Positions 1 through 64,000 of a stretch of DNA of 64,000 bases are shown here, piece after piece. Every line of letters starts with the position of its first letter. Positions within the stretch are counted from its first letter, which is position 1. Source of the DNA: an uncultured Verrucomicrobia subdivision 3 bacterium (GTDB lineage Bacteria; Verrucomicrobiota; Verrucomicrobiia; Limisphaerales; UBA11358); assembly GCA_903922735.1 (NCBI GenBank), contig CAIXUZ010000045.1, positions 44,412 to 108,411 of the forward strand. Direction: 5' to 3'. The notes under the pieces were generated by a model, which was not told where the DNA came from, did no database searches, and was given only the letters and a program-made list of their open reading frames with translations. A program made the translations under genes and the position numbers.

Positions 1-1101
1 GCCACCACTACCAATATTAATCAACCCGTTAACAATATTCGTGCCAGGGCCACGGAAGACAATGCCGCTGTTATTGCTATTGTTAAACCCGCCCGTCAGG
101 ATGAGCTTGCCGGTGAGGCTGTCGTTAAAGAAGGTGCCGCCCTGCCAGTTGAACACCCTATCCGAAGTACAATCGGTCGAACCATTGTAACGAATGGTGC
201 TGTTGACGGTAATGACGCCGTCGGCCACTGTCATGGGCTGACCCAGCGCACTCGGCAACCCGACGTTGGCGATGCTGTTGAAGACATTCGTGCCGCCCGT
301 CAACGCGGTCATACCGGGATAGGTGTTCAACCCGCTGTTCGTCAGCCAGCCCCCGGTGTTCGTCAACCCGCCGCTGAAGCTCAAGACGCCGGATAACGCC
401 AGCGAGCTGTTGCCCGAGTGACTCAAACTGCCCGTGCCGCTGATGTTCCCGCCAACCACCAGCGCACTGGACGGTCCTGAGATGGCAATGTTGGTCGTGA
501 TCGTCACCGCCCCGGTGCCGAGGTTCAAGGCCGCCGAGCCGGCGAAGGTAAAATTGCTGTTCCAAATATGCGCATTGTTGTTCGCGTTACTGATGCTGAC
601 GCCGGAGGTGTTGCCAATGTAGCCGCCGTTGATGGTCAGCGTACCGGAGCCCAACGCATTCGCATGGTTGATATTGTTCGTCCCTGCATTCAAGGTCAGC
701 CCGCCGCTAAAACTATTGCTGCCGCTTAGCGTCAATGCTCCGGCACCATTCTTGGTCAACGTCGCGCTGCCCGTGATTGCGCTGCCTGAAATCGTGTAGC
801 TATTCGCCGTCACGTCAACCAGCACGCTTTGCGGGCTCACCGGCGCCGCGTTGGTCACCAAGATGTTGCCGGTGCCACCGGCACTATCATCCAGCACCAC
901 CGGCGCATTATTCGTATAAAACACATTCGTCACCCCGCTCGCCGGAGTGTCCTTCCAGTTCATCGTGGCAAAATCCCAGTTGCCGTTGCCCGACGCCCAG
1001 TAAAATGCAAACGGGGGGGTATAGCCCGAAAAGCCATTGTTGGTTGTCGCTATAAATAACAATGCCGCCAGCAGAATTGTGATTTTGGAAAAAGTTTTCA
1101 T
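1..1101 (-). CDS. Secreted autotransporter-associated beta-strand repeat protein, N-terminal part (runs off the window)
   Basis: The frame is open from ATG at 1101 to the window edge (367 codons seen), so it is absent from the ORF track. It begins MKTFSKITILLAALLFIATT, a clear signal peptide. A short W/N-rich segment (FYWASGNGNWDFATMNW) typical of these exoproteins follows, then repeats of the type LTKNGAGALTLSGSNSFSGG, the autotransporter-associated beta-strand motif. Such proteins form long beta-helical stalks outside the cell; a specific ligand cannot be inferred. The same motif family makes up the C-terminal half of the 2844-aa protein encoded upstream. An AGGGAC sequence about 10 nt before the ATG could be a weak ribosome site. 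Strand and family are certain; total length and C-terminus are unknown. Confidence 0.85.
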   Translation of the reverse strand, partial: MKTFSKITILLAALLFIATTNNGFSGYTPPFAFYWASGNGNWDFATMNWKDTPASGVTNVFYTNNAPVVLDDSAGGTGNILVTNAAPVSPQSVLVDVTANSYTISGSAITGSATLTKNGAGALTLSGSNSFSGGLTLNAGTNNINHANALGSGTLTINGGYIGNTSGVSISNANNNAHIWNSNFTFAGSAALNLGTGAVTITTNIAISGPSSALVVGGNISGTGSLSHSGNSSLALSGVLSFSGGLTNTGGWLTNSGLNTYPGMTALTGGTNVFNSIANVGLPSALGQPMTVADGVITVNSTIRYNGSTDCTSDRVFNWQGGTFFNDSLTGKLILTGGFNNSNNSGIVFRGPGTNIVNGLINIGSGG

Positions 1102-1463
1102 AGATATTTGTCCCTGGTTAACAGCCGACGATTGGAAAGAAACGGAACGATGGGTGCGAGCGAAGGCGCCGGGGGCAATGGCAACCGGCATCCCGAAAAT
1201 AACCATCTGTCCAAAGTGGAACCGCGATGAAGCCACTTTTGCCAAATGCCAAATTACCCATCCTCTGGGAACTACCCGTTGCCATAATTTTCAGCCTATC
1301 GGTTATTATAAAAATTACAATTTTAAACTCGCAAACGAAATTGTCATTATCATGGCAAGATATAGCCGGGACATGTGTATCCCTTTGAAATAGTGCCAGA
1401 TCTGGGATGGTTGATCATCTGGCAGCAATCATTCCTGCCTTGTTTTCAAGCCAATCTAAAGGA
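1102..1463. other. Intergenic leader between two exoprotein genes
   Basis: This 362-nt gap holds no convincing gene. The ORFs crossing it (for example 1037-1393 plus) have no domain and overlap the antisense of the exoprotein start. On the minus strand it contains an AT-rich promoter-like patch at 1305-1334, giving a predicted leader of about 200 nt before the exoprotein at 1101. I see no riboswitch that I recognise. Confidence 0.5.
1305..1334 (-). promoter_or_regulatory. Candidate sigma70-type promoter for the partial exoprotein gene
   Basis: On the minus strand TTGCGA (1334-1329) is followed after 18 nt by a perfect TATAAT (1310-1305), and the spacer is very AT-rich. It points towards the exoprotein start at 1101. 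This is a motif match only; promoter consensus in Verrucomicrobiota is poorly defined. Confidence 0.35.
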
Positions 1464-4400
1464 TCAGGGATTGCTCGTATTGCTCAAACGGTAAAACACA
1501 TTCGTCATGGTCGGGTTGATTGGGATTACCAGATTTGTGACGTTTTGCGAGTTCGGGACATCGTGCCAGAAATTCGGGTTGGCCAAATTTACTGAATTGG
1601 CCTGAACATACCAGCCGAGATGCGAAGCCGGCCAAGTCATATTCAGTTGGCTGACGTTGAGGTTGACCGTGATGTTGGTCGGATAAGTCGCAGCAAATGA
1701 TTGCACCAACAAACTCCCGGAGCCGGTCAGGTAGACTGGATCGGTGGCATTGTTGTAAACGCCCTGAGCCTTGCGGACGCCATTCACCACCAGTGCGGCC
1801 ACCTGATTCGTGTCTGTGAATCCCAGATTCAAGGTCGCCCCGCCAGCCACCGTCACGGTCGAGTTGGTAGCCAGGGTGGGTTGCTGGAGGCTCAGGATGC
1901 CGGCGCTGACGGTGGTATTGCCAGTGTAGTTATTCGTGCCCAAGAGAGCCAGCGTGCCGCTGCCCAGCTTGGTCAAGCCGCCGCCAGGGCTGTTCGTATC
2001 CTGCATCAAGGACACCCGGTTTGTGACGGAGAAGCCAGCGTTGTCAATGACCGCCCCGTCCGACTGCACAAAGGCGCTAGGGTTGACGGCCGTGCTGTTC
2101 GTAGTGATCAGAAAACCGTTGTTGCCCGCCGCCAGCGTGCCGCCGTTGAAGTTCACTCGGGAATTAACCCCGCCCAATATCACCGAGTTCACATTCGTCA
2201 GCATCCCGCCGCTGAACAACGTGATAAAATTGTTGGTTGCGGCGGCATTGGCACCGATGGTGAGATTGGTTTTACTTAACCACAACAGCGAACCTCCGCT
2301 GCCACCACCAATGCTCGCGTAATTGCTGTTACATCCGCCTTGGTTACCGATATTGACTGCAGTGTTAAACGACTGACCACCATTAGTGATGATCAGGTGG
2401 TTGCCGATGCTGTTGCTATCAAAGCCCGAGGTATAGCCACCGATATACAGCACCACCGAATTAGTCATCAGTCCACCCGCCTCCACCCGCACGGTGTTAT
2501 TGGTGCCGGGCTGGAAAGTGCCACTTCCACTACCACCACCGATCATCATGGCCGTATTTCCCGCATAAAATGACAGTAGAGACTTATTGCCTCCACCATC
2601 CATGCCACCCACGGTGATGGTATTGTTGGCCCCGCCACGGCCCAACGCGAGGCCGGTGGCATAAACCCGACCACCATTGGTGATGAACAAACAGCCTTTC
2701 ACGGAAAGCATATACAAACCACAGTTGGTCACCAAACCGCCGGAATCCACCTGCGCCCAGTTGTTGGACCAAGCGGCGGATGAACCAATGTAAAGGCGTT
2801 CGGTGTTAAAATTCCACGTTGCCCTAACCCCGGCCGCGTTAGTCCCCGCCACAACCAAGCTGTTGTTAACCCCATTAAGGTTAAGGCCGATAGCGCCGTT
2901 CGGGTTGAGGGGGAAAGAGTTTTTGGTGATAACCTGACCCCCATTAATGATGCGCACTTGATTGCTCACAGAAGCCACACTACCGCCTATGGTTACCGGC
3001 GTCTTATTTCCCACGGCATTGGTCACAATCAGGGTGCCGCCGTTGACGGTGAAAACATTGTTCGTCGCATTGCCGGCGCCGATCACCAAACTCAACGTAT
3101 TGGTCGAACGGCTATTGGCCGGAATGGCATGCCACCAGGTGGCAGCCGGGTTCACATTGACTTGCAAATTATTGACCCCATAACCCACATACAGGTTTGT
3201 CCAAGCGCTGGCGTTGGTCGCCACGTTACAAAAGATATTGGTGCCCCCGTTCAGGTTCCAATTACCATTGACGATCCAACCGGCGTTGGAAGCCAGCAGA
3301 ATGTTTGCTGCCAGTCCGTTGTTGTTTGATGTAGTCAATGTGCCGCCGCTGAAATTAAAAATGGAGTTGGTTGGTCCACCGCACACATTATTGGTCGCTA
3401 GCAGCGTCTGCACCGTGATGGAAGACCCGACATTGGTCAGTATGACCGTTGACCGATTTACATCCGCACCGATATTCAGTGTTCCACCCGGTGAATTGAT
3501 CGCCCCGCCACCCGCAACCGTGAGGGTGCCGGCACTGACGGTGGTGTTGCCGGTGTAGTTATTTGTGCCCGTCAGCATAACTGTCGCCGCACCAAACTTG
3601 CTCAACGATCCCGTCCCGCCAAGATTGGCTTTGATCGTGTAGTTGGTCAGGCTGTTATTGAACATAACCGAGCCCGGCGCCACCACGGCTTCCGGCGTGG
3701 CGTTGGTCACCAGCGGATTATTCGCCAACGAGTCGTCAAAAATCACATAGTCACCGGCGTTAAAATTGGTGGTAATAAGGCAATTTGTCCAATTCATTTC
3801 GCCGGCATCCCAGGTTCCGCTGACCGAACCATTCCACGTCAGGCCAAAGACACTGCCGCCCGCACCCACATGCAAAACCAGGCTGGTCGGATTAATAACG
3901 AGCGAAGCATTGGGATAAACCGACGCCAGCACGAAGGTGCCGGGGCCATTAGTGGCGGCGTAGGTCATCAACGTGTAATCCCCCGCTGTAACCCCACCCG
4001 AAAGTTGAATGACATTGGTGTTCGTCAAATAAACAGAGTTGCCCACCGCCACCAGATCGCTCGCGCCGCCCGCGCTGTAGGACAGGTCGAAGAGCAAGCT
4101 GGCATCCGTCAGGGTGAGGTTGTTGGTCAAGGTCAGACGGCCCACATTATTTATCCCGCCCGGCGCAAGCATGCCGCCGGCATTCACAATCACATTGCCA
4201 CCGTGGATGCCGGTGCCGCCCAAGACCGCGCCGCTGGAGACCGTCACCAAGCTGGTGCTGGCGGCAGAATTACCGTTCACCAGCACAGTGCCGTCGCTAA
4301 TGGTCGTGTTACCCGTGAAGCTGTTAGTCCCTGCAAGCGTCAGGCTGCCGGGACCGGTTTTATCCAAGGTGGTGCTGCCAGCAATCGCGCTGCCGGAGAG

Positions 4401-7400
4401 GACGTAGTTTTTATTCGTCAGGTTGGCGCTTAGGCCGGCGGGAGATACGACCTCCGCATTCATGATGAGGATGGGCGAAGCCCCGCTCGCCGTATCGTCG
4501 AGAATGACATTCCGGCCATCCTGATAATAATAGCCGGGAACGCCATCGCTCTGCCAGTTGGTCGAGACGTTGATATCCCACAAGCCATTCCCTCCCGCCC
4601 AACTCAACGCACTGTGGTAATTGGTGTCGCTGAGAATCAGCAGATCCAGAGTGGATTGGGCGGCATTGGTGATGAGACTGTATTTAAACTTGACCGACAG
4701 TGACGGCGCGAAGGTGACGTTGCTGATCACGGTCCCGGACAGGGCGCCGTATTTGATCAGCGGATATTGGCCGTTGGTCAAGCTTGTGGCGGTGCGCACG
4801 AGGATGGTTGGGTTGGCGTAGCTGAAATTTCCAAGAATTTGCAGCGGGGCGATGCCACTGCCGATGGTGGAGCTGGTGAAATTGAAATCCAGACAACTGC
4901 CCACATTAGCTGTCAACGCGCCACAGAACCACTGACCACCAGCCGTTAGGACTCCCACACCGTTGGTGGCTCCCGCCAGCACGGTGAATGCGCTATTGGA
5001 GCACGCGCCGCCGGTAAGCCCCATCACTTCGCCTTGAGAGACGGTCGTGCTGCCGGTGTAGGTGTTCGTGCCGAAAAGAATCAATGTCCCCGCGCCGGTC
5101 TTCACCAGCGGACTGCCGCCGTTGATCTCGCCAACGTTCGCCAGCGTGCCGCTGCCAGCAACGAAATTGACGGGGGTGGCAGCAGTGCCGATGTCGTTGT
5201 GATTCAGGCTCAGCGTGGCTCCGACGAGGCTGACGGTGCCGGTGGCGTTGATGCCGGAGGAAAGAATATCGGCTCCCACGTTGAAGGTGCCATTGGAGAG
5301 ATTGAGCGTGCCGGTGGCGATGCCGATTGTGTTAGTAGAATAGCCGAGGAACAAATTAGAGCTGACATTGACGGTGCCGCCGTTGAAATTGAAAACACCG
5401 GCAACATACTGAACATTGCCTTGATCATCGTCGGCACTGTAGCCGAGAAAGAAATTTGAATTCACGTTAAGTGTGCCGCCATTCATGGTAAGGATGCCTG
5501 AATGTGCAACAACATTGCTGCTGCTAGTTCCCCAAGCGCTATTCGACATGGCATAGCCGAGACAGAGGCTGTTAACATCCACAATGCTGTTGCTGCCGCC
5601 GAAGTTGAAGATACTAGTAGCCGCGCCATAAGCCCCCCCTGAAGCACCGCCGCTACCTAAGATCAACTGGTTGAGCCGAGCGTCCACGTTGGCGCCGCCA
5701 CTATCGAACGTGCTGAAAGATGGATTTGATCCACCTCCACCATTGCCGAGTCTTGAAATGTTGGCCTGGTCACCAAAATATAGATTCGCCCGACTGATGC
5801 CACCTGATACGCCACGGATGGTCAGATTGGAACTGGCACCGGCCCGAAAACTCATAAAACCCGACTGGCGGCCGCCGTAAATCAAAATGCCATCAGCGTT
5901 GAAGACATTGCTCACGCCAAGGGTAAACGCATTGCTCCCACCAGAAAAATATGTGTTTCCATTAGCGGAAGCCCCAATGACAATATTATTATACGCCGTG
6001 ATATTGTTGTTCGTCGCTAGAGAAAGAGCAAATCGCAATGACACATTAGTGGGGTAACCACCAATGGTAGCTGCTCTGATTCTATTTAAACTTGCGGTAA
6101 AACTGGAAAGTCTCGACAGATCGAGAATTCCCAGCGCGACACCAAGATTATTCGTGCCACTCGGTTCAAGGGAAAATACGCCGTTAGTAGCAATGATGTT
6201 CAATTCACCACCATTCACAAATGAAACAGATGTTGTTGCAACAATACCACCAATCGACATGTTATAATTGCCAACCCCAAAGGCGATGCCGGTGGTTGCG
6301 TTGCTGATGGTCAAGGTCTTGCCAGCCGCGATACTAACACTGTTTGTGCTCGCGCAAAGTGACTGGAAATTAAGGCTTGAAATCGTCTGATTGCCATTCA
6401 CCGCAAGACTGCCTGTCGTGCCATTGGCGGTTCCAACATGCACGTCGCTGGAGGCTGGCAAAATATCATTTGCATCCAACTGAAGCGTTCCGAGGCTAAC
6501 CAAGGTGTCCCCGGTGAAAGTAGCCGGGGCACCGAGGGTAAGGGTACCGGTGCCGAGCTTGACGAAATCGGTATCGCCGGTGAACGGGAGATTCAGGGAT
6601 GCATTGCCATCCACGGCGACCATCGTCGGGCCAACGAAGTGTTTCAATGCGCCACCGCTAACCGTGTAGGCACCGTTGGTGAAGCTAAGGTTATTCACAT
6701 TTTGTGTAGCGGTTACACTGATGCTATAAGAACCACCCGTACCGATGAAGGAGGCGTCATTACCCCAGACAGGCCAGGGCAAAAGCGGATTAGAACCAGC
6801 GTTGGCATCCGCCCAGTTGGCATCAGTGCCACTCCAGATACCGCTGGCAGCTTGCAGACCGGCGTTCGTGTCGGCATCCCAAAAATAAGCAACGGTGGTG
6901 TCTATAACCGTCACGTTTTTTTGCGCGGTTCGGGTTGTACCTCCAATGGTGTAACTCGCGGTAATTGTCGCCGGAGTGTCACTCGCAACCTCCCCGGCAC
7001 TAAGCAATCCAAAGGAAGTAATACTTGTCGATGAAGCATCCGTTGCCCAAGTTGGGACGACAACCTGTGAAGAACCATCGCTAAAATATGCTGTGGCAGA
7101 ATAGAGTGCCGAGCTGTGTTCATTCAATGAACTTGTTCCGCTAATGGAGAGTGAGGCAAGACTTTGCGAAGCGGGCACATTTTTGATGAGCACGTCTTGA
7201 CTTGCATTCTGCGTAACGCCGTTAATTGTGTAACTTGCTGAAACCGTAATGGTTGTATCACCGCCCACCTCACCCGCCGAAAGCAGGCCGCCACTAGATA
7301 TGCTGGCGGATACGGAATTATCAGTCCAGATAGGCGTGACGGATTGTGAAGTTCCATTGGCAAAAAATGCGGTGGCAGTGAACTGGCCGGAACTATTTTC

Positions 7401-9998
7401 GTTGATTGCCACGGGGCCACTTATTACCAATGAAGTCACAATGTGAGCCGTGTTGGTATCAACTATGGTCACAGTCTTGGTAGCCTGCTTCGTAGTCCCA
7501 TCGAAAGGGTAAGAGGCGGTGACGGTTACGGTCGTGTCGGAGTTCACCAGTCCAGCCGATAAAAATCCGTCAGAACTGATTGTCGTCACCGATGAATTTT
7601 CACTCCAGCTGCTCGGGCTAATCGTCTGAGTGGTTCCATCGCTAAAAATGGCATCTGCCCAGTAGCCATTCCCCTGGCCTTCGGGAATGGAAGATGGTCC
7701 CCGTATGGCCAACCCCGTTAGGGAAACCGGGCTATTTACTGTCAACGATACATCAACATCATCAACCCGAAAGATTGTGATATTACTTGTGTCACACTGC
7801 ACGGTGAATACCAAGTACATGCTTTGTCCTTTGTATGGGGAAATTAGCGACGTGATATCGTAGTTTTTGTAAACATAGTTTCCATTTACATTTGCCCCTT
7901 TATCAAGATTTGAAAACTGTGCAATTGTTCCAACGTATTGTTCGTTTGCGGTCACAAGATCGATTTTCATGGTGTCGTACGCCGTGTAAATGGCAGTTTC
8001 AGCCGTAACTATATTTAAATAAAATTGTAATGTACCCGCGGTGGTTCCAGATGGCAGTGGGAAAAACTGAGAAAAAGAACCAACAGCACTATTAGCATTG
8101 CCCAAATAGGCATACCAACTGCCTTGATGGGGATAGGATAATGCAACTATATCGGCATAGCCGCTTGGCGCCCACGGACTCGAACCGCTTTCAAAATTGC
8201 CGTTGACCAAAGGGTGGACCGTGGTTGGCCCCCCGCCCGAACTCACGTTTGCGACGGTGATATTTGCGCTCGTTGTTTTTGTGACGCCATTTAACGTGTA
8301 ACTAGCGGAAACTGTCACCGCCGTGTCGCTACTCACACTATATGCAGTGAAGTAACCGGACGATGAGATGCTGGCCACACCGGAATTCTGACTCCATACG
8401 GTGCTGGAAGTGACGGTTGACGACGAGTTATCGCTGAAATAAGCTGTAGCCGTAAATTGTCCGCCGTTGTTTTCGGCAACAGCGGAGGGGCCGGAAATGG
8501 AAAGTCCGGTCAGAACAACACCAGATCCCCCTGACGTTACATTGAACGAGAATGGAGAGGATTCAACAGAGCCATTTACGACTTTCACTTTCCAAGATCC
8601 GGTCACCGCCCCAACGGTCAGATTGCATTGAATTGACGTGGCTGTGACACTGGTTGGGGTGACCGGGTGAGGATTATTTGAAGGGTCGTAGAAAACCAAG
8701 GTGGAGGCGTTCGCGTTGCCGGCCGGGAGAAAGTTTGAGCCGTTGATGGTAATCGATTGAGGCGAGGCTGATGGCGGCAGCGTGGCTGGGGAAACCGATG
8801 TAATTTGGGGCGTTTGCGGGGGTGACTGATTGACAATCAATGTGTAATTAGAGTTCCTGGCATTGTTTTTTCCATAAACGAAAATATAATAATATCCGGC
8901 AATGGGATTAGGTACAGTTACGGATTCAGAATCAGTTGTGCCGGTGCTGCTGCCGACGATAGACTGGCTTGGATTAAAGACTTGCAAGTCAAGATCGCCG
9001 TTAGCATTGGCGAAAACAATGGAGACAGATAAGGCCTGGCCGGCTACGGCCTGCACTTTATACCAATCTCCGTAGCTAGACTGATAGTTCGGTTGATAAT
9101 TATTGGTAATAATCAAGGTGTCGAGACAGCGCAAATTGGGAATGGTTTCAGAATAGACGATGTGCGCTTGGTTTATGGTGTCATTGTCTTCATAGGCATC
9201 ATCAACCTCGGGCGAAGGTGTGCCGCCGGGTGTTATCTGGGTAATATACCAATTATCATCACTGTCTCCATTAAACCATGTTCGTGTAATATTATACCAA
9301 CCCATATTACAGATCACCCAATGGCCGTTTACGTCAGACCAACCAACCACGCACACACTGTGCGCGCCCTCGAGTATATTTGTAATGTCGTAACCTTCCC
9401 ATACATAATATGAATTTAATGAAGTTGGGGAGATGCTTAAGACACAAGGGTAATTATTATTTAGATACCCTTGCACTCTTTGCCACAAGATCAACTGATT
9501 GTCATCCTCTCGGCTAAATACTGCACCCGGGTCAAAATATTTTACTACTGACACAATCGCGTCGCCTTGCTTGTTTGCAAATAATGTGTCCCACAAACCA
9601 GTTGGAAAAACAGAAGTTCCATGGCCAGGAACATAGCCAAGTTGAGATTTATACTTTCTGACTACGGTATCAATTCCCCATGCGTTTCCGGGGTATGGAG
9701 TAACTGGATTTGTTTTAGGAATGGAAACAACATTATTGCTTCCATAAGGAATCAAACGCGGCCAGCCGTTGGCATCATAAAAGCCGTTTAACATGGTACA
9801 GGCGATTGGTGCACAATCGCCGCGCTCGACCCCAGAAATAGCTCCATAACCACTATCTATCGGAAATACATCCTGATCGTAGTTCGGAACATACGAAACC
9901 AAGCTATCATCACCGATAATTTTCTGGGCCGCGTCTGCCCGAATTCCGGTAGATCCAGTCAAAATTAAAAACAGCAGGAAAAAAATTCGCTTGGTCAT
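1464..9998 (-). CDS. Giant secreted C39/papain-like cysteine peptidase with PPC, Ig-like and beta-strand repeat domains
   Basis: A 2844-aa protein. Signal peptide at residues 1-23 (MTKRIFFLLFLILTGSTG). Residues about 30-260 look like a C39-like/papain-fold peptidase: catalytic Cys in GDCAPIACTMLNGFYD (about C62), His in EGAHSVCVVGW, then Asn in VICNMGW. DDAYEDNDT then starts a PPC (bacterial pre-peptidase C-terminal) domain, followed by a TIG/IPT-like unit (ITSVSPATLPPS), four Ig-like repeats of the LSISGPSAVAENNGGQFTATAYFSD type with a carbohydrate-binding-like stretch between the first two, and then about 1700 residues rich in beta-strand repeats (TGTNNYTGNTTVSAG). It ends in a short beta-rich tail, VFYRLSNTSNP. 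No translocator barrel is visible, so it is not a classical autotransporter. The gene follows its upstream neighbour by 4 nt, so the two are probably co-translated. Substrate unknown. Confidence 0.85.
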   Translation of the reverse strand: MTKRIFFLLFLILTGSTGIRADAAQKIIGDDSLVSYVPNYDQDVFPIDSGYGAISGVERGDCAPIACTMLNGFYDANGWPRLIPYGSNNVVSIPKTNPVTPYPGNAWGIDTVVRKYKSQLGYVPGHGTSVFPTGLWDTLFANKQGDAIVSVVKYFDPGAVFSREDDNQLILWQRVQGYLNNNYPCVLSISPTSLNSYYVWEGYDITNILEGAHSVCVVGWSDVNGHWVICNMGWYNITRTWFNGDSDDNWYITQITPGGTPSPEVDDAYEDNDTINQAHIVYSETIPNLRCLDTLIITNNYQPNYQSSYGDWYKVQAVAGQALSVSIVFANANGDLDLQVFNPSQSIVGSSTGTTDSESVTVPNPIAGYYYIFVYGKNNARNSNYTLIVNQSPPQTPQITSVSPATLPPSASPQSITINGSNFLPAGNANASTLVFYDPSNNPHPVTPTSVTATSIQCNLTVGAVTGSWKVKVVNGSVESSPFSFNVTSGGSGVVLTGLSISGPSAVAENNGGQFTATAYFSDNSSSTVTSSTVWSQNSGVASISSSGYFTAYSVSSDTAVTVSASYTLNGVTKTTSANITVANVSSGGGPTTVHPLVNGNFESGSSPWAPSGYADIVALSYPHQGSWYAYLGNANSAVGSFSQFFPLPSGTTAGTLQFYLNIVTAETAIYTAYDTMKIDLVTANEQYVGTIAQFSNLDKGANVNGNYVYKNYDITSLISPYKGQSMYLVFTVQCDTSNITIFRVDDVDVSLTVNSPVSLTGLAIRGPSSIPEGQGNGYWADAIFSDGTTQTISPSSWSENSSVTTISSDGFLSAGLVNSDTTVTVTASYPFDGTTKQATKTVTIVDTNTAHIVTSLVISGPVAINENSSGQFTATAFFANGTSQSVTPIWTDNSVSASISSGGLLSAGEVGGDTTITVSASYTINGVTQNASQDVLIKNVPASQSLASLSISGTSSLNEHSSALYSATAYFSDGSSQVVVPTWATDASSTSITSFGLLSAGEVASDTPATITASYTIGGTTRTAQKNVTVIDTTVAYFWDADTNAGLQAASGIWSGTDANWADANAGSNPLLPWPVWGNDASFIGTGGSYSISVTATQNVNNLSFTNGAYTVSGGALKHFVGPTMVAVDGNASLNLPFTGDTDFVKLGTGTLTLGAPATFTGDTLVSLGTLQLDANDILPASSDVHVGTANGTTGSLAVNGNQTISSLNFQSLCASTNSVSIAAGKTLTISNATTGIAFGVGNYNMSIGGIVATTSVSFVNGGELNIIATNGVFSLEPSGTNNLGVALGILDLSRLSSFTASLNRIRAATIGGYPTNVSLRFALSLATNNNITAYNNIVIGASANGNTYFSGGSNAFTLGVSNVFNADGILIYGGRQSGFMSFRAGASSNLTIRGVSGGISRANLYFGDQANISRLGNGGGGSNPSFSTFDSGGANVDARLNQLILGSGGASGGAYGAATSIFNFGGSNSIVDVNSLCLGYAMSNSAWGTSSSNVVAHSGILTMNGGTLNVNSNFFLGYSADDDQGNVQYVAGVFNFNGGTVNVSSNLFLGYSTNTIGIATGTLNLSNGTFNVGADILSSGINATGTVSLVGATLSLNHNDIGTAATPVNFVAGSGTLANVGEINGGSPLVKTGAGTLILFGTNTYTGSTTVSQGEVMGLTGGACSNSAFTVLAGATNGVGVLTAGGQWFCGALTANVGSCLDFNFTSSTIGSGIAPLQILGNFSYANPTILVRTATSLTNGQYPLIKYGALSGTVISNVTFAPSLSVKFKYSLITNAAQSTLDLLILSDTNYHSALSWAGGNGLWDINVSTNWQSDGVPGYYYQDGRNVILDDTASGASPILIMNAEVVSPAGLSANLTNKNYVLSGSAIAGSTTLDKTGPGSLTLAGTNSFTGNTTISDGTVLVNGNSAASTSLVTVSSGAVLGGTGIHGGNVIVNAGGMLAPGGINNVGRLTLTNNLTLTDASLLFDLSYSAGGASDLVAVGNSVYLTNTNVIQLSGGVTAGDYTLMTYAATNGPGTFVLASVYPNASLVINPTSLVLHVGAGGSVFGLTWNGSVSGTWDAGEMNWTNCLITTNFNAGDYVIFDDSLANNPLVTNATPEAVVAPGSVMFNNSLTNYTIKANLGGTGSLSKFGAATVMLTGTNNYTGNTTVSAGTLTVAGGGAINSPGGTLNIGADVNRSTVILTNVGSSITVQTLLATNNVCGGPTNSIFNFSGGTLTTSNNNGLAANILLASNAGWIVNGNWNLNGGTNIFCNVATNASAWTNLYVGYGVNNLQVNVNPAATWWHAIPANSRSTNTLSLVIGAGNATNNVFTVNGGTLIVTNAVGNKTPVTIGGSVASVSNQVRIINGGQVITKNSFPLNPNGAIGLNLNGVNNSLVVAGTNAAGVRATWNFNTERLYIGSSAAWSNNWAQVDSGGLVTNCGLYMLSVKGCLFITNGGRVYATGLALGRGGANNTITVGGMDGGGNKSLLSFYAGNTAMMIGGGSGSGTFQPGTNNTVRVEAGGLMTNSVVLYIGGYTSGFDSNSIGNHLIITNGGQSFNTAVNIGNQGGCNSNYASIGGGSGGSLLWLSKTNLTIGANAAATNNFITLFSGGMLTNVNSVILGGVNSRVNFNGGTLAAGNNGFLITTNSTAVNPSAFVQSDGAVIDNAGFSVTNRVSLMQDTNSPGGGLTKLGSGTLALLGTNNYTGNTTVSAGILSLQQPTLATNSTVTVAGGATLNLGFTDTNQVAALVVNGVRKAQGVYNNATDPVYLTGSGSLLVQSFAATYPTNITVNLNVSQLNMTWPASHLGWYVQANSVNLANPNFWHDVPNSQNVTNLVIPINPTMTNVFYRLSNTSNP

Positions 9999-10002
9999 AA
10001 AA

Positions 10003-10881
10003 TCATGGAGTTAAGAAATTTTCCCATTGGGCGGCAATGCGCGCTTCCTTTTCGGTATCTACTGTCTGTGCCCCGTTATGTGGCAATTGAAGAACTGCCA
10101 GCGGGACTTCCGCCATCCGATATGGATCAATGAAAACCCGGCTGCCCGTGCCGTTCGTGAAACATAAAAGGGACGTCACACTGGTGTAGTGCAAATAGCC
10201 CTGTAGGCCGGGGTCGGCCCCCAGTTTTGTTGCTGCCAGACGACGTGCCTCATCCTCCCGCACCGTTTCAAAGGATAATCCTTCCCAATAGGAAAGAACC
10301 GGTGGCCGATCTTTGATGAGGCTGACTTTGTAAGCGGCCACTTCATTGCTGGCAACAAACGCCGTGCGCGCCTGGCTAAATTCGGCAACCAACTGGTTGA
10401 CAGCGGCAATATCGGTTTTCTGGTATGAGACATGCAATTGATCCTTCAAGGTTCGCTCACGCCTAGCCATGTCAGTCAGCTGTGCTTTCAAGTTTTCGGC
10501 GGTCAATCCACCCGCCTTGGAAGTCACCAGCACATTCAGAGACGCGGGGTTGCCGGACAGGTCATTGACCGGTTGGGCATCCACCACGACGACATCTTTT
10601 CGGTCTCTCTGCTTGATCCATTTGATTAGGGAACTCAAGGCCTGATTAGTATCAATGATCCGGTAATTTGCGGAGGCACTGGTTGCACCCGCCGGGGTTG
10701 AAACATTGGTGCTAATGCCAATTGTCGGAGAGACCGCCATGCGGTTGGTCGGACCGGGATTATTGGCAGAAATATCCCGACTTGGATTCTGAGTTAAATG
10801 TAATGTGCGGTTTTGAAGCAGCCAGAACAATCCCAGCAGAATCAAGATTCCGAACACAATCATTCGTCCCCGTTTATTCAT
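10003..10881 (-). CDS. Membrane-anchored hypothetical protein encoded with the giant peptidase
   Basis: 292 aa, beginning MNKRGRMIVFGILILLGLFWLL, a signal anchor (one membrane helix) with the rest outside the membrane. The soluble part has a low-complexity Asn/Thr/Ser linker (about 30-70), a charged alpha-helical middle (about 85-175) and a C-terminal region with DEARRLAATKLGADPGLQGYL. I do not recognise a family. Its stop lies 4 nt before the start of the 2844-aa cysteine peptidase gene, so a shared mRNA is very likely. That pairing suggests, without proving, a role as a folding partner, inhibitor or surface-anchoring helper for the peptidase. Confidence 0.75.
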   Translation of the reverse strand: MNKRGRMIVFGILILLGLFWLLQNRTLHLTQNPSRDISANNPGPTNRMAVSPTIGISTNVSTPAGATSASANYRIIDTNQALSSLIKWIKQRDRKDVVVVDAQPVNDLSGNPASLNVLVTSKAGGLTAENLKAQLTDMARRERTLKDQLHVSYQKTDIAAVNQLVAEFSQARTAFVASNEVAAYKVSLIKDRPPVLSYWEGLSFETVREDEARRLAATKLGADPGLQGYLHYTSVTSLLCFTNGTGSRVFIDPYRMAEVPLAVLQLPHNGAQTVDTEKEARIAAQWENFLTP

Positions 10882-11011
10882 ATAAAGTCTCGTAATTTCC
10901 CGTTTCGATAATTATCAAATAAGCATACTAGCGGAATTGGATGCTGTTTGGATAGACGGCTGAACAGCCTACACGCCTTGCGAAGGTGATTGTGGCAACG
11001 ATGTTTGCGTT

Positions 11012-11389
11012 TTACGTTTTGTCGGACGGGACGGTCGGGTTGTGGAGGCAGCATTTGCCGGTGTGATGGCGTGGGCAAATGGGGGGAAGCACGGCGGTTT
11101 CGGCCAGGGTGAGCGCGACCAGCTGCTCCACAACCCGCAGGGCCAGCTCGGTACGGCTGGTGACGGTGAGCTTCTTGAACAGCCGGTTCATGTGCATGTG
11201 AACGGTGTGTGGAGAAATCGTAAAACGTTTGGCAATATCCGTCTCGTGTTTATTGTCAAAGACACTTTGGACGATCTGTAATTCGCGCTTGGTGATGTCC
11301 AGAGTGCGGCCAATCTCATGCCAAGCACGGTCGCTGAGAATCGCTGCACCCCGGAGCTTGCGGCGTGAATTGGGGCGGGTTTTGCTCAT
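11012..11389 (-). CDS. LuxR/GerE-type helix-turn-helix regulator, stand-alone DNA-binding domain
   Basis: 125 aa. Residues about 30-90 form a GerE/LuxR C-terminal HTH: LTKRELQIVQSVFDNKHETDIAKRF-like start, then ISPHTVHMHMNRLFKKL as recognition helix and TSRTELALRV after it. There is no receiver or ligand domain. The C-terminal tail has a Cys/His cluster (PPICPRHHTGKCCLHN) that could bind a metal. It is the last gene of the minus-strand defence island, after hsdR and a small zinc-ribbon-like gene, so it may regulate the island. The ligand or signal is unknown. Confidence 0.85.
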   Translation of the reverse strand: MSKTRPNSRRKLRGAAILSDRAWHEIGRTLDITKRELQIVQSVFDNKHETDIAKRFTISPHTVHMHMNRLFKKLTVTSRTELALRVVEQLVALTLAETAVLPPICPRHHTGKCCLHNPTVPSDKT

Positions 11390-11443
11390 CAGATTGTTGG
11401 GTTGAAAAACTTGAAGTGGTGAAAGCGTGAAGGCGCAGTGGCT

Positions 11444-11665
11444 TCAGGATTTGGTGGCGGATTTGCCCTGGCAGTTGGCGATGTCGTGGGCGACTTGATA
11501 GGGGGTGAGAAAGGTCCAGACGGAGCCTTTGCATTTCGGACAGAGCTTCAGTTCCGGTTTCCGGTGAGCGGTTTCAAATTCCCCCACGGCCTGCTGCTCG
11601 GCTGGCGAGATGGTTTTGTGGATGATTTTACCCAGCAATTCGGTGTAGCGGTCGTAGGCGATCAT
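11444..11665 (-). CDS. Small zinc-ribbon-like hypothetical protein
   Basis: 73 aa, starting MIAYDRYTELLGKIIHKTIS. The first half is predicted helical (SPAEQQAVGEFETAH). The second half has CPKCKG and a lone Cys near the end (HDIANCQG), a partial zinc-ribbon pattern. It lies 40 nt after the hsdR stop and 54 nt before the luxR-type gene, all on the same strand, which supports it being real. I do not recognise a family. Confidence 0.55.
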   Translation of the reverse strand: MIAYDRYTELLGKIIHKTISPAEQQAVGEFETAHRKPELKLCPKCKGSVWTFLTPYQVAHDIANCQGKSATKS

Positions 11666-11705
11666 GGCGATTTGATTTAATCTCTCGTGAGTTTCTTGTG
11701 GATCG

Positions 11706-14700
11706 TCAATAATACTGACGGATGTAGCCGTAGGCTTTGTCGAACAGTTCCTGGTCGGTGTGCAATTTGTATTTGAGCAGCGTGCGGCGTAGTTCTTTTT
11801 GCACGAGCCGCTCGCCGGCGTTGGTGCGCTGCCAGTCTGGGAAGCGCACTTTCTTCACGATGTCGTCAATGTCCGCGACGATGCGCTCGACGATGATGTG
11901 CGTGTTCTTGGATTTCACGTCCTTGAACAGCTCCGTGAGCGCTTCCTTGGCGCGATCGCGTTCTTCCTGCGGGTCGGCCTGCTTTTCCGCCTCCAGGACT
12001 TCCTTGGCCACTTCGAGGATTTCTTTCAGGAACTGGAGGCTGTTGAGAAAGCCTTGTTCGTGGCGTTCCTTGATTTTTTCCAAACGCTCGCCCAACGCAG
12101 TGAACTTGGGATTGCCAAGATGTTTCCGCAGCCGGGCGATGAGGCGGATTTCAATTTCACGGCCACGCTTGGCCGGATCGGCATCCTTCAAAATATCCTC
12201 CAACACCTGTGCGTCGAGCACCAGTGTCTCGACGTCGTCGCGCACGGATTCCAAGTGGACGTTCTGATTGATCAACTCCACCGTCTTGGCCCCCAGCGCG
12301 TGCCAGAGCAATCTGCCATTGCCGCTGACCGGTTTCACCGATTCATACACCGCCGTCAGCCAGCGGTAATCTTTTTCGTAGGGGCTGAGGCACGGGTCGG
12401 GCGACAGCGCTTCCCAGATGGTGCCCAACACGATGTAGTTGGCGGCGAATTTGTCGCGGACTTCGTTGTTGGGCAGGCATTGCTGCGCGGCCATGAGGCC
12501 CTCGTAACCGCCGACGCTGCGGTCCACATGCGGAAAAAAAGCCAGGCACTTCTGCACCTGCACTGGCAGCGCCTTGCGCAATTCCTCGATGTTGCTAACG
12601 ACCTGTTGCACGGCCTTTTCGTCGAAATCCAGCGCCTGCGCCACGTCATCGAAGATGCCGATGTAATCCACAATCAACCCGTGCGTCTTTTCCTGGCCAA
12701 ACGTGCGGTTCGTCCGACAGATCGCTTGTAGGAGGTTGTGATCCTTCATCGGTTTGTCGAGATACATCACCTGCAAAATCGGCGCGTCGAAGCCGGTAAG
12801 CAACTTACTCGTAACAATGACATATTTCAGCGGGTCCATCGGATCACGGAAACGGTCGAGCAATTTTTCCTCGGCATCTTTGTCACGCACATGCTGCTTC
12901 CATTCCAGCGGATCGTGCTGTGCGCCGGACATCACGATGGCGCTGGCCTCCGGGCCGATCAACTCATCCATGACGGCCTTGTAAAGTATGCAGCACTCGC
13001 GGTCAAACACCACCACCTGCGCCTTGAATCCGTTCGGTTCCACCTTGGTCTGGAAATGTTTGACGATGTGGTTCACCACCGCCTGGATGCGTTCCGGGTT
13101 TTTCACCAGAACGGCCATCTTGGCGGCGCGCTTGGCGAGGTCGTCGCGATCCTGCTCGCTCAACTCGCCGGTGATGGCTTTGTAGGCTTCGTCAATCGCC
13201 GCCCGGTCAATTTTCAACTTCACTTCCGGCGCTTCAAAATGCAGCGGCAGCGTGGCCTTATCGCGGATGGATTCCGAGAACGAATAGCGGCTCATGTAGC
13301 CTTTCTCGTCCTCGTTGGCCCCGAACGCCCAATAGGTATTACGGTCAGCGCGATTGATGGGCGTGCCGGTGAGACCGAACAGGAAGGCATTGGGCAGCGC
13401 CTCGCGCATCTTGCGACCGAGATCGCCTTCCTGCGTGCGATGCGCCTCGTCCACCATGACGATGATGTTGGAGCGAGTGTTGATGGCGCGGGAATTTCCT
13501 TTTGTGGTCACAGCCCCCTCACCCTGACCCTCTCCCCCGGTGGGGGCGAGGGAACCGGAATTATTGGTTTCGCCAAACTTGTGAATCGTGGTGATGAGCA
13601 CCTTACGCACGTCCTGCGCCAGCAACGTCTGCAACTCCTCTCGCGTGGCCACACCGACCATGTTCGGCACGTCCGCAGCATTGAAGGTGCCGGTGATTTG
13701 CGTGTCCAGGTCAATGCGGTCCACCACGATGATGACGGTGGGATTGCCGAGCTTGGGGTGCAGCCGCAGCTTTTGCGCGGCGAAGACCATGAGCAACGAT
13801 TTGCCGCTGCCTTGAAAATGCCAGATGAGGCCCTTCTTCGGCTGGCCTTTGATCACGCGCTCGACGATCTGGTTGACCGTGAAATACTGCTGGTAACGGC
13901 CGATGATTTTGATGCGGCGATGTTTCTTGTCCGTGGCGAACACGGTGAAATTTTGGAGGATGTCCAGCACCACGCCCGGCTGGAGCATGGATTCCACCGT
14001 GCGCCGCACGTCGGCCAGCGCACCTTCCGGCTCGTTCTCCCGCGTGCGCCACGGACCCCAGATGTCAATCGGCATCCGAATGGAGCCGTAGCGGAACAGC
14101 TTGCCCTCCGTGGCGAAGGAAAAGACGTTGGGCACGAACATGGCCGGCACCTGCTTCTCGTAAATCTCATTCACCTGATACGCGCCGTCGAACCACGTCA
14201 CCGCGCTACGCGTGGGCGTCTTGGCCTCGCCGATGACGATGGGCAATCCGTTGACCACGAACACCACGTCGAACCGCTTTTCCACGCTGCCGGCCTGATA
14301 AACCCATTGATTCGTGACCACGAGCTGGTTGCCGGCCGGGTTCGCAGTATCCACCAGACGCACGGGCACATGCTCGCCGTTGGGGCCGAAGGGCATCGTC
14401 TTCTCGCCGCGCAACCAATCCATGAAATTCTCGTTGGCCCGGACCAAGCCATCCGCCTGCACCGTGAGCAGAATCGCCCGCAGCGCATAAATAACCTCGT
14501 CGGCGCGGTCGGGCTGGTTGCCAATTTCGGGATTGAGCCGGATGAGGGCCAGACGCAACCACGGTTCCACCATCACGTCGCCGACCTGCCGGGGAACATC
14601 AGCGGCGGGAACAAACTCCCATTTGGCTGGGCGCAAGTCCCCGCCGAGCGATGCGCCCCAGCCGGGCGTTTCTTTCAACTCGAACGGCTGGCCGGTGGTG

Positions 14701-14759
14701 TCGGCGGACAGGGCATCGAGAATCATCTGCTCGACGGTGTTGGATTCGTTGAAGCTCAT
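11706..14759 (-). CDS. hsdR: Type I restriction enzyme HsdR (restriction and translocase subunit)
   Basis: 1017 aa, normal for HsdR. N-terminal nuclease domain of the PD-(D/E)xK type with RFDVVFVVNGLPIVIGEAKTP at about 163-185. SF2 translocase motifs follow: Walker A HFQGSGKS at about 315, DEAH in IIVMVDEAHRTQEGD at about 435, motif III LTGTPI, and RTNR in the second RecA fold. The C-terminal helical part binds the methylase. HsdR acts with HsdM and HsdS to cut unmodified DNA after translocation. Its ATG overlaps the hsdS stop by 4 nt (ATGA). Between the Walker A and DEAH motifs there is an unusual extra loop (about residues 395-425) encoded by a GC-rich palindromic repeat. The reading frame is intact, but the specificity subunit is broken, so the enzyme is probably idle. 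Confidence 0.95.
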   Translation of the reverse strand: MSFNESNTVEQMILDALSADTTGQPFELKETPGWGASLGGDLRPAKWEFVPAADVPRQVGDVMVEPWLRLALIRLNPEIGNQPDRADEVIYALRAILLTVQADGLVRANENFMDWLRGEKTMPFGPNGEHVPVRLVDTANPAGNQLVVTNQWVYQAGSVEKRFDVVFVVNGLPIVIGEAKTPTRSAVTWFDGAYQVNEIYEKQVPAMFVPNVFSFATEGKLFRYGSIRMPIDIWGPWRTRENEPEGALADVRRTVESMLQPGVVLDILQNFTVFATDKKHRRIKIIGRYQQYFTVNQIVERVIKGQPKKGLIWHFQGSGKSLLMVFAAQKLRLHPKLGNPTVIIVVDRIDLDTQITGTFNAADVPNMVGVATREELQTLLAQDVRKVLITTIHKFGETNNSGSLAPTGGEGQGEGAVTTKGNSRAINTRSNIIVMVDEAHRTQEGDLGRKMREALPNAFLFGLTGTPINRADRNTYWAFGANEDEKGYMSRYSFSESIRDKATLPLHFEAPEVKLKIDRAAIDEAYKAITGELSEQDRDDLAKRAAKMAVLVKNPERIQAVVNHIVKHFQTKVEPNGFKAQVVVFDRECCILYKAVMDELIGPEASAIVMSGAQHDPLEWKQHVRDKDAEEKLLDRFRDPMDPLKYVIVTSKLLTGFDAPILQVMYLDKPMKDHNLLQAICRTNRTFGQEKTHGLIVDYIGIFDDVAQALDFDEKAVQQVVSNIEELRKALPVQVQKCLAFFPHVDRSVGGYEGLMAAQQCLPNNEVRDKFAANYIVLGTIWEALSPDPCLSPYEKDYRWLTAVYESVKPVSGNGRLLWHALGAKTVELINQNVHLESVRDDVETLVLDAQVLEDILKDADPAKRGREIEIRLIARLRKHLGNPKFTALGERLEKIKERHEQGFLNSLQFLKEILEVAKEVLEAEKQADPQEERDRAKEALTELFKDVKSKNTHIIVERIVADIDDIVKKVRFPDWQRTNAGERLVQKELRRTLLKYKLHTDQELFDKAYGYIRQYY
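13514..13552. repeat. REP-like palindrome inserted in frame in hsdR
   Basis: CCCTC at 13516 pairs with GAGGG ending at 13552, and inside it CCCCC-GGT-GGGGG forms a perfect hairpin. The text ccctcaccctgaccctctcc resembles a dispersed intergenic repeat common in many bacterial genomes. Here it sits inside hsdR and is translated as a Gly/Glu/Pro-rich loop (LAPTGGEGQGEG) just before the DEAH motif. Confidence 0.75.
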
Positions 14760-15106
14760 ACTTCGCCTTTGGTAAACACTTCGTTAATTAAACAACTCCG
14801 AAGGTTGCGCTGTTCTGCAATATGTTTTGAAAGACTTGTTTGCGCTTCCGCAAGCGCCTGAAAGCGTAATTCCACTTCTGGCTGTTCTGATTCGACGGGT
14901 AAAGCGATGCGCTTTTCTAAAATGTTTCCACGGCTGATTCCTGGTATGAGGCCTTGAGCCTCCGCATTTAGTTGCGCCGAAAATGCGTGAAGAATTTTTA
15001 GAAGTAACACCCTGCTAATCTTTTGAGGGCGGACCGCCATTAATTGTCGGCTGATGCAATATTTTCTATCAGCGACAACAACTTTTCCCGTTCCACTTCC
15101 TTTACA
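14756..15106 (-). pseudogene. hsdS: hsdS, C-terminal fragment (cut off by ISL3-family insertion)
   Basis: The frame continues upstream of the annotated ATG (15040) as CKGSGTGKVVVADRKYCISRQL, which is the distal part of the second target-recognition domain, then MAVRPQKISRVLLLKILHAF and the terminal helix region (ELRFQALAEAQTSLSKHIAEQRNLRSCL) that dimerises and contacts HsdM. The frame meets a TGA just inside the insertion element. It joins the fragment at 16565-17400 across the 8-bp duplication to rebuild one continuous HsdS (VTCKG|SGTGK). The stop overlaps the hsdR start. Translation could restart at 15040, but a 94-aa product lacks both recognition domains. Confidence 0.9.
15099..15106. repeat. 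Target site duplication, left copy
   Basis: CCTTTACA, identical to 16565-16572. In hsdS it encodes part of CKG on the minus strand; both hsdS fragments end in it. Confidence 0.85.
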
Positions 15107-16564
15107 GGATATTCAGGGTTTTTCGTGGCTAGAAGTGAGAATAAATTGAGGCCATTTAGTTGACAACTTAAATGAGCGACGTGGTTTCAAATTGTCGGCT
15201 GGCTGGTTGGAGTTGGCGTGGATCGCTTTGCGCCGGCCATCGCTTCGCTCCGCTGCGCGCTGCCGGGCGGTCATTTGGGGTTGGCTTGGGACGTGGTGGT
15301 TGGCAGGCTTTTAGCATGAGCTTGGACAACGAATTACATAAACATTACGCGTTACTTTTGGGGATCGGCAGTCCGTGGGAGGTCAAAACCGTGGAGCTGA
15401 AACTGATGGAAAAGAAAGTGGAGATTGAACTGGGTTGGCAATGGGGATCTGATGCCAAATGCCCGGAATGTGGGTGTGAATGCTCGATTCACGACAGCGC
15501 GCCGGAGCGGACCTGGCGGCACTTGGACACCATGCAATTTACGACGTTGATTCGGGCGCGAACCCCGAGGGCGGAATGTCCGACCCACGGGGTCAAGACA
15601 ATGACGGTGCCGTGGGCGGTGCCGCAGGGACGGTTTACGCTTTTGTTCGAACGGTTTGCCGTGGAGGTGATGCTGGCCTGCGCGAGCGTGAGTCAGGCTT
15701 GCGAACTGTTGAGCATTGGCTGGGACGCCGCGCATGAGATTATGAAACGCGCTGTGGCGCGCGGATTGGAGCGGCGTCAACTGGAACAACTCAAGTATCT
15801 GGGAATGGATGAAAAGAGCTTCAAGCGTGGACATTCCTATATCACGCTGCTGACGGACTTGGAGGAATCACGCGTGCTGGAGGTGGTGGAAGAACGCACT
15901 TGCGCAGCGGCGGATCAGTTGTGGGCGACGCTCACACCAGAACAGAAGTCGGCGGTGGAAGCGGTGGCGGTGGATATGTGGGAACCGTTCATTCAGACGA
16001 TTGAAAAACAGGTGCCAGCAGCGGACATCGTGCATGACCGCTTTCACGTCAGCAAATACTTGAACGAGTCGGTGGACAAGGTGCGTCGGCAGGAACATAA
16101 GGAGTTGCTGGCCGAAGGCGATGAAACGCTCAAGGGGACACGGCAACTGTGGTTGTATAATCCGCAGCATTTTAGTCCGGAGCAACGGGATGAATTTTCC
16201 GGGCTAAAGGATCAGCAACTGAAAGTGGCGCGAGCTTGGGCGATGAAAGAACTGTTCAGCAAGTTCTGGGAATATCAGGAAGAGGGTTGGGCGCGACGGT
16301 TTTTTAAGGGCTGGTTTGGCTGGGTAAGCCGCAGCCAACTCAAACCCATGACGGACGTGGCTCACCTGCTCAAGCGGCATCTGGAAAACCTGCTGACGTA
16401 TTTGCGCCATCACATCACCAACGCCGTGACGGAAGGGTTGAACTCAAAGATCCAGAGCATCAAGTCGGCGGCTCGCGGCTTTCGCAACTTCAAGAATTAC
16501 CGGATACGTATCCTGTTTTTCTGCGGAAAGCTCGATCTTTATCCACTATGATGTTCGAAGAAAC
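15107..16564 (+). mobile_element. ISL3-family insertion sequence in hsdS
   Basis: A 1458-bp element bounded by identical 8-bp direct repeats CCTTTACA (15099-15106 and 16565-16572), the usual ISL3 target-duplication length. Removing the element and one repeat restores the hsdS frame, which fixes the ends. The outer ends are GGATATTCAGGGTTTTTCG (left) and, inverted, GTTTCTTCGAACATC (right); the terminal inverted repeats are weak, sharing mainly a GGGTTT(C)TTCG core that is offset between the ends. One transposase gene is carried, on the strand opposite to hsdS. Confidence 0.85.
15316..16551 (+). CDS. ISL3-family transposase
   Basis: 411 aa from ATG at 15316 (MSLDNELHKHYALLLGI). The ORF track starts earlier at 15172, but that extension is not family-like. 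N-terminal zinc finger: CPECGCECSIHD at about 55-70. DDE-type catalytic core: D in YLGMDEKSFKRG, D in IVHDRFHVSKYLN, E in NAVTEGLNSKIQ, then the terminal FKNYRIRILFFCG. Length and motif order match ISL3 transposases (DDE_Tnp_ISL3). The frame is intact, so the element may still be active. The stop lies 13 nt before the right end of the element. Confidence 0.95.
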   Translation: MSLDNELHKHYALLLGIGSPWEVKTVELKLMEKKVEIELGWQWGSDAKCPECGCECSIHDSAPERTWRHLDTMQFTTLIRARTPRAECPTHGVKTMTVPWAVPQGRFTLLFERFAVEVMLACASVSQACELLSIGWDAAHEIMKRAVARGLERRQLEQLKYLGMDEKSFKRGHSYITLLTDLEESRVLEVVEERTCAAADQLWATLTPEQKSAVEAVAVDMWEPFIQTIEKQVPAADIVHDRFHVSKYLNESVDKVRRQEHKELLAEGDETLKGTRQLWLYNPQHFSPEQRDEFSGLKDQQLKVARAWAMKELFSKFWEYQEEGWARRFFKGWFGWVSRSQLKPMTDVAHLLKRHLENLLTYLRHHITNAVTEGLNSKIQSIKSAARGFRNFKNYRIRILFFCGKLDLYPL

Positions 16565-16572
16565 CCTTTACA
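16565..16572. repeat. Target site duplication, right copy
   Basis: CCTTTACA, the second copy of the 8-bp duplication that flanks the ISL3-family element. Confidence 0.85.
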
Positions 16573-17316
16573 AGTTACGAGAACATCACCCTTTTCACAG
16601 CAGACCTTCGGAACAGTAGTGTAGCGGCTGATCTTGATTATTCCGTCGGGGAAATCCGCTGGGCCAGTTAGGTAAGGTGTGCCTTGAGGTTTCTCGCTGT
16701 AGTCTTTTGCATCGATATGTTGTCCACCAATCAGCACAACACAATCACCCAAACAAACGCTGTCACCGCCATTTTGAACCAGCAGGGCTTTTGACATTTG
16801 GAGGTCCAAAGCTTCGAGAGCGGTAAAAGCTGAAACCCATTTTTGCAGCGTTTCATCCACCGCCCAGAGGATTTCGGCGATGCGGCGCTGCTGGTCGAGC
16901 GGTGGGAGGTCGAACTCCTCCAGCTTGAGCGTTGTCCAGTTGATGGTGGGCGAGAGCGAGCCGACCGAAATGTCCACGGCGCGGTTCATGAACTTGTCGC
17001 TCATCATCAGGAACGGCAAAAAATCCGGCAGGATCACTTTGGGCTTGGCCCGCGCCACCATCGCGTGCGCCGAGCAAATGCCGTCCACTTCCGCCACCGC
17101 CAGCTTGCGCTGATACGCCCGGCGGCGTCCGAAAATCACGTCGCCTTTGCGGAAGCCGAGCTTGGTGCCGATGACATCGCTGCCCTTGCCCCACCGCCGG
17201 ATGTGCAGACTGCCGGAATCAAGATCATCCAGCCCCACATAAATTGCCTCCGCCGCCGTGCTCGGCTCCACGCGCTCATTCACATTCTCCACGATGTCGC
17301 CAAACCGCAAGCGGGA

Positions 17317-17352
17317 CCAGTTCTTGCGATTGAACAGCGGCAGCTTGGCCCA
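17317..17352. repeat. 36-bp direct repeat, copy in hsdS 5' end
   Basis: ccagttcttgcgattgaaca and the following 16 bases match 20464-20499 with one mismatch. It encodes WAKLPLFNRKNW near the HsdS N-terminus and flanks the PtuA/PtuB-like pair. Confidence 0.9.
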
Positions 17353-17399
17353 AGCGGGGTTGGGGTTCAAAGACGTTGATAATTCTTTTCCCATTTTCA

Positions 17400-18290
17400 T
17401 TAAATATCATCTGGCCTTAAATGTCCGCTGCGGATATGCCGGATTGTGTCGGCTAAATCTATTTTTGCTTTTTCATTGGTGGATAACCCATACAACAAAA
17501 AAGACTTCCAATTATTTACGGTTGTGAATTCTTTGTCACTTAACCAGAGAGCATAGTCTACGGCATCCGAAAATGTCTGATCTGTGAAATGTGCAGTTTC
17601 AAGACCACGAAAATAGACTTCATCTTTTCTCTGAAAATCAACCCACCACTTATCCATATCAATGAGCACTCTTGTTCTCATTAAAGTAACTTTATAATGG
17701 TAGTTCACTGCTGCATACAAGGGGTGCTGTTCGTGTATTAATATTTCTGTCGTTATTTTTGGCCGGCGATAATTTCCATTAGTGGCATTTATTTTTGCGG
17801 TGAAAAGCCTGTCTTCAACACGATCAAAATACGGATGCAATACACGTTCACCAGGCAGTGCCCCTAGATAGCTTTCTTGCCTGGCAGAATTGCATTTTAG
17901 ACATGCAGGAACTAGATTTTGGCTAAATATTGCAAGGTCTGGAAATTTACCTTGGGGGAAAATATGATCCACAGAGCCAAGCTCTGGAGCCCCGCACATT
18001 GGGCAAGCATTGATTTCCCGCGCAATGCGGATTTCCTCAATATAATCAAACAGGGCAGCTTTCGAGCCATATTTACTACCCAATGTATTTTGGAGTATTC
18101 CTTGCAGGGTTGTAGGTGTAGGCGCTATCGGGACGGCGGCATTTCCCTTGGCTAGTTGATACGCATGATAACGGCCGATGATTTCCGATTTGTCTGATCT
18201 CAAATGGGGACAAGATGCCAATGACGCATCTGCCGTAATCGTATTTAGTTTCGCTACATCATCAACTAATGGCAGCGGTAAACACCTCAT
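17400..18290 (-). CDS. HNH endonuclease, PtuB-like (Septu-type partner)
   Basis: 296 aa. The HNH/zinc core lies at about 95-135: CPMCGAPELGSVDHIFPQG, then QNLVPACLKCNSARQ, giving two CxxC pairs, the DH catalytic step and the Asn. This matches the HNH proteins (PtuB) paired with PtuA ATPases in Septu defence. The start overlaps the DUF4062-ATPase stop by 4 nt (ATGA), and its own stop overlaps hsdS (TAATG), so both are translationally coupled. The C-terminal half (about 150-296) is helical and unrecognised, making it longer than many PtuB proteins. Predicted role: nuclease effector released or activated by the ATPase during phage infection. Function is inferred from architecture and pairing. 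Confidence 0.8.
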   Translation of the reverse strand: MRCLPLPLVDDVAKLNTITADASLASCPHLRSDKSEIIGRYHAYQLAKGNAAVPIAPTPTTLQGILQNTLGSKYGSKAALFDYIEEIRIAREINACPMCGAPELGSVDHIFPQGKFPDLAIFSQNLVPACLKCNSARQESYLGALPGERVLHPYFDRVEDRLFTAKINATNGNYRRPKITTEILIHEQHPLYAAVNYHYKVTLMRTRVLIDMDKWWVDFQRKDEVYFRGLETAHFTDQTFSDAVDYALWLSDKEFTTVNNWKSFLLYGLSTNEKAKIDLADTIRHIRSGHLRPDDI

Positions 18291-20413
18291 TTTTTTACCT
18301 CTGGTTCAATAATGCGTCGGAGATGCATTATAGTTTCTGCGGGCAATTCTGATTCAAGTGATTCCAACTCCTTCCATCCTTCAACCCCCTTAGCTGTGAG
18401 TCGTTTTACGAGCTCCGAAACAGAAGACCCAAACGGCTCATCTTGAAAGACAAATGCAGATATAGCGCCCACATTCGCACCCAGCGTTTTAAGTCTGACA
18501 GGGGCCACCTCTATGGTTTTAGGCTTTGATTCACGCAAAACAATGACCTGGGAACGCGGCGTTTCTCTAACTAAATATGGTGAATGCGTTGCGAGAATGG
18601 CAAACGAACCGGTTTCAATCAACAGGGTATCCAATAGGTGCACAAATTGACTGATGAAGTTTGGATGAAGATGGGTCTCGGGTTCATCACACAGAATGAG
18701 TGTTCCATTTTCAATATACAAACAGGCCTGTATTGCAAAGCGAATAAACGTCAACTGACCACTACTGAGCGGCACTGGTTTACCATCAATGTAGCGGCAA
18801 ACGTCAGCCTGAAGATCAACCGCACTCCAGCGCTCTAGGCGGCGGCGACTGTCTCCTTCCTGCAGTTCCGATAAAGGGAACGGCTCTTGTAGCCAATCTG
18901 GTGTATTCTCTTTAGCTTTCTTAACCCGGACATAAAGCTCTTCAGGAGGAACAATTGAACGAATTGCTTCACAGAAGAAGCTCCAACGGCCTCTGGCCTT
19001 AATCTTTTCTTCTGAACGAGACAATTCTACTAGAACCCGTCCCAAACCAAGCTCGGCGTTTCCCCGCTGCCGCCGACTTAGAAAAATCTGTCGGTATTTT
19101 ATCTGGCCTGGGAATCGTGGTGGCGGAGGAAACGTGGTGTAGGTTTCACCAGGACTGCTCACAGCAAGCAATCGATTAATTATTGGGCGACCATTCACTG
19201 GATCTCGCAGGCCGTCTTGATCGCCGTCCAGCAAAAATTTAACAATGTGAGCCAGCGACTGGCTTTTTCCCACACCATTTTTACCAATTACGACTGCGAT
19301 ACGTTTGGGTAGAACTCCATCATTTTCAAATCGAAAATCGATTTCATGGGTGTTTTGAAATGTGGATAATTTAAAACTCAGGTGTAATTGACTCGAGATG
19401 CCAGCCAGGTCTTCTGCATTTAAGCCGCCAAGGATTGACTCAGCATTTCTCAGCGCAAAAAACGTCTCAGAATTCCTCATGAACGAGAAATTGAACTGCT
19501 TGCTATTCATGACTTCGTCAAGCCATCTCGGGGGAGATTGGGATCGGCCAACAACAACCAAGTCATTGATACTTTCCAACAATCCACGCGCTCGTAATTC
19601 TCCCAAACCGCCGACCAGTTTACGATAAGACTCCATGTCCGGTTGCAGCGTGTAGAATTCCGGCACATCGGAAGCTTTTAACACTTCGCCTGAATTCACC
19701 TGCCCCAACAAATGCTCAATAGCGTCTGCGGGATTACGGAAATCCTCCCCCTCATCCACGAATCCCAAATGAAGATGCCCATTAATCGGGGGCACATCTT
19801 GGAGCATTATTTGATACCTAAAGAGAGTTCTTTGACCAAACTCATTGGGGGACTCGGAAGCAGGTGCCAAAACTATGGCAGGCTTTTGAAAATAAGGGAC
19901 ACTGGCGGGAGCGCGGACAAAGACGATGTGATATTCCGGTTCGGTTTCAGGCCCAAAAGTTCCGCGCAATCGGTGCAAATGTGGCAAAAGGCCATCTCGC
20001 AAAGCGGCGTCGAAGTCCCGCTTATTGCTAAATCGCCTATACAATAGCTGGGCGCCCACTTTTCGTATCAGCGCGGTCATGCGAGCATCGCGACCGTTGT
20101 CGTTGATGCCTTTTACAAAAATCAGACACAGTTTTTTTGCTTTTAAAGCCTGCTCAAACTCCAGTTCAACCGCTGTTTTATCGTCCCGGATTACCGGCCC
20201 AGCTTTTTTGCCAATTAATCCAATAAAAATATCGCACTGCTCTACCTCAGTGAGATATGGACGCCTTGTCGTCTGATCGGACGAATCATCAGGAAGGAGA
20301 AGCTCGAAAAAATCCCGCATTCTATCATCACGATCAATGAACAACTTAAGCGACTCCCGCTCTTGGGCAAATTCTGTAGACAGAGAGCTGACGAATATGC
20401 GTTTCTCGCTCAT
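18287..20413 (-). CDS. DUF4062-AAA/ABC ATPase fusion, PtuA-like (Septu-type)
   Basis: 708 aa. Residues 1-150 are a DUF4062 domain (KRIFVSSLSTEFAQERESL, EVEQCDIFIGLIGKKAG, LCLIFVKG), a TIR-like alpha/beta fold. A 200-residue linker region follows, then an ABC/AAA_21-type ATPase: Walker A VVIGKNGVGKSQSL at about 375, signature-like PLSSGQLTFIRFA at about 550, Walker B TLILCDEPETHLHP at about 575 and an ATHSPYLVRE switch. PtuA of Septu has the same OLD/RecF-like ATPase and is always paired with an HNH protein, as here. The N-terminal DUF4062 is not part of the standard PtuA and may add sensing or an extra effector step. Coupled by ATGA overlaps to the hsdS stub upstream and the HNH gene downstream. 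Confidence 0.8.
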   Translation of the reverse strand: MSEKRIFVSSLSTEFAQERESLKLFIDRDDRMRDFFELLLPDDSSDQTTRRPYLTEVEQCDIFIGLIGKKAGPVIRDDKTAVELEFEQALKAKKLCLIFVKGINDNGRDARMTALIRKVGAQLLYRRFSNKRDFDAALRDGLLPHLHRLRGTFGPETEPEYHIVFVRAPASVPYFQKPAIVLAPASESPNEFGQRTLFRYQIMLQDVPPINGHLHLGFVDEGEDFRNPADAIEHLLGQVNSGEVLKASDVPEFYTLQPDMESYRKLVGGLGELRARGLLESINDLVVVGRSQSPPRWLDEVMNSKQFNFSFMRNSETFFALRNAESILGGLNAEDLAGISSQLHLSFKLSTFQNTHEIDFRFENDGVLPKRIAVVIGKNGVGKSQSLAHIVKFLLDGDQDGLRDPVNGRPIINRLLAVSSPGETYTTFPPPPRFPGQIKYRQIFLSRRQRGNAELGLGRVLVELSRSEEKIKARGRWSFFCEAIRSIVPPEELYVRVKKAKENTPDWLQEPFPLSELQEGDSRRRLERWSAVDLQADVCRYIDGKPVPLSSGQLTFIRFAIQACLYIENGTLILCDEPETHLHPNFISQFVHLLDTLLIETGSFAILATHSPYLVRETPRSQVIVLRESKPKTIEVAPVRLKTLGANVGAISAFVFQDEPFGSSVSELVKRLTAKGVEGWKELESLESELPAETIMHLRRIIEPEVKK

Positions 20414-20547
20414 TTAATCACCTCATAAATTCTATCCACCACATGCTCAAACCGCACCCGCGCCCAATTCTTGCGATTGAACAGCGGCAGCTTGGCCCAG
20501 TGGGGATTGGGCTGGAGGTTGGAAAATTTTGGAAGCGCAGTGGTCAT
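20410..20547 (-). pseudogene. hsdS 5' stub (45 codons), too short for the ORF track
   Basis: ATG at 20547 gives MTTALPKFSNLQPNPHWAKL and then PLFNRKNWARVRFEHVVDRI, ending YEVIK. It is clearly homologous to the start of the HsdS encoded at 17400 (NPNPAWAKLPLFNRKNWSRLRF). Its stop overlaps the DUF4062-ATPase start (ATGA) and its start overlaps the SANT gene stop (ATGA), so it bridges translation across the junction. I read it as the original 5' end of hsdS, left behind when the ATPase-HNH pair entered next to a second copy of the hsdS start. Confidence 0.85.
20464..20499. repeat. 36-bp direct repeat, copy in the hsdS stub
   Basis: ccaattcttgcgattgaaca and the following 16 bases match 17317-17352 with one mismatch, 3.1 kb apart in the same orientation. 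Recombination between the copies would remove the PtuA/PtuB-like pair and leave a full-length hsdS start. Confidence 0.9.
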
Positions 20548-21377
20548 GCTTTGATTTTTTGCAGGTTCAGCGACCATGCATGGTGAATGGAGCGGCGCTT
20601 TTGAGGGTTGACCGGTGGTATCTGCATCTGTTCGCGCCGGGCTTGCACGGCGAGAAATGTCCGCTTCAATTTTCCAGCCAAGTCACGATCCGGGATCACG
20701 CCCAAGAGGGCATCTTCCGGCGGAGTCCACGGCTTGGAATAGACGGCATGCCAAGCGGGAATTCCCAAAAGGCTGCGCCGGGCCCGCACGGCCGACTTGC
20801 TCCGGTTAATTTTTTTGGCGATTTGATCGTCGGCAGCGGTGCCCAGAAGCTGATTTTCCGTTTCGGTCCACAACCGGAGCTGAGGATTGATGTGCCGTCC
20901 CGTTCTTGCCAGACGCTCATGCACGCGAAGTGAGTTCGCGGGCCGGACCAACGGATGCGCGGCCGGGTGCGGCGTGGGTTCGCGGCGAAGAATGGCGGTT
21001 GGGTGTTGGGCCCGCATCAAGGCACGAAGTTGCGAGGCGGAATCCGAACCGGCACGGCTCTGGTTGTGCAAATGCATCGTTCCGGGATTGAATTCCTGGA
21101 CGCCCAGGGCATGACGCCAGTTTTGGACGACATTCCGACAAACACCCCAGTGATAACAAATGGCTTCGACGGATTCCATTTTGACCGCGCGGACCAAGTC
21201 TCCGCAAAGGATCAGTGAGTTGGTGCGATAACGTCGCGGCCACGGAATCCGGCCGTCCGACCAAGCCGGTGAAACCCTGAGCCACCCCCGCACCTCGCAA
21301 CAGAGGTGCTGCTGACGGGGCACCTTCGGTGGCGCGTAAGGCCCGAATTGGAGATGAAAGCGTTCAGGGGCGTTCAT
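20544..21377 (-). CDS. HTH plus double SANT/Myb-like DNA-binding protein
   Basis: 277 aa. Residues about 60-95 contain a helix-turn-helix-like stretch (MESVEAICYHWGVCRNVVQNWRHALGV). Two related tryptophan-led SANT/Myb-like units follow at about 165-205 (LWTETENQLLGTAADDQIAKK) and 215-255 (PWTPPEDALLGVIPDRDLAGK), each ending in an RR motif. Planctomycete and verrucomicrobial genomes carry many such proteins, but their role is not established. The stop overlaps the hsdS stub start (ATGA). Placed here it could be the regulator of the cassette or a DNA-targeting accessory of the restriction system; this is inference. The N-terminus (FGPYAPPKVPRQQHLCCEVRG) is unassigned. Confidence 0.75.
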   Translation of the reverse strand: MNAPERFHLQFGPYAPPKVPRQQHLCCEVRGWLRVSPAWSDGRIPWPRRYRTNSLILCGDLVRAVKMESVEAICYHWGVCRNVVQNWRHALGVQEFNPGTMHLHNQSRAGSDSASQLRALMRAQHPTAILRREPTPHPAAHPLVRPANSLRVHERLARTGRHINPQLRLWTETENQLLGTAADDQIAKKINRSKSAVRARRSLLGIPAWHAVYSKPWTPPEDALLGVIPDRDLAGKLKRTFLAVQARREQMQIPPVNPQKRRSIHHAWSLNLQKIKA

Positions 21378-21498
21378 AATTGGCCGCTGTTGATGCTGTT
21401 GTTGCCGTCGTCATCATCATCATCGTCGCCGTCATCGCCGTCATCACCGTCGCCGTCGTGAAGACGGGCGTCGTCGTGAAGATGGTGGTGGCGGTCAT
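21364..21498 (-). CDS. Low-complexity 44-codon ORF on a trinucleotide microsatellite
   Basis: ATG at 21498 overlaps the abiEii stop (ATGA); the ORF reads MTATTIFTTTPVFTTATVMT, continues with a Met4 run, ends STAANYERP, and overlaps the SANT gene start by 14 nt in another frame. The DNA is a degenerate array of ATG, ACG and GCG triplets. It may be only a translational bridge between abiEii and the SANT gene. Composition argues against a folded protein; the stop/start overlaps argue that ribosomes pass through it. Confidence 0.35.
   Translation of the reverse strand: MTATTIFTTTPVFTTATVMTAMTATMMMMTTATTASTAANYERP
21384..21494. repeat. Trinucleotide-rich microsatellite (GTC/ATC/GCC on plus)
   Basis: About 110 bp made almost entirely of gtc, atc, gcc and gtg triplets, including four consecutive atc. 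Such tracts change length by slippage. It fills the gap between abiEii and the SANT gene. Confidence 0.8.
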
Positions 21499-22349
21499 AC
21501 GGTTAAGGCTTTTTGCAGCAAGCGTGCCGCGTTCACCATCTCTTGCTGGATTTGGAGACGTTGAATGCGGATGTCCCCAAGTTCGTTTGGCTTGGCCGGG
21601 CCGGGAAAGAATTGAGCCGCCTTCACGGGAGCGAGCGAAGTTTCCGAATTAAAGTGTTTCTCCAAGCAACGAAGTGCGTCGGGACAGGCGGGATTGCCGG
21701 CGCGCAGTTCCTCGCCAAACGCGGCGACGGCGGCGTTCGTGCCACGGTCGTAATTGAGCAAGGTGTAGAGAATATCAAAAGCATCCTTGCCCTCCTCGCG
21801 GTCAAAAAAAGCGCGCAGTTTCATGGCGAGGAAAGTCCCGACTTCGGAAACTCGGACGACGGCAGTTTGCGGCTTGCCGGCGAGGTCCATACCCGTAACC
21901 GTCATCGTGCGGGCGGTTTTTAGGGCGCGGTTGATGCCGGGCAGAACACTGGCGACGATGTCATCAACGATTACGCTGCCGCGAGTATTCGGCGGGGCGT
22001 CGGTCAGGAAATCAATCGGGATGGAATAATCGCCAATCTTCTGCTCATACCTGATCAGGCCTTCCGGACTGGTGGTTTTTTGAAAGCCTTTTTCCAGCAG
22101 TGCGAATTGCATACTGGACATCCCACCGGCTGAGGCGCCGAGCGCCACGCCCATGTCGGCATCAATCGTCACCGGCCTTGGAAGCAGGCGCGGGGCAGAA
22201 ATATCCCCGCAGATGTAGCGTGGCACCAAGCCGCCGACGAGCACAAGGTCCTCATGCCACGGTTCAAGATTTGGCCAGATGGTCAGCAGGGCGCTTTCAG
22301 TCAGCCCGACCTGTCGGGAATCATATTCGGTGTAACTCCCATTTTTCAT
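21495..22349 (-). CDS. abiEii: AbiEii-type nucleotidyltransferase toxin (type IV TA / abortive infection)
   Basis: 284 aa from ATG at 22349 (MKNGSYTEYDSRQVGLTESA), which overlaps the abiEi stop by 4 nt; the 395-aa track ORF is over-extended. Nucleotidyltransferase motif at about 35-70: LVLVGGLVPRY then RPVTIDADMGVAL with the DxD pair. The second conserved patch at about 195-225 is FLAMKLRAFFDREEGKDAFDIL (K, R and KD/FD). AbiEii toxins transfer nucleotides to targets such as tRNA acceptor ends, causing growth arrest on infection. The GG motif and DxD are intact, so it is probably active. It is followed directly by the microsatellite ORF. Confidence 0.88.
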   Translation of the reverse strand: MKNGSYTEYDSRQVGLTESALLTIWPNLEPWHEDLVLVGGLVPRYICGDISAPRLLPRPVTIDADMGVALGASAGGMSSMQFALLEKGFQKTTSPEGLIRYEQKIGDYSIPIDFLTDAPPNTRGSVIVDDIVASVLPGINRALKTARTMTVTGMDLAGKPQTAVVRVSEVGTFLAMKLRAFFDREEGKDAFDILYTLLNYDRGTNAAVAAFGEELRAGNPACPDALRCLEKHFNSETSLAPVKAAQFFPGPAKPNELGDIRIQRLQIQQEMVNAARLLQKALTV

Positions 22350-23410
22350 TTGCGGCAAAATCCTTCCCAATGGCGCAGGGCGTTGGCGGCATCCGGGCCG
22401 CGCAGGCCGGTCCCGAGCAGATCGAGATAAATCTGGGCATCGGTGACGAGCGGCAAGTCCCGCACGGTTTGCGTTTCCAGAAATACACCTTCGTCCGTGG
22501 GCACAAAGAGCCAGACTTTGCCCGCGTCGTTCACGGGTCGCAGGCCGAGTTGCTCCAACGTGGCGGCTTCCGGGAGGCGGGCCACGTAGGCGCTGGTGAT
22601 AACCGGCTCGGTGTAAGGATGCCGCAACCAGGCGGCGAGCCATTGAGTGAACGCGATGGGGACGGATTGTTCCCGGGCCCAAGTCTGGAGCTTCTTGGCG
22701 ATTTCAAGGGTGTCACCGCCGAAGGTGGTATAGCGGGTGTGAGTGCTGCGGCGGTGGAAATCATCGGCTTTGGCCCAGGCATTGATCAAACCCGGATGAT
22801 CCACGAGCCGGAATTCGCGGGCACTTTGTTTTTCCAGAAAACCCTGACTGATGAGGTGCTGGACGATGCGGGAGACCAGACCGGAGCTGGCCTTGGTGCG
22901 ATGAAGCAGTTCACTCTGCGTCCAGATCCGGTCGCGGTCGGTGAGCAGGCTGCGGATGATGCTGGCACTTTTGCCCACGAAAACATTCCTCGGCTCAAGC
23001 TCATACCGGAAGTCGCGTCCGGGCAGACTGCGGCGATCCACGAGCAAGCCTTCGGCCCGCAGATACACCCGGCCATTCAAATCCACCGCCGCCAGCCGCT
23101 TTAGCCGGCAAAACTCCAGCAGGCGGGGAATCAACTCGGGGGCAACCAACAGCGGCGGGATCGGATCATTCCAAGCCGCGAGGATGGATTCCAACTCCGG
23201 AATGCTGGGTTTCAGGGAATACACGGGCTTGAATCGGCGGGCTTTGGCGTCCAGCTTTACCTCGACCCACGGCAGTTTGCCTTGGGCGACATCGCCAGGC
23301 GGCGCAAGCCAAGCGAGTTCCACGTCATCCGCCAGCAATTGCCGGAAGTGATGAAGCAACTCGCTTTCGTAGCGAATGAGTGCGATTTTACTGAAATCTA
23401 ATGTTTTCAC
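22346..23410 (-). CDS. abiEi: AbiEi-type antitoxin with winged-helix DNA-binding region
   Basis: 354 aa, at the large end for AbiEi proteins. The region at about 125-190 looks like a winged helix (SIIRSLLTDRDRIWTQSELLHRTKASSGLVSRIVQHL), typical of the AbiEi DNA-binding domain, and the C-terminal part (about 200-354) contains the YTTFGGDTLEIAKKL and LRHPYTEPVITSAYVARLP segments. AbiEi represses its own operon and neutralises AbiEii without direct binding. Here it is first in a coupled abiEi-abiEii pair and is preceded by repeated TTCAGTAA sites. It lies between hsdM2 and the rest of the restriction locus, so it is nested in that operon. Confidence 0.8.
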   Translation of the reverse strand: MKTLDFSKIALIRYESELLHHFRQLLADDVELAWLAPPGDVAQGKLPWVEVKLDAKARRFKPVYSLKPSIPELESILAAWNDPIPPLLVAPELIPRLLEFCRLKRLAAVDLNGRVYLRAEGLLVDRRSLPGRDFRYELEPRNVFVGKSASIIRSLLTDRDRIWTQSELLHRTKASSGLVSRIVQHLISQGFLEKQSAREFRLVDHPGLINAWAKADDFHRRSTHTRYTTFGGDTLEIAKKLQTWAREQSVPIAFTQWLAAWLRHPYTEPVITSAYVARLPEAATLEQLGLRPVNDAGKVWLFVPTDEGVFLETQTVRDLPLVTDAQIYLDLLGTGLRGPDAANALRHWEGFCRK

Positions 23411-23505
23411 TATTCAGTAAGAAATATCTATTTCAGTAAGAAAGCAACTGTTTTTAATGTAATGTGGCTTTTTCACTGTGTAGTAATAAATGCTATATTC
23501 AGTAA
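23388..23505 (-). promoter_or_regulatory. Candidate AbiEi operator: four TTCAGTAA/TTACTGAA sites
   Basis: TTCAGTAA occurs at 23413-23420, 23432-23439 and 23498-23505, and its inverse TTACTGAA at 23388-23395 inside the first codons of abiEi. The first two extend to TTCAGTAAGAAA and lie 19 bp apart. The AT-rich gap between hsdM2 and abiEi is the only spacer of about 100 nt within the upstream half of the island, so an internal promoter here is plausible. AbiEi proteins are known to bind repeats in their own promoters. Confidence 0.6.
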
Positions 23506-23506
23506 A

Positions 23507-25006
23507 TTATTTGGTTTTTATCGTGATTCCGAGTGTTTCCATCGACTGGCGCACGGTGGTTGAACTTTTTAACCAATGGCTGAGCGAGGTAGCGAGGTCG
23601 GTGGTCGCGACTGGTGCCGAATCAGCATCCGCCCCACCATTGGTGGCGGGCGCGACGTAAAGCGGGATGCTCAAGTTGCCGTCTTTGGCGCGAACTTCCG
23701 CCAGCGTGACGACGCGGGCAAAGCCGGGAGCGTCCGCGAATTTCTCGTAGGTTTGGACGATGCGCTCAATGTGGTCGTCGGTGAGAAAACTCTGAGCGCG
23801 TTCGCGGGTGGCTTCATTGACGGCGTTGATGAGCAGGATTTTTCCCCGGCGCGCCTTGGGCTTGGTGGTGCGGCAGATGACGACGCACGCCTCCATCGGC
23901 GAGTTGTAAAACAGATTCGGGCCGAGGCCGAGGACACATTCGATGAGGTCGGCTTCGATGAGTTTGCGCCGCATGTCGGCTTCCTCCTGCCGGAACAAAA
24001 CGCCGTGCGGCCAGAGCACCGCGCAACGGCCGGTCTTGGGGTTAAGGCTCTGCATGATGTGTTGCTGAAAGGCGTAGTCGGCGCGACCTTGCGGCGGTGT
24101 GCCGTAAAGATTGCGGCCCCAAGGGTCGGAGGCGAACGCTTCGCGATCCCATTGCTTGATGGAATACGGCGGATTGGCCAGCACCACGTCGAACTGCTGG
24201 AGGCGGTCGCCTGACACAAATTTCGGCTCGGACAGCGTATCGCCGCGTTCAATCCGGAAATCCTCGATGCCGTGCAGGAAGCAATTCATCCGGGCGATGG
24301 ATGAGGTCATCAAGTTCCGCTCCTGCCCGTAGAGCCGGACGTTGCGCCATTCTTTTTTCAGCCGGCGCAGGTGAGTGATGCACGAGAGCAACATGCCACC
24401 GGAGCCGCACGTCGGATCGTAAACGGATTCACCGGGCTGCACGTCGAGCATCTCGGTCATGAGATGGACGACGGTGCGGTTGGTGTAAAACTCAGCGGCG
24501 GTGTGGCCGGCGTCGTCGGCAAATTTCTTGATGAGATATTCGTAGCCCTGGCCGAGTTCGTCCTCCGGCAGATTGGCGACGGTCAATTCCAGCGTGCTGA
24601 AATGCTCCACCAGGTCGCGCAGCATGGCATCCGATAGCCGGTCTTTGTTGGTCCATTGGGCGTCGCCGAAGATGCCGTAGAGTTTGTCCGGGTTGGCCGT
24701 CTCAATGGTGCGCATGGCGGACTGCAATGCGGCGCCGACGTTTTTGGCCGCCGACCGCACCTCACGCCAATGAGCCTCCGCCGGAATCTGGAAACGGTGC
24801 TGCTCACGCCCGGAGGCGTAGCGTTTGTCACCGCCGGATTCCGCCAGCGCGGCCTGCGTCTCTTCATCGAACACATCGCAGACGCGCTTGTAAAACAGGA
24901 GCGGGAAGATGAACTGCTTGTAATCGCCGGCATCAATGGTCCCGCGCAGGAGCGTGGCCGCGCCCCAGAGATAGGATTCAAGCTGTTGTTGGGAGATGCG
25001 GATCAT
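23507..25006 (-). CDS. hsdM: Type I restriction-modification methyltransferase HsdM, second copy
   Basis: 499 aa from ATG at 25006 (MIRISQQQLESYLWGAATLL), which overlaps the upstream stop (ATGA); the track's earlier start is not supported. N-terminal helical HsdM_N region, then the SAM-binding motif VYDPTCGSGGMLL at about 205 and the N6-adenine catalytic motif VVLANPPYSIKQWD at about 285. EFYTNRTVVHLM precedes motif I as in other HsdM. It methylates adenine in the target set by HsdS. It is clearly related to, but not identical with, the other HsdM at 28262; this one has NPPY, the other NPPF. No hsdS of its own is seen. Confidence 0.93.
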   Translation of the reverse strand: MIRISQQQLESYLWGAATLLRGTIDAGDYKQFIFPLLFYKRVCDVFDEETQAALAESGGDKRYASGREQHRFQIPAEAHWREVRSAAKNVGAALQSAMRTIETANPDKLYGIFGDAQWTNKDRLSDAMLRDLVEHFSTLELTVANLPEDELGQGYEYLIKKFADDAGHTAAEFYTNRTVVHLMTEMLDVQPGESVYDPTCGSGGMLLSCITHLRRLKKEWRNVRLYGQERNLMTSSIARMNCFLHGIEDFRIERGDTLSEPKFVSGDRLQQFDVVLANPPYSIKQWDREAFASDPWGRNLYGTPPQGRADYAFQQHIMQSLNPKTGRCAVLWPHGVLFRQEEADMRRKLIEADLIECVLGLGPNLFYNSPMEACVVICRTTKPKARRGKILLINAVNEATRERAQSFLTDDHIERIVQTYEKFADAPGFARVVTLAEVRAKDGNLSIPLYVAPATNGGADADSAPVATTDLATSLSHWLKSSTTVRQSMETLGITIKTK

Positions 25007-25620
25007 TTGAGGTCGTATGCTCCCACTGTCCACACCAAGAAATCGCATAGGCGAGTCGGGTGGCAATTTTTCAGAGCTGGGTTCTTTTTAAACAGCGGCT
25101 GTGTGATTTTGGCAAAGCGGGGATTGGCCGACCATGCCTCGTATTGGGACTTAATGTTTTGCAGATTGGCAACGAATCCCGCAATTCGAAATTCAATGGA
25201 ACCGATCGAGGGCGGGGAAAAACCAAAAAAGTTCTTAACGTGGACATCGTAAAGCGGACGCGATTCGTCGTGGAACGCCACCAACTTGGAAACGAAGGAC
25301 ACCTGTAGAGCACGATCACCTTTACGGCGGGGAAATTTGTAGAGTTCCAACAATAATGGCGTGTAGGGGTCACGCCGGCCACGGGGTTTGCAGGTTAGTA
25401 ACAATTCCAGATAGCGACGCTTGAAGGCGTCGGTCAGCCCTCCAATATGCAGACGATAGTAATTGGCAAACCGGGATTGTAATTCCCGGCGGGATGCTGG
25501 GTCGGCTTTTTGATTCAGGCGCTTGAGTTCGAAATACTCTTTGAAATCCGTCGGACGGATAGTGGCCACTGCTTGGGAAAGCAGTTTCCAGTGGAGGCTA
25601 TGGTTGCAAATACTGGTCAT
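25003..25620 (-). CDS. Hypothetical 205-aa protein coupled to the DUF262 and hsdM2 genes
   Basis: 205 aa, basic, predicted mostly alpha-helical, with the segments TDAFKRRYLELLLTCKPRGRR, FVSKLVAFHDESRPLYDVHV and NFFGFSPPSIGSIEFRIAG. I do not recognise a family. It overlaps the DUF262 gene stop by 4 nt at its start, and its stop overlaps hsdM2 by 4 nt. This tight coupling implies that it is made in fixed proportion with them, for example as a partner of the DUF262 nuclease. Confidence 0.7.
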   Translation of the reverse strand: MTSICNHSLHWKLLSQAVATIRPTDFKEYFELKRLNQKADPASRRELQSRFANYYRLHIGGLTDAFKRRYLELLLTCKPRGRRDPYTPLLLELYKFPRRKGDRALQVSFVSKLVAFHDESRPLYDVHVKNFFGFSPPSIGSIEFRIAGFVANLQNIKSQYEAWSANPRFAKITQPLFKKNPALKNCHPTRLCDFLVWTVGAYDLK

Positions 25621-28253
25621 GTTGTCGAAACAGCTTTTGTTGCCCGAATCGCGTCAATTGCTTCGGCCATGTCTTGGGGAATCCTGTAAGCGGTTCCACG
25701 AAACGGATGGTATCTGTTCATTTTTGCCTTTATCTCCGAAGCTTTTACGGCCTGGTCCCAAGAGCTTGGCGCGTCGAGTTTCCACTCCATATTCAAAGGC
25801 ACAAAGAATTCCTCGTCCGGATCGTTTTCACAGGCTGTTTTTTGGCAGGCTGAGGTAGTCTTGCCTTTGGCAATAATTCCGACGCTGGTTTGAAATAGGT
25901 AAACAACAGAGCCTTCGGGGATTTTGGCGACACTGTGTTTGCGATCGTAATAAGCCGAAGCCTTGGAAGCAGAAAGCATATCACGCCAGGCATCGGGGCT
26001 GTGGCGGGAGTTGGTGTTGACGATGTAAAAACCCGATTCGCCTTCGCCATGGGCCTCCAGTTCGGCGTCCCCTGGTTCAGATTGGTCGGGAAACTCGGTG
26101 ACTTTGGTGCGCCCCGCGAAACTGGCGAATAGATTCTCGTAACCGTGCAAAACTTTGGACACGGACTCACTGTCGAGTTCCCGCCAGCCATCCTTGCCGA
26201 TGGCGTTTGCCGCATCGGAAACGGACACCGGATAAAACTCGGCGATGGCTTCCGCGCTCAGATAAACTTTCAGTTGTTTGCGCACCGGTTTGGTCCAGAC
26301 CGTGAAAAGCATCCGGTTGCGTGATTTGGGCGGCGTGAACATGACGCTGGTTTTCCAGAGTCTAGGATACAACCCAAGCTGGAGTCCAAGCGCGCAGAAG
26401 CGGCGGAAGTCGGGGCCGATCTCCGCCGCATCGGCCTGCTGGCAAACTGCTTCCACCGAGGCCGCCACATCCGCACTGGCAATAATCGGAGTGCTGGTGA
26501 CGGCTTCAAAAAAATCTTTTAGCGGGATTTCAGTTTCTCCCGTTTCGAGGCCAAGAAACGTCTCTACCTGCCTTTTAATATAAGTTGCCCGAGCGGATTC
26601 GAATTGGAGATAGTTATCCCTATTCCACTCGGAAAGAGTCTTTTTGTAAGCAGCGGCAACATCAGGATCGTTGACCCCGACGAAATCTGTCTGAGCATCT
26701 GGCCAACTGTCGAGCTTGCGCCGGTTAATTGGCAGGACGACCAAACGGAAGTTGCCAATGCGATCGGCGACATCGCCCATGCTCGACTTGCGAAGCCGGC
26801 TCCGTGGGAAAATATGATCGACCTCCAGTTTCAAATCCTTGGGATGAATTTGCGGATCGTGCGGATTAATCTGAAGCTGCCCGCCTTGAACAATGTTGAG
26901 CATCAAATCAGGGTCGTCATTGAAAAAGCGTTCCTGAAGTCCGTATTGGGAATTGGTCCGGTCGGCAATCACGGCTTTGATATAATCCAAGGGGAAATCC
27001 GCAGATTGCGGTGGAATGCCCTTATCTTTGTCGCCGTTAATCGAAAGGACGAGCTGTTTGTGGATCTTATCCAACACGGCATCGCCTGCCCGCCCAAAGA
27101 GGCGGGTAAAAAAGGCCATGTGCAAATATTGTTTCATGGCCTGACTATTTTGGCCGTCAGGTTTTTCGTGCCGCCCGGAAAGGAGCATGTAGTCTATCAA
27201 CGGAATCAGAGCCGAACGGCTGGGCAGGAAGCGTTCGCACTTGATCAAGGCGGTCTCATCCAACCATGCCACAATCTGGCGCAGGCACTTGTCCAAACCC
27301 GCGTATTTGGTGCGCAGGTTCCCAATATAATCCTCATCTTTCAGCTTCTTGACGTCGTATTTCGCGCCTTTTCCGAAAACCACCAGCGAGGTCTTGATGA
27401 TGAAATCAGTGTCAAAGGCATAACGGCTCCCATGATTGATGGCCGCCAGCGTCCCCCGGAACTCGGCTTCTTTTTCTTTTAACTTCAGCTTGAGAGTGGA
27501 GAACAGGAGATCGGATTTACTCAACACCATGCCACCGCTGTTGACACGCTCGAAAATCTCAAGCACATGGTCATACGTCTGACGAGAGCTGACTTCCTGA
27601 AGCAGGAGGGCCGGGTAAATATTGAAACGATCGATGAACCGGTCGATATTACGGGCGATTCTTTTGCGTTTATCCGCTTCAACCCGCTGGCGCTCGGCCG
27701 GGTCGGCAATATCTTTGGCCAATTTTTGCGCCAAATCTTCGGTAAACTCGGACTTGGTGTCAGCATCGAGCTTAACAATTTCTGCAAGGGCCAACATCTG
27801 CGGTTGCTGCCGGGCCTCGTCGGGTGTCAAAAACGGAAATTCGTAATCATCATCGTCAGCCTGCGAGGAAGGCAGATGGTCGATGGCCATGTAAACGCGC
27901 GTGCCGTCGTAGCTGCCAAAAAAGCTCAGATAGAGAGATTGAAGCCGCTGCTGGCCATCGAGAACCAGATACGCCTCGGCATCTGAAGCATGGGCGGCAT
28001 CGGTTAGGTAATCTTGATCGGAACGGAAATCCGCTATGAATCTGCGGTCGCTGATGTCGGATTGAATTTCCGGGGTCGGCTTCCACACCATGATGGCCCC
28101 GATGGGGTAACCATTCATAATGGAATCCAGCAACTTCGCGATGCGCGGTTTATTCCACTCGAAGCCGCGCTGAATATTCGGGATGCGGTAAGCGCCGCGA
28201 TGAATTTCATTCATCACGTCGAAAATTCTTTGATTAGGATTCAAGCTCGCCAT
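25617..28253 (-). CDS. DUF262-HNH nuclease with C-terminal EVE/PUA-like module (GmrSD/BrxU-like candidate)
   Basis: 878 aa. DUF262 domain at about 10-250: IQRGFEWNKPRIAKLLDSIM, YLVLDGQQRLQSLYL (the DGQQR ParB-like motif). A DUF1524-type HNH nuclease at about 475-530 has LEVDHIFPRSRLRKSS and NRIGNFRLVVLP-like text. Residues about 640-735 (KQLKVYLSAEAIAEFYPVS) are unassigned. Residues about 738-870 resemble an EVE/PUA-fold reader: FYIVNTNSRHSPDAWRDML, SVAKIPEGSVVYLFQTSVGI, IAKGKTT. DUF262+DUF1524 proteins are type IV modification-dependent enzymes (GmrSD, BrxU); EVE-like folds bind modified bases. The combination suggests cleavage of modified phage DNA. The reader call is from sequence pattern only. 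Confidence 0.78.
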   Translation of the reverse strand: MASLNPNQRIFDVMNEIHRGAYRIPNIQRGFEWNKPRIAKLLDSIMNGYPIGAIMVWKPTPEIQSDISDRRFIADFRSDQDYLTDAAHASDAEAYLVLDGQQRLQSLYLSFFGSYDGTRVYMAIDHLPSSQADDDDYEFPFLTPDEARQQPQMLALAEIVKLDADTKSEFTEDLAQKLAKDIADPAERQRVEADKRKRIARNIDRFIDRFNIYPALLLQEVSSRQTYDHVLEIFERVNSGGMVLSKSDLLFSTLKLKLKEKEAEFRGTLAAINHGSRYAFDTDFIIKTSLVVFGKGAKYDVKKLKDEDYIGNLRTKYAGLDKCLRQIVAWLDETALIKCERFLPSRSALIPLIDYMLLSGRHEKPDGQNSQAMKQYLHMAFFTRLFGRAGDAVLDKIHKQLVLSINGDKDKGIPPQSADFPLDYIKAVIADRTNSQYGLQERFFNDDPDLMLNIVQGGQLQINPHDPQIHPKDLKLEVDHIFPRSRLRKSSMGDVADRIGNFRLVVLPINRRKLDSWPDAQTDFVGVNDPDVAAAYKKTLSEWNRDNYLQFESARATYIKRQVETFLGLETGETEIPLKDFFEAVTSTPIIASADVAASVEAVCQQADAAEIGPDFRRFCALGLQLGLYPRLWKTSVMFTPPKSRNRMLFTVWTKPVRKQLKVYLSAEAIAEFYPVSVSDAANAIGKDGWRELDSESVSKVLHGYENLFASFAGRTKVTEFPDQSEPGDAELEAHGEGESGFYIVNTNSRHSPDAWRDMLSASKASAYYDRKHSVAKIPEGSVVYLFQTSVGIIAKGKTTSACQKTACENDPDEEFFVPLNMEWKLDAPSSWDQAVKASEIKAKMNRYHPFRGTAYRIPQDMAEAIDAIRATKAVSTT

Positions 28254-28261
28254 GATTTCTC

Positions 28262-29761
28262 CTATTTGAATAGTCCTTCGCGCTGTAAAATGGCGATGAG
28301 TTTATCCTCCGCTGCGAATGCGGCCGTGGCGCTGGTCCGCAACTGCTTCATCGCCGCATCCACGGTCAGCACGACCTGGTCGTTTTGGGGTTCGACGTAG
28401 CGCGGGATGTTAAGGTTGTGGTCGTTGGCGGCGATTTCGTCCAGCGTGACGACGCGGGCGATGCCGGCGACGTCCGAGTATTTCCGATACCACTGGAAGA
28501 TGCGCTCGACGTGTTCGGGTAGCAATTCGTTCTGGGCCCGGCCGGTCCTGAACTCCTTGGAGGCGTCCACGATGAGCACCTTGTACTTCCGGTCCTTGGC
28601 CTTGCGCTGGCGGAAGACGAGGATGCAGGCGGCGAGGCCGGTGCCATAAAACAGGTTCGGGCCGAGGCCGATGACGGCTTCGAGCAGGTCCATGCCGAGA
28701 ATCTTTTCCCGAATCTCGCCTTCCTTGCCCATGCGGAACAGTGCGCCGTGCGGCAGCACCACGGCCATGCGCCCAGTCTTGGCAGCCATGCTTTTGATCA
28801 TGTGCTGCACCCAGGCATAATCGCCGCTCTTGCCCGGCGGCATCCCGGCAAAATTTCGCCCGTAAGGATCGCTGGTCCACACTTCCTCGCCCCACTTTTC
28901 CAGCGAGAACGGCGGGTTGGCGATGACGCAATCAAATGTGGCCAGACTGTCACCCAGAAAAAACGCCGGGCTGCGGAGCGTGTCGCCGCGCACAACCTGG
29001 AAATCCGAAGCGCCATGCAGGAACAGATTCATGCGGGCGATGGCGGAGGTGGTGAGGTTCTTCTCCTGCGCGAAGAGTTTACCCCAGAGGGTGCGGTCGT
29101 CACCGTGGTTCTCCTTCACATGCTGGATGGCTTCAATCAGCATACCGCCGGTGCCACAGGTAGGATCGTAAATGGATTCACCGGCCTTGGGGTCGAGGAT
29201 GTTCACCATCAACCGCACCACGGTGCGCGGGGTGTAAAACTCGCCGGCCTTTTTATTCGTGGCGTCGGCGAATTTTTTGATCAGGTATTCGTAGGACTGG
29301 CCGAGGATGTCTGCTTGGGCGGCCTGGTTGCCAAGATTGATCCGGGAGAAATGTTCGATAAGGTCGCGCAGCAGAGAATCCGGCAGGCGATCTTTGTTGG
29401 TCCAGGAGGCATCGCCGAAAATGCCGTAGAGGGTTTCGGGGTTGGCTTTCTCTATCCCGCGCATGGCCCGCTGTAAGGCCTGGCCGACATTGCTCGCCAC
29501 CGTGCGCACGTCTTCCCAATGGCAATCATCGGGAATCTGGAAGCGAAAATTCTGCGGGAACTTGGCGTATTCCTCATCGCCGCCGGATTCCGTCAGCGCC
29601 GCTTGATATTCCTCATCATGCACATCGGAGATGCGCTTGAAGAAGAGCAGCGGGAAAACGTAGGTCTTGAAATCCGCGGCGTCCACCGGCCCGCGCAGGA
29701 TGTTGGCCGACTCCCACAGATGGGATTCGAGCTGCGACAGGGTGACGGCGGCGGTGGTCAT
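28262..29761 (-). CDS. hsdM: Type I restriction-modification methyltransferase HsdM, first copy
   Basis: 499 aa from ATG at 29761 (MTTAAVTLSQLESHLWESAN); the longer track start is unlikely. HsdM_N helical domain, then EFYTPRTVVRLM, SAM motif IYDPTCGTGGMLIEA at about 205 and catalytic FDCVIANPPFSLEKW at about 285. It is the first gene of the island, 8 nt before the DUF262 gene. It shares length and layout with the HsdM at 23507 but differs throughout, so the two are old paralogues or came from two systems. Which of them works with the HsdS/HsdR downstream is not decidable by eye. Confidence 0.93.
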   Translation of the reverse strand: MTTAAVTLSQLESHLWESANILRGPVDAADFKTYVFPLLFFKRISDVHDEEYQAALTESGGDEEYAKFPQNFRFQIPDDCHWEDVRTVASNVGQALQRAMRGIEKANPETLYGIFGDASWTNKDRLPDSLLRDLIEHFSRINLGNQAAQADILGQSYEYLIKKFADATNKKAGEFYTPRTVVRLMVNILDPKAGESIYDPTCGTGGMLIEAIQHVKENHGDDRTLWGKLFAQEKNLTTSAIARMNLFLHGASDFQVVRGDTLRSPAFFLGDSLATFDCVIANPPFSLEKWGEEVWTSDPYGRNFAGMPPGKSGDYAWVQHMIKSMAAKTGRMAVVLPHGALFRMGKEGEIREKILGMDLLEAVIGLGPNLFYGTGLAACILVFRQRKAKDRKYKVLIVDASKEFRTGRAQNELLPEHVERIFQWYRKYSDVAGIARVVTLDEIAANDHNLNIPRYVEPQNDQVVLTVDAAMKQLRTSATAAFAAEDKLIAILQREGLFK

Positions 29762-29876
29762 GCCATTATCCCAAGGTTCCGCAGGAGGTGGTTGGCGCAA
29801 ACTTGGCGGCGTCGCCGCAAGCCCGATGCGATGGTGGTGGAATTCAGACGCATAACCCGAGCGGGAGTTTTATGTG

Positions 29877-29895
29877 TTTGGCGCTTAGGCGCAAA
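29877..29895. promoter_or_regulatory. Near-palindrome in the hsd island promoter region
   Basis: TTTGGCGCTTAGGCGCAAA is an inverted repeat with a one-base offset, about 115 nt upstream of the hsdM1 ATG. It overlaps the best promoter-like text on the minus strand (TTGCGC, 16 nt, TAAAAC). It is a plausible operator, for example for the LuxR-type protein at the end of the island; there is no direct evidence for the regulator. Confidence 0.35.
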
Positions 29896-30104
29896 CAAAA
29901 ACGAATATTCAACGATCATCAGGAGCGACCATAACTTTCGACCCAATTTTCCAGAAAGTAGAGAAAGCGGTCTTATGTAGTTAGCCAGGCCATTCCCACG
30001 TTCCCCGCCCCACCCCCACCTGCTCATCTCTTGCCGCGCGCCCGTCAAACAAATCCTGTCACCCTTTAAGCAAAGGGTATCGGCAAAGTGAAATACCTAT
30101 TCAA

Positions 30105-30530
30105 ACACAGGGTGTTCGGCGGTTCGCACCGCATCGGTTCTCTGAAAACACTACTGTCCGGGGCAGAAAAACCCCGGTTGGCTAACGAACGGGCGGCGTT
30201 CGCAATCCATCGCAAAGTCTGAAACTTTGACATGTCCGGTGAAAGCCGGACTGAAAACAAAGCAGCGCGATTGGTTGCGGGTTCCCTCCGGTGGTTGGCA
30301 AGCGGCAAGACGGCGAAAGTTCGCTGATGATAACCCGCCTCGGTAAAACGAAGGGTGGAAACTGTTGGAAAACGCATGGCTAGAAGCTGTCCCTGCAATT
30401 CGATGGCGGCGTGCGTGAGTAGAAACATGGTAAAACCCCGTTGCAAATCCGGCGGCTAATGCGCTGTTCAAGTGGAAACCACCCACAGCCGGATAGGTGA
30501 AATGTGCGCCTATTGTAAAAGCACAATTAC
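30105..30530 (+). ncRNA. Candidate structured RNA or cis-element at the start of the mobile module
   Basis: Consecutive hairpins can be read directly: CCGGGG-cagaaaaa-CCCCGG, CGAAC-gggcggc-GTTCG, CAAAG-tctgaaa-CTTTG, GTCCGG-tgaaag-CCGGAC, GCGA-aagt-TCGC, then GTGG-aaa-CCAC and GTGC-loop-GCAC further on. Such a density over about 400 nt is unusual for plain intergenic DNA. No known class (tmRNA, RNase P, group II intron, retron msr) is recognised. Strand is assumed from the downstream genes. Confidence 0.35.
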
Positions 30531-30567
30531 CCTCGAATGTTCTGCGTTCGAGTTGTTTGCTTTAGAG

Positions 30568-30613
30568 CCGTCAGAGGCAATGATTTTTGTTCTGCAAAAG
30601 GAGTCTCTGACGG
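30568..30613. promoter_or_regulatory. 9-bp inverted repeat upstream of the 139-aa gene
   Basis: CCGTCAGAG (30568-30576) and CTCTGACGG (30605-30613) are perfect inverted repeats 28 nt apart, 44 nt before the start at 30657. It could be an operator or a leader hairpin. Confidence 0.45.
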
Positions 30614-30656
30614 TTCACAGCAGATAATTCAGTCTGCACCAACAAAAGGTTCTTCC

Positions 30657-31076
30657 ATGCAACTCGTCCAAAATAATCCACAAGTCCAATCCAGCATTGC
30701 TGCGCTCCCCGTCGGCTTTCTCATCACCAAGACTGGCACCACTGGCCGGCAAGTGATGAAACCGATGCCGCGCTCCGAGTTCCGCAAGCAACACGGTTAC
30801 GGCAACGCAGAGGCGAAGCGCCTTTACGGGGTGCACCTGCAAAAGTTCACGGCGGCGATCTCGGCGGACTTCGCAGCGCAAGTGGCGATGGGCAAGGTGG
30901 CGCGAGAAATCAGCGTCGGCGTGTCCGGCCTCCGCACCTACAAGGTTGGCGAGATCAAAGCGGCTCCGGCGGCGAAACAAATTCCGGCCAGCCAGGAGGA
31001 CTTGGAAGCGGCGCTGGCGCTGAAACTCGGCATGAAGGTCGAGGATTTGCGCGGCATGATTGCGCTGACGAAATAA
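30657..31076 (+). CDS. Hypothetical protein, first gene of the mobile module
   Basis: 139 aa from ATG at 30657 (MQLVQNNPQVQSSIAALPVG), with AAAAGG 8 nt upstream; the ORF track starts 40 codons earlier without a site. Lys/Ala-rich, with MPRSEFRKQHGYGNAEAKRL and a helical C-terminus (SQEDLEAALALKLGMKVEDL). I do not recognise a family. It opens a co-directional set of genes that ends in an integrase. Confidence 0.6.
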   Translation: MQLVQNNPQVQSSIAALPVGFLITKTGTTGRQVMKPMPRSEFRKQHGYGNAEAKRLYGVHLQKFTAAISADFAAQVAMGKVAREISVGVSGLRTYKVGEIKAAPAAKQIPASQEDLEAALALKLGMKVEDLRGMIALTK

Positions 31077-31253
31077 TCGCCACCCGATTTGGGCGGCCAG
31101 CAGGTGAATAATGCACGGGCACGACGGACAGCGGATTTATCCGCCCCCCTGACGCCGCAGTGTGCTGCTGGTCGCTCTCTGCATTTTTCACCCCGTCACA
31201 GCTTCTTTTCCCGACCGCAGAGTTCAACCACTGCGTTCGGCAAAGGAACCACA

Positions 31254-31742
31254 ATGACTATATGGCGAACCAAACTGCGCGGCTCCGAGTTCAAATTGAC
31301 GCGCTTTAACGACGCACTGCCCTCGGGCAGTGCGCTGGACAATCCTGAACGGCTCGTGGATTACTTGCGGTCTAATCTGGCGGAGAGCGTGATCTACCGG
31401 CCCGACGTGGAAAACTTCATCGTCGTGCACCTCAACACGCGGCGCAACGCCATCGGATTGGAAATCGTCAGCACCGGCACGCTGGACACCCTGCTCGTTC
31501 ATGCTCGCGAGGTGTTCAAATCCGCCATCGTGACCAACGCTTCGGCGATTGCGTTGGCACACAACCATCCGAGCGGCGATCCGTCCCCATCGGAAGCGGA
31601 CATCAAGGTGACACGCGATCTGATCCGGGCCGGTCAACTCTTGAAGATTGAAGTGCTCGACCACGTTGTTCTCGGCCAGATCACGCCCGAACGTCTGAAA
31701 GGCTGGGCGAGCCTTCGTGAATTGGGCTTCTTCTATTCCTAA
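31254..31742 (+). CDS. RadC-like JAB-domain protein
   Basis: 162 aa from ATG at 31254 (MTIWRTKLRGSEFKLTRFND), preceded by AAAGGA 7 nt upstream; the track start at 31089 is too early. The MPN/JAB motif lies at about 98-115: ALAHNHPSGDPSPSEADIKV, with His-x-His and Ser-x(7)-Asp metal ligands. The N-terminal HhH region of full-length RadC is missing, as in the short RadC copies found on plasmids and islands (anti-restriction or YeeS-like proteins). The cellular role of RadC is unsettled. Confidence 0.9.
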   Translation: MTIWRTKLRGSEFKLTRFNDALPSGSALDNPERLVDYLRSNLAESVIYRPDVENFIVVHLNTRRNAIGLEIVSTGTLDTLLVHAREVFKSAIVTNASAIALAHNHPSGDPSPSEADIKVTRDLIRAGQLLKIEVLDHVVLGQITPERLKGWASLRELGFFYS

Positions 31743-31748
31743 AAAATC

Positions 31749-33140
31749 ATGCTTAATCAAACCAAAGATCCCGCCGTCGCACTCGCCAAGCAGTTCGAAT
31801 GGCTCACCTCGGCCATGAAGAAAGTTGGCAGCGAGGCGCAACTGCGGGTGGCCAACCACCTCTACGCAGTCACGAACGGCCGGCATCGCCTGTTGCCGAA
31901 CTACCACAACGACCCGCTCATCGGCAGCGATGTCAAAACTGCTCTATACAAGCATGTATTCCGTGCCTGTGCCGGGAATGGGAAAACGCCCAATTGGTCA
32001 ATGCTTCAAGGTCAGGCGGGTAACGGCAGCAAGCGCGTTGACCCGATTGATGTCGCCATTGAGCCGGTGATTGAAGCGGTCAAAGTCGTCGAGGCAGGCA
32101 CTTTGAAGCCCGTCACTGCGTCGCCGATCGGCGGTGATAGCGAAGTGGCTGATCTGCTCGCCAAGCTGCTCAAGGGCAGATTGGCACCCGAAAATGCCCC
32201 ACCTGTCGCTCTGGACGAGGAAAGGGTTGAAACCATCGCTGACCGCTGCGCTCGTTCGGCTGTCACGGAGGCGTTATTGGATGCGGACAAGGAATTCGAG
32301 GGCAAGCTCAAGCATCATTTGGGCAACGGCTCATTCCCGACAGACCGTGTGCAGGCGCTCATTGCCGAGGCCATGCGCGGCAATGTGAAAACCGTCAGCA
32401 TCATCCTGCCCAGCGGCGAGGTCAAGGTGGTCAAAGGGCTGGCGCACGAACAGTTCCCGTTGCTGCTCAAGATGGCGGCAGCGCGGGTCAACCTGCTCAT
32501 CACCGGACCGACCGGTTCCGGCAAGACTCACGCCGCGGAGACAGTGGCGAAGGCGCTCGACCTGCCGTTCTTCTACAACGGCGCAATTGACACCGAATAC
32601 AAGCTCAAGGGCTTTATTGATGCCGGCGGCAAGCTCATCAGTCCGGCGTTCCGCAAGGCGTGGCAGAACGGCGGCGTCTATTGCTTCGATGAAGTGGACG
32701 CCTCGCTGCCACCGGCGGTGCTGTCATTCAACGGCGCATTATCCAACCACCTCTGCGACTTCCCCGATGGCATGGTGGAGCGTCACCCCAACTGCGTGAT
32801 TCTGGCGACGGCCAACACCTGGCTCGGCGGCGCGACGTTCGACTATGTTGGCCGCATGAAACAGGATGCGGCATTCTCCGACCGCTTCGCCACGCTCTAC
32901 TGGGGCATCGACGAGAAACTGGAACGCGCCCTGTGTGGCAACAAGGACTGGGTCAAGTTTGTTCAGGCGGTCCGTGCCAACATCGTTGAGCATGGATTGA
33001 AGGTCATCGTGTCGCCCCGCGCCACGTTCAACGGCGAGAAATTGCTGGCCGCTGGCATCGAACGCGAGGAAGTCATCAAATCCTGCGTCAAGAAGGGCAT
33101 GAGCAACGATCAATGGAATCAGATCAACCCCGACAAATGA
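31749..33140 (+). CDS. CobS/MoxR-like AAA ATPase
   Basis: 463 aa. The N-terminal 220 residues include YAVTNGRHRLLPNYHNDPLI and a variable linker. The AAA_5 core has Walker A LLITGPTGSGKTHAAETVAK at about 250, Walker B GVYCFDEVDASLPPAVLSF at about 315, sensor I VILATANTW and an arginine-rich SDRFATLYWGID. It resembles the CobS/MoxR ATPases that phages and plasmids carry next to a VWA-like protein. It lies 6 nt after the radC-like gene and ends 1 nt before the 268-aa gene, which fits an ATPase/substrate-adaptor pair. Confidence 0.8.
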   Translation: MLNQTKDPAVALAKQFEWLTSAMKKVGSEAQLRVANHLYAVTNGRHRLLPNYHNDPLIGSDVKTALYKHVFRACAGNGKTPNWSMLQGQAGNGSKRVDPIDVAIEPVIEAVKVVEAGTLKPVTASPIGGDSEVADLLAKLLKGRLAPENAPPVALDEERVETIADRCARSAVTEALLDADKEFEGKLKHHLGNGSFPTDRVQALIAEAMRGNVKTVSIILPSGEVKVVKGLAHEQFPLLLKMAAARVNLLITGPTGSGKTHAAETVAKALDLPFFYNGAIDTEYKLKGFIDAGGKLISPAFRKAWQNGGVYCFDEVDASLPPAVLSFNGALSNHLCDFPDGMVERHPNCVILATANTWLGGATFDYVGRMKQDAAFSDRFATLYWGIDEKLERALCGNKDWVKFVQAVRANIVEHGLKVIVSPRATFNGEKLLAAGIEREEVIKSCVKKGMSNDQWNQINPDK

Positions 33141-33141
33141 T

Positions 33142-33948
33142 ATGGCGATCCACAAATTTGAGTCCGTGGCCGCTTATGGTCGCCATGTGAAGGCTTTACT
33201 TGGTCACAGCCGGGCGCGCGATTGGGGCAAGAGCGGTGCGGGTGAGGCTCTAGCGGAATCGGTTGAATATGCCATCAACGGCAACACCAATCTCGTAACC
33301 GAAGCTGAGAAGCTCATGGACAAATTGCAAACCAGCATTGAGGTCAAGAGCCGGCAATGGGGTGGTGCGGTGGCGGGCGCATTTCCCTGCGTGCCTGACT
33401 ATCTCATCGGCCATCCCGAATCCATGCGGAAGTTGGACGACTGCGTCAGTGACAGTGCGCCGTTGCGGGTGTTCTGCTGCACCAGCAGCAGCGGAGCGAT
33501 GGATTGGCAGCAACTACAACGGCGTGGCGTGGCGGTGCTGGCAGCGACGATGGCGCTATGCCAGTCGCGTCCGGTGGAATTGTGGACGTTCACCCCATTC
33601 CGTGGCAACGGGCAGCACGGCGAATGCAACGTCATGGTGCGCGTCAACTCATCACCGCTCTGCTTGTCCGAAGCGTGTGTGGCGCTCAGTTCCATCGGCT
33701 TTGACCGCAATCTGGGCATGACCATCGGCTACGTCGAAGACGCGTTTGACGGTGGCTGGGCACGCATCTTGAAGAACGCCGGGTTTGATGATGAATCGCG
33801 AACCATCGAAGCCTGCCGCGAAATGCTGGGCGCAAGTGAAAACGACCTGATCATCCCGCCGGCTCATGCAAGTTTCCAACAAATCTACAGCGATCCGATT
33901 GGCTGGGTTCAGAAAATTCTGAACCAATACGCAGCCAGCGAATACTGA
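33142..33948 (+). CDS. Possible VWA/CobT-like partner of the AAA ATPase
   Basis: 268 aa. The middle (about 100-215) reads like a degenerate von Willebrand A fold: beta strand LRVFCCTSSSGAMDWQQL in place of DxSxS, helix GVAVLAATMALCQSRPVELW, strand then FTPFRGNG, and later GFDRNLGMTIGYVED. The metal-site motif is not canonical. It starts 1 nt after the ATPase gene. CobS/CobT-like and MoxR/VWA pairs have this order, so I infer an adaptor that works with the ATPase. The N-terminus (KFESVAAYGRHVKALLG) and C-terminus are unassigned. Confidence 0.55.
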   Translation: MAIHKFESVAAYGRHVKALLGHSRARDWGKSGAGEALAESVEYAINGNTNLVTEAEKLMDKLQTSIEVKSRQWGGAVAGAFPCVPDYLIGHPESMRKLDDCVSDSAPLRVFCCTSSSGAMDWQQLQRRGVAVLAATMALCQSRPVELWTFTPFRGNGQHGECNVMVRVNSSPLCLSEACVALSSIGFDRNLGMTIGYVEDAFDGGWARILKNAGFDDESRTIEACREMLGASENDLIIPPAHASFQQIYSDPIGWVQKILNQYAASEY

Positions 33949-33995
33949 CTACCCCCGTGCTGCCCACTGGCTGCCCACGTTCTCCCAACACAAAT

Positions 33996-34394
33996 ATGAA
34001 AACAAATAACGACTCCCCGTTCGGCGAAGTCATCTTCGCCTACACCCGTAAACAAGCCCTCGCTGATGGCGTCCAAGTTGACGTGACCGCGACCGCGAAA
34101 GAGGCTGGCATCAAGTTTCCAATGTTCCTAACCCGCGCCGTGTTCGATGCCTACGTCGCCGTGCCCGATGGCGTTAGCGGTCAGGACGAAGCTGGTCGGC
34201 TCTGGGATGTCGTGTGGATGACACGGTTTGGCATCCTCCGCGCCCGTTCTGGTGTTGATCGCATCCCCGTCGCCCTCTACGTCCGCAACGATGACCGCGC
34301 CGCCCGGCTGGTGAAGCTCATCGCACAATGCGGCCCGCTCGACATGGACGATCTTCAACCCGCCATTACCGTTATGCTGACGGATGAGGATTGA
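33996..34394 (+). CDS. DUF6573-like protein
   Basis: 132 aa from ATG at 33996 (MKTNNDSPFGEVIFAYTRKQ). FGEVIFAYTRKQALADGVQV, FPMFLTRAVFDAYVAVP and EAGRLWDVVWMTRFGIL match the family I know as DUF6573, small proteins on plasmids and integrative elements whose function is unknown. It supports calling this stretch mobile. Confidence 0.75.
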   Translation: MKTNNDSPFGEVIFAYTRKQALADGVQVDVTATAKEAGIKFPMFLTRAVFDAYVAVPDGVSGQDEAGRLWDVVWMTRFGILRARSGVDRIPVALYVRNDDRAARLVKLIAQCGPLDMDDLQPAITVMLTDED

Positions 34395-34425
34395 CAATTA
34401 TTCTGAACCAGCAAACCCTCATGAT

Positions 34426-34809
34426 ATGTTGAAAACGCGGGTTGGCCTGATCGTTTTATTGGCAATGGTGGCAATCCTTAATCAAGGTTGTGTCGAGTAT
34501 GGAATTGCAAAGCTTACTGCCGACTCCACGCAATCGCGTTCAGCATACTCAGATTATATTTTTCATGAATTAGAAATACGGGCGCAGCACCCCGATGGAG
34601 AACAGAATCCGATTCTATCACTCGACAAATGGCGTGATGACATCTACTACCCGCACCTTGAATATGCGAATTATTGCCAGAAATATTCACAAGGCGGAGT
34701 CATTGTCGGCTCATTAATGCCTTATGAAATTTGGAAACAAACAGAATACAAAAAGATGTTAGCAGATCTGAAAAAACCCTATGTATCTCCAAAATACAGA
34801 GACAAATAG
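34426..34809 (+). CDS. Small putative lipoprotein
   Basis: 127 aa from ATG at 34426, MLKTRVGLIVLLAMVAILNQ then GC: a type II signal peptide whose Cys would be lipidated. The rest is a polar 100-residue domain (DYIFHELEIRAQHPDGEQNP, PHLEYANYCQKYSQGG) without a family I recognise. Lower GC than its neighbours. The track start at 34384 would overlap the preceding gene and lack the signal peptide start. Confidence 0.65.
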   Translation: MLKTRVGLIVLLAMVAILNQGCVEYGIAKLTADSTQSRSAYSDYIFHELEIRAQHPDGEQNPILSLDKWRDDIYYPHLEYANYCQKYSQGGVIVGSLMPYEIWKQTEYKKMLADLKKPYVSPKYRDK

Positions 34810-35070
34810 TGGATTTTAGTCCTGTCCCGTTAAAGTATGCGCCCAGACATAGCGCACTTTCTGTGTCATAGCTTCTGACTTCCCACTTCGACGGCATCTA
34901 TTTTCAGATTGTATTCTAATCAGTGCCGGTTTTATCAGTGTCGGTAAAGGTTTTCATAACCATCTGCCCCGCCTCGGAATGAAATGTCGACTTTATTCCG
35001 CCTTCGATATTTACGCTGCCAAATCAGTAATCGCAGTTAAACAATGAAGATTTCCCGTAAGGATTAACCC

Positions 35071-35427
35071 ATGAAAGAAAAACTCCCCATGACCGAAGTC
35101 TTGACGTGGCTCCATGAGAACCACCCAGAACTACACGCCGCCGCAGTCGCAGAAAGAGACTGGCTGTGGGTCTGCTGCGATTTGCGCGGCGACCACAACC
35201 AAGCCGTCCGTGATTCACTCTGCGAGTTTGGATTCAGATTCGCCAAGCGCGGGCACACGCTCCCCAGCGGCCAGATGTCGTTCTGGTCGCACAGTTGCAC
35301 CAAACCGATTCCATTCAAGCGCCGGGGAAAGTCTATCAACAAACCAACCGCAACAAATACTTCGGGCGATAACGCCGCACCGTTCAGCTCCGACGAGTTG
35401 GCCGAGGCGTCACTGTTATTCGCCTGA
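35071..35427 (+). CDS. Hypothetical protein of plasmid/island type
   Basis: 118 aa. The core is WLHENHPELHAAAVAERDWL followed by WVCCDLRGDHNQAVRDSLCE and FGFRFAKRGHTLPSG, with SFWSHSC and a disordered C-terminus. Similar short proteins occur on plasmids and islands, but I cannot name the family. It stands 9 nt before the AAA ATPase gene in the same orientation. Confidence 0.6.
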   Translation: MKEKLPMTEVLTWLHENHPELHAAAVAERDWLWVCCDLRGDHNQAVRDSLCEFGFRFAKRGHTLPSGQMSFWSHSCTKPIPFKRRGKSINKPTATNTSGDNAAPFSSDELAEASLLFA

Positions 35428-35436
35428 CATACCAAA

Positions 35437-36057
35437 ATGAAACCATCCGATTACATTGGAAAAAGCGGCAAGATCGCCGAGCTCCTGTTTAAGCAAATTC
35501 CCAAGCTGCAAGCGCCGGATTGTCCTATCATGGATCGCCGATACCTTTTCACCGGCAAACCCGGCTTGGGCAAAAGTGCTATCGCTGAAATGTTGGGCCG
35601 TGCTTTGGTCACACATCCGCTGGGAATTGAAACTGTGAACGGTCAAAGCTGCTCGGTTGATCTTATCCGCGAATGGCAGTATTGCGGCCGGTTCTATCCC
35701 ATGTTCGGGATGCGGGTGCAAATCATTGACGAAATTGAATCCATGTCGTCCGCCGCGCTCTGTGAAATTCGTTCCTACCTCGACCGGTTGGCAAGCAAAA
35801 CCGTGATTATCGGCACGACAAATCGCACAGTCGAGGAACTGCCAGAGCAACTGCAAACGAGGTTCAAAATCATGTATTTCGAGCCAATCCCGCTCGAAAT
35901 AATTGCGGACTGGCTGCAAATCAAGTTCCCGCGTCTCGGGGCGGCGCTGGCCGGCTCCATAGCGATTCAATCCAACGGCAACGTGCGCGCCGCCGAGACG
36001 GTCGCCATGTCCATTGGGGATAATTGGACGACAGAACCGGAGGTGGGTTTGCCATGA
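35437..36057 (+). CDS. AAA+ ATPase, clamp-loader-like
   Basis: 206 aa. Walker A YLFTGKPGLGKSAIAEMLGR at about 38-57, Walker B MRVQIIDEIESMSSAALCEI at about 88-107, sensor I KTVIIGTTNR at about 122-131, and an LQTRFKIMYFEP arginine-finger region. It has the core AAA module only, without the usual C-terminal collar, so it may load or remodel an element-specific protein. Its stop overlaps the next gene by 4 nt (ATGA). Confidence 0.8.
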   Translation: MKPSDYIGKSGKIAELLFKQIPKLQAPDCPIMDRRYLFTGKPGLGKSAIAEMLGRALVTHPLGIETVNGQSCSVDLIREWQYCGRFYPMFGMRVQIIDEIESMSSAALCEIRSYLDRLASKTVIIGTTNRTVEELPEQLQTRFKIMYFEPIPLEIIADWLQIKFPRLGAALAGSIAIQSNGNVRAAETVAMSIGDNWTTEPEVGLP

Positions 36058-36233
36058 ACGAATTCAAGCCTCGCAAACCCAAGTCGGCACAGCTTGAGGT
36101 TCAATGGTCGGAAACGGAAACCTTCACCCTCATCACCCAGCAGGCCGTTGATGGCGATCGCATTGCCAGAGAAATCGGCCAACGCGACGCCGATCAACTG
36201 GCGTCCGCAGAACTCCAGAGCCAACTATTATGA
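36054..36233 (+). CDS. Small hypothetical protein between AAA ATPase and integrase
   Basis: 59 aa, MNEFKPRKPKSAQLEVQWSE followed by a helical tail (VDGDRIAREIGQRDADQLAS). The start overlaps the ATPase stop and the stop overlaps the integrase start, both as ATGA. The coupling supports translation. It could be an excisionase-like partner, but no HTH is evident. Confidence 0.6.
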   Translation: MNEFKPRKPKSAQLEVQWSETETFTLITQQAVDGDRIAREIGQRDADQLASAELQSQLL

Positions 36234-37399
36234 AACTCAAGAAAATCGCCGGTGTGTATCACGCCCAGTTTCGCACGGCCACCGGTGCGCGGCGCATAAT
36301 CTCCACCAAACAAACCGACCGCGAACAAGCGCTAGCCGTCGTCAAGCAGGCCGGTATTGCCGAGTTGGAACAGGCCGGGCTTGCTGGCAAGCTGTCCCGT
36401 GAAGTTGTCGGGCGAATCTTGACCGGCAAGCGCATGACGTTGGCGAAGGCTGTCGCGCCGTTTAGGGAATGGATGCAGTCGCGCGGTCGTTCGCCCAAGA
36501 CTATCGAGGAAAACACCATCACCCTTACCGCGTGGATCCGGGAAATGAAGCTGGAATCCCATCCGCCGACCACCGTCACCGGGTCACACATCGGCAACTG
36601 GATCAATGATGCCGACAAAGCGCGCGGCCAGAGTTCGCGAAAGGTTGCGCTCGGCCACCTTCATACTTTCTTCGCCTTTTGCTGCGCCAATGGCTGGGTG
36701 TCGGCTGATCCCTCATCCGCCATTGGCATTGATTACAGCGTTTTGTCACACGAACAGAAGGAGCCGAACGAACGCCAGCCGTTCACGCCGGACGAATTGG
36801 CACGACTCACCGCCCATCTGCAATCTGAGTTGCAAATCATCCGGCAGGACGTGGCCCGCGTCGAGGCGGACACCAGTTACACCGGCAATGGCAAGGCGGT
36901 AAAGCTGGGCAAACTTGATGGCAAACGCACCGAATTGTTCTTCTGGCTGTTCGCCGTGCGTTGCTCGGTCCAGACCGGCTTGCGCCTGTCGGACATCGCC
37001 GGGCTTGAATGGCGGTGCTTTGGCGAGCCGGGCAAGTTGGTCGTCTGGATGGATAAAACGAATCGGCGCATTGAGCATCCCTTGCCGGAAGAACTGGAAA
37101 CGATGGTCACACAGATTCCGCTGGCCAGCCCGACGCATTTGTTCCCCGACCAGCACGAGATCATAAATGACGTGAAACGCCGGGCATTGCTGTCCGTGCA
37201 ATTCAAGCGCATCTGCAAGCGTATCGGCATCCTGGGCAAGTCCTACCATTGCACAAGACACGCAGCGGCGAGTGAGAAATACCACGCGATTGACAAGGAC
37301 GACTTGGCAAAGCGATTGGCCGAAACCTTGTCCATGACGCAAATCAAGCAACTACTCGGGCATTCGAGCACCAAAACGAGCCGTGTTTATGTCCACTGA
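36230..37399 (+). CDS. int: Tyrosine recombinase/integrase
   Basis: 389 aa. N-terminal arm-type region, SAM-like core-binding domain at about 60-155 (FREWMQSRGRSPKTIEENTI), catalytic domain with Arg in TGLRLSDIAGLEW at about 250, His-x-x-Arg in YHCTRHAAASEKY at about 340, and LLGHSSTKTSRVYVH with the nucleophile Tyr at about 387. All catalytic residues are visible except a clear Lys. It is the last gene of the plus-strand module that starts at 30.6 kb. No tRNA gene or obvious att repeat was found nearby. Confidence 0.92.
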   Translation: MKLKKIAGVYHAQFRTATGARRIISTKQTDREQALAVVKQAGIAELEQAGLAGKLSREVVGRILTGKRMTLAKAVAPFREWMQSRGRSPKTIEENTITLTAWIREMKLESHPPTTVTGSHIGNWINDADKARGQSSRKVALGHLHTFFAFCCANGWVSADPSSAIGIDYSVLSHEQKEPNERQPFTPDELARLTAHLQSELQIIRQDVARVEADTSYTGNGKAVKLGKLDGKRTELFFWLFAVRCSVQTGLRLSDIAGLEWRCFGEPGKLVVWMDKTNRRIEHPLPEELETMVTQIPLASPTHLFPDQHEIINDVKRRALLSVQFKRICKRIGILGKSYHCTRHAAASEKYHAIDKDDLAKRLAETLSMTQIKQLLGHSSTKTSRVYVH

Positions 37400-37525
37400 C
37401 ATCCGTCATGCAGAATCGCGTTGACGGAATCCCCGGCGGGGTGTCTCATGCGGTTGACATTTTAACGTAGTCGGATTGGACAGCTAGAAAACCGCGAATT
37501 TTCCCTAACGTCCAGAACCGTCTGA

Positions 37526-37546
37526 CCGCGCCCCCATCGGGCGCGG
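37526..37546. terminator. GC-rich hairpin after the integrase gene
   Basis: CCGCGCCC-ccatc-GGGCGCGG is a perfect 8-bp stem; an outer CCAGAA/TTCTGG pair (37512-37562) encloses it. There is no T-run, so it is either a weak terminator or a structural end of the element. Confidence 0.5.
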
Positions 37547-37646
37547 CTCGGAACGTTTCTGGATAAGGCGCTTCGCGGTGCCTCTAGCTGGGCGTGACGG
37601 GTCCGCGCCTCTTTCTTTTTCTCCTTCGCTAACTATTAAATTATTT

Positions 37647-38075
37647 ATGAATGAAACATCATTTTGGGATCGCTTTGTCGAGAGCGCAAAACTCGTGACG
37701 CAAAATCCAAACCATCCAGCCCTAGCTAACGTTCAGCAAATTAAAGATGGCGTTAATTTAACAGATGATAATGGCGACACACCACTCATGTTGTCTTCAA
37801 GGATTGGACACACGGAAGCGTCCAAGATTCTACTAGGCATGGGTGCTAACATTGACGCGCAAAACATTGACGGCATAACGGCCCTGATGCTGGCCGTGCA
37901 TAATAATCATGTAGAAGTCGTAAAACTGCTGTTGGATAATAAAGCGAATGTTAATTTGAATGCTGGTGGAGGATTGACTGCTTTACGGACGGCAAAAGTA
38001 GGAACAAGCTTAACCAAGATTTTTGTTCGCTCTAAAATTCTAGCCCTACTCCGGGGGGCTGGCGCAAGAGAATGA
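37647..38075 (+). CDS. Ankyrin-repeat protein
   Basis: 142 aa from ATG at 37647 (MNETSFWDRFVESAKLVTQN). About three ankyrin units: DDNGDTPLMLSSRIGHTEAS, KILLGMGANIDAQNIDGITA and LMLAVHNNHVEVVKLLLDNK, then a degenerate one. It probably mediates protein binding in the cytoplasm, as no signal peptide is seen. It is AT-richer than the integrase, and another ankyrin gene lies 1.1 kb further on, so the stretch may be an accessory gene pair. Confidence 0.85.
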   Translation: MNETSFWDRFVESAKLVTQNPNHPALANVQQIKDGVNLTDDNGDTPLMLSSRIGHTEASKILLGMGANIDAQNIDGITALMLAVHNNHVEVVKLLLDNKANVNLNAGGGLTALRTAKVGTSLTKIFVRSKILALLRGAGARE

Positions 38076-38352
38076 AAGCCTAGCAAGCAGCGTATTAGAC
38101 CCAAATTTATACTCCAAGATTCCACCGGACGCATTTCCTGAACGAGTCCCGACAGATGACATTAAGGCAACGGCATCGGACGCAGCGAACAAATGGATTC
38201 GGATAACGATAAGCAAGTGTTTTCCAGGCAATGGTGATTTCACCAACGCGACGATTCCAGTCGTCCGCGAACCGAAGCCGATTCTGGAGGTGATCACGCG
38301 CCAGCATTTGTTTACCTGTGCCCCGTGGCGGTTTGACTGCGGAGGTGGTTGA
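38059..38352 (+). pseudogene. Possible gene remnant without a start codon
   Basis: A 98-codon open frame in the +1 frame after the ankyrin gene reads LAQENESLASSVLDPNLYSK, then DAANKWIRITISKCFPGNGD, and ends CAPWRFDCGGG. It has a protein-like composition, but no ATG and no ribosome site, and it overlaps the ankyrin stop. It is either a decayed gene, perhaps once joined to the ankyrin gene, or chance. Confidence 0.3.
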
Positions 38353-38526
38353 TCGCGTCATCCGACACTTTTCCGCCCCGGAACCAGTCGCCAAACCCTC
38401 AAAACAGAGGAAAGCACCTAAATTCGCCATAATCTGACTCATATACTCTTTCAAAAACAGGGTGTAAATCAGCCTAAAAGCCGCCAGCACCTTTTGCACT
38501 AAACATTCATCCCTAGGGTAGAGACC
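38076..38526. other. Gap with a start-less open frame
   Basis: 451 nt between the ankyrin gene and a frameshifted gene. The first two thirds carry the open frame described at 38059-38352; the rest, including cgccataatctgactcata, shows no gene or hairpin that I can support. Confidence 0.5.
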
Positions 38527-39170
38527 ATGATTATGAACACACCTCGCACCAAAACGACCCCCAACGACCGACCTGGCCCCCTGCTGATCTACGAGATCGG
38601 CGGAAAACTGGTCGCCAAGCGATCTCGTCCCAACGTCGGAAGCGACTCACCAACAGATCCGGGGAATGTGCTGCGCTGCTTTGAGAATGACGTTGTGCCC
38701 CCAAAGTCCGCACCGCTAGCGAGGGGATTTACTACATCATCCGCACCCCAAAGGCATGGCAACTGTTCATCTACCCGTATGTCAACGGACAGCCGGAGAT
38801 TCATCATGTCGAGTTCTGGAAGGGGCAGGTCGCGCCCCATCTGGCTTATATCTGGGCGGAAGCCCATGCCAAGCCTGATCGCAAGCAGGCATTTGCCGCG
38901 CGGTTACGGGATCAGTTGCACGGACTTTACTACGCCTTTCCCCGTGGCCGGGTTGACAAGGGCAACGGCACGGTGTTCATGGTGCGTAACGGGAACAATT
39001 TGAATCGCAAAATGCCGTCAAAGGTTCAGATCGAGCGGGCGTTTGAGATTAAGGGCGTCTGTGAATGGGAATTTGATTCCCACGAACAGGTTATGGACGA
39101 AGATGCCTACGCCATCAGGGATATTCTCAAGCTAAAAGAATCTTGGAAATCGGTAGGGCCGCAGGAATAG
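38527..39170 (+). pseudogene. Hypothetical gene split by a -1 shift at C CCA AAG
   Basis: Frame A from ATG 38527 reads PGPLLIYEIGGKLVAKRSRP and on to CFENDVVPPK. The sense then moves to the frame of the ORF ending at 39170: VRTASEGIYYIIRTPKAWQL, FIYPYVNGQPEIHHVEFWKG, RDQLHGLYYAFPRGRVDKGN. The joint is at 38700-38706, CCCAAAG, laid out in the zero frame as C CCA AAG, the canonical X XXY YYZ slippery order. Either one C has been lost from a run of six, or ribosomes slip -1 here. The joined product is about 214 aa and does not belong to a family I know. Confidence 0.7.
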
Positions 39171-39215
39171 ATTTGCCCGCCCAAGCCACCAGCCAACCAA
39201 AACAGCATAAAAAAC

Positions 39216-40505
39216 ATGAAAGATCCCAATATAACCACAACAGCATTACTGAACTTTCTGCTTGAACAGGAAGTGCTCCCGCCCATCGGCTGGTTCAACT
39301 GCCTGCCCGGCATGTATTCTTGGGGACTGGTCGAATTAAACGATCCCGTTCGCAATGAACAATTCGATGATGAAGATTGGTATGAGCTTTACCGTCGTTT
39401 TGAGACCCCGTCACCCGAGTCTGACCAACAGCTCATTCCGCTCGTTGAAAAACACGCTTGGTTGATCGGCCGGCTGGGGTTGTCGCCCTTGGCCGAACGG
39501 ATTTGGCTAGGTCTGTCCCGCTCGGCCAGGGGAAACTATTTGGCGGGCATCAGCAACCACATTAGCGGGGATTCCGCCCCAGCCTTCACCGCTAAAGCCG
39601 CCGAAGCCGACTTTTCACCAGCAGCATTATGCGAGCTGGCGGTCAACCGGCTGGCTCAAGATCAGTGGCAGACCGTGATCGGTTTGCTGGACAACCCCAC
39701 GACGCTCACCGGGGAGATTCAACGGTTTGTCGCCTTTCGCAGCAAGGTTCTTAACCGGAAATATAAAGCCATTGACGCACTTTCTCATCGGGTAGTTGAT
39801 ATTTTGTTGGAGGCTGCGCTCCGGCTGGGAAAAACCAAGGCGGTGGGCGACCTGCTGAACCGAGGTGCCAATCCCAACATCGGCCTCTGGCAGATTTTTA
39901 GTTCCTGTAGCTACAGTTATTGCGCCCTTTCGTATGCGATAAAAAACGATCTCCTTCTCTGCGTTCCCTTGCTTTTGGATGCCGGCGCCACCCCGGACGG
40001 CAACAAATTTTCCGGTCAGGGCCAGCCATTGCTCTTTGCGTTGCACGGGGGCAATTGGTCCATTGCGGATTTGCTCCTGCAACGGGGCGCTCGATTTGAC
40101 GGCGGCAAACTTGATAACTTTGGAGTCTTTCACCCAAGTGATGAAACGGTCGAATGGGTCCGACAAATCGCCGGCCAGAAATTCCCGTTGGAACCTATTA
40201 TTACAAAACCCCAATGTGACACACCTTTCGATGGCATGTATGGAATGAGCCACACATACCTGACAGCGATGCTGGGCCGGGCAGACCGTCTCAATCACCT
40301 TAAAAAATATGTTTTGCTGGGTCTGGACGCCAGGCCGACCGCTGAAGAATTGGCCTACGGAATTGAGTTGGGGGACGTCAGTTGCCTCGAATACCTGCTC
40401 GATTTGGCCAAAGCGCCGGAACTGGTCAGAACACAGTTTATCCCCAAGGCTCAGAGTTTTGCCGATGAACGTGCAAAACTGGTCGCTGCGGCTGCCAATA
40501 AATGA
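39216..40505 (+). CDS. Ankyrin-repeat protein, larger
   Basis: 429 aa. The N-terminal 180 residues (NFLLEQEVLPPIGWFNCLPG) are unassigned. Ankyrin-like units occur at about 185-310 (VVDILLEAALRLGKTKAVGD, LLNRGANPNIG, CALSYAIKNDLLLCVPLLLD, AGATPDGNKFSGQGQPLLFA) and more weakly at about 345-420 (YLTAMLGRADRLNHLKKYVL). No signal peptide, so probably cytoplasmic. The role is unknown; the neighbouring genes suggest an accessory function. Confidence 0.75.
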   Translation: MKDPNITTTALLNFLLEQEVLPPIGWFNCLPGMYSWGLVELNDPVRNEQFDDEDWYELYRRFETPSPESDQQLIPLVEKHAWLIGRLGLSPLAERIWLGLSRSARGNYLAGISNHISGDSAPAFTAKAAEADFSPAALCELAVNRLAQDQWQTVIGLLDNPTTLTGEIQRFVAFRSKVLNRKYKAIDALSHRVVDILLEAALRLGKTKAVGDLLNRGANPNIGLWQIFSSCSYSYCALSYAIKNDLLLCVPLLLDAGATPDGNKFSGQGQPLLFALHGGNWSIADLLLQRGARFDGGKLDNFGVFHPSDETVEWVRQIAGQKFPLEPIITKPQCDTPFDGMYGMSHTYLTAMLGRADRLNHLKKYVLLGLDARPTAEELAYGIELGDVSCLEYLLDLAKAPELVRTQFIPKAQSFADERAKLVAAAANK

Positions 40506-40769
40506 CATTCCACCGCCATGAAAACCAACCCACATAACGACCCGACAACCGGTGTCCCATTCGTCCGTGCTTCGATCCATCAGATTGAGTGCAGCGCTGT
40601 AAAAATAATGTCACCTCCCACAACAAGGGTCGCATGAATCACCGATCGAACTTGTCAGGTTGGCGGGTGGAAATGCATGAAGGATTCGCAGGCAATTTAG
40701 CGTGAAGGAGCGGTTTAGGGCTGGCAGGTCTAGCACGAGTTTTGGAACGGGGGGCAATACGCCTTAATG

Positions 40770-41966
40770 CTATGTCATCAGCCGATAGACTTGTGCGTGG
40801 CGGTGATACTGCCGCTCACCACCTTTTTTAAGCTGCCCGTCATCACAAAGTTTGAGGATAGCGCGGGCAGCAGTGCGGTAGCTTGCGCCCGCAACCAGGC
40901 CTGCGTCCCGCGCCCCGATAAAAAAATTATTGTCCCGTGCTTCGGCGCAATGGTGCCGGACGGCGAATAAAATCTTTTCTGACAGGGTGGCGAAGTGCGG
41001 AAAATCTTTGTGTTTTGTCCAGCGGATCCATTTTTCAGCGGCAGGCTTGAACCACGGTTTGCGCTGCGCTCCTTCTATGCTCTGACGCAACTCCCGCTTG
41101 TATTCATCGAGCGAACGACGAAGGCGGACACCTTGTTTTTCGTGTTCGTGCCACCACGCATAAACCGCCGAATCAATTTGACGGTCGGTTATCTTCTCTT
41201 TGATGCGTTCGGCGTGTAATGCGATAGCCAAGCCCAAGCCTAAAATGTTTTTGTGGGTTTTTGCCGTGTCGCCTGACATTGGCGCAATGTTGGCGTAATG
41301 CCGTCCAAACCAATTCCAGCAGGTTAAAGCCAGTTGCCCAGCATAGACCGATGGCACACAGCGAGTAATCCCCCCTATACCGCTGTGTGACACAGGCAGA
41401 ATTATCGGCAGAACATCGGCAGATGAATTCACCCACAAGCCACGGTCGAAGCTGATGAAACTGGCGCGGGAAACATCCTTGCCAGATTCGTCAGCCTCGC
41501 AGCCGTAGGTGCTACGAACGTGTTCAGCCACTTGCACAAAGGCAAGACTGTGATTTTCTGGAGAACAGGGAGGTATTCTGAATAAAAGCCGGACACCTTC
41601 GCCACGGGTGGAACGAAATGCGGCAATGCAAAAGCTGTCGGCCACGGCGCTTTGAATTGTGGTAACGGCTTTAGCTTCACCCAAATCATCCAGATCAACG
41701 CCGATTTGTCCGGAGTGTTCCCGCAGGCTTTCATTTCGACGGTAGGAAAACACACCAGCAAATGTCGTAAACGGCAGCAACTTCTTGGCGGTTCTTTGTT
41801 CAGGGCTTTCGTGCGGTAGCGATCGCACACGCAGAACAGTGTCCTGCCATGAGCCAGTGGCAATGCCGCGCAATATGTCCCCGGTTGTGCGGACTTCTAG
41901 TTCGCCGGGTTTGGTCACGTCCAAGCCGAACGAAATGCGGGCAGGTATGTCGGATGCGGTCAACAT
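40770..41966 (-). CDS. Primase-like protein with VirE_N/BT4734-like domain
   Basis: 398 aa from ATG at 41966 (MLTASDIPARISFGLDVTKP), which overlaps the upstream stop by 7 nt; the track start at 41999 is less likely. The region at about 50-160 matches the BT4734-like/VirE N-terminal domain (GVFSYRRNESLREHSGQIGV, DLDDLGEAKAV, SFCIAAFRSTRGEGVRLLFR), an archaeo-eukaryotic-primase-like fold. The C-terminus has a winged-helix look (GARDAGLVAGASYRTAARAI). Such proteins start replication of small integrative elements and plasmids. No helicase domain follows, so replication would need a host helicase. Confidence 0.8.
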   Translation of the reverse strand: MLTASDIPARISFGLDVTKPGELEVRTTGDILRGIATGSWQDTVLRVRSLPHESPEQRTAKKLLPFTTFAGVFSYRRNESLREHSGQIGVDLDDLGEAKAVTTIQSAVADSFCIAAFRSTRGEGVRLLFRIPPCSPENHSLAFVQVAEHVRSTYGCEADESGKDVSRASFISFDRGLWVNSSADVLPIILPVSHSGIGGITRCVPSVYAGQLALTCWNWFGRHYANIAPMSGDTAKTHKNILGLGLAIALHAERIKEKITDRQIDSAVYAWWHEHEKQGVRLRRSLDEYKRELRQSIEGAQRKPWFKPAAEKWIRWTKHKDFPHFATLSEKILFAVRHHCAEARDNNFFIGARDAGLVAGASYRTAARAILKLCDDGQLKKGGERQYHRHAQVYRLMT

Positions 41967-42256
41967 ACCATTTTGGATAAACGGCGCTCTGGCGGGCAAA
42001 CAGCGACTGTTTTCCGCTCATTAGTCGCTGTTTCGGCGAACTGGTAGCGGTCAATCAAGCTCCGCGCCCATTTCAAGCCATGCTGGAACTCAAAAGTGCG
42101 GAGATACCCGCCCGAAACACCCCGCGCCACAAGCTTGGAGTCGCTCCGTTGTGAAAGCTTGTTGGCGAACTTCGGCGATCGGGATTGAACCCAGGTCACG
42201 CCGGTGGCAACCATCCACGCGGACAATGCGCGATTGCCAATGGTTTCGCTTTTCAT
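41960..42256 (-). CDS. Small hypothetical protein of the integrative element
   Basis: 98 aa from ATG at 42256 (MKSETIGNRALSAWMVATGV), overlapping the AlpA-like gene stop by 4 nt (ATGA). Basic, with KFANKLSQRSDSKLVARGVS and FEFQHGLKWARSLIDRYQFA. No family recognised. The coupling to both neighbours supports it. Confidence 0.55.
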   Translation of the reverse strand: MKSETIGNRALSAWMVATGVTWVQSRSPKFANKLSQRSDSKLVARGVSGGYLRTFEFQHGLKWARSLIDRYQFAETATNERKTVAVCPPERRLSKMVC

Positions 42257-42498
42257 TGAATCGCCTTTCGCCCAGCAGCTTTGGCGTCGAGGTGCAGCTT
42301 CACAAGATGAGGATCGAAGAAAACTCTTCTGCCGATTTTGCAAAAAGGCAGCGTACGGTTACGCTGCTGATCTCTTACCCAGCGGAGACTGGGACGACTG
42401 GCTTCATCGAAAAGAAGTTCGAGAAGTTTGTTGGCATCAACGTAGCGTGTCGCTAGCTGACCTTGTTGTTCTTTCTGCGATGCAGGTGCATTTATCAT
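42253..42498 (-). CDS. AlpA/excisionase-like DNA-binding protein
   Basis: 81 aa. The segment RYVDANKLLELLFDEASRPS then LRWVRDQQRNRTLPFCKIGR and RVFFDPHLVKLHLDA is the MerR/AlpA-type helix-turn-helix used by excisionases and element regulators (a small HTH_17-like domain). It sits between the integrase side and the primase, as expected for a directionality factor. Confidence 0.75.
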   Translation of the reverse strand: MINAPASQKEQQGQLATRYVDANKLLELLFDEASRPSLRWVRDQQRNRTLPFCKIGRRVFFDPHLVKLHLDAKAAGRKAIQ

Positions 42499-42547
42499 GG
42501 CGCAGAAAATGCACCATGAAATCGAAATTATTTAAGACACTGAATGA

Positions 42548-43090
42548 TTATTTTTGCTCTATTTTTCTTGATTCAGCTAATGCGATTTTTAGCCCCTTAC
42601 ATTTTCTACGCAATGCTGAAAATCCGCTAGGAGAAGCATCATCAAATTCATTTTGCGTCATTATTCCTCTTCTCAGCAGATACTCCGCAATTTTAATTAA
42701 CTTCATTTTTTCCCCACCGCAAAGAATCTTTATTTCAAGTAAAGCCTCTCGTTGCTTGTCATAGGGATCAGGTTCTGGGCGCTTTACATCTTTGAAGAAC
42801 TGAACAGCTTCCGCAAATTCCTGAATCTTTTTAGAGTCGAACGCGTCAATCGCAAAAAGAAATTTTGCGGCGATTTTTTCTTTACTGGCTGCATAGCCGC
42901 CCTCATATCTTTTGGGGTATTCTTCTCTTAGCCCAGCCCTACAGGCGTAATAAAAATTTAATTCATCTTCTAAAGAAGTTAGCGGACGCCCCCAAAATGC
43001 AATCTCGTGAGCCTTGTATGGGACATCTTCACTTTGAGCGGCTTTTATAATCTCTTTCGCCTTCGTGTTGCGAGGTTTGCGTTTTTTCAT
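42548..43090 (-). CDS. Hypothetical 180-aa protein coupled to the integrase
   Basis: 180 aa from ATG at 43090 (MKKRKPRNTKAKEIIKAAQS), whose ATGA overlaps the integrase stop; the 242-aa track ORF extends too far into the integrase. Mostly helical and charged (FLFAIDAFDSKKIQEFAEAV, LIKIAEYLLRRGIMTQNEFD). No family recognised. Lower GC than the integrase. Confidence 0.65.
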   Translation of the reverse strand: MKKRKPRNTKAKEIIKAAQSEDVPYKAHEIAFWGRPLTSLEDELNFYYACRAGLREEYPKRYEGGYAASKEKIAAKFLFAIDAFDSKKIQEFAEAVQFFKDVKRPEPDPYDKQREALLEIKILCGGEKMKLIKIAEYLLRRGIMTQNEFDDASPSGFSALRRKCKGLKIALAESRKIEQK

Positions 43091-44391
43091 TTTCCACCCT
43101 TCATCTGCGGCATAATCCCAAACCACTCCGCCGCCGCTTTTGGGCGAATCCGCGCATCGTAGTTTGATCGGATGACCTGCGGACCGTTTCCGGCCTCGTA
43201 AGCAACTCGCGCCTCGTCGCCACACTCGGCGAGCCGTGCGGAAATGTAGGTGTGCCGGAGCGCGTTTCGCTTCCATTCGAGCTGTTTAATTTTCTGCGCT
43301 TTATTGACTGTATTGTCGGCAGTCAGCAAAAGCTGCTTGGTGGTATTTTTTACGGTGACAACCTTGCCGCTTTTCTTTTCCAGTGGTTTCAAAAACGCCT
43401 TCAAATTTTCCTTCATCGGCACGGCTCGACGAGTTCCTGTTTTTGAGTTGGCCGCTTTGACCGTGATAAATCCTTCCTCCAAGTCTATGTCCTGCCAGTC
43501 GAGCCGCCTAATTTCTTCATGCCGGAGTCCGGCAAATCCGCCAATAACAATCAGCGGCAAGATTTTTTTGTCCGCAGCTTCAATCAGTCGGAGCATTTCA
43601 TCGGCAGCCAAAATCTCAATTGTGCCGGTTTTGCGCTTCGAATATTCGCGAACACCTTCGAGCCAATCCGTGCCCTTTGGAAGATAACCGTGCAGGATGA
43701 GCCACCGGTTGAAAAATCCGATTGTGTCCCGGTGGTTCGCCTTCGTGCGTTCGCTGTGAACCATTGCGCCAAGATAGTCGGCAATCATCTTTGGCGTGAT
43801 CGTGTGAACTTCCAGATTATGCGCGATTGCGAATGGGTCGAGGTGCGCTTTGAATTGCTTCATACGGTCATTTTTTTTGCCGTCCGCCTTTTCAAGCTTC
43901 TTCAAATCCTCGGCAGCTTTGGAAATGGTAATTTTTGGAAGTTCGACGGCGTGACGCTTCAACCAGTCGCGGCAAACTTCCTGCGGTGTGGCGCGCCCCC
44001 CAAGCAGCCGGAGACAATCGGCGGCAATGCTGACGGCTTCGTCTATCTCTAAATCTATCTTTGTCTCCCCATCGCCGCCTTCGAGGTGAGCGCGGGAGCG
44101 GGTGTAGGCGTAAGCGTCGGCGGCTTTTAGTTTGAGAATTTCGCCTTGCCCTTCGGAAATTTTATCAATGGCGTAATTGGCTTCGGCCTTTGCTTTGGCA
44201 AGGGTCGAACGCCAAACCAGCTTGCGCTTGCCGTTGGCGCGGTAGTCTAAAACGTAGCGTGTGACGCCGTTTTTGATTGTGGGACGGATGCGAACAGAAA
44301 CGCCTTCGCGCTTCATCTCAACTACGTTAGAAGTTTCGTCGGCTTCCGCTTCCGGCTTCGCCTTCGGTTCGTTTGATGTTTCAGCTTGCAT
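43087..44391 (-). CDS. int: Tyrosine integrase of a tRNA-Pro-adjacent element
   Basis: 434 aa. N-terminal arm domain with a charged linker, core-binding region at about 185-260, catalytic Arg in GGFAGLRHEEIRRLDW at about 287, RNALRHTYISARL (H-x-x-R-like, with HT) at about 378, and VIRSNYDARIRPKAAAEW with the Tyr at about 409. The C-terminal motifs differ from the classic LLGH pattern (EAGNGPQVIRSNY), as in several verrucomicrobial and planctomycete integrases. The start is 61 nt from the 3' end of tRNA-Pro(GGG), the classic attachment-site arrangement. Confidence 0.88.
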   Translation of the reverse strand: MQAETSNEPKAKPEAEADETSNVVEMKREGVSVRIRPTIKNGVTRYVLDYRANGKRKLVWRSTLAKAKAEANYAIDKISEGQGEILKLKAADAYAYTRSRAHLEGGDGETKIDLEIDEAVSIAADCLRLLGGRATPQEVCRDWLKRHAVELPKITISKAAEDLKKLEKADGKKNDRMKQFKAHLDPFAIAHNLEVHTITPKMIADYLGAMVHSERTKANHRDTIGFFNRWLILHGYLPKGTDWLEGVREYSKRKTGTIEILAADEMLRLIEAADKKILPLIVIGGFAGLRHEEIRRLDWQDIDLEEGFITVKAANSKTGTRRAVPMKENLKAFLKPLEKKSGKVVTVKNTTKQLLLTADNTVNKAQKIKQLEWKRNALRHTYISARLAECGDEARVAYEAGNGPQVIRSNYDARIRPKAAAEWFGIMPQMKGGK

Positions 44392-44451
44392 CTATTCGCA
44401 TGATAGACAACGGATAGATTTAAGTCAATGTATCAATTATATTGAGATAAA

Positions 44452-44529
44452 TGGTCGGGGCGGGGAGATTTGAACTCCCGACCTCTTGCACCCCAAGCAA
44501 GCGCGCTAGCCGGGCTACGCTACGCCCCG
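44452..44529 (-). tRNA. tRNA-Pro (anticodon GGG)
   Basis: Reads CGGGGCG (acceptor), a D-arm with CCCGGCTAG, anticodon stem CTTGC/GCAAG around the loop TTGGGGT (anticodon GGG), T-arm GGGAG-TTCAAAT-CTCCC, acceptor CGCCCCG, discriminator A and an encoded CCA. 78 nt, all stems paired. The 3' end faces the integrase gene, so it is the likely attachment site; no second copy of the 3' end was found by eye in the window. Confidence 0.95.
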
Positions 44530-44746
44530 AACCATAAATTAATCTGGCCGCCGGTTTTCCGCATCGCAGCGTAAGATCAGATTTCCCAAGCTGAAACAGG
44601 AACCGTAAACCATTAACAACCAACTGAATTAAGATTGCGCGGGGCAAAACGCCATACACGAACCTGATTTGCAACAAGCTGTTACAAAAAGATTCTGCCC
44701 GATTCAGAATGAAGGGCAAGCTCATTCGCCAATTCGACGATTACTT

Positions 44747-45538
44747 TTACGGGGTATGGATGTAATTTATACTTGTCCGGTTGGATGCGCTGATACACCA
44801 GATGTTAGCCGGATAAAAAGCCCCGGGGCTTTTGATATAACGGGCGCTGCCATCGGCAAAGGCATAATTTGAGCCACCCGAACCGGTACCGGTTGAGTTG
44901 TTTCCCCCGTTTCCGCCATGACGACTTTGCTCAGCCACCGGAGTAACATCATTGCCCACACCCTCAAGTAAATCCATGTAGTAATCAGCGGCCGTGGTGT
45001 ATTTTTCACCAAGCACCACGGTATCGGAGCTATAAACAATGACGTTTTCCTTCAATCCGCTTGGATAAAATCCGGCCATGTATTTACTGGTAAAATCAGG
45101 CTCACCGAGCAAATCATAGAAGTAGTCGTTCCAGCCGTTAATCAGATAACTCCGGGGTGCGCCGCCAGCCACATTGTTTGTATCGCTTCCTGTTTTCGGA
45201 GTTTGGCCACCTGCTCCGTCGGTTGGGCAGAGAAGCGTTTTCACATTCCGACCATAGCTTTCATAGAATTTGGATGGCCAGCAATTTGTTCTGGAGCGCT
45301 CCGGAAAGTAGCCCCGGTTGTCATCCACATACATGCGCGAGGCGAGCCCGAGCTGCCGCAAATTGTTTAAACAAGCAATGCGCCGGCCAGCTTCTTTCGC
45401 CCGGCCCAAGGCCGGCAACAGCATCGCCGCCAAAATGGCAATGATGGCGATGACCACGAGCAGCTCAATCAGGGTGAAAGCAGTTGAGGAGCGGCTGCTG
45501 GCGGATCTGCCGAATGCTATTTTTTTGAATATTTTCAT
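44747..45538 (-). CDS. Type II secretion/pilin-like prepilin (DUF1559-type)
   Basis: 263 aa from ATG at 45538 ([20 protein letters not shown]). Class III-like prepilin peptide with [20 protein letters not shown]: cleavage before F, Glu at +5, then the hydrophobic helix. After it, [24 protein letters not shown] and [12 protein letters not shown] at the C-terminus are the usual signature of the large prepilin-like families of Verrucomicrobiota and Planctomycetes. Probably a minor pseudopilin or surface filament protein. It is a stand-alone gene, divergent from the next one. Confidence 0.92.
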
Positions 45539-45609
45539 AACCAACGATGCTGATACTGCGTCTGACATATCATTCGACGTTCGGCACCGGCCCGGCGTTA
45601 CACAATTTT

Positions 45610-46044
45610 ATGACTAAAAAAAACGCCATTCTACTCGCAGTCGCAGTGCTTTTGCTGTCGATCTATGTGATTTATTTCACGGATTGGTTCAAGCCCAAAA
45701 CCGTTCAGATTTTCCATGTAATAAGGACTCCACATGTCCGCAGGGCAAAAGCCAAAGTGGAACCGATGCTGATTTTCGGGATCAATCAAAAACTTAAATT
45801 GACCGAAATCAAAGTCGTCCCCGCTGACGAATTCAAAACAAATCAATTTGCCCTTCCGCTTTGGCACCTTGTTTCAGATTCAAACTCGGTCGCAGTGAAC
45901 TCCATTGTTTACGGTCAACCCATCCGTGGTTTAAGGCCAGCCATCAAGGGGGCGGCGCCTATAGCCCTCGAGACCAATGTTACCTATCGTCTCTTCGTTA
46001 CGGCGGATGTTGTCAAGGGCGAGCACGATTTTGTCTTGAAATAA
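45610..46044 (+). CDS. Hypothetical membrane-anchored protein
   Basis: 144 aa from ATG at 45610 (MTKKNAILLAVAVLLLSIYV), a single N-terminal membrane helix and a soluble beta-rich domain outside (VEPMLIFGINQKLKLTEIKV, ALPLWHLVSDSNSVAVNSIV, NVTYRLFVTADVVKGEHDFV). Similar small exported domains are common in this phylum, but I do not know a function. It is divergently oriented to the prepilin gene, 71 nt away. Confidence 0.7.
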   Translation: MTKKNAILLAVAVLLLSIYVIYFTDWFKPKTVQIFHVIRTPHVRRAKAKVEPMLIFGINQKLKLTEIKVVPADEFKTNQFALPLWHLVSDSNSVAVNSIVYGQPIRGLRPAIKGAAPIALETNVTYRLFVTADVVKGEHDFVLK

Positions 46045-46389
46045 CTTTGCCGGAAACCCACGGCACCAATCCAGCAGCAATGGCGCTGGCTTTCATTTGT
46101 TCGGAGGTTTTGCAATCTGGAAGGTGAGTGGTTACGAGCGAATTTCTTCAAACACCACGCATGGCCCATTTTCCCATTGGCGTGCGCACCGTTTTCGCAA
46201 GTCGAATTCGGGTTGGAAAACCAGCCAAGGTGCCTGACTCCCGCGATAAAAAGTTATCGTTACACTTTTCCAAACCAGGCTGAGGGGCAATTGTTGTAAG
46301 TGGTTGATAGAGCATCCGAAATCGGTCTGTTTCCGGTCCAAAAACCGGTCTTTTTTCCGTCGGCCTTTCCGGATACTGGAGGCCAGGTG

Positions 46390-46425
46390 TCACTTTTTGT
46401 CCCTTTTTGTCCCTTTTTGTCACCC
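46390..46425. repeat. 10-bp tandem repeat (ccctttttgt)
   Basis: gtcactttttgtccctttttgtccctttttgtcaccc contains three units of c(a/c)ctttttgt in direct order, in a gene-free region. Confidence 0.8.
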
Positions 46426-47228
46426 TGTTTTGAAAACGGGGTTTTTTGCACAAAGGTGACAAAGGCAAAACGGAAATCATTTTTAACCACGAATTACCCG
46501 AAATATGACATCATTTCAAAGAGCTGAAGAGTGATTCCATCCGAGACCGGGCAGTCCCGAGAGCACCATACCGCACTAAACCTCATCAAACCGCACCGGA
46601 AAATGAATTATTTAAGGTTGCCAGGTTGCCAGGTGAATGGGGCAAGCACCACCCGGGCAACCCAGAACGGGCGGCAGGACAAAATCGAGATGTCAAAGAA
46701 CGGTCACGCACGCCGCTTGGAAAACCGCACCCGCCATCGGCAAGGCAGTGTCAGCGACACCATCTTCCGGCGGCAGGCCCAGGCCGAGGCCCGCTGAAAT
46801 AGTTGTATTTATTACACATTGATACAGCATAGTCCAGTGAAATTATCACAAATCTGAGATCCGCTACAGAAGGTAATAGGGATTGAAATTCGGAAGATTG
46901 AGGATGGAGGATGGCGCGGGTGCGGGCGGAAAACTTCCATTTCCGGTTTTAAAAATCTTTTGCGTTTTCATGGCGACTAACCTTAGCACGGGTTTTAGAA
47001 GAAATTTGCAAGCCGGCGAACGACTTGGGAACAGGCACGAATAGAGACCCCTTGATCACGAACCGGAGCGAAAAAATAGTGGAAAATAATATTTGACGGG
47101 TTTTGGGGAAAGCGGAGGGCTGTGGGGAATTATAAATCCCGTCCAGCTTTGAGAAACTATGGATTGGTCACACCTTGGCCGGTGGAAGGAAACCGTTAAA
47201 ACGGTTGATTGGCCGATCCGGCCACCGC

Positions 47229-47248
47229 CACCGGGCTGAAGCCCGGTG
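47229..47248. repeat. Perfect hairpin CACCGGGC-tgaa-GCCCGGTG
   Basis: An 8-bp stem with a TGAA loop; no T-run on either side, so probably not a terminator. The gggctgaagccc core is frequent in intergenic DNA of this group and is likely a dispersed repeat. Confidence 0.7.
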
Positions 47249-47433
47249 CTAATGAAAATATGTCACCCTATTGCGCAAGTACTAATAGATCGGTTTAGGA
47301 AATACTGTAGCCGCTGGAAAGCGCCGGAGGTTGCCGGCTGACGGAGCGCATTTTGGACGGCGGCGGGAACCAGGGTGCCAGCGGCCAAATGCTTCACACT
47401 ATTCGTCATCTGGCCCAGCGGGTCAAAAAATGT

Positions 47434-48900
47434 CTATTTCGCGGGCAGGCCGTAACGGAAGCCGGAAGTCTTGCCACGTTGAACCACATATTCCAAGGCG
47501 TTCTTATCCGTCACGAGTTCGCTAGCGACCCGCAAATTTTCAAAGGTGACATTCTGGATTGAGCCCGGCTCAGTGCCGTTGCCGTCAAACACGCTGGGTT
47601 GAAGCGGCTTCTGAGCAACGGTGATGTTCTTGAAAACCATCCCCGCCACACCGCCCCGGCCTTCACGATAGCTCGCGTGACCGGGATCTTCCGCGGCGAG
47701 TTTGATGCGCACGCCGAAAAGCTGATAGGGCTGGCTTTCATGGCGAACATTTTCAACGACGATATTTTTGTAAACAGCAAGCTTATGAATATCCATGAGC
47801 GCGACGATGTTGCCGTTTAACCAGTCCTTTTTGGTCCCGGTCCGGCCGAGGTCATTGCCAATGATGTCGAGTCCATCCGCAAGCTCCCCATCCACGCTCT
47901 TCGTGACATTCCAACCCATCTGGAGGGCACTGCCGGCCGATTGCAACCAGACGACATTATCAATGGCCTGCATACCGGAGACGTGGAAATGAATGGTGTC
48001 GTCATTGACTTTGAAGAAGCAATTTTTCACCAGACTATTGGGGCCACCGCCAATCCCGTCGGAACACCGGGTCCAGGCGAGCATTTTGACGTTCTCAGCC
48101 ACAAGCTTACCACCGGAGAAACAACCGGGACCGGGGGCGTCGGTCACAACAATTCCTTCGAGATTGAGATCGCGCGCCGAAATCATGAATTGGGAAAACG
48201 TGCCCCGATTTTCCGTGACGCCGATACCGGAGAGGATGCCCCGACCACGAATGGCCACACCGGGACCACCTTTCGAGCTGAAAGCATTTAGCCGCCCCTT
48301 CACATAGGCCCCGCCGGCGAGATAGACCGTCTGACCGCCAGTCACAACGCGGGGATTAGTCCCCAGATCGGTCACGCCGGGACCAAAATAGATCACGTTG
48401 GGCGTCGTTGGAGTCGGGACATTGACTTCAGGTGGATTAGCGAAGATGAACAGCGGCTGGCGCGACTGGCTGTCCAATTCGACAAAGAGGCTGGTTGGTT
48501 TTGTGAGGGTGAAGGAAACGGTGTTGCCAACGATGGCGGCCTGGATTTGTTTGGCGAGCGGACGCACGGTGGCATTCTTGATGGCCGCCCCATTCCGCAA
48601 CTTGATTTGCACGGTCACAGCGCCACTGAAGGAGAATGACGTCCAATGGTTAGCGTCGGTGGTAAAGACCGTTGGCTTGCCATGTGAACCACCCATCTCG
48701 CGAACGCTATTATAGACGTAAGACGGCCTGGACTCACCAGCCAGGGAGACGGTCACATCATAAAGGTCGGAGCGATATTGGTTATCCGGCAGCGCCGGAT
48801 ACACACTCAGCTCACCGGCAAGCAATCGTTCCGCACCGGCAAAACACAGGAAAGCGAGAAGACACATTGCAAGGAAAGTCGAGAGGCCAAGGCATTTCAT
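47434..48900 (-). CDS. Secreted right-handed beta-helix glycoside hydrolase (GH28/GH49-like)
   Basis: 488 aa. Signal peptide MKCLGLSTFLAMCLLAFLCF. Residues 30-160 form a beta-sandwich-like lead domain. From about 165 (VIYFGPGVTDLGTNPRVVTG, QTVYLAGGAYVKGRLNAFSS) a parallel beta-helix begins, with GVAIRGRGILSGIG, NCFFKVNDDTIHFHVSG (the DD of the polygalacturonase-type active region) and NIVVENVRHESQPY. This fits pectin-lyase-fold hydrolases related to GH28 and GH49. Substrate not predictable; probably a plant or algal polysaccharide. Monocistronic by position. Confidence 0.75.
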   Translation of the reverse strand: MKCLGLSTFLAMCLLAFLCFAGAERLLAGELSVYPALPDNQYRSDLYDVTVSLAGESRPSYVYNSVREMGGSHGKPTVFTTDANHWTSFSFSGAVTVQIKLRNGAAIKNATVRPLAKQIQAAIVGNTVSFTLTKPTSLFVELDSQSRQPLFIFANPPEVNVPTPTTPNVIYFGPGVTDLGTNPRVVTGGQTVYLAGGAYVKGRLNAFSSKGGPGVAIRGRGILSGIGVTENRGTFSQFMISARDLNLEGIVVTDAPGPGCFSGGKLVAENVKMLAWTRCSDGIGGGPNSLVKNCFFKVNDDTIHFHVSGMQAIDNVVWLQSAGSALQMGWNVTKSVDGELADGLDIIGNDLGRTGTKKDWLNGNIVALMDIHKLAVYKNIVVENVRHESQPYQLFGVRIKLAAEDPGHASYREGRGGVAGMVFKNITVAQKPLQPSVFDGNGTEPGSIQNVTFENLRVASELVTDKNALEYVVQRGKTSGFRYGLPAK

Positions 48901-49165
48901 AGAATTATAGATTTATAACGCTTTGGCTTGCATGGCAGCAACTCAGTTATTTAATGACGCTTTTATCAAAGTGCCCGTTCCAAAGCTTCGCATGAGCCTG
49001 CTCCATCGCGACGGCGCAGGGTGGCAAAAGTTGCGCTGTGACCTTGGCCGTCACCGGGCGGAGTGTCAGGCGACGGAATCGTTCGTGAACTGGAAAATGC
49101 CACGCCTCAAAGTGACCGCTGCGCAGTCAGGTTCAGACGCCGCGCGACTTGACCCGCCGCCCATT

Positions 49166-50512
49166 TCATTGTTTTACCGGCAACGCGTAATAGGCGCATT
49201 CCGCGAAAAAGAACTCCGACCGGTAGATCCTGGAGTAGTCGTAATGGCAGATGGCGCGCTCAACCGCCTCGCGCCCGGGACCGTCACCTGCGAGCGCGAT
49301 AATCGCCGCCGCCGCCAGCGGGTTTCGCATATAGCGAGCCTCGTAATTCTTTCGCTGACCCCGCTTGGTATGGTCGTAGATTTCAGACAATCTTTGAGCC
49401 TCGGCCTGGGTGGTCTGAGGGAACCAGGTGGTATAGACGGTCCGCCAGTGGGTGTCGCCATAAACCTTTGCGTCACGGTTATCAAATTCTTTATACACAT
49501 CAATCACCGCAAGGGAGGATTGGGCGTTTTTAGCCAGACCCGCGCGATATTGCGCCCGGAGCGATTCATTCGACTCCAGCGCGACGAGTTGTGCCAGCGA
49601 ACCCTGAGACCCGATATAAATCCACAAAGCATGATCATCAAGTCCCTTGATCGCCTCCCGATCGAGAGCGTAGCCCGCCGCGCAAATCTCAAGGCGGGTC
49701 TGGTCGCTTTTCGCCGGGCGCTCAGCCAGGGCTTTCCGATAGCGCTCCAGCCAGATGTGGTCACGGGTGACGTCATACATGGCCCGGAGCATAAAGAGGT
49801 AACGGGCGGCGTCGCGAAACATGTGCCCCTGAAAGGCACCCCGAAAACCGCCTTTAAAGGCACCGTCGCAAGGACATTTCCAACCCGTGGTTTCAAGGAC
49901 ATCCGCCACCTCCCGCATCTTCATCGCAATCTGTCGGCGCTCGACGTCAGAAGGAATTCCGCTCATGAAATACGCATGGAGTCCATAGAACCAAGGATGA
50001 GTCTGATCGTCGGAGCCGAGGGGGTAATGGCATTTACCATCGGTGCCCATGCCGCGGGCGATAAAGCCGGGCACATCAGAAACAGAGGCGCATTTCAAAA
50101 GCCCCTGCGCCAGACGCTGCGCCCTAGTTTTATCAGCGGGATCGCCAGTGCGGCGAGCGCGTTCGCAGGCGGCTGGAAGATACAAACCCGTGAACATGGG
50201 TCCGTCTTCAATTGGACTCCACCAACCGATGGCGTTCGGCCTCCCCAAGGAACACTCTTCAGGGGTTGGGATATCGCCAACATAGTCAAAGATGACACCA
50301 TTCAGATCAACCCGTTCCTGCCAAATTTTGGCGTGCGCCTGTTCCACGGCGATGGAAACGGAGGCATGGAAGGGCAAATAAGACCTGCCAGCCGCGGGGG
50401 CGAAAACATTGTTGGTTATATCAGCCGCCGCAGGCGCAAGGCCGGCGCAGTGCGCCACCAAGGGTGCCAGCATCAAGACAGCAACTCGCACGACAAGAAT
50501 TTGATTTATCAT
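49166..50512 (-). CDS. Secreted putative alpha/alpha-barrel hydrolase
   Basis: 448 aa. Signal peptide MINQILVVRVAVLMLAPLVA. The rest is predicted helical with aromatic-rich turns (FHASVSIAVEQAHAKIWQER, AIGWWSPIEDGPMFTGLYLP, TGWKCPCDGAFKGGFRGAF, GDTHWRTVYTTWFP), the look of an (alpha/alpha)6 toroid used by glycoside hydrolases and lyases. I cannot assign a CAZy family. Same orientation as the GH28-like gene but 265 nt apart; a shared role in polysaccharide breakdown is inferred only from proximity. Confidence 0.6.
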   Translation of the reverse strand: MINQILVVRVAVLMLAPLVAHCAGLAPAAADITNNVFAPAAGRSYLPFHASVSIAVEQAHAKIWQERVDLNGVIFDYVGDIPTPEECSLGRPNAIGWWSPIEDGPMFTGLYLPAACERARRTGDPADKTRAQRLAQGLLKCASVSDVPGFIARGMGTDGKCHYPLGSDDQTHPWFYGLHAYFMSGIPSDVERRQIAMKMREVADVLETTGWKCPCDGAFKGGFRGAFQGHMFRDAARYLFMLRAMYDVTRDHIWLERYRKALAERPAKSDQTRLEICAAGYALDREAIKGLDDHALWIYIGSQGSLAQLVALESNESLRAQYRAGLAKNAQSSLAVIDVYKEFDNRDAKVYGDTHWRTVYTTWFPQTTQAEAQRLSEIYDHTKRGQRKNYEARYMRNPLAAAAIIALAGDGPGREAVERAICHYDYSRIYRSEFFFAECAYYALPVKQ

Positions 50513-50581
50513 TAGATTTTGCCGGGACGGGGGTTTTTGAGGTTAAAACATACCAAATCCCAATGGGGTTGCAGCCCAGCA

Positions 50582-53500
50582 TCATTTTTTACCCAGCACA
50601 TCACGCAGCACATTGGCGAAGGTCGTCATGGGAATGGGCTTGTCCAACAGCTGACAGATACCGGCGTCGAGCAGTTGTCGGTCGGTAACGGTGGACTTGA
50701 ACCCGGTCGCCAGAATGATGGGCAAGTCCGTGCGAAGCGCCCGGATTTGACGAGCCAGTTCCAGACCGCTCATCTCCGGCATGGTCAGGTCGGTGATCAC
50801 GAGATCGAATTGCGCCGGGTTTTTCTGCACCAGGCTCACGGCCTCCTGGGGACTGGTGGTGACGGTGCCTTCATATCTCAACGCCTTGAGCAACCGTTGA
50901 TACATTTCAGTCAAGGTGACTTCGTCATCCACCACCAAGATGCGCTCCCCTTTTCCATGGGGAATTTTGCTTTCAGGAATTCCCGTCAGAAACATGTCCT
51001 GAACCTGTTCCGGAAAATAGAGGCGGAAAGTCGCGCCCTGTCCCGGCTGGCTTTCCACCGTGATGACGCCATCGTGGGATTCCACAATGCCATGCACCAC
51101 CGCCAGGCCCAGTCCGGTGCCCTTGCCAATCGGCTTAGTCGTGAAAAACGGTTCAAAAACACGCTGCAATACCCTGACATCCATCCCGTGGCCGGTATCG
51201 GTGACGGTCAACCGCGCATACTTAATAGCCCGCAAATCCGAGTTCAGTCGGATGAACTCTTCATCCGGCTGAAACGCATCCAGCGTGACCGCCAGCCGAC
51301 CCGCCGGCTGGCCGTCCATCGCGTGCATGGCATTGGTGCCCAGATTCATCATCACCTGGTAAATCTGTGTCGCATCGGCCAGCACCGTCGGCGCATCCGC
51401 CGCCAGATTTGTCTCAATCTGAATATTCGCCGGGAATGAAGCATGGAGCAATTTTATCGCCTCATTGAGCACGTTGTGCAGATGGATGACCTGCCGCTCC
51501 TGTTCCCGCTGCCGGCTGAAGGTCAAAATCTGCTGCACCAAATCCTTGGCTCTTTCCGCCGCCTTAAAAATTTCACCGAGTTTTCCCAGCGACTCGGGTT
51601 TTCCAGACAGATCCAATTGCAGCAGGTTGCAATAGCCGAACATGACGGTGAGAATATTATTAAAATCATGGGCAATGCCGCCGGCCAGCGTGCCGATGGC
51701 TTCCATTTTTTGGGACTGGCGTAATTGCCCTTCCAGCTCCACTTCATGCGTGACGTCGCGTTTGACAGCGACGAAGCTGGTAATTTTGCCGGCCGCATCA
51801 CGGATGGCAGAAATAGTGGCTTCCTCTTCATACAGAATGCCATCCTTGCGCTGGTTGATGAAGTGGCCGGTCCACACTTCGCCGCGCTGGATGGTTTCCC
51901 ACATCCGACGGTAAAACGAGCCATCCTGCCTGCCGCTCTTAAGGATGCGGGGATTCTGGCCAATGACTTCAGTGCGAAGAAATCCCGAGCTTTTCTCAAA
52001 CGCCGGGTTGGCATAGAGGATGGTGCCGCGGGTGTCAGTGATGACAATGGTTTCGGCGGCCTGCTCCACGGCGGTGGACAGGCGAAGATGCATTTCTTCA
52101 GCGCGCTTCCGCGCGGAGATGTCGCGGATGTTGCACTGGATCACTTTTTGGTTGTTCACCCGATAGAGATTGCTGATGAACTCCACTTCAATCCGCCGCC
52201 CGTCGCGGGTTTCCAACGCCAAGTCTTCGAAGCGGACATATTCCTTAGCCTGCAATGCTGCGAAGCTGGTCTCGCTGGCGATGACATCCTCGAGAAAGCC
52301 CAGTTCCCAAACTTTTTTGCCGAGGAACTCCGCATGCGAATACCCCATCAGCGTGATCAAAAATGGATTCACTTCCACCACCTTCCCCGTCCCGGCATCC
52401 AGAATCAAAATGCCATCCTTGGCGGATTCGAACAGCCGGCGATAGCGGATTTCCGAGGCGACCATCAACTCCATCGCCCGTTTGCTCTTGGTGATGTCCT
52501 GGATGGTGCCGATCATTTTTACCGGACGCCCTTGGGCATCGTATTCCACCTTGCCCAGGCCATGAACCCAGCGCTCAACCCGGCTGCCTGGCCGGACAAT
52601 CCGGTATTCCTTGTTAAACGGCTGCTTCCGCACCAGCACTTCGTCTCGAAAGTGATTTACCATCATGGTGCGGTCATCGGGATGAATCAAATTCTCCCAG
52701 CCGGCCACCGAGCGTTCGTAGTCCGGGCCGATGCCAAAAATCGAGTCGAGCAGTTCCGTGCCGCTCCAGAAGCCGCTGGCGATATCCAGTTCATAAGCCC
52801 CCAGCGCGGCAATGCGGTGGGATTCCTGAAGCCGGATGGCGGTTTCCTCCAACGCCACGGTCGCCGCTTTTCGCCCGGTGACGTCAAGAAACACGGTGGC
52901 AAACTGTCCTGGCTGTGACTGGAAGACAGAGACTTCAAAATATTTTTTCAGCGGCCCGCTATATTCTTCAAACACCTGCGGCACGCCCGTGAGGGCCACC
53001 TGCCCGTAACGCTCGATCCAAGATTGTTCCGTGTCCGGAATCACTTCCCGCACGGTCCGGCCGACCACCTCCGCCGCGCGGAGGCCAGTGAGGCGCTCAA
53101 ACGCCGGGTTGACGGAGAGGAACCGATAATCCACCGGCCGCCCAGCAGCGTCGCAAATGATTTCATGCACCGCAAAACCATCGAGCATGGTCGTGAAGAG
53201 TTTCCGGTAATTCTCCTCGCTTGCGCGCATAGCCAGTTCCGCCTGCTTGCGCTCGGTGAGGTCAACATCAATGCAGAACAGCTCTGGTGGCCGTCCTGGA
53301 ACCTGCACAATGGCATGGCTGGAAAAAAGCGCCACCCGCGAGCCATCCTTACGCATCAAGGTCAGTTCGGAGGCGGGAATCGGCTGACCGGTTTCGGCCA
53401 TTTGCCGGATGGCCTGCTGCACACCGGTCCGCATTTCCGGCGGAATTATCAGGTCCAGCAGATTCCTGCCGATGGCTTCTTCAGCGGTGTAGCCATAAAG

Positions 53501-55252
53501 TTTTTCGGATGCGTGATTCCAATAATGAGTCGTCCCGTCATAGCCATAACTTTGAACCGCGACCGCCGGGATATTTTTCAGCAAATCCCGGAAACGCCAC
53601 TCGCTCTCCATCAACGCCGCCGCTGCCTGCTTGCGGTCAGTGATGTTCTCGTGGGTGATGACTAGACGAACAGGAAAAGCGTTGTTAAAACGCGTCACGG
53701 AAGCCATAAACCAGAATTGTTCCGTGGGGGAATGACATGGATACTCCAGCTGAAAACAGTCGCGCTCGCCATGGATCACCGCACGAATACCCGCCGCAAA
53801 GGCCCTAGCATCCGCCGTCTCCGGACCAACGGTCTCATCACAGGCCGCCAGATAATTGCCGCCGACATCGGTATTTTTAGCGGGCGCCGGACCGGTCTTG
53901 GCAAAGTTTTTCCACGCCTGATTGGTGGCCAGAATATTTCCCCACTCATCCAGCACGCACAGATGCGACGCCAACGCGTCAATGGTCGCCTGATTGAATT
54001 CCAACGCCGATTGGATTTTCACCTCCGCCTGCTTGCGCCCGGTGATGTCGCGGAGCACACCGTAAGTGGATTGCAGACTTCCCTTGGAATAAACCGGAAG
54101 CCAGAAATCTTCGATGAATTTCAAACTGCCGTCTTTGCAACGCCACCAGGATTGCCAACGCGGGGCGGCATTGGTCGAAGTCGCCTGCAATTTGCGGAAC
54201 ATGGCGCGCTGTTCTTCAAACTTTCCTTCCTGAATCACATTGGCGAGAAATTTTTCCCGCCCCCCCATGCGGGCGACATCATCCAGGGTGTAGCCCAGCA
54301 TCCGTTCGAAAACGGGATTGACATAATTAAACTCCTTGTCCTCGCTGCCCACACCATAGATGACATCCTCGATGCTGGCTGCTATCTGACGGAAGCGCTC
54401 TTCGCTGACGGCCAGATCAGCCTGGCTTTTCTGGCGTTCCGCGCGCGCGCGCAGGAAATGGATGCCGTAAGCCAGATTGTCGGCCAGTTCAGTGAGCAAG
54501 CCGACTTCGGTGGCATTAAAAGCATCGCGCTGGCCGGAGTAAATCACCAGCACGCCAAAATTCCGACCGTCATGCTTCAATGGAATCGTGATGGAGGAAA
54601 AATAGCCGCGTCGGCGTCCCTCATCCCGCATAAAAGCCGTCCGTTCATCGTTCTGGAAATCATTGCAGACGACCGTTTCACCGGTGCGGATGGAAATGCC
54701 CGTCGGCCCGCGCCCGTGTTCATCGGCATCGGACCAAGTGATTCTGGCTTTCTCCAGATAGCCTTCCTCGCAGCCCGCACAGGCATCCACGCGGACGGTT
54801 TTTTGCGGGTTGTCTTCCGCGAAGCCCACCCAGCACATGCGGTAGCCGCCCCGCTCAACGATGATCCGGCAGATCTCCTGCAACAAAGCCGGCTCGCTGG
54901 TGACGCGCACCAGCGCCTGATTGCAATCGCTCAAGGTGTGCAGGGCGTTGTCGGTGTGGCGGAGAATTTCGACCGTGGCCGCGCGCTGTTCCATTTCCCG
55001 CTCCCAAAGTTTCAGCACCCGCCGCAAGGCCAGATACAACAAACCGCCCGTCACCATCACGAAGCCAAAACCTTTCAGGATGGAAAAGCTCACGCGGCCC
55101 GCCGGGTCGGCGACCAGGAACGCCACCATTTCGTCGGAGAAAAGAATCCACGCGCCGGCCACCAGCAGATAAGCCACCGCAATTTTCAGCGCCGCCGGGC
55201 CGGCCTTGAGGCGCGTCCCCGTGTCCTTGGATTTTTTTGCCGGCTCGCTCAT
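50582..55252 (-). CDS. Hybrid histidine kinase with GAF, about seven PAS domains and a receiver
   Basis: 1556 aa. Two membrane helices near the N-terminus (about 26-42 and 58-78), then a GAF domain (about 105-270; GGYRMCWVGFAEDNPQKTVR). About seven PAS/PAC units follow (each ends in DITGRKQAE-like text, about 285-1180). HisKA at about 1185-1250 with the phospho-acceptor in GGIAHDFNNIL, HATPase with NLGTNAMHAM, DTGHGM and GKGTGLGLAVV, and a C-terminal receiver (about 1430-1556; ILVVDDEV, LVITDLTMPE with the Asp, and K in LLDKPI). It senses a membrane or cytoplasmic signal and passes phosphate to its own receiver; no partner output gene is adjacent. Low confidence on the exact PAS count. Confidence 0.95.
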   Translation of the reverse strand: MSEPAKKSKDTGTRLKAGPAALKIAVAYLLVAGAWILFSDEMVAFLVADPAGRVSFSILKGFGFVMVTGGLLYLALRRVLKLWEREMEQRAATVEILRHTDNALHTLSDCNQALVRVTSEPALLQEICRIIVERGGYRMCWVGFAEDNPQKTVRVDACAGCEEGYLEKARITWSDADEHGRGPTGISIRTGETVVCNDFQNDERTAFMRDEGRRRGYFSSITIPLKHDGRNFGVLVIYSGQRDAFNATEVGLLTELADNLAYGIHFLRARAERQKSQADLAVSEERFRQIAASIEDVIYGVGSEDKEFNYVNPVFERMLGYTLDDVARMGGREKFLANVIQEGKFEEQRAMFRKLQATSTNAAPRWQSWWRCKDGSLKFIEDFWLPVYSKGSLQSTYGVLRDITGRKQAEVKIQSALEFNQATIDALASHLCVLDEWGNILATNQAWKNFAKTGPAPAKNTDVGGNYLAACDETVGPETADARAFAAGIRAVIHGERDCFQLEYPCHSPTEQFWFMASVTRFNNAFPVRLVITHENITDRKQAAAALMESEWRFRDLLKNIPAVAVQSYGYDGTTHYWNHASEKLYGYTAEEAIGRNLLDLIIPPEMRTGVQQAIRQMAETGQPIPASELTLMRKDGSRVALFSSHAIVQVPGRPPELFCIDVDLTERKQAELAMRASEENYRKLFTTMLDGFAVHEIICDAAGRPVDYRFLSVNPAFERLTGLRAAEVVGRTVREVIPDTEQSWIERYGQVALTGVPQVFEEYSGPLKKYFEVSVFQSQPGQFATVFLDVTGRKAATVALEETAIRLQESHRIAALGAYELDIASGFWSGTELLDSIFGIGPDYERSVAGWENLIHPDDRTMMVNHFRDEVLVRKQPFNKEYRIVRPGSRVERWVHGLGKVEYDAQGRPVKMIGTIQDITKSKRAMELMVASEIRYRRLFESAKDGILILDAGTGKVVEVNPFLITLMGYSHAEFLGKKVWELGFLEDVIASETSFAALQAKEYVRFEDLALETRDGRRIEVEFISNLYRVNNQKVIQCNIRDISARKRAEEMHLRLSTAVEQAAETIVITDTRGTILYANPAFEKSSGFLRTEVIGQNPRILKSGRQDGSFYRRMWETIQRGEVWTGHFINQRKDGILYEEEATISAIRDAAGKITSFVAVKRDVTHEVELEGQLRQSQKMEAIGTLAGGIAHDFNNILTVMFGYCNLLQLDLSGKPESLGKLGEIFKAAERAKDLVQQILTFSRQREQERQVIHLHNVLNEAIKLLHASFPANIQIETNLAADAPTVLADATQIYQVMMNLGTNAMHAMDGQPAGRLAVTLDAFQPDEEFIRLNSDLRAIKYARLTVTDTGHGMDVRVLQRVFEPFFTTKPIGKGTGLGLAVVHGIVESHDGVITVESQPGQGATFRLYFPEQVQDMFLTGIPESKIPHGKGERILVVDDEVTLTEMYQRLLKALRYEGTVTTSPQEAVSLVQKNPAQFDLVITDLTMPEMSGLELARQIRALRTDLPIILATGFKSTVTDRQLLDAGICQLLDKPIPMTTFANVLRDVLGKK

Positions 55253-55559
55253 AAGTCAAGGTGCAGCCAAAAGATGGGTGACCGTCCGACCCACAAAAAA
55301 CTCTCCGGCAACAATGGCGAAGACGGCGGGCAGCCAAAACCGCTGGTTTGTGCCGGTGGTCATTTGCAGCTTATTATTACCAGCTTCAAATATTAGTCAA
55401 ACCCCGTTGCTGAAAGGCGGCGGCATATTTTCGCGCGACCGAAAAAATTCTCAAACCCGGTCATTGCTGGCCGGGCTGTTGTGGGGAGATTCCAGTATCA
55501 AGTCAACAGGTGGCGCTGGCAGGCACGGATTGAGAGAGTTTTTTAGCCTAAATCGTCAA

Positions 55560-55593
55560 AAAACCGGGTTTAATCGCCTTTTTGCCCGGTTTT
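55560..55593. repeat. Inverted repeat AAAACCGGG/CCCGGTTTT
   Basis: A perfect 9-bp stem with a 16-nt loop. The 3' arm ends in TTTT on both strands, so it has the look of a bidirectional terminator, but both flanking genes point away from it. Confidence 0.6.
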
Positions 55594-55605
55594 GAGACTT
55601 TCCCG

Positions 55606-55820
55606 CGAAGTTTCATTGCCTAAAACTTAGTTTTATTGTCGAGAAACTTAGTTTCTTTGCCCGAGAATTAAGTTTCTTTGTCAAGAAACTTAGTTTTATT
55701 GCCTGAAAACTTAATTTCATTGTCATCGGACAACGTTCCATGGTCATCGGACAACGTTCCATGGTCATCCCACGTCGCGGGATGGTCATCGGACGTCAGG
55801 GAATGGGCATGGCCGCGGGT
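55606..55820. repeat. Degenerate 21-bp tandem repeat array
   Basis: About ten units of 20-22 bp: aacttagtttctttgcccga, aacttagttttattgcctga, then acaacgttccatggtcatcg twice, then diverged forms. The period is 21 nt (seven codons), so on either strand it reads as a heptapeptide repeat (minus: SDDHGTL; plus: MVIGQRS). Units drift from an aacttag type to an acaacgt type across the array, with a shared attgtcatcgg-like end. Confidence 0.85.
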
Positions 55821-56139
55821 TTCACGGCCGGGCAACGTCGTCCCGAGCCGATTGCAATTTTTCTTCAAATGAGCAATAGGCCGGGCCGGGGAGTTGTGGT
55901 TAAGTGGCCAGCAGCGCCAAATCTGGAGTCTGCTCATTCAGAAAATTGAAGCGGGAAAATTAGTCAGAGCCGACTGACGTCGGCGGCTACGGATGTGGGG
56001 CGGCCTCGACGCCACAATTCCAGCGGCCAAGTGCGGTGGGGGAAAATCAAAGCCCGCGATGTTTGTCCTGGAGCATGAATCCGCCTGATGAAATTCTTCT
56101 CCTTTACATGCGGCGACTCACCCGACAAATTCCATCTCT

Positions 56140-57465
56140 GTGAACCCCCATTTTCTTCCCGCACTGGTATTGCCCGTCTGCCTGGCCTTGCTGGGTTGTC
56201 AAACACCGAACAAGTCGGCCGCGATCAATAATCCGCCCGCCGGATTCACCGCCCTGTTCAACGGCAGGAACCTTGACCATTGGTGGGGCGCCACCACGGA
56301 AGACCCGCGCAAATACATGGCGCTGACGCCCGATGCGTTCCAGAAGAAACACGACGCCAGTCTCGACGATATCCGCCAGCACTGGTCGGTGCAGAACGGG
56401 GAACTGGTGAACGACGGCAAAGGCCTGTTCCTCACGACGGACAAATCCTACGGCGACTTTGAACTGCTCGTGGACTACAAGACGGTGCCGCTGGCGGACA
56501 GCGGGATTTACCTGCGCGGCTGTCCGCAGGTGCAGATCTGGGATTACACGGAAACGGCGAAGTTCAAGCTCGGCGCGGACAAAGGTTCGGGTGCGCTGTG
56601 GAACAACAGCCCCGGAGCGCCCGGCAAAGATCCGCTCGTGAAAGCAGACAAGCCGTTCGGCGAATGGAACCATTTCCGCATCGTCATGGCCGGCTCGCGC
56701 GTCTGGGTCTGGCTCAATGGGCAACAGACCGTCAACGGCTGCCTCATGGAAAATTATTTCAACCGCAAGCTGCCCGTGCCGGCAAAGGGGCCAATCCAGC
56801 TACAGACGCACGGCGGGGAAATTCGCTGGCGCAACATCTTCATCCGCGAAATCAGCAGCGACGAGGCCGGCCAGCTTTTGCGCGGCACTGACCCCAAGGG
56901 ATTCAAATCCGTCTTCAACGGCAAAGATTTCACCGGCTGGGCCGGCCCGCTGGATTGCTGCCGGGTGACCAATTCAGCCATCGTCTGGCAACCCAAGAAG
57001 GGCGGCACGATTTACACTCAAACAGAATTCACGAACTTCGTCGTACGATTGGAGTTCAAGCTGCCGCCCGCCGGCAACAATGGTCTGGCCATACGTTATC
57101 CCGGCAGCGGTGACACGGCCTACACCGGCATGTGCGAATGCCAGGTGCTCGACAGCGAAGATCCAAAATATGCGGCGCTGGATCAGCGCCAGTTTCACGG
57201 CTCCGCCTACGGCATGGCGGCGGCACATCGCGGATACCAGCATCCCACGGGCGAATGGAACTACGAGGAAGTCACAGTCACCGGATCGACCCTCAAGGTG
57301 GAACTCAATGGCACAGTGATTCTTGATGCCGATTTATCCAAGGTCACCGAATTTCTGGGCAATAAAAAGCATCCCGGCAAGGATCGCATCAGCGGCCATT
57401 TTGGCTTTGCCGGGCACAACGACCCGGTGATGTTCCGTAATATTTCCATCAAGCCGCTCAATTAA
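56140..57465 (+). CDS. Lipoprotein with two DUF1080 (3-keto-glycoside hydrolase-like) domains
   Basis: 441 aa from a GTG at 56140; the only nearby upstream ATG stops at once. Lipobox LALLGC gives a type II signal peptide. Domain 1 (about 33-245) starts GFTALFNGRNLDHWWG and has YGDFELLVDYKTVPLADSGI; domain 2 (about 253-441) starts GFKSVFNGKDFTGWAG and has FVVRLEFKLPPAGNNGLAIR and GEWNYEEVTV. Both are DUF1080 (3-keto-disaccharide hydrolase) folds, a concanavalin-like sandwich. The oxidoreductase gene follows after 15 nt, so the pair probably acts on the same exported sugar. Confidence 0.9.
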   Translation: MNPHFLPALVLPVCLALLGCQTPNKSAAINNPPAGFTALFNGRNLDHWWGATTEDPRKYMALTPDAFQKKHDASLDDIRQHWSVQNGELVNDGKGLFLTTDKSYGDFELLVDYKTVPLADSGIYLRGCPQVQIWDYTETAKFKLGADKGSGALWNNSPGAPGKDPLVKADKPFGEWNHFRIVMAGSRVWVWLNGQQTVNGCLMENYFNRKLPVPAKGPIQLQTHGGEIRWRNIFIREISSDEAGQLLRGTDPKGFKSVFNGKDFTGWAGPLDCCRVTNSAIVWQPKKGGTIYTQTEFTNFVVRLEFKLPPAGNNGLAIRYPGSGDTAYTGMCECQVLDSEDPKYAALDQRQFHGSAYGMAAAHRGYQHPTGEWNYEEVTVTGSTLKVELNGTVILDADLSKVTEFLGNKKHPGKDRISGHFGFAGHNDPVMFRNISIKPLN

Positions 57466-57480
57466 ACCCTTCGCATCCGC

Positions 57481-58809
57481 ATGAATTCGCACCACCAGCC
57501 TTCCCGCCGGTCGTTTCTAAAAACCCTCGGCACGGCCGCCATCGCGGCACCCTTCCTTACCGGTCGCCTGCTCGCCCTGCCCCCGAGCCGCACACTCCGC
57601 CATGCCAGCTTCGGGGCCGGCGGCATGGCCTGGGCCGACCTCACGCAAATTGCCAACTGTACGAATGTTGAAATTGTCGCGATTTGCGATGTGGATCTCA
57701 AACGCACGGTCGAAGCGCGGAAACGTTTTCCAAACGCGAAAATATATCAGGACTGGCGCGAGCTGCTGGACAAGGAGACGATTGATTCCGTCAACGTCTC
57801 CACGCCCGACCACATGCACGCGCCCATCGGCGTGAGCGCCATGCAACTCGGCAAACATGTCTATGGCCAGAAACCACTGGCCCACGACATTTACGAAGTG
57901 CGCCGGATGGCGGAGATCGCCCGAAAGAATAAAGTCGTCACCCAAATGGGAATCCAGATTCATTCGTCGGTTTATTACCGGATGGGAGTGCGGATGGTGC
58001 AGGACGGAACCATCGGGAAAATCAAGGAGATCCATTCCTGGTGCCCGAAATCCTGGGGGGACATGACCGCCAAGCCGGAACGAACCGATCCGGTGCCCAC
58101 CGACTTTGACTGGAATCTATGGCTGGGCGTTTGCGCCGACCGGCCGTTCATCGGCGACCACTATTATCATCCCGGCAACTGGCGCAAGCGGCTGGATTTC
58201 GGCGCGGGCACCCTGGGTGACATGGGCTGCCATATATTTGATCCCTTGTTTGAAGCGCTAAATCTGCCCGCTCCCATTTCCGTTCGATCGGAAGGTCCGG
58301 CGCCCAACCAATGGAACTGGGCGCTCAACGGCAAGGTGATTTACACTTTTGCCGGAAACAACCAGACGGCCGGGAAAACCCTGCCCATCACCTGGTATGA
58401 CGGAACATCCAAACCGGCCGCCGAGGTCATCGCCCTGCTGGAAGGTGAAGCCGTCCCCAACACCGGCTCCATCCTCATCGGCACCGAGGGAGTCATGCTG
58501 TTGCCGCATGCCGACACCCGACCGGCATTGTATCCCGCCGCAAAATTCAAGGATTTTAAACTACCGCAGGTCAAAGGCGCCAGACATTGGGAACAGTTCG
58601 TCAATGCCTGCCGGGGCGAGGACAAGACCACCGCCGATTTTGCCTTTGCCAGTCCGCTCACCGAAGCCATCCTGCTAGGCGGCATCGCCACGCGCTTCCC
58701 ACAAACCACGCTGGAGTGGAACAGCCGGAAGATGAAGTTCAGCCTCAAGGAAGCGAACACGTTTGTCCGCCGGGATTACCGCCGTGGATGGTCGGTCAAA
58801 GGGCTATAG
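57481..58809 (+). CDS. Tat-exported Gfo/Idh/MocA-family oxidoreductase
   Basis: 442 aa. Twin-arginine signal PSRRSFLKTLGTAAIAAPFL at 8-27. Rossmann NAD(P) part: HASFGAGGMAWADL, VEIVAICDVD, VNVSTPDHMHAPIGVSAM, LGKHVYGQKPL with the family's xKP. The C-terminal sheet has GDMGCHIFDPLFEALNLPAP with the catalytic-type His. These enzymes oxidise or epimerise sugars at C3 with tightly bound NAD; the Tat signal means cofactor loading before export. It lies between the DUF1080 gene and the fucosidase in one orientation, probably a single operon. Confidence 0.93.
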   Translation: MNSHHQPSRRSFLKTLGTAAIAAPFLTGRLLALPPSRTLRHASFGAGGMAWADLTQIANCTNVEIVAICDVDLKRTVEARKRFPNAKIYQDWRELLDKETIDSVNVSTPDHMHAPIGVSAMQLGKHVYGQKPLAHDIYEVRRMAEIARKNKVVTQMGIQIHSSVYYRMGVRMVQDGTIGKIKEIHSWCPKSWGDMTAKPERTDPVPTDFDWNLWLGVCADRPFIGDHYYHPGNWRKRLDFGAGTLGDMGCHIFDPLFEALNLPAPISVRSEGPAPNQWNWALNGKVIYTFAGNNQTAGKTLPITWYDGTSKPAAEVIALLEGEAVPNTGSILIGTEGVMLLPHADTRPALYPAAKFKDFKLPQVKGARHWEQFVNACRGEDKTTADFAFASPLTEAILLGGIATRFPQTTLEWNSRKMKFSLKEANTFVRRDYRRGWSVKGL

Positions 58810-58879
58810 CGCGATTCCGAATTTTTGTTGCCGTACGAAGATGGGTGGTTTCAAATAGAGCGGGTCTATTTTAAACCAT

Positions 58880-60409
58880 ATGTTCTCACTATTTTATAAA
58901 AAAATCCCAGGTTTGGTTTTGGGTCTGGGCGCGCTGGCTGCGTTTACCGTCGAGGCGCTTGACGCCACGGCATTCGATCAACCGTATCAGCCGTCGTGGA
59001 ATTCCTTGAACCACCGACAGACGCCGCAGTGGCTGCGGGACGGGAAGTTCGGCATTTATACGCATTGGGGGGTGTATTCGGTTCCGGCCCAGGGCCCGAA
59101 TAGCACCTGGTTTGCCAACCATGCCTACGAAAAGACCAACAGCCCGGAACGAAAATATTGGGAGGCGACTTATGGGCCGCTGGAGAAATTCGGCTACAAG
59201 GAATTCATTCCCCAGTTCACCGCGGAGAAGTTCAATGCGGATGAATGGGCGGATCTTTTCCAGAAGGCGGGCGCGCGCTTTGCCGGTCCGGTGGCGGTGC
59301 ATCACGACGGATTCTGCATGTGGGACACCCGGTATTCCGACTGGAACGCCGCCAAGATGGGACCCAAGCGGGATGTGGTGGGCGAACTCGCCAAGGCCAT
59401 CAAGAAACGCGACTTGAAATTCGTCACGGCGTTTCATCATGCCGAGAACTGGTTCTATTTTCCCACCTGGAATACCAATTACGACTGCGGCGACCCGCGT
59501 TACTCCGGACTCTACGGTCCGATTCATGAGAAGAACGCGCTGCCCACCAAAGCCTTTCTCGATGACTGGAAAGGCAAGATTGTTGAGGTCATAGACAAAT
59601 ATGACCCGGATTTCGTCTGGTTCGACTACGGGCTGAAACAAATCACCGAAAGTTACAAACAAGACCTGCTGGCGTATTACTACAACAAAGCGGCGGCCGC
59701 CCACAAAGAGGTGGTGGTCAGTTACAAATTTCATGACCTTCCACCCGGAGCCGGACTGCTGGATTTGGAATTGGGACAGGAAACGGACCTGACCTATTAT
59801 GAATGGATCACAGATTCGACCGTGGATAACGGGAGCGCCTGGGGATATGTCAAGGGGCAGGGTTTCAAGACGCTAGAGAATCTCATCGTCAATCTGGTGG
59901 ATCGCGTGAGCAAGAACGGCTATCTGCTGCTTAATGTCGGCCCCAAACCCGACGGCACCATCCCGGATGAAGCCAAAACATTATTACTCGGAATGGGTGC
60001 GTGGCTGAAGGTCAATGGCGAGGCGATTTATAACACGACCCCGTGGCTCGTGGCCGGAGAAGGACCGACCCAACTCGCGACCAAGACCAAAGAAAACAAG
60101 GGGAAGAATTTCAACGAGAACAACGATCTCCGCTACACCGGGCAGGATATCCGGTTCACGGTCAATGGCAACAAGCTGTATGCCACGGTGCTGGCCTGGC
60201 CGGGGGAGACAGTTATAATCAAGAGTCTGGCTCCGAAATATAACTGGCCCGGACTGTATCCATCGGAAATCACTTCGATCACGATGCTCGGCAACGGCAA
60301 GGAGCTGAAGTGGGAGATGACGAAGGAAGGCTTGAAGATTGAAACGCCGAAGACCAAGCCCGGCGATTTTGCCTATGTTTTCAAGATCGAGCGCCGCCGA
60401 CCGTTTTAA
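58880..60409 (+). CDS. Alpha-L-fucosidase, GH29
   Basis: 509 aa. N-terminal hydrophobic export signal (KKIPGLVLGLGALAAFTVEA). GH29 barrel: WNSLNHRQTPQWLRDGKFGI, YTHWGVYSVPA, VAVHHDGFCMWDTRYSDWNA, TAFHHAENW, and the nucleophile Asp in DFVWFDYG at about 246. LLLNVGPKPDGTIPDEAKTL is typical of the family's barrel end, and a C-terminal beta domain follows. It removes terminal fucose from glycans outside the cytoplasm. Third in the plus-strand cluster, 70 nt after the oxidoreductase. Confidence 0.95.
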   Translation: MFSLFYKKIPGLVLGLGALAAFTVEALDATAFDQPYQPSWNSLNHRQTPQWLRDGKFGIYTHWGVYSVPAQGPNSTWFANHAYEKTNSPERKYWEATYGPLEKFGYKEFIPQFTAEKFNADEWADLFQKAGARFAGPVAVHHDGFCMWDTRYSDWNAAKMGPKRDVVGELAKAIKKRDLKFVTAFHHAENWFYFPTWNTNYDCGDPRYSGLYGPIHEKNALPTKAFLDDWKGKIVEVIDKYDPDFVWFDYGLKQITESYKQDLLAYYYNKAAAAHKEVVVSYKFHDLPPGAGLLDLELGQETDLTYYEWITDSTVDNGSAWGYVKGQGFKTLENLIVNLVDRVSKNGYLLLNVGPKPDGTIPDEAKTLLLGMGAWLKVNGEAIYNTTPWLVAGEGPTQLATKTKENKGKNFNENNDLRYTGQDIRFTVNGNKLYATVLAWPGETVIIKSLAPKYNWPGLYPSEITSITMLGNGKELKWEMTKEGLKIETPKTKPGDFAYVFKIERRRPF

Positions 60410-60589
60410 TTTGGCTCAGATCATGGGGCATCAAGGGAAACATCGAACAGTCAACATTCAACGCCGAACATCCAAAAAGAAGCGGGACCCAAACATGAAA
60501 CTTGAGAATGGAAAGGTTCGCGAGATGGACACAGTTCAACGAGGCTGAAAGCCTTCAGCGCATTACGGCCAAAGTATTTGGGAAACATC

Positions 60590-61900
60590 CTAATGGCCGG
60601 TCGCGACCGTGGTCGTTTTGGGCGGACGAAAGAACAGCGCCAACCCCACCGCCGCCAAGAGCGAGCAAATCATCGGCACCAGGAACAAGCCCTTGAAATG
60701 AACCACGCCGTCGTGGGTGAAAATATTCTGACCCAGGTACGGGCAGAAAGAATTCGCCGCCAGCGCACCCACGCCGAGGATCATCATATTGAACAAGCCT
60801 TGCGCACTGGCGCGGGCATCCTTGGGAAAATGAGCGTCCACAAAAATATAAACCGTCGCGAAGAAAAAGGCATAGCAGATGCCGTGGAGGATTTGCGCGA
60901 GAATGATGAGATCGCGGTGCTGCGGAAAATAAGCATAGACGGCAAACCGCGCGGCCTGGCCGAGAATACCGAGAATCATCGTCGCGCGCCAGCCCAGCAC
61001 CTTGAGCGTCGCGCCGAGGATAAGCATGGTCAGAATTTCCGCCACCTGGCCAATGCTCATTACGGGCATGATCCAGTTGCCCGGAATGCCCACGCCGCCG
61101 GCGCCGGGAGCCGTGCCGAGGAACATTCCCGTCCAGTTGAAATAGCAATTTTGCACGAACGCATCCACCAGCGTCACCAACCACAACACGAGCACGAATG
61201 GATGCTTGAGGAGTTTCATCGCTTCCAGCCACGCCAGTCCTTCCGCGCCCTTGCCAGTCTTGTTCGGCGGCGTGGGCGGCAGCAGGAAACTGAAACCCGA
61301 CAGCGCCAGCGACGCCCCGCCCGCCACGATGTAAGTCCAAGCGGTGGCCGCCTTGAGTTTGTCGCCGGTCAACCCGGAGGCGAGCACGGTGCCCAGCCAG
61401 TCGGAAAATCCCGTCACATTGGCGGCATGAACTTTGTCCCAGTCCACCAGAATGAACGTGAACGGCCAGGCCGCAAGAATCCAGCCGACCGTTCCGCCCA
61501 TGCGAACAACGCCGAATTCCTTCTGCGGGTCTTTCATGTGGGCGAACGCGATGGAGTTGGCGATGGAGATGGTCGGCACATACAGCAGGCAATGCACTAG
61601 CATCAGCCCGAAGAACAGCCAGAAACTGCTTGTGAACGCCAAGGCCAGCATCGCCAGCCCACCGGTGAAATGGCTGAACGCGAGGAATTTTTCCGCCGCG
61701 AAATTCCGGTCGCAAAACTGGTTGCTGAAAAACATGCCCACGATGGCAGCGATGGGAAACGCATTCAGAATCCACGCCTGCTGAACCGGCGAGAAGCCCA
61801 GGCTGGGCAGATAGCCGAAGATCAGCGGCAGCCAGGCGCCCCAGATGAAGAACTCAAGCACCATCATCACAAACAAGCGAAAGCGGCAGGATTTATTCAT
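60590..61900 (-). CDS. MFS sugar/nucleoside:H+ symporter-type transporter
   Basis: 436 aa with about 12 membrane helices (FFIWGAWLPLIFGYLPSLGF, AWILNAFPIAAIVGMFFSNQ, HGICYAFFFATVYIFVDAHF). It fits the Nuc_H_symport/MFS families that occur in this phylum next to Gfo/Idh genes. The conserved text FGVVRMGGTVGWILAAWPF is in the loop typical of the group. It is last of a minus-strand set (epimerase, oxidoreductase, transporter) with 22 nt before it, so it probably brings in the sugar that the two enzymes use. It converges on the fucosidase gene. Confidence 0.85.
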   Translation of the reverse strand: MNKSCRFRLFVMMVLEFFIWGAWLPLIFGYLPSLGFSPVQQAWILNAFPIAAIVGMFFSNQFCDRNFAAEKFLAFSHFTGGLAMLALAFTSSFWLFFGLMLVHCLLYVPTISIANSIAFAHMKDPQKEFGVVRMGGTVGWILAAWPFTFILVDWDKVHAANVTGFSDWLGTVLASGLTGDKLKAATAWTYIVAGGASLALSGFSFLLPPTPPNKTGKGAEGLAWLEAMKLLKHPFVLVLWLVTLVDAFVQNCYFNWTGMFLGTAPGAGGVGIPGNWIMPVMSIGQVAEILTMLILGATLKVLGWRATMILGILGQAARFAVYAYFPQHRDLIILAQILHGICYAFFFATVYIFVDAHFPKDARASAQGLFNMMILGVGALAANSFCPYLGQNIFTHDGVVHFKGLFLVPMICSLLAAVGLALFFRPPKTTTVATGH

Positions 61901-61922
61901 AATTTCAGTTCGAGGGCGGAGA

Positions 61923-62975
61923 TCATAGCTTCACGAGCGAACGGGTCCGGAGGGAGGTTTCCTCCGCCTCGCAAATTTCGAGCGCGGTGACGCCATCGCG
62001 CGCGGTCACGACCGAGCAAGGCCGATGGCCGGCAATGCAATCAACGAAGTAGCGCGTTTCGGCTCCGTAGCCATCCGGACCAGCACATGGAACGGTGCGC
62101 GGCGGCTTACTGGTTTCAGAGACGATTAGCGCCCCTGCCCCACGCATCAAATCAAAATCCAGCGTGGCTCGCTCGCAGTGCAGCGTGTAAGTCATGTTGA
62201 AACCCTGCGTCAACAGCCAGCTGCCCTCCGCATAAACCGCCGGCCCGTCAGCAAAGCCATACTGCGTCACCACATGATTAATAGAACCGCCCGCCTCCAC
62301 CACGCCGGAGGAAAAAACCGTCCGGGGCCGGCCAAAAAGATAATTGACGAAGTCGGTGTCGTGAATGTGCAGATCAAACAGCGCGCCGCCCAGATCGCTT
62401 CCCGCGCCGGTGTAGGTGCCCGGCCGGCTCCAGGCCGGCAGCTCGGAAACGCGCCGGAACCGCGCGGCCAGAACCGAGCCGAAAGTTTTTTCCGCCACCA
62501 CCTGCTTAAGCCAGGCCCAACCCGGCCAGAAGCGCATGCACATGGCCGGCATCAGGATTCCCAGCGAACTTTCTGCCACTGCTGCAATTTCCCGCGCCGC
62601 CGCCGAGGTGCGGGCCAAAGGCTTTTCGCACAAGACATGCCGTCCCGCCCGAAGCGCGGCGATGACCTGCGCAGGATGCATCGGCGTCGGCGTGCAAATG
62701 TCCACCAGATCAATTTCCGGATCGGCCAGCAATGCCTCCAGCTTGCTAAAGGTTTTCACACCGGCACCGAGGTGGATATCACCGGTGCTTTTGATATTGC
62801 CGGCAATGCCGGGGATGATGCCGTTGACCGGCAACCGCATGGGATCACATACAGCCGCTACACGCGCCGCCGGATTTTCGAGGTAGGCCCGCAGATGCGT
62901 GACGCCCATGAAACCAAGACCGACGACGGCGACATTCAACGGGCGTGCGGTTTTTCCGGATGAAGAGTTTGGCAT
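61923..62975 (-). CDS. Gfo/Idh/MocA-family oxidoreductase, cytoplasmic
   Basis: 350 aa, no signal peptide. NAD(P)-binding VAVVGLGFMGVTHLRAYLEN at about 15-34, VAAVCDP, DICTPTPMHPAQVIAALRAG, RHVLCEKPLARTSAAA with the EKP motif. The C-terminal half has GGALFDLHIHDTDFVNYLFG with the catalytic His/Asp pair. Acts on a sugar or inositol after uptake. It lies 11 nt after the epimerase gene and 22 nt before the transporter gene. Confidence 0.93.
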   Translation of the reverse strand: MPNSSSGKTARPLNVAVVGLGFMGVTHLRAYLENPAARVAAVCDPMRLPVNGIIPGIAGNIKSTGDIHLGAGVKTFSKLEALLADPEIDLVDICTPTPMHPAQVIAALRAGRHVLCEKPLARTSAAAREIAAVAESSLGILMPAMCMRFWPGWAWLKQVVAEKTFGSVLAARFRRVSELPAWSRPGTYTGAGSDLGGALFDLHIHDTDFVNYLFGRPRTVFSSGVVEAGGSINHVVTQYGFADGPAVYAEGSWLLTQGFNMTYTLHCERATLDFDLMRGAGALIVSETSKPPRTVPCAGPDGYGAETRYFVDCIAGHRPCSVVTARDGVTALEICEAEETSLRTRSLVKL

Positions 62976-62986
62976 GATAAAAATAA

Positions 62987-63838
62987 TCAGGCGAGTTGCT
63001 CGACCATTGCTTTGGCAGCGCGCATATCCGCAACGCGGCTCGTGCCCGCCTCGCGTTCAATCACGAAGTGGCCCGCATAATCGGCAGCTTTGATCGCCGC
63101 GAAGAAGGCCCGCCAATCAACCTCGCCCGTGCCGACGACGACTTCTTCGCCCCATGTTCCGGGCATCTTGGTGCGCCGGGCATCCTTGATATGAACCTGC
63201 CGGATCCAAGGCGTAAGAAGCCGCAGCGCGCCGGGTACGTCGTCCCGGCCATAGAGGAGGACGTTGGCCGGATCAAAATTGACGCCAAGGTTGGGGCGAT
63301 TCACCGCGCGCAGAATAGCCGCCAGTTCCCCGGCGGATTCCTGTCCGGTTTCCAAACCCAGTTCGATCTTCCGTTCCGCGAAAATATCCGCCACCAAACC
63401 AAGCCGCTCCGCCAGCTTATGGAAATCAGAATCGCGCTGGTCATGCGGCAGAAAGCCAGCGTGAAAGGTCACCAGCTTCAAGCCGAGTGTTTCCGCAAGC
63501 GCCGCGGTCGCCTGAATATTCTTCAAGTTCTGCGGCCAGGTGGCGTCCGGCGCAATGCCACCGGTCCGTCGGATGGTTTCGAGCGTCGAGTAATCTTCGC
63601 CGACGCAACCAAACATGCCGGAAACAATGGTGATTCCGTTGTTTTGAAATTCGGCAGCAGCCCGGCCCCAGATTGCGGGCGATTCCCGAAGCGGATCCAG
63701 GGCAAGCTGCACCCGGCGGACGCCCGTGGCGAGAATTTTTCCGGCAAGTTCGCCCGGGCTGGCGCACTGCAACGACCAACTACAAACAGCCAGGCGTTCA
63801 ATCAGGGCGGTTTTGACCGGATTCATTTTGCGTTTCAA
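62987..63838 (-). CDS. Sugar phosphate isomerase/epimerase (xylose-isomerase-like TIM barrel)
   Basis: 283 aa. TIM-barrel family AP_endonuc_2: VCSWSLQCASPGELAGKILA, LKLVTFHAGFLPHDQRDS, IELGLETGQESAGELAAILR (metal Glu), NLGVNFDPANVLLYGRD (Asp/Asn), WIRQVHIKDARRTKMPGTWG (His/Lys) and FVIEREAG (Glu). The metal site looks complete. Start may be MKRKMNPV at 63838 or MNPV at 63826. First gene of the minus-strand sugar operon; likely converts a keto-sugar made or used by the oxidoreductases nearby. Confidence 0.9.
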   Translation of the reverse strand: MKRKMNPVKTALIERLAVCSWSLQCASPGELAGKILATGVRRVQLALDPLRESPAIWGRAAAEFQNNGITIVSGMFGCVGEDYSTLETIRRTGGIAPDATWPQNLKNIQATAALAETLGLKLVTFHAGFLPHDQRDSDFHKLAERLGLVADIFAERKIELGLETGQESAGELAAILRAVNRPNLGVNFDPANVLLYGRDDVPGALRLLTPWIRQVHIKDARRTKMPGTWGEEVVVGTGEVDWRAFFAAIKAADYAGHFVIEREAGTSRVADMRAAKAMVEQLA

Positions 63839-63919
63839 TTCAGGGTTATGCGGGGGACTGAAATCAGATTAGGGGTTAATTCATTTTTTGTCCATCACGC
63901 CGGCAGGCCGGTAGTGTCT

Positions 63920-63990
63920 TAATCTTATTCTTAATCGTGATAATGGTTCCAAGGGGATTAAGATTAGGATTACGACTGGGATTAGGACCC
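63920..63990. repeat. AATC/GATTA-rich degenerate repeat
   Basis: cttaatcttattcttaatcg is followed on the same strand by its near inverse, gattaagattaggattacga, then ctgggattagga. It forms a long imperfect inverted repeat upstream of the epimerase operon, in a style common between genes of this phylum. Confidence 0.6.
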
Positions 63991-64000
63991 ACGCCGGCAG

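Follow-up and report, generated by a model that had tools for sequence, protein, structure and literature searches.

What an 878-residue protein that joins a GmrSD-like nuclease to an additional C-terminal domain does inside a type I restriction operon, and whether that domain reads modified bases, are the questions raised by this locus. It is found in a 64,000-nucleotide stretch of DNA, hereafter the window, from an uncultured Verrucomicrobia subdivision 3 bacterium. The initial annotation had described a DUF262-HNH nuclease with a C-terminal EVE/PUA-like reader, and we examined each part of this description in turn.

Architecture of the Fusion Protein

The fusion gene (25617..28253, minus strand) starts with ATG and encodes 878 aa, in which a DUF262 domain, an HNH nuclease, an unassigned segment and an EVE-type domain follow one another. 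The DUF262/GmrSD_N NTPase domain (residues 11-254; 27492..28223, minus strand) is delimited by Pfam (GmrSD_N, E 3.7e-32), by the alignment of relatives and by BrxU (7p9k), the only PDB sequence match of the protein (residues 12-297, E 1.9e-19). The HNH core (about residues 468-515; 26709..26852, minus strand) is placed by invariant columns and by the GmrD motif; according to Machnicka et al. (PMC4619093), the signatures of the family are DGQQR in GmrS and E/D-H-N-N in GmrD. We aligned the fusion protein with five DUF262-HNH relatives from plasmids (545-581 aa), all of which stop at the start of its extra 300 residues; in the six sequences, DGQQR (residues 99-103), D43-S44, D479, H480, P483, N501, N510 and K513 are invariant. 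The LLDS motif (41-44) occupies the RLFDS position, and D479-H480, at the beginning of VDHIFPRSRL (478-487), form with N501 and N510 the E/D-H-N-N pattern of GmrSD catalytic residues.

The two GmrSD/BrxU-like halves of the initial annotation, thus, stand: its two motifs, the GmrSD_N domain and the BrxU match all agree. The nuclease half deserves a closer reading: Pfam DUF1524 (PF07510) has no match in the protein and HNH_4 only a weak one (E 0.022, below cut-off), so the GmrD half is divergent. Judged by its sequence, the protein belongs to the GmrSD family if this is taken broadly, as DUF262 plus HNH, and is not a canonical DUF262-DUF1524 enzyme. In PADLOC, residues 5-567 match HEC-05 (E 9.4e-74), a model for a candidate defence protein with DUF262; HEC-05 models are 566-621 residues long, with no room for the C-terminal 300.

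Between the HNH nuclease and the EVE-type domain lies a middle segment of ~160 aa (about residues 575-735; 26049..26531, minus strand), for which we found neither a Pfam match up to E 10 nor a plasmid relative with E < 1. A presumed likeness to DUF5655 found no support and was dropped; a single-sequence AlphaFold2 model of residues 575-878 (pLDDT 34.5) was discarded.

The C-Terminal Domain Is Predicted to Be of EVE Type

For the domain predicted as an EVE-type (PUA-superfamily) reader (residues 740-878; 25620..26036, minus strand), Pfam returned no match, and PHROGs and NCBIfam gave no name to the C-terminus. Its relatives were found by tblastn on plasmids and by a DNA-pattern scan that added members in beta- and gammaproteobacterial genomes. 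Pfam EVE matches 3 of the 13 members of this family, EVE being the top family (best E 0.0018); a member checked against the curated cut-off of Pfam EVE (PF01878) stayed below it, with 17.6 against 23 bits. The close relative of VcaM4I, a solved EVE-HNH modification-dependent restriction enzyme, likewise has no Pfam EVE match.

Profile comparisons were made with canonical EVE proteins and with the EVE domains of real EVE-HNH endonucleases taken from plasmids; the latter were searched for with a consensus, which served solely to find real sequences, and the comparisons rest on these. A Photobacterium EVE-HNH protein matches VcaM4I (6yex) with E 1.8e-93, and the residue numbering in this match agrees with the published pocket residues Q10, T11, E15, W22 and P24. 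Against the EVE domains of the EVE-HNH enzymes, the score of the window family is 49.1 (probability 94%), and against canonical EVE proteins it is 45.3 (probability 93%); with 100 column shuffles for each comparison, the maxima are 20.4 and 20.9, respectively, and reversed alignments reach 17.1 and 11.5. By comparison, the EVE domains of EVE-HNH enzymes and canonical EVE proteins, both of them accepted groups, score just 24.9 against each other. Leaving the window sequence out of its own family profile gives nearly the same scores.

An AlphaFold2 model of residues 737-878 built from nine sequences, with relatives taken from the related-loci search only (mean pLDDT 77.2, pTM 0.76), has an EVE-like succession of strand-helix-strand-helix followed by four strands. 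Foldseek against the PDB ranks 2p5d (MJECL36, UPF0310/EVE) first, with E 1.1e-5, and VcaM4I (6yex) second, with E 1.8e-5; below come YTH domains and the EVE proteins 2gbs, 2hd9 and 1zce, the YTH domains fitting the model nearly as well as EVE does. YTH domains are N6-methyladenine binders, and YTH and EVE domains are able to bind differing bases, or RNA. Taken from the model, and also from the profile comparison and the relatives' Pfam matches, the C-terminal 130-140 residues are assigned to the EVE type. The initial annotation had named another fold at the C-terminus as the result that would speak against it; AlphaFold2 and Foldseek returned an EVE-type fold, and its EVE/PUA-like reading is upheld by the EVE/YTH matches, by profiles with shuffled controls and by Pfam EVE in three of the 13 relatives.

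One has to keep in mind that a fold does not give a ligand. The EVE domain of VcaM4I flips 5mC and 5hmC, with Q10 and T11 contacting the base (PMC7897488). In the profile alignment of VcaM4I to the fusion protein, T11 faces R750, E15 faces D754, W22 faces S760, W82 faces P812 and P24 falls in a gap; none of the pocket residues T11, W22, P24, W82 and Y130 has an identical counterpart. Within the family itself, T747, N748, M759, K772, G792 and A795 are invariant in the 13 sequences, N746 is kept in 12 of them, and position 768 is F or Y in all. The motif N746-T747-N748, kept in nearly all relatives, closes the first strand, close to the positions at which Q10 and T11 of VcaM4I contact the base. 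A base-binding role is, thus, plausible by the modelled fold, and the base that would be read cannot be named because the individual residues of the VcaM4I pocket are not kept here.

The Fusion Gene Lies within an Interrupted Type I Operon

Machnicka et al. (PMC4619093) found that, among defence systems, it is type I that occurs most often next to GmrSD genes. Here, transcription on the minus strand runs through hsdM1, the fusion gene, a gene for a 205-aa protein, hsdM2, AbiE-like genes, an HTH gene, genes for an AAA ATPase and an HNH protein matching PADLOC PDC-M01A/B, hsdS and hsdR; with hsdM1, hsdM2, hsdS and hsdR around it, the fusion gene does sit inside a type I operon, as the initial annotation had it. 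The gene hsdM1 (28262..29800, minus strand; Pfam N6_Mtase, E 1.1e-99) is listed with a TTG start, an internal ATG being likelier, and the fusion gene begins 8 bp downstream of it. The 205-aa protein (25003..25620, minus strand) is of no known family, and its gene shares ATGA overlaps with the fusion gene and with hsdM2 (23507..25006, minus strand), whose start lies in that overlap. HsdM1 and HsdM2 are 54% identical. The GC content is 0.52 for the fusion gene and 0.50 for the 205-aa gene, against 0.59-0.60 for hsdM1, hsdM2 and hsdR, a difference that fits a later-acquired cassette.

At the other end of the operon, hsdS is split by the gene of an ISL3-family transposase (15172..16551, plus strand; Pfam DDE_Tnp_ISL3, E 3.1e-78). 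Its 5' part (16546..17400, minus strand; 284 aa) matches Pfam Methylase_S and PADLOC Specificity_I, and the minus-strand frame beyond the transposase ends in an apparent HsdS C-terminus; this 3' part, read from the translation (14756..15000, minus strand, upstream limit approximate), has its stop overlapping the start of hsdR (11706..14759, minus strand; NCBIfam TIGR00348, E 2e-149). We searched for terminal inverted repeats that would fix the exact ends of the insertion sequence and found none. As hsdS is split, the type I system is probably inactive here, barring a truncated HsdS acting as a half-subunit. This bears on the earlier idea that the fusion protein complements the type I system: the interruption of hsdS weakens it in this genome, and the complementation picture may suit the ancestral operon better.

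Other features of the window are worth recording. Immediately before the AAA-HNH (PDC-M01-like) cassette stands a stub, some 43 codons long and similar to the HsdS N-terminus, and a 90-bp repeat (77%) links 20422-20511 to 17275-17364; the stub at this cassette and the duplicated hsdM around that of the fusion gene suggest that accessory cassettes arrived with their own flanking hsd sequence. The operon also holds an AbiEi/AbiEii-like pair (21495-23410), both weak Pfam matches. Outside it, a plus-strand block at 30537-37399 with RadC, AAA ATPases and a tyrosine recombinase is possibly a mobile element, and 1464-9998 encodes a repetitive, probably secreted protein of 2844 aa.

Relatives of the Putative Reader and Rarity of the Fusion

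Most relatives of the C-terminal domain are proteins of ~200 aa (loci L003, L004, L007, L008, L009 and L012-L018) in which the EVE-type domain follows an N-terminus of 70 residues that looks ribbon-helix-helix-like by eye; PHROGs gave these proteins a weak Arc-like match only. On cryptic enterobacterial plasmids of 2.7-2.9 kb, such a gene is one among few annotated genes. In genome G553 (locus L027, 1438-2478), a 347-aa protein has a NucS-like N-terminus ahead of a C-terminal EVE-type domain; with a D...ExK pattern and a Pfam NucS_C match that stays under the cut-off (E 0.005), it is a candidate PD-(D/E)XK-EVE fusion.

The fusion in the window had no companion in our samples. The C-terminal 304 residues gave no confirmed match in genome contigs with exact 8-residue patterns and no other match by BLAST in 387 genomes of the same phylum. 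The EVE profile matched none of 288 other genomes of the window's phylum; in the class of genome G388, it had matches in 3 of 369 genomes, the three ORFs (202, 210 and 367 aa) not being DUF262 proteins; by this profile, no DUF262-EVE fusion besides that of the window was found in samples of 289 genomes of the phylum and 369 of that class. DUF262 itself is common (104/241 genomes in the window's phylum, 64/229 in the class of G388). Among plasmid and phage records, none spans 80% of the fusion protein, and viral scans with the relatives' domains gave no match or chance matches (L019-L021). As a close relative was not found, conservation of the whole fusion cannot be demonstrated. Bell et al. 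2020 (PMC7641849) mention rare fusions of EVE to GmrSD homologs; the absence of further fusions in the sampled genomes fits the rarity given there, and the EVE-GmrSD fusion is a kind already known since 2020, of which the window protein is a further variant.

Proposed Function and Alternatives

We consider it probable that the fusion protein is an NTP-dependent restriction enzyme of the GmrSD family, with the EVE domain serving to read modified bases on incoming DNA. This reading starts from the architecture, catalytic signatures, EVE-type fold and operon context described above, and it takes BrxU as its analog for NTP hydrolysis and cleavage of modified DNA and VcaM4I for base recognition. 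The DUF262 half would bind and hydrolyse NTP, the HNH half would cut DNA, and the terminal EVE domain would flip and hold a modified base on incoming DNA, thereby directing or licensing the cut. Housed as a cassette in the type I operon, it would provide accessory, modification-dependent (type IV) restriction of phages with modified DNA that evades type I cutting; BrxU, which cuts 5mC, 5hmC and glucosyl-5hmC DNA, complements BREX (PMC8565348). Also in favour of this reading, another genome has the same EVE-type domain family joined to a NucS-like PD-(D/E)XK candidate.

Modified cytosines are recognised by BrxU, which has no such domain (PMC8565348), and since a GmrSD core can do so unaided, the extra domain may serve another purpose: recognition could reside in the core, while the EVE domain, no longer a base reader, would anchor the protein to DNA in general or serve a structural role. 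The missing VcaM4I pocket residues agree with this; however, the persistence of N746-T747-N748 next to the expected base contacts, the invariance of M759 and K772 and the constant F/Y at 768 argue against a domain freed from base reading, and we regard such a loss as doubtful. The reader could also face inwards, as in SspE, by reading a self mark laid by the neighbouring HsdM that would switch the nuclease on or off. The fusion gene follows hsdM1 by 8 bp and is translationally coupled towards hsdM2, and YTH domains, as N6-methyladenine binders, are among the top folds. Moreover, SspE (DUF262-DUF1524) relies on phosphorothioate (PT) modification of host DNA (PMC9646914). Yet with hsdS interrupted, a type I mark is probably no longer made by this operon, the profile comparison points to the EVE domains of EVE-HNH enzymes, readers of 5mC/5hmC on invading DNA, as the nearest functional relatives, and accessory GmrSD genes are common in type I loci (PMC4619093); a self mark is, thus, unlikely. 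Its specific form, a GmrSD nuclease gated SspE-like by the mark of the adjacent type I methyltransferase, with base methylation replacing phosphorothioation, is quite unlikely; were such gating true, the type I operon would be coupled to a second effector.

A further alternative, in which modified RNA or some other ligand is bound by the EVE domain and the protein serves abortive infection instead of restricting DNA, we hold to be very unlikely: the AbiE-like pair shares the operon and EVE relatives are found in toxin-antitoxin settings, according to Bell et al. 2020 (PMC7641849), but the fused catalytic parts are of the DNA-restriction type (GmrSD) and the closest EVE relatives read DNA.

Comparison with Known Systems

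Like BrxU and GmrSD (type IV, DUF262-DUF1524), the fusion protein carries the DUF262 DGQQR followed by the HNH D-H-N-N in a single polypeptide encoded in a defence island; unlike them, it continues at the C-terminus for 300 more residues, which include an EVE-type domain, and has no Pfam DUF1524 match. With VcaM4I it shares an EVE-type reader and an HNH cutter in one chain, the EVE domains being alike in fold and profile; in contrast, the EVE domain of VcaM4I is N-terminal and directly linked to the HNH, without an NTPase half, the HNH family differs (HNH_2 is matched in the VcaM4I relative), and so do the base-pocket residues. The general architecture is shared with the EVE-GmrSD fusions that Bell et al. 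2020 (PMC7641849) call rare. RloF and further GmrSD homologues from type I loci are likewise encoded within an hsd operon, but the extra domains reported there are DUF4268, DUF4357 and DNA_binding_1, not EVE (PMC4619093). Unlike SspE, whose models match the fusion protein weakly and at residues 10-49 only, it has no sspABCD phosphorothioation genes among the neighbours examined.

As the window copy of this EVE subfamily has no Pfam match, other defence proteins may carry readers of this sort that go unnoticed. In the BrxU structure, its authors could make out no obvious pocket (PMC8565348). The fusion would offer a naturally occurring enzyme of the GmrSD type in which the reader is separable, has a known fold and could be deleted, mutated or moved to see whether specificity follows, and would, thus, permit a direct test of how the large GmrSD family finds its targets.
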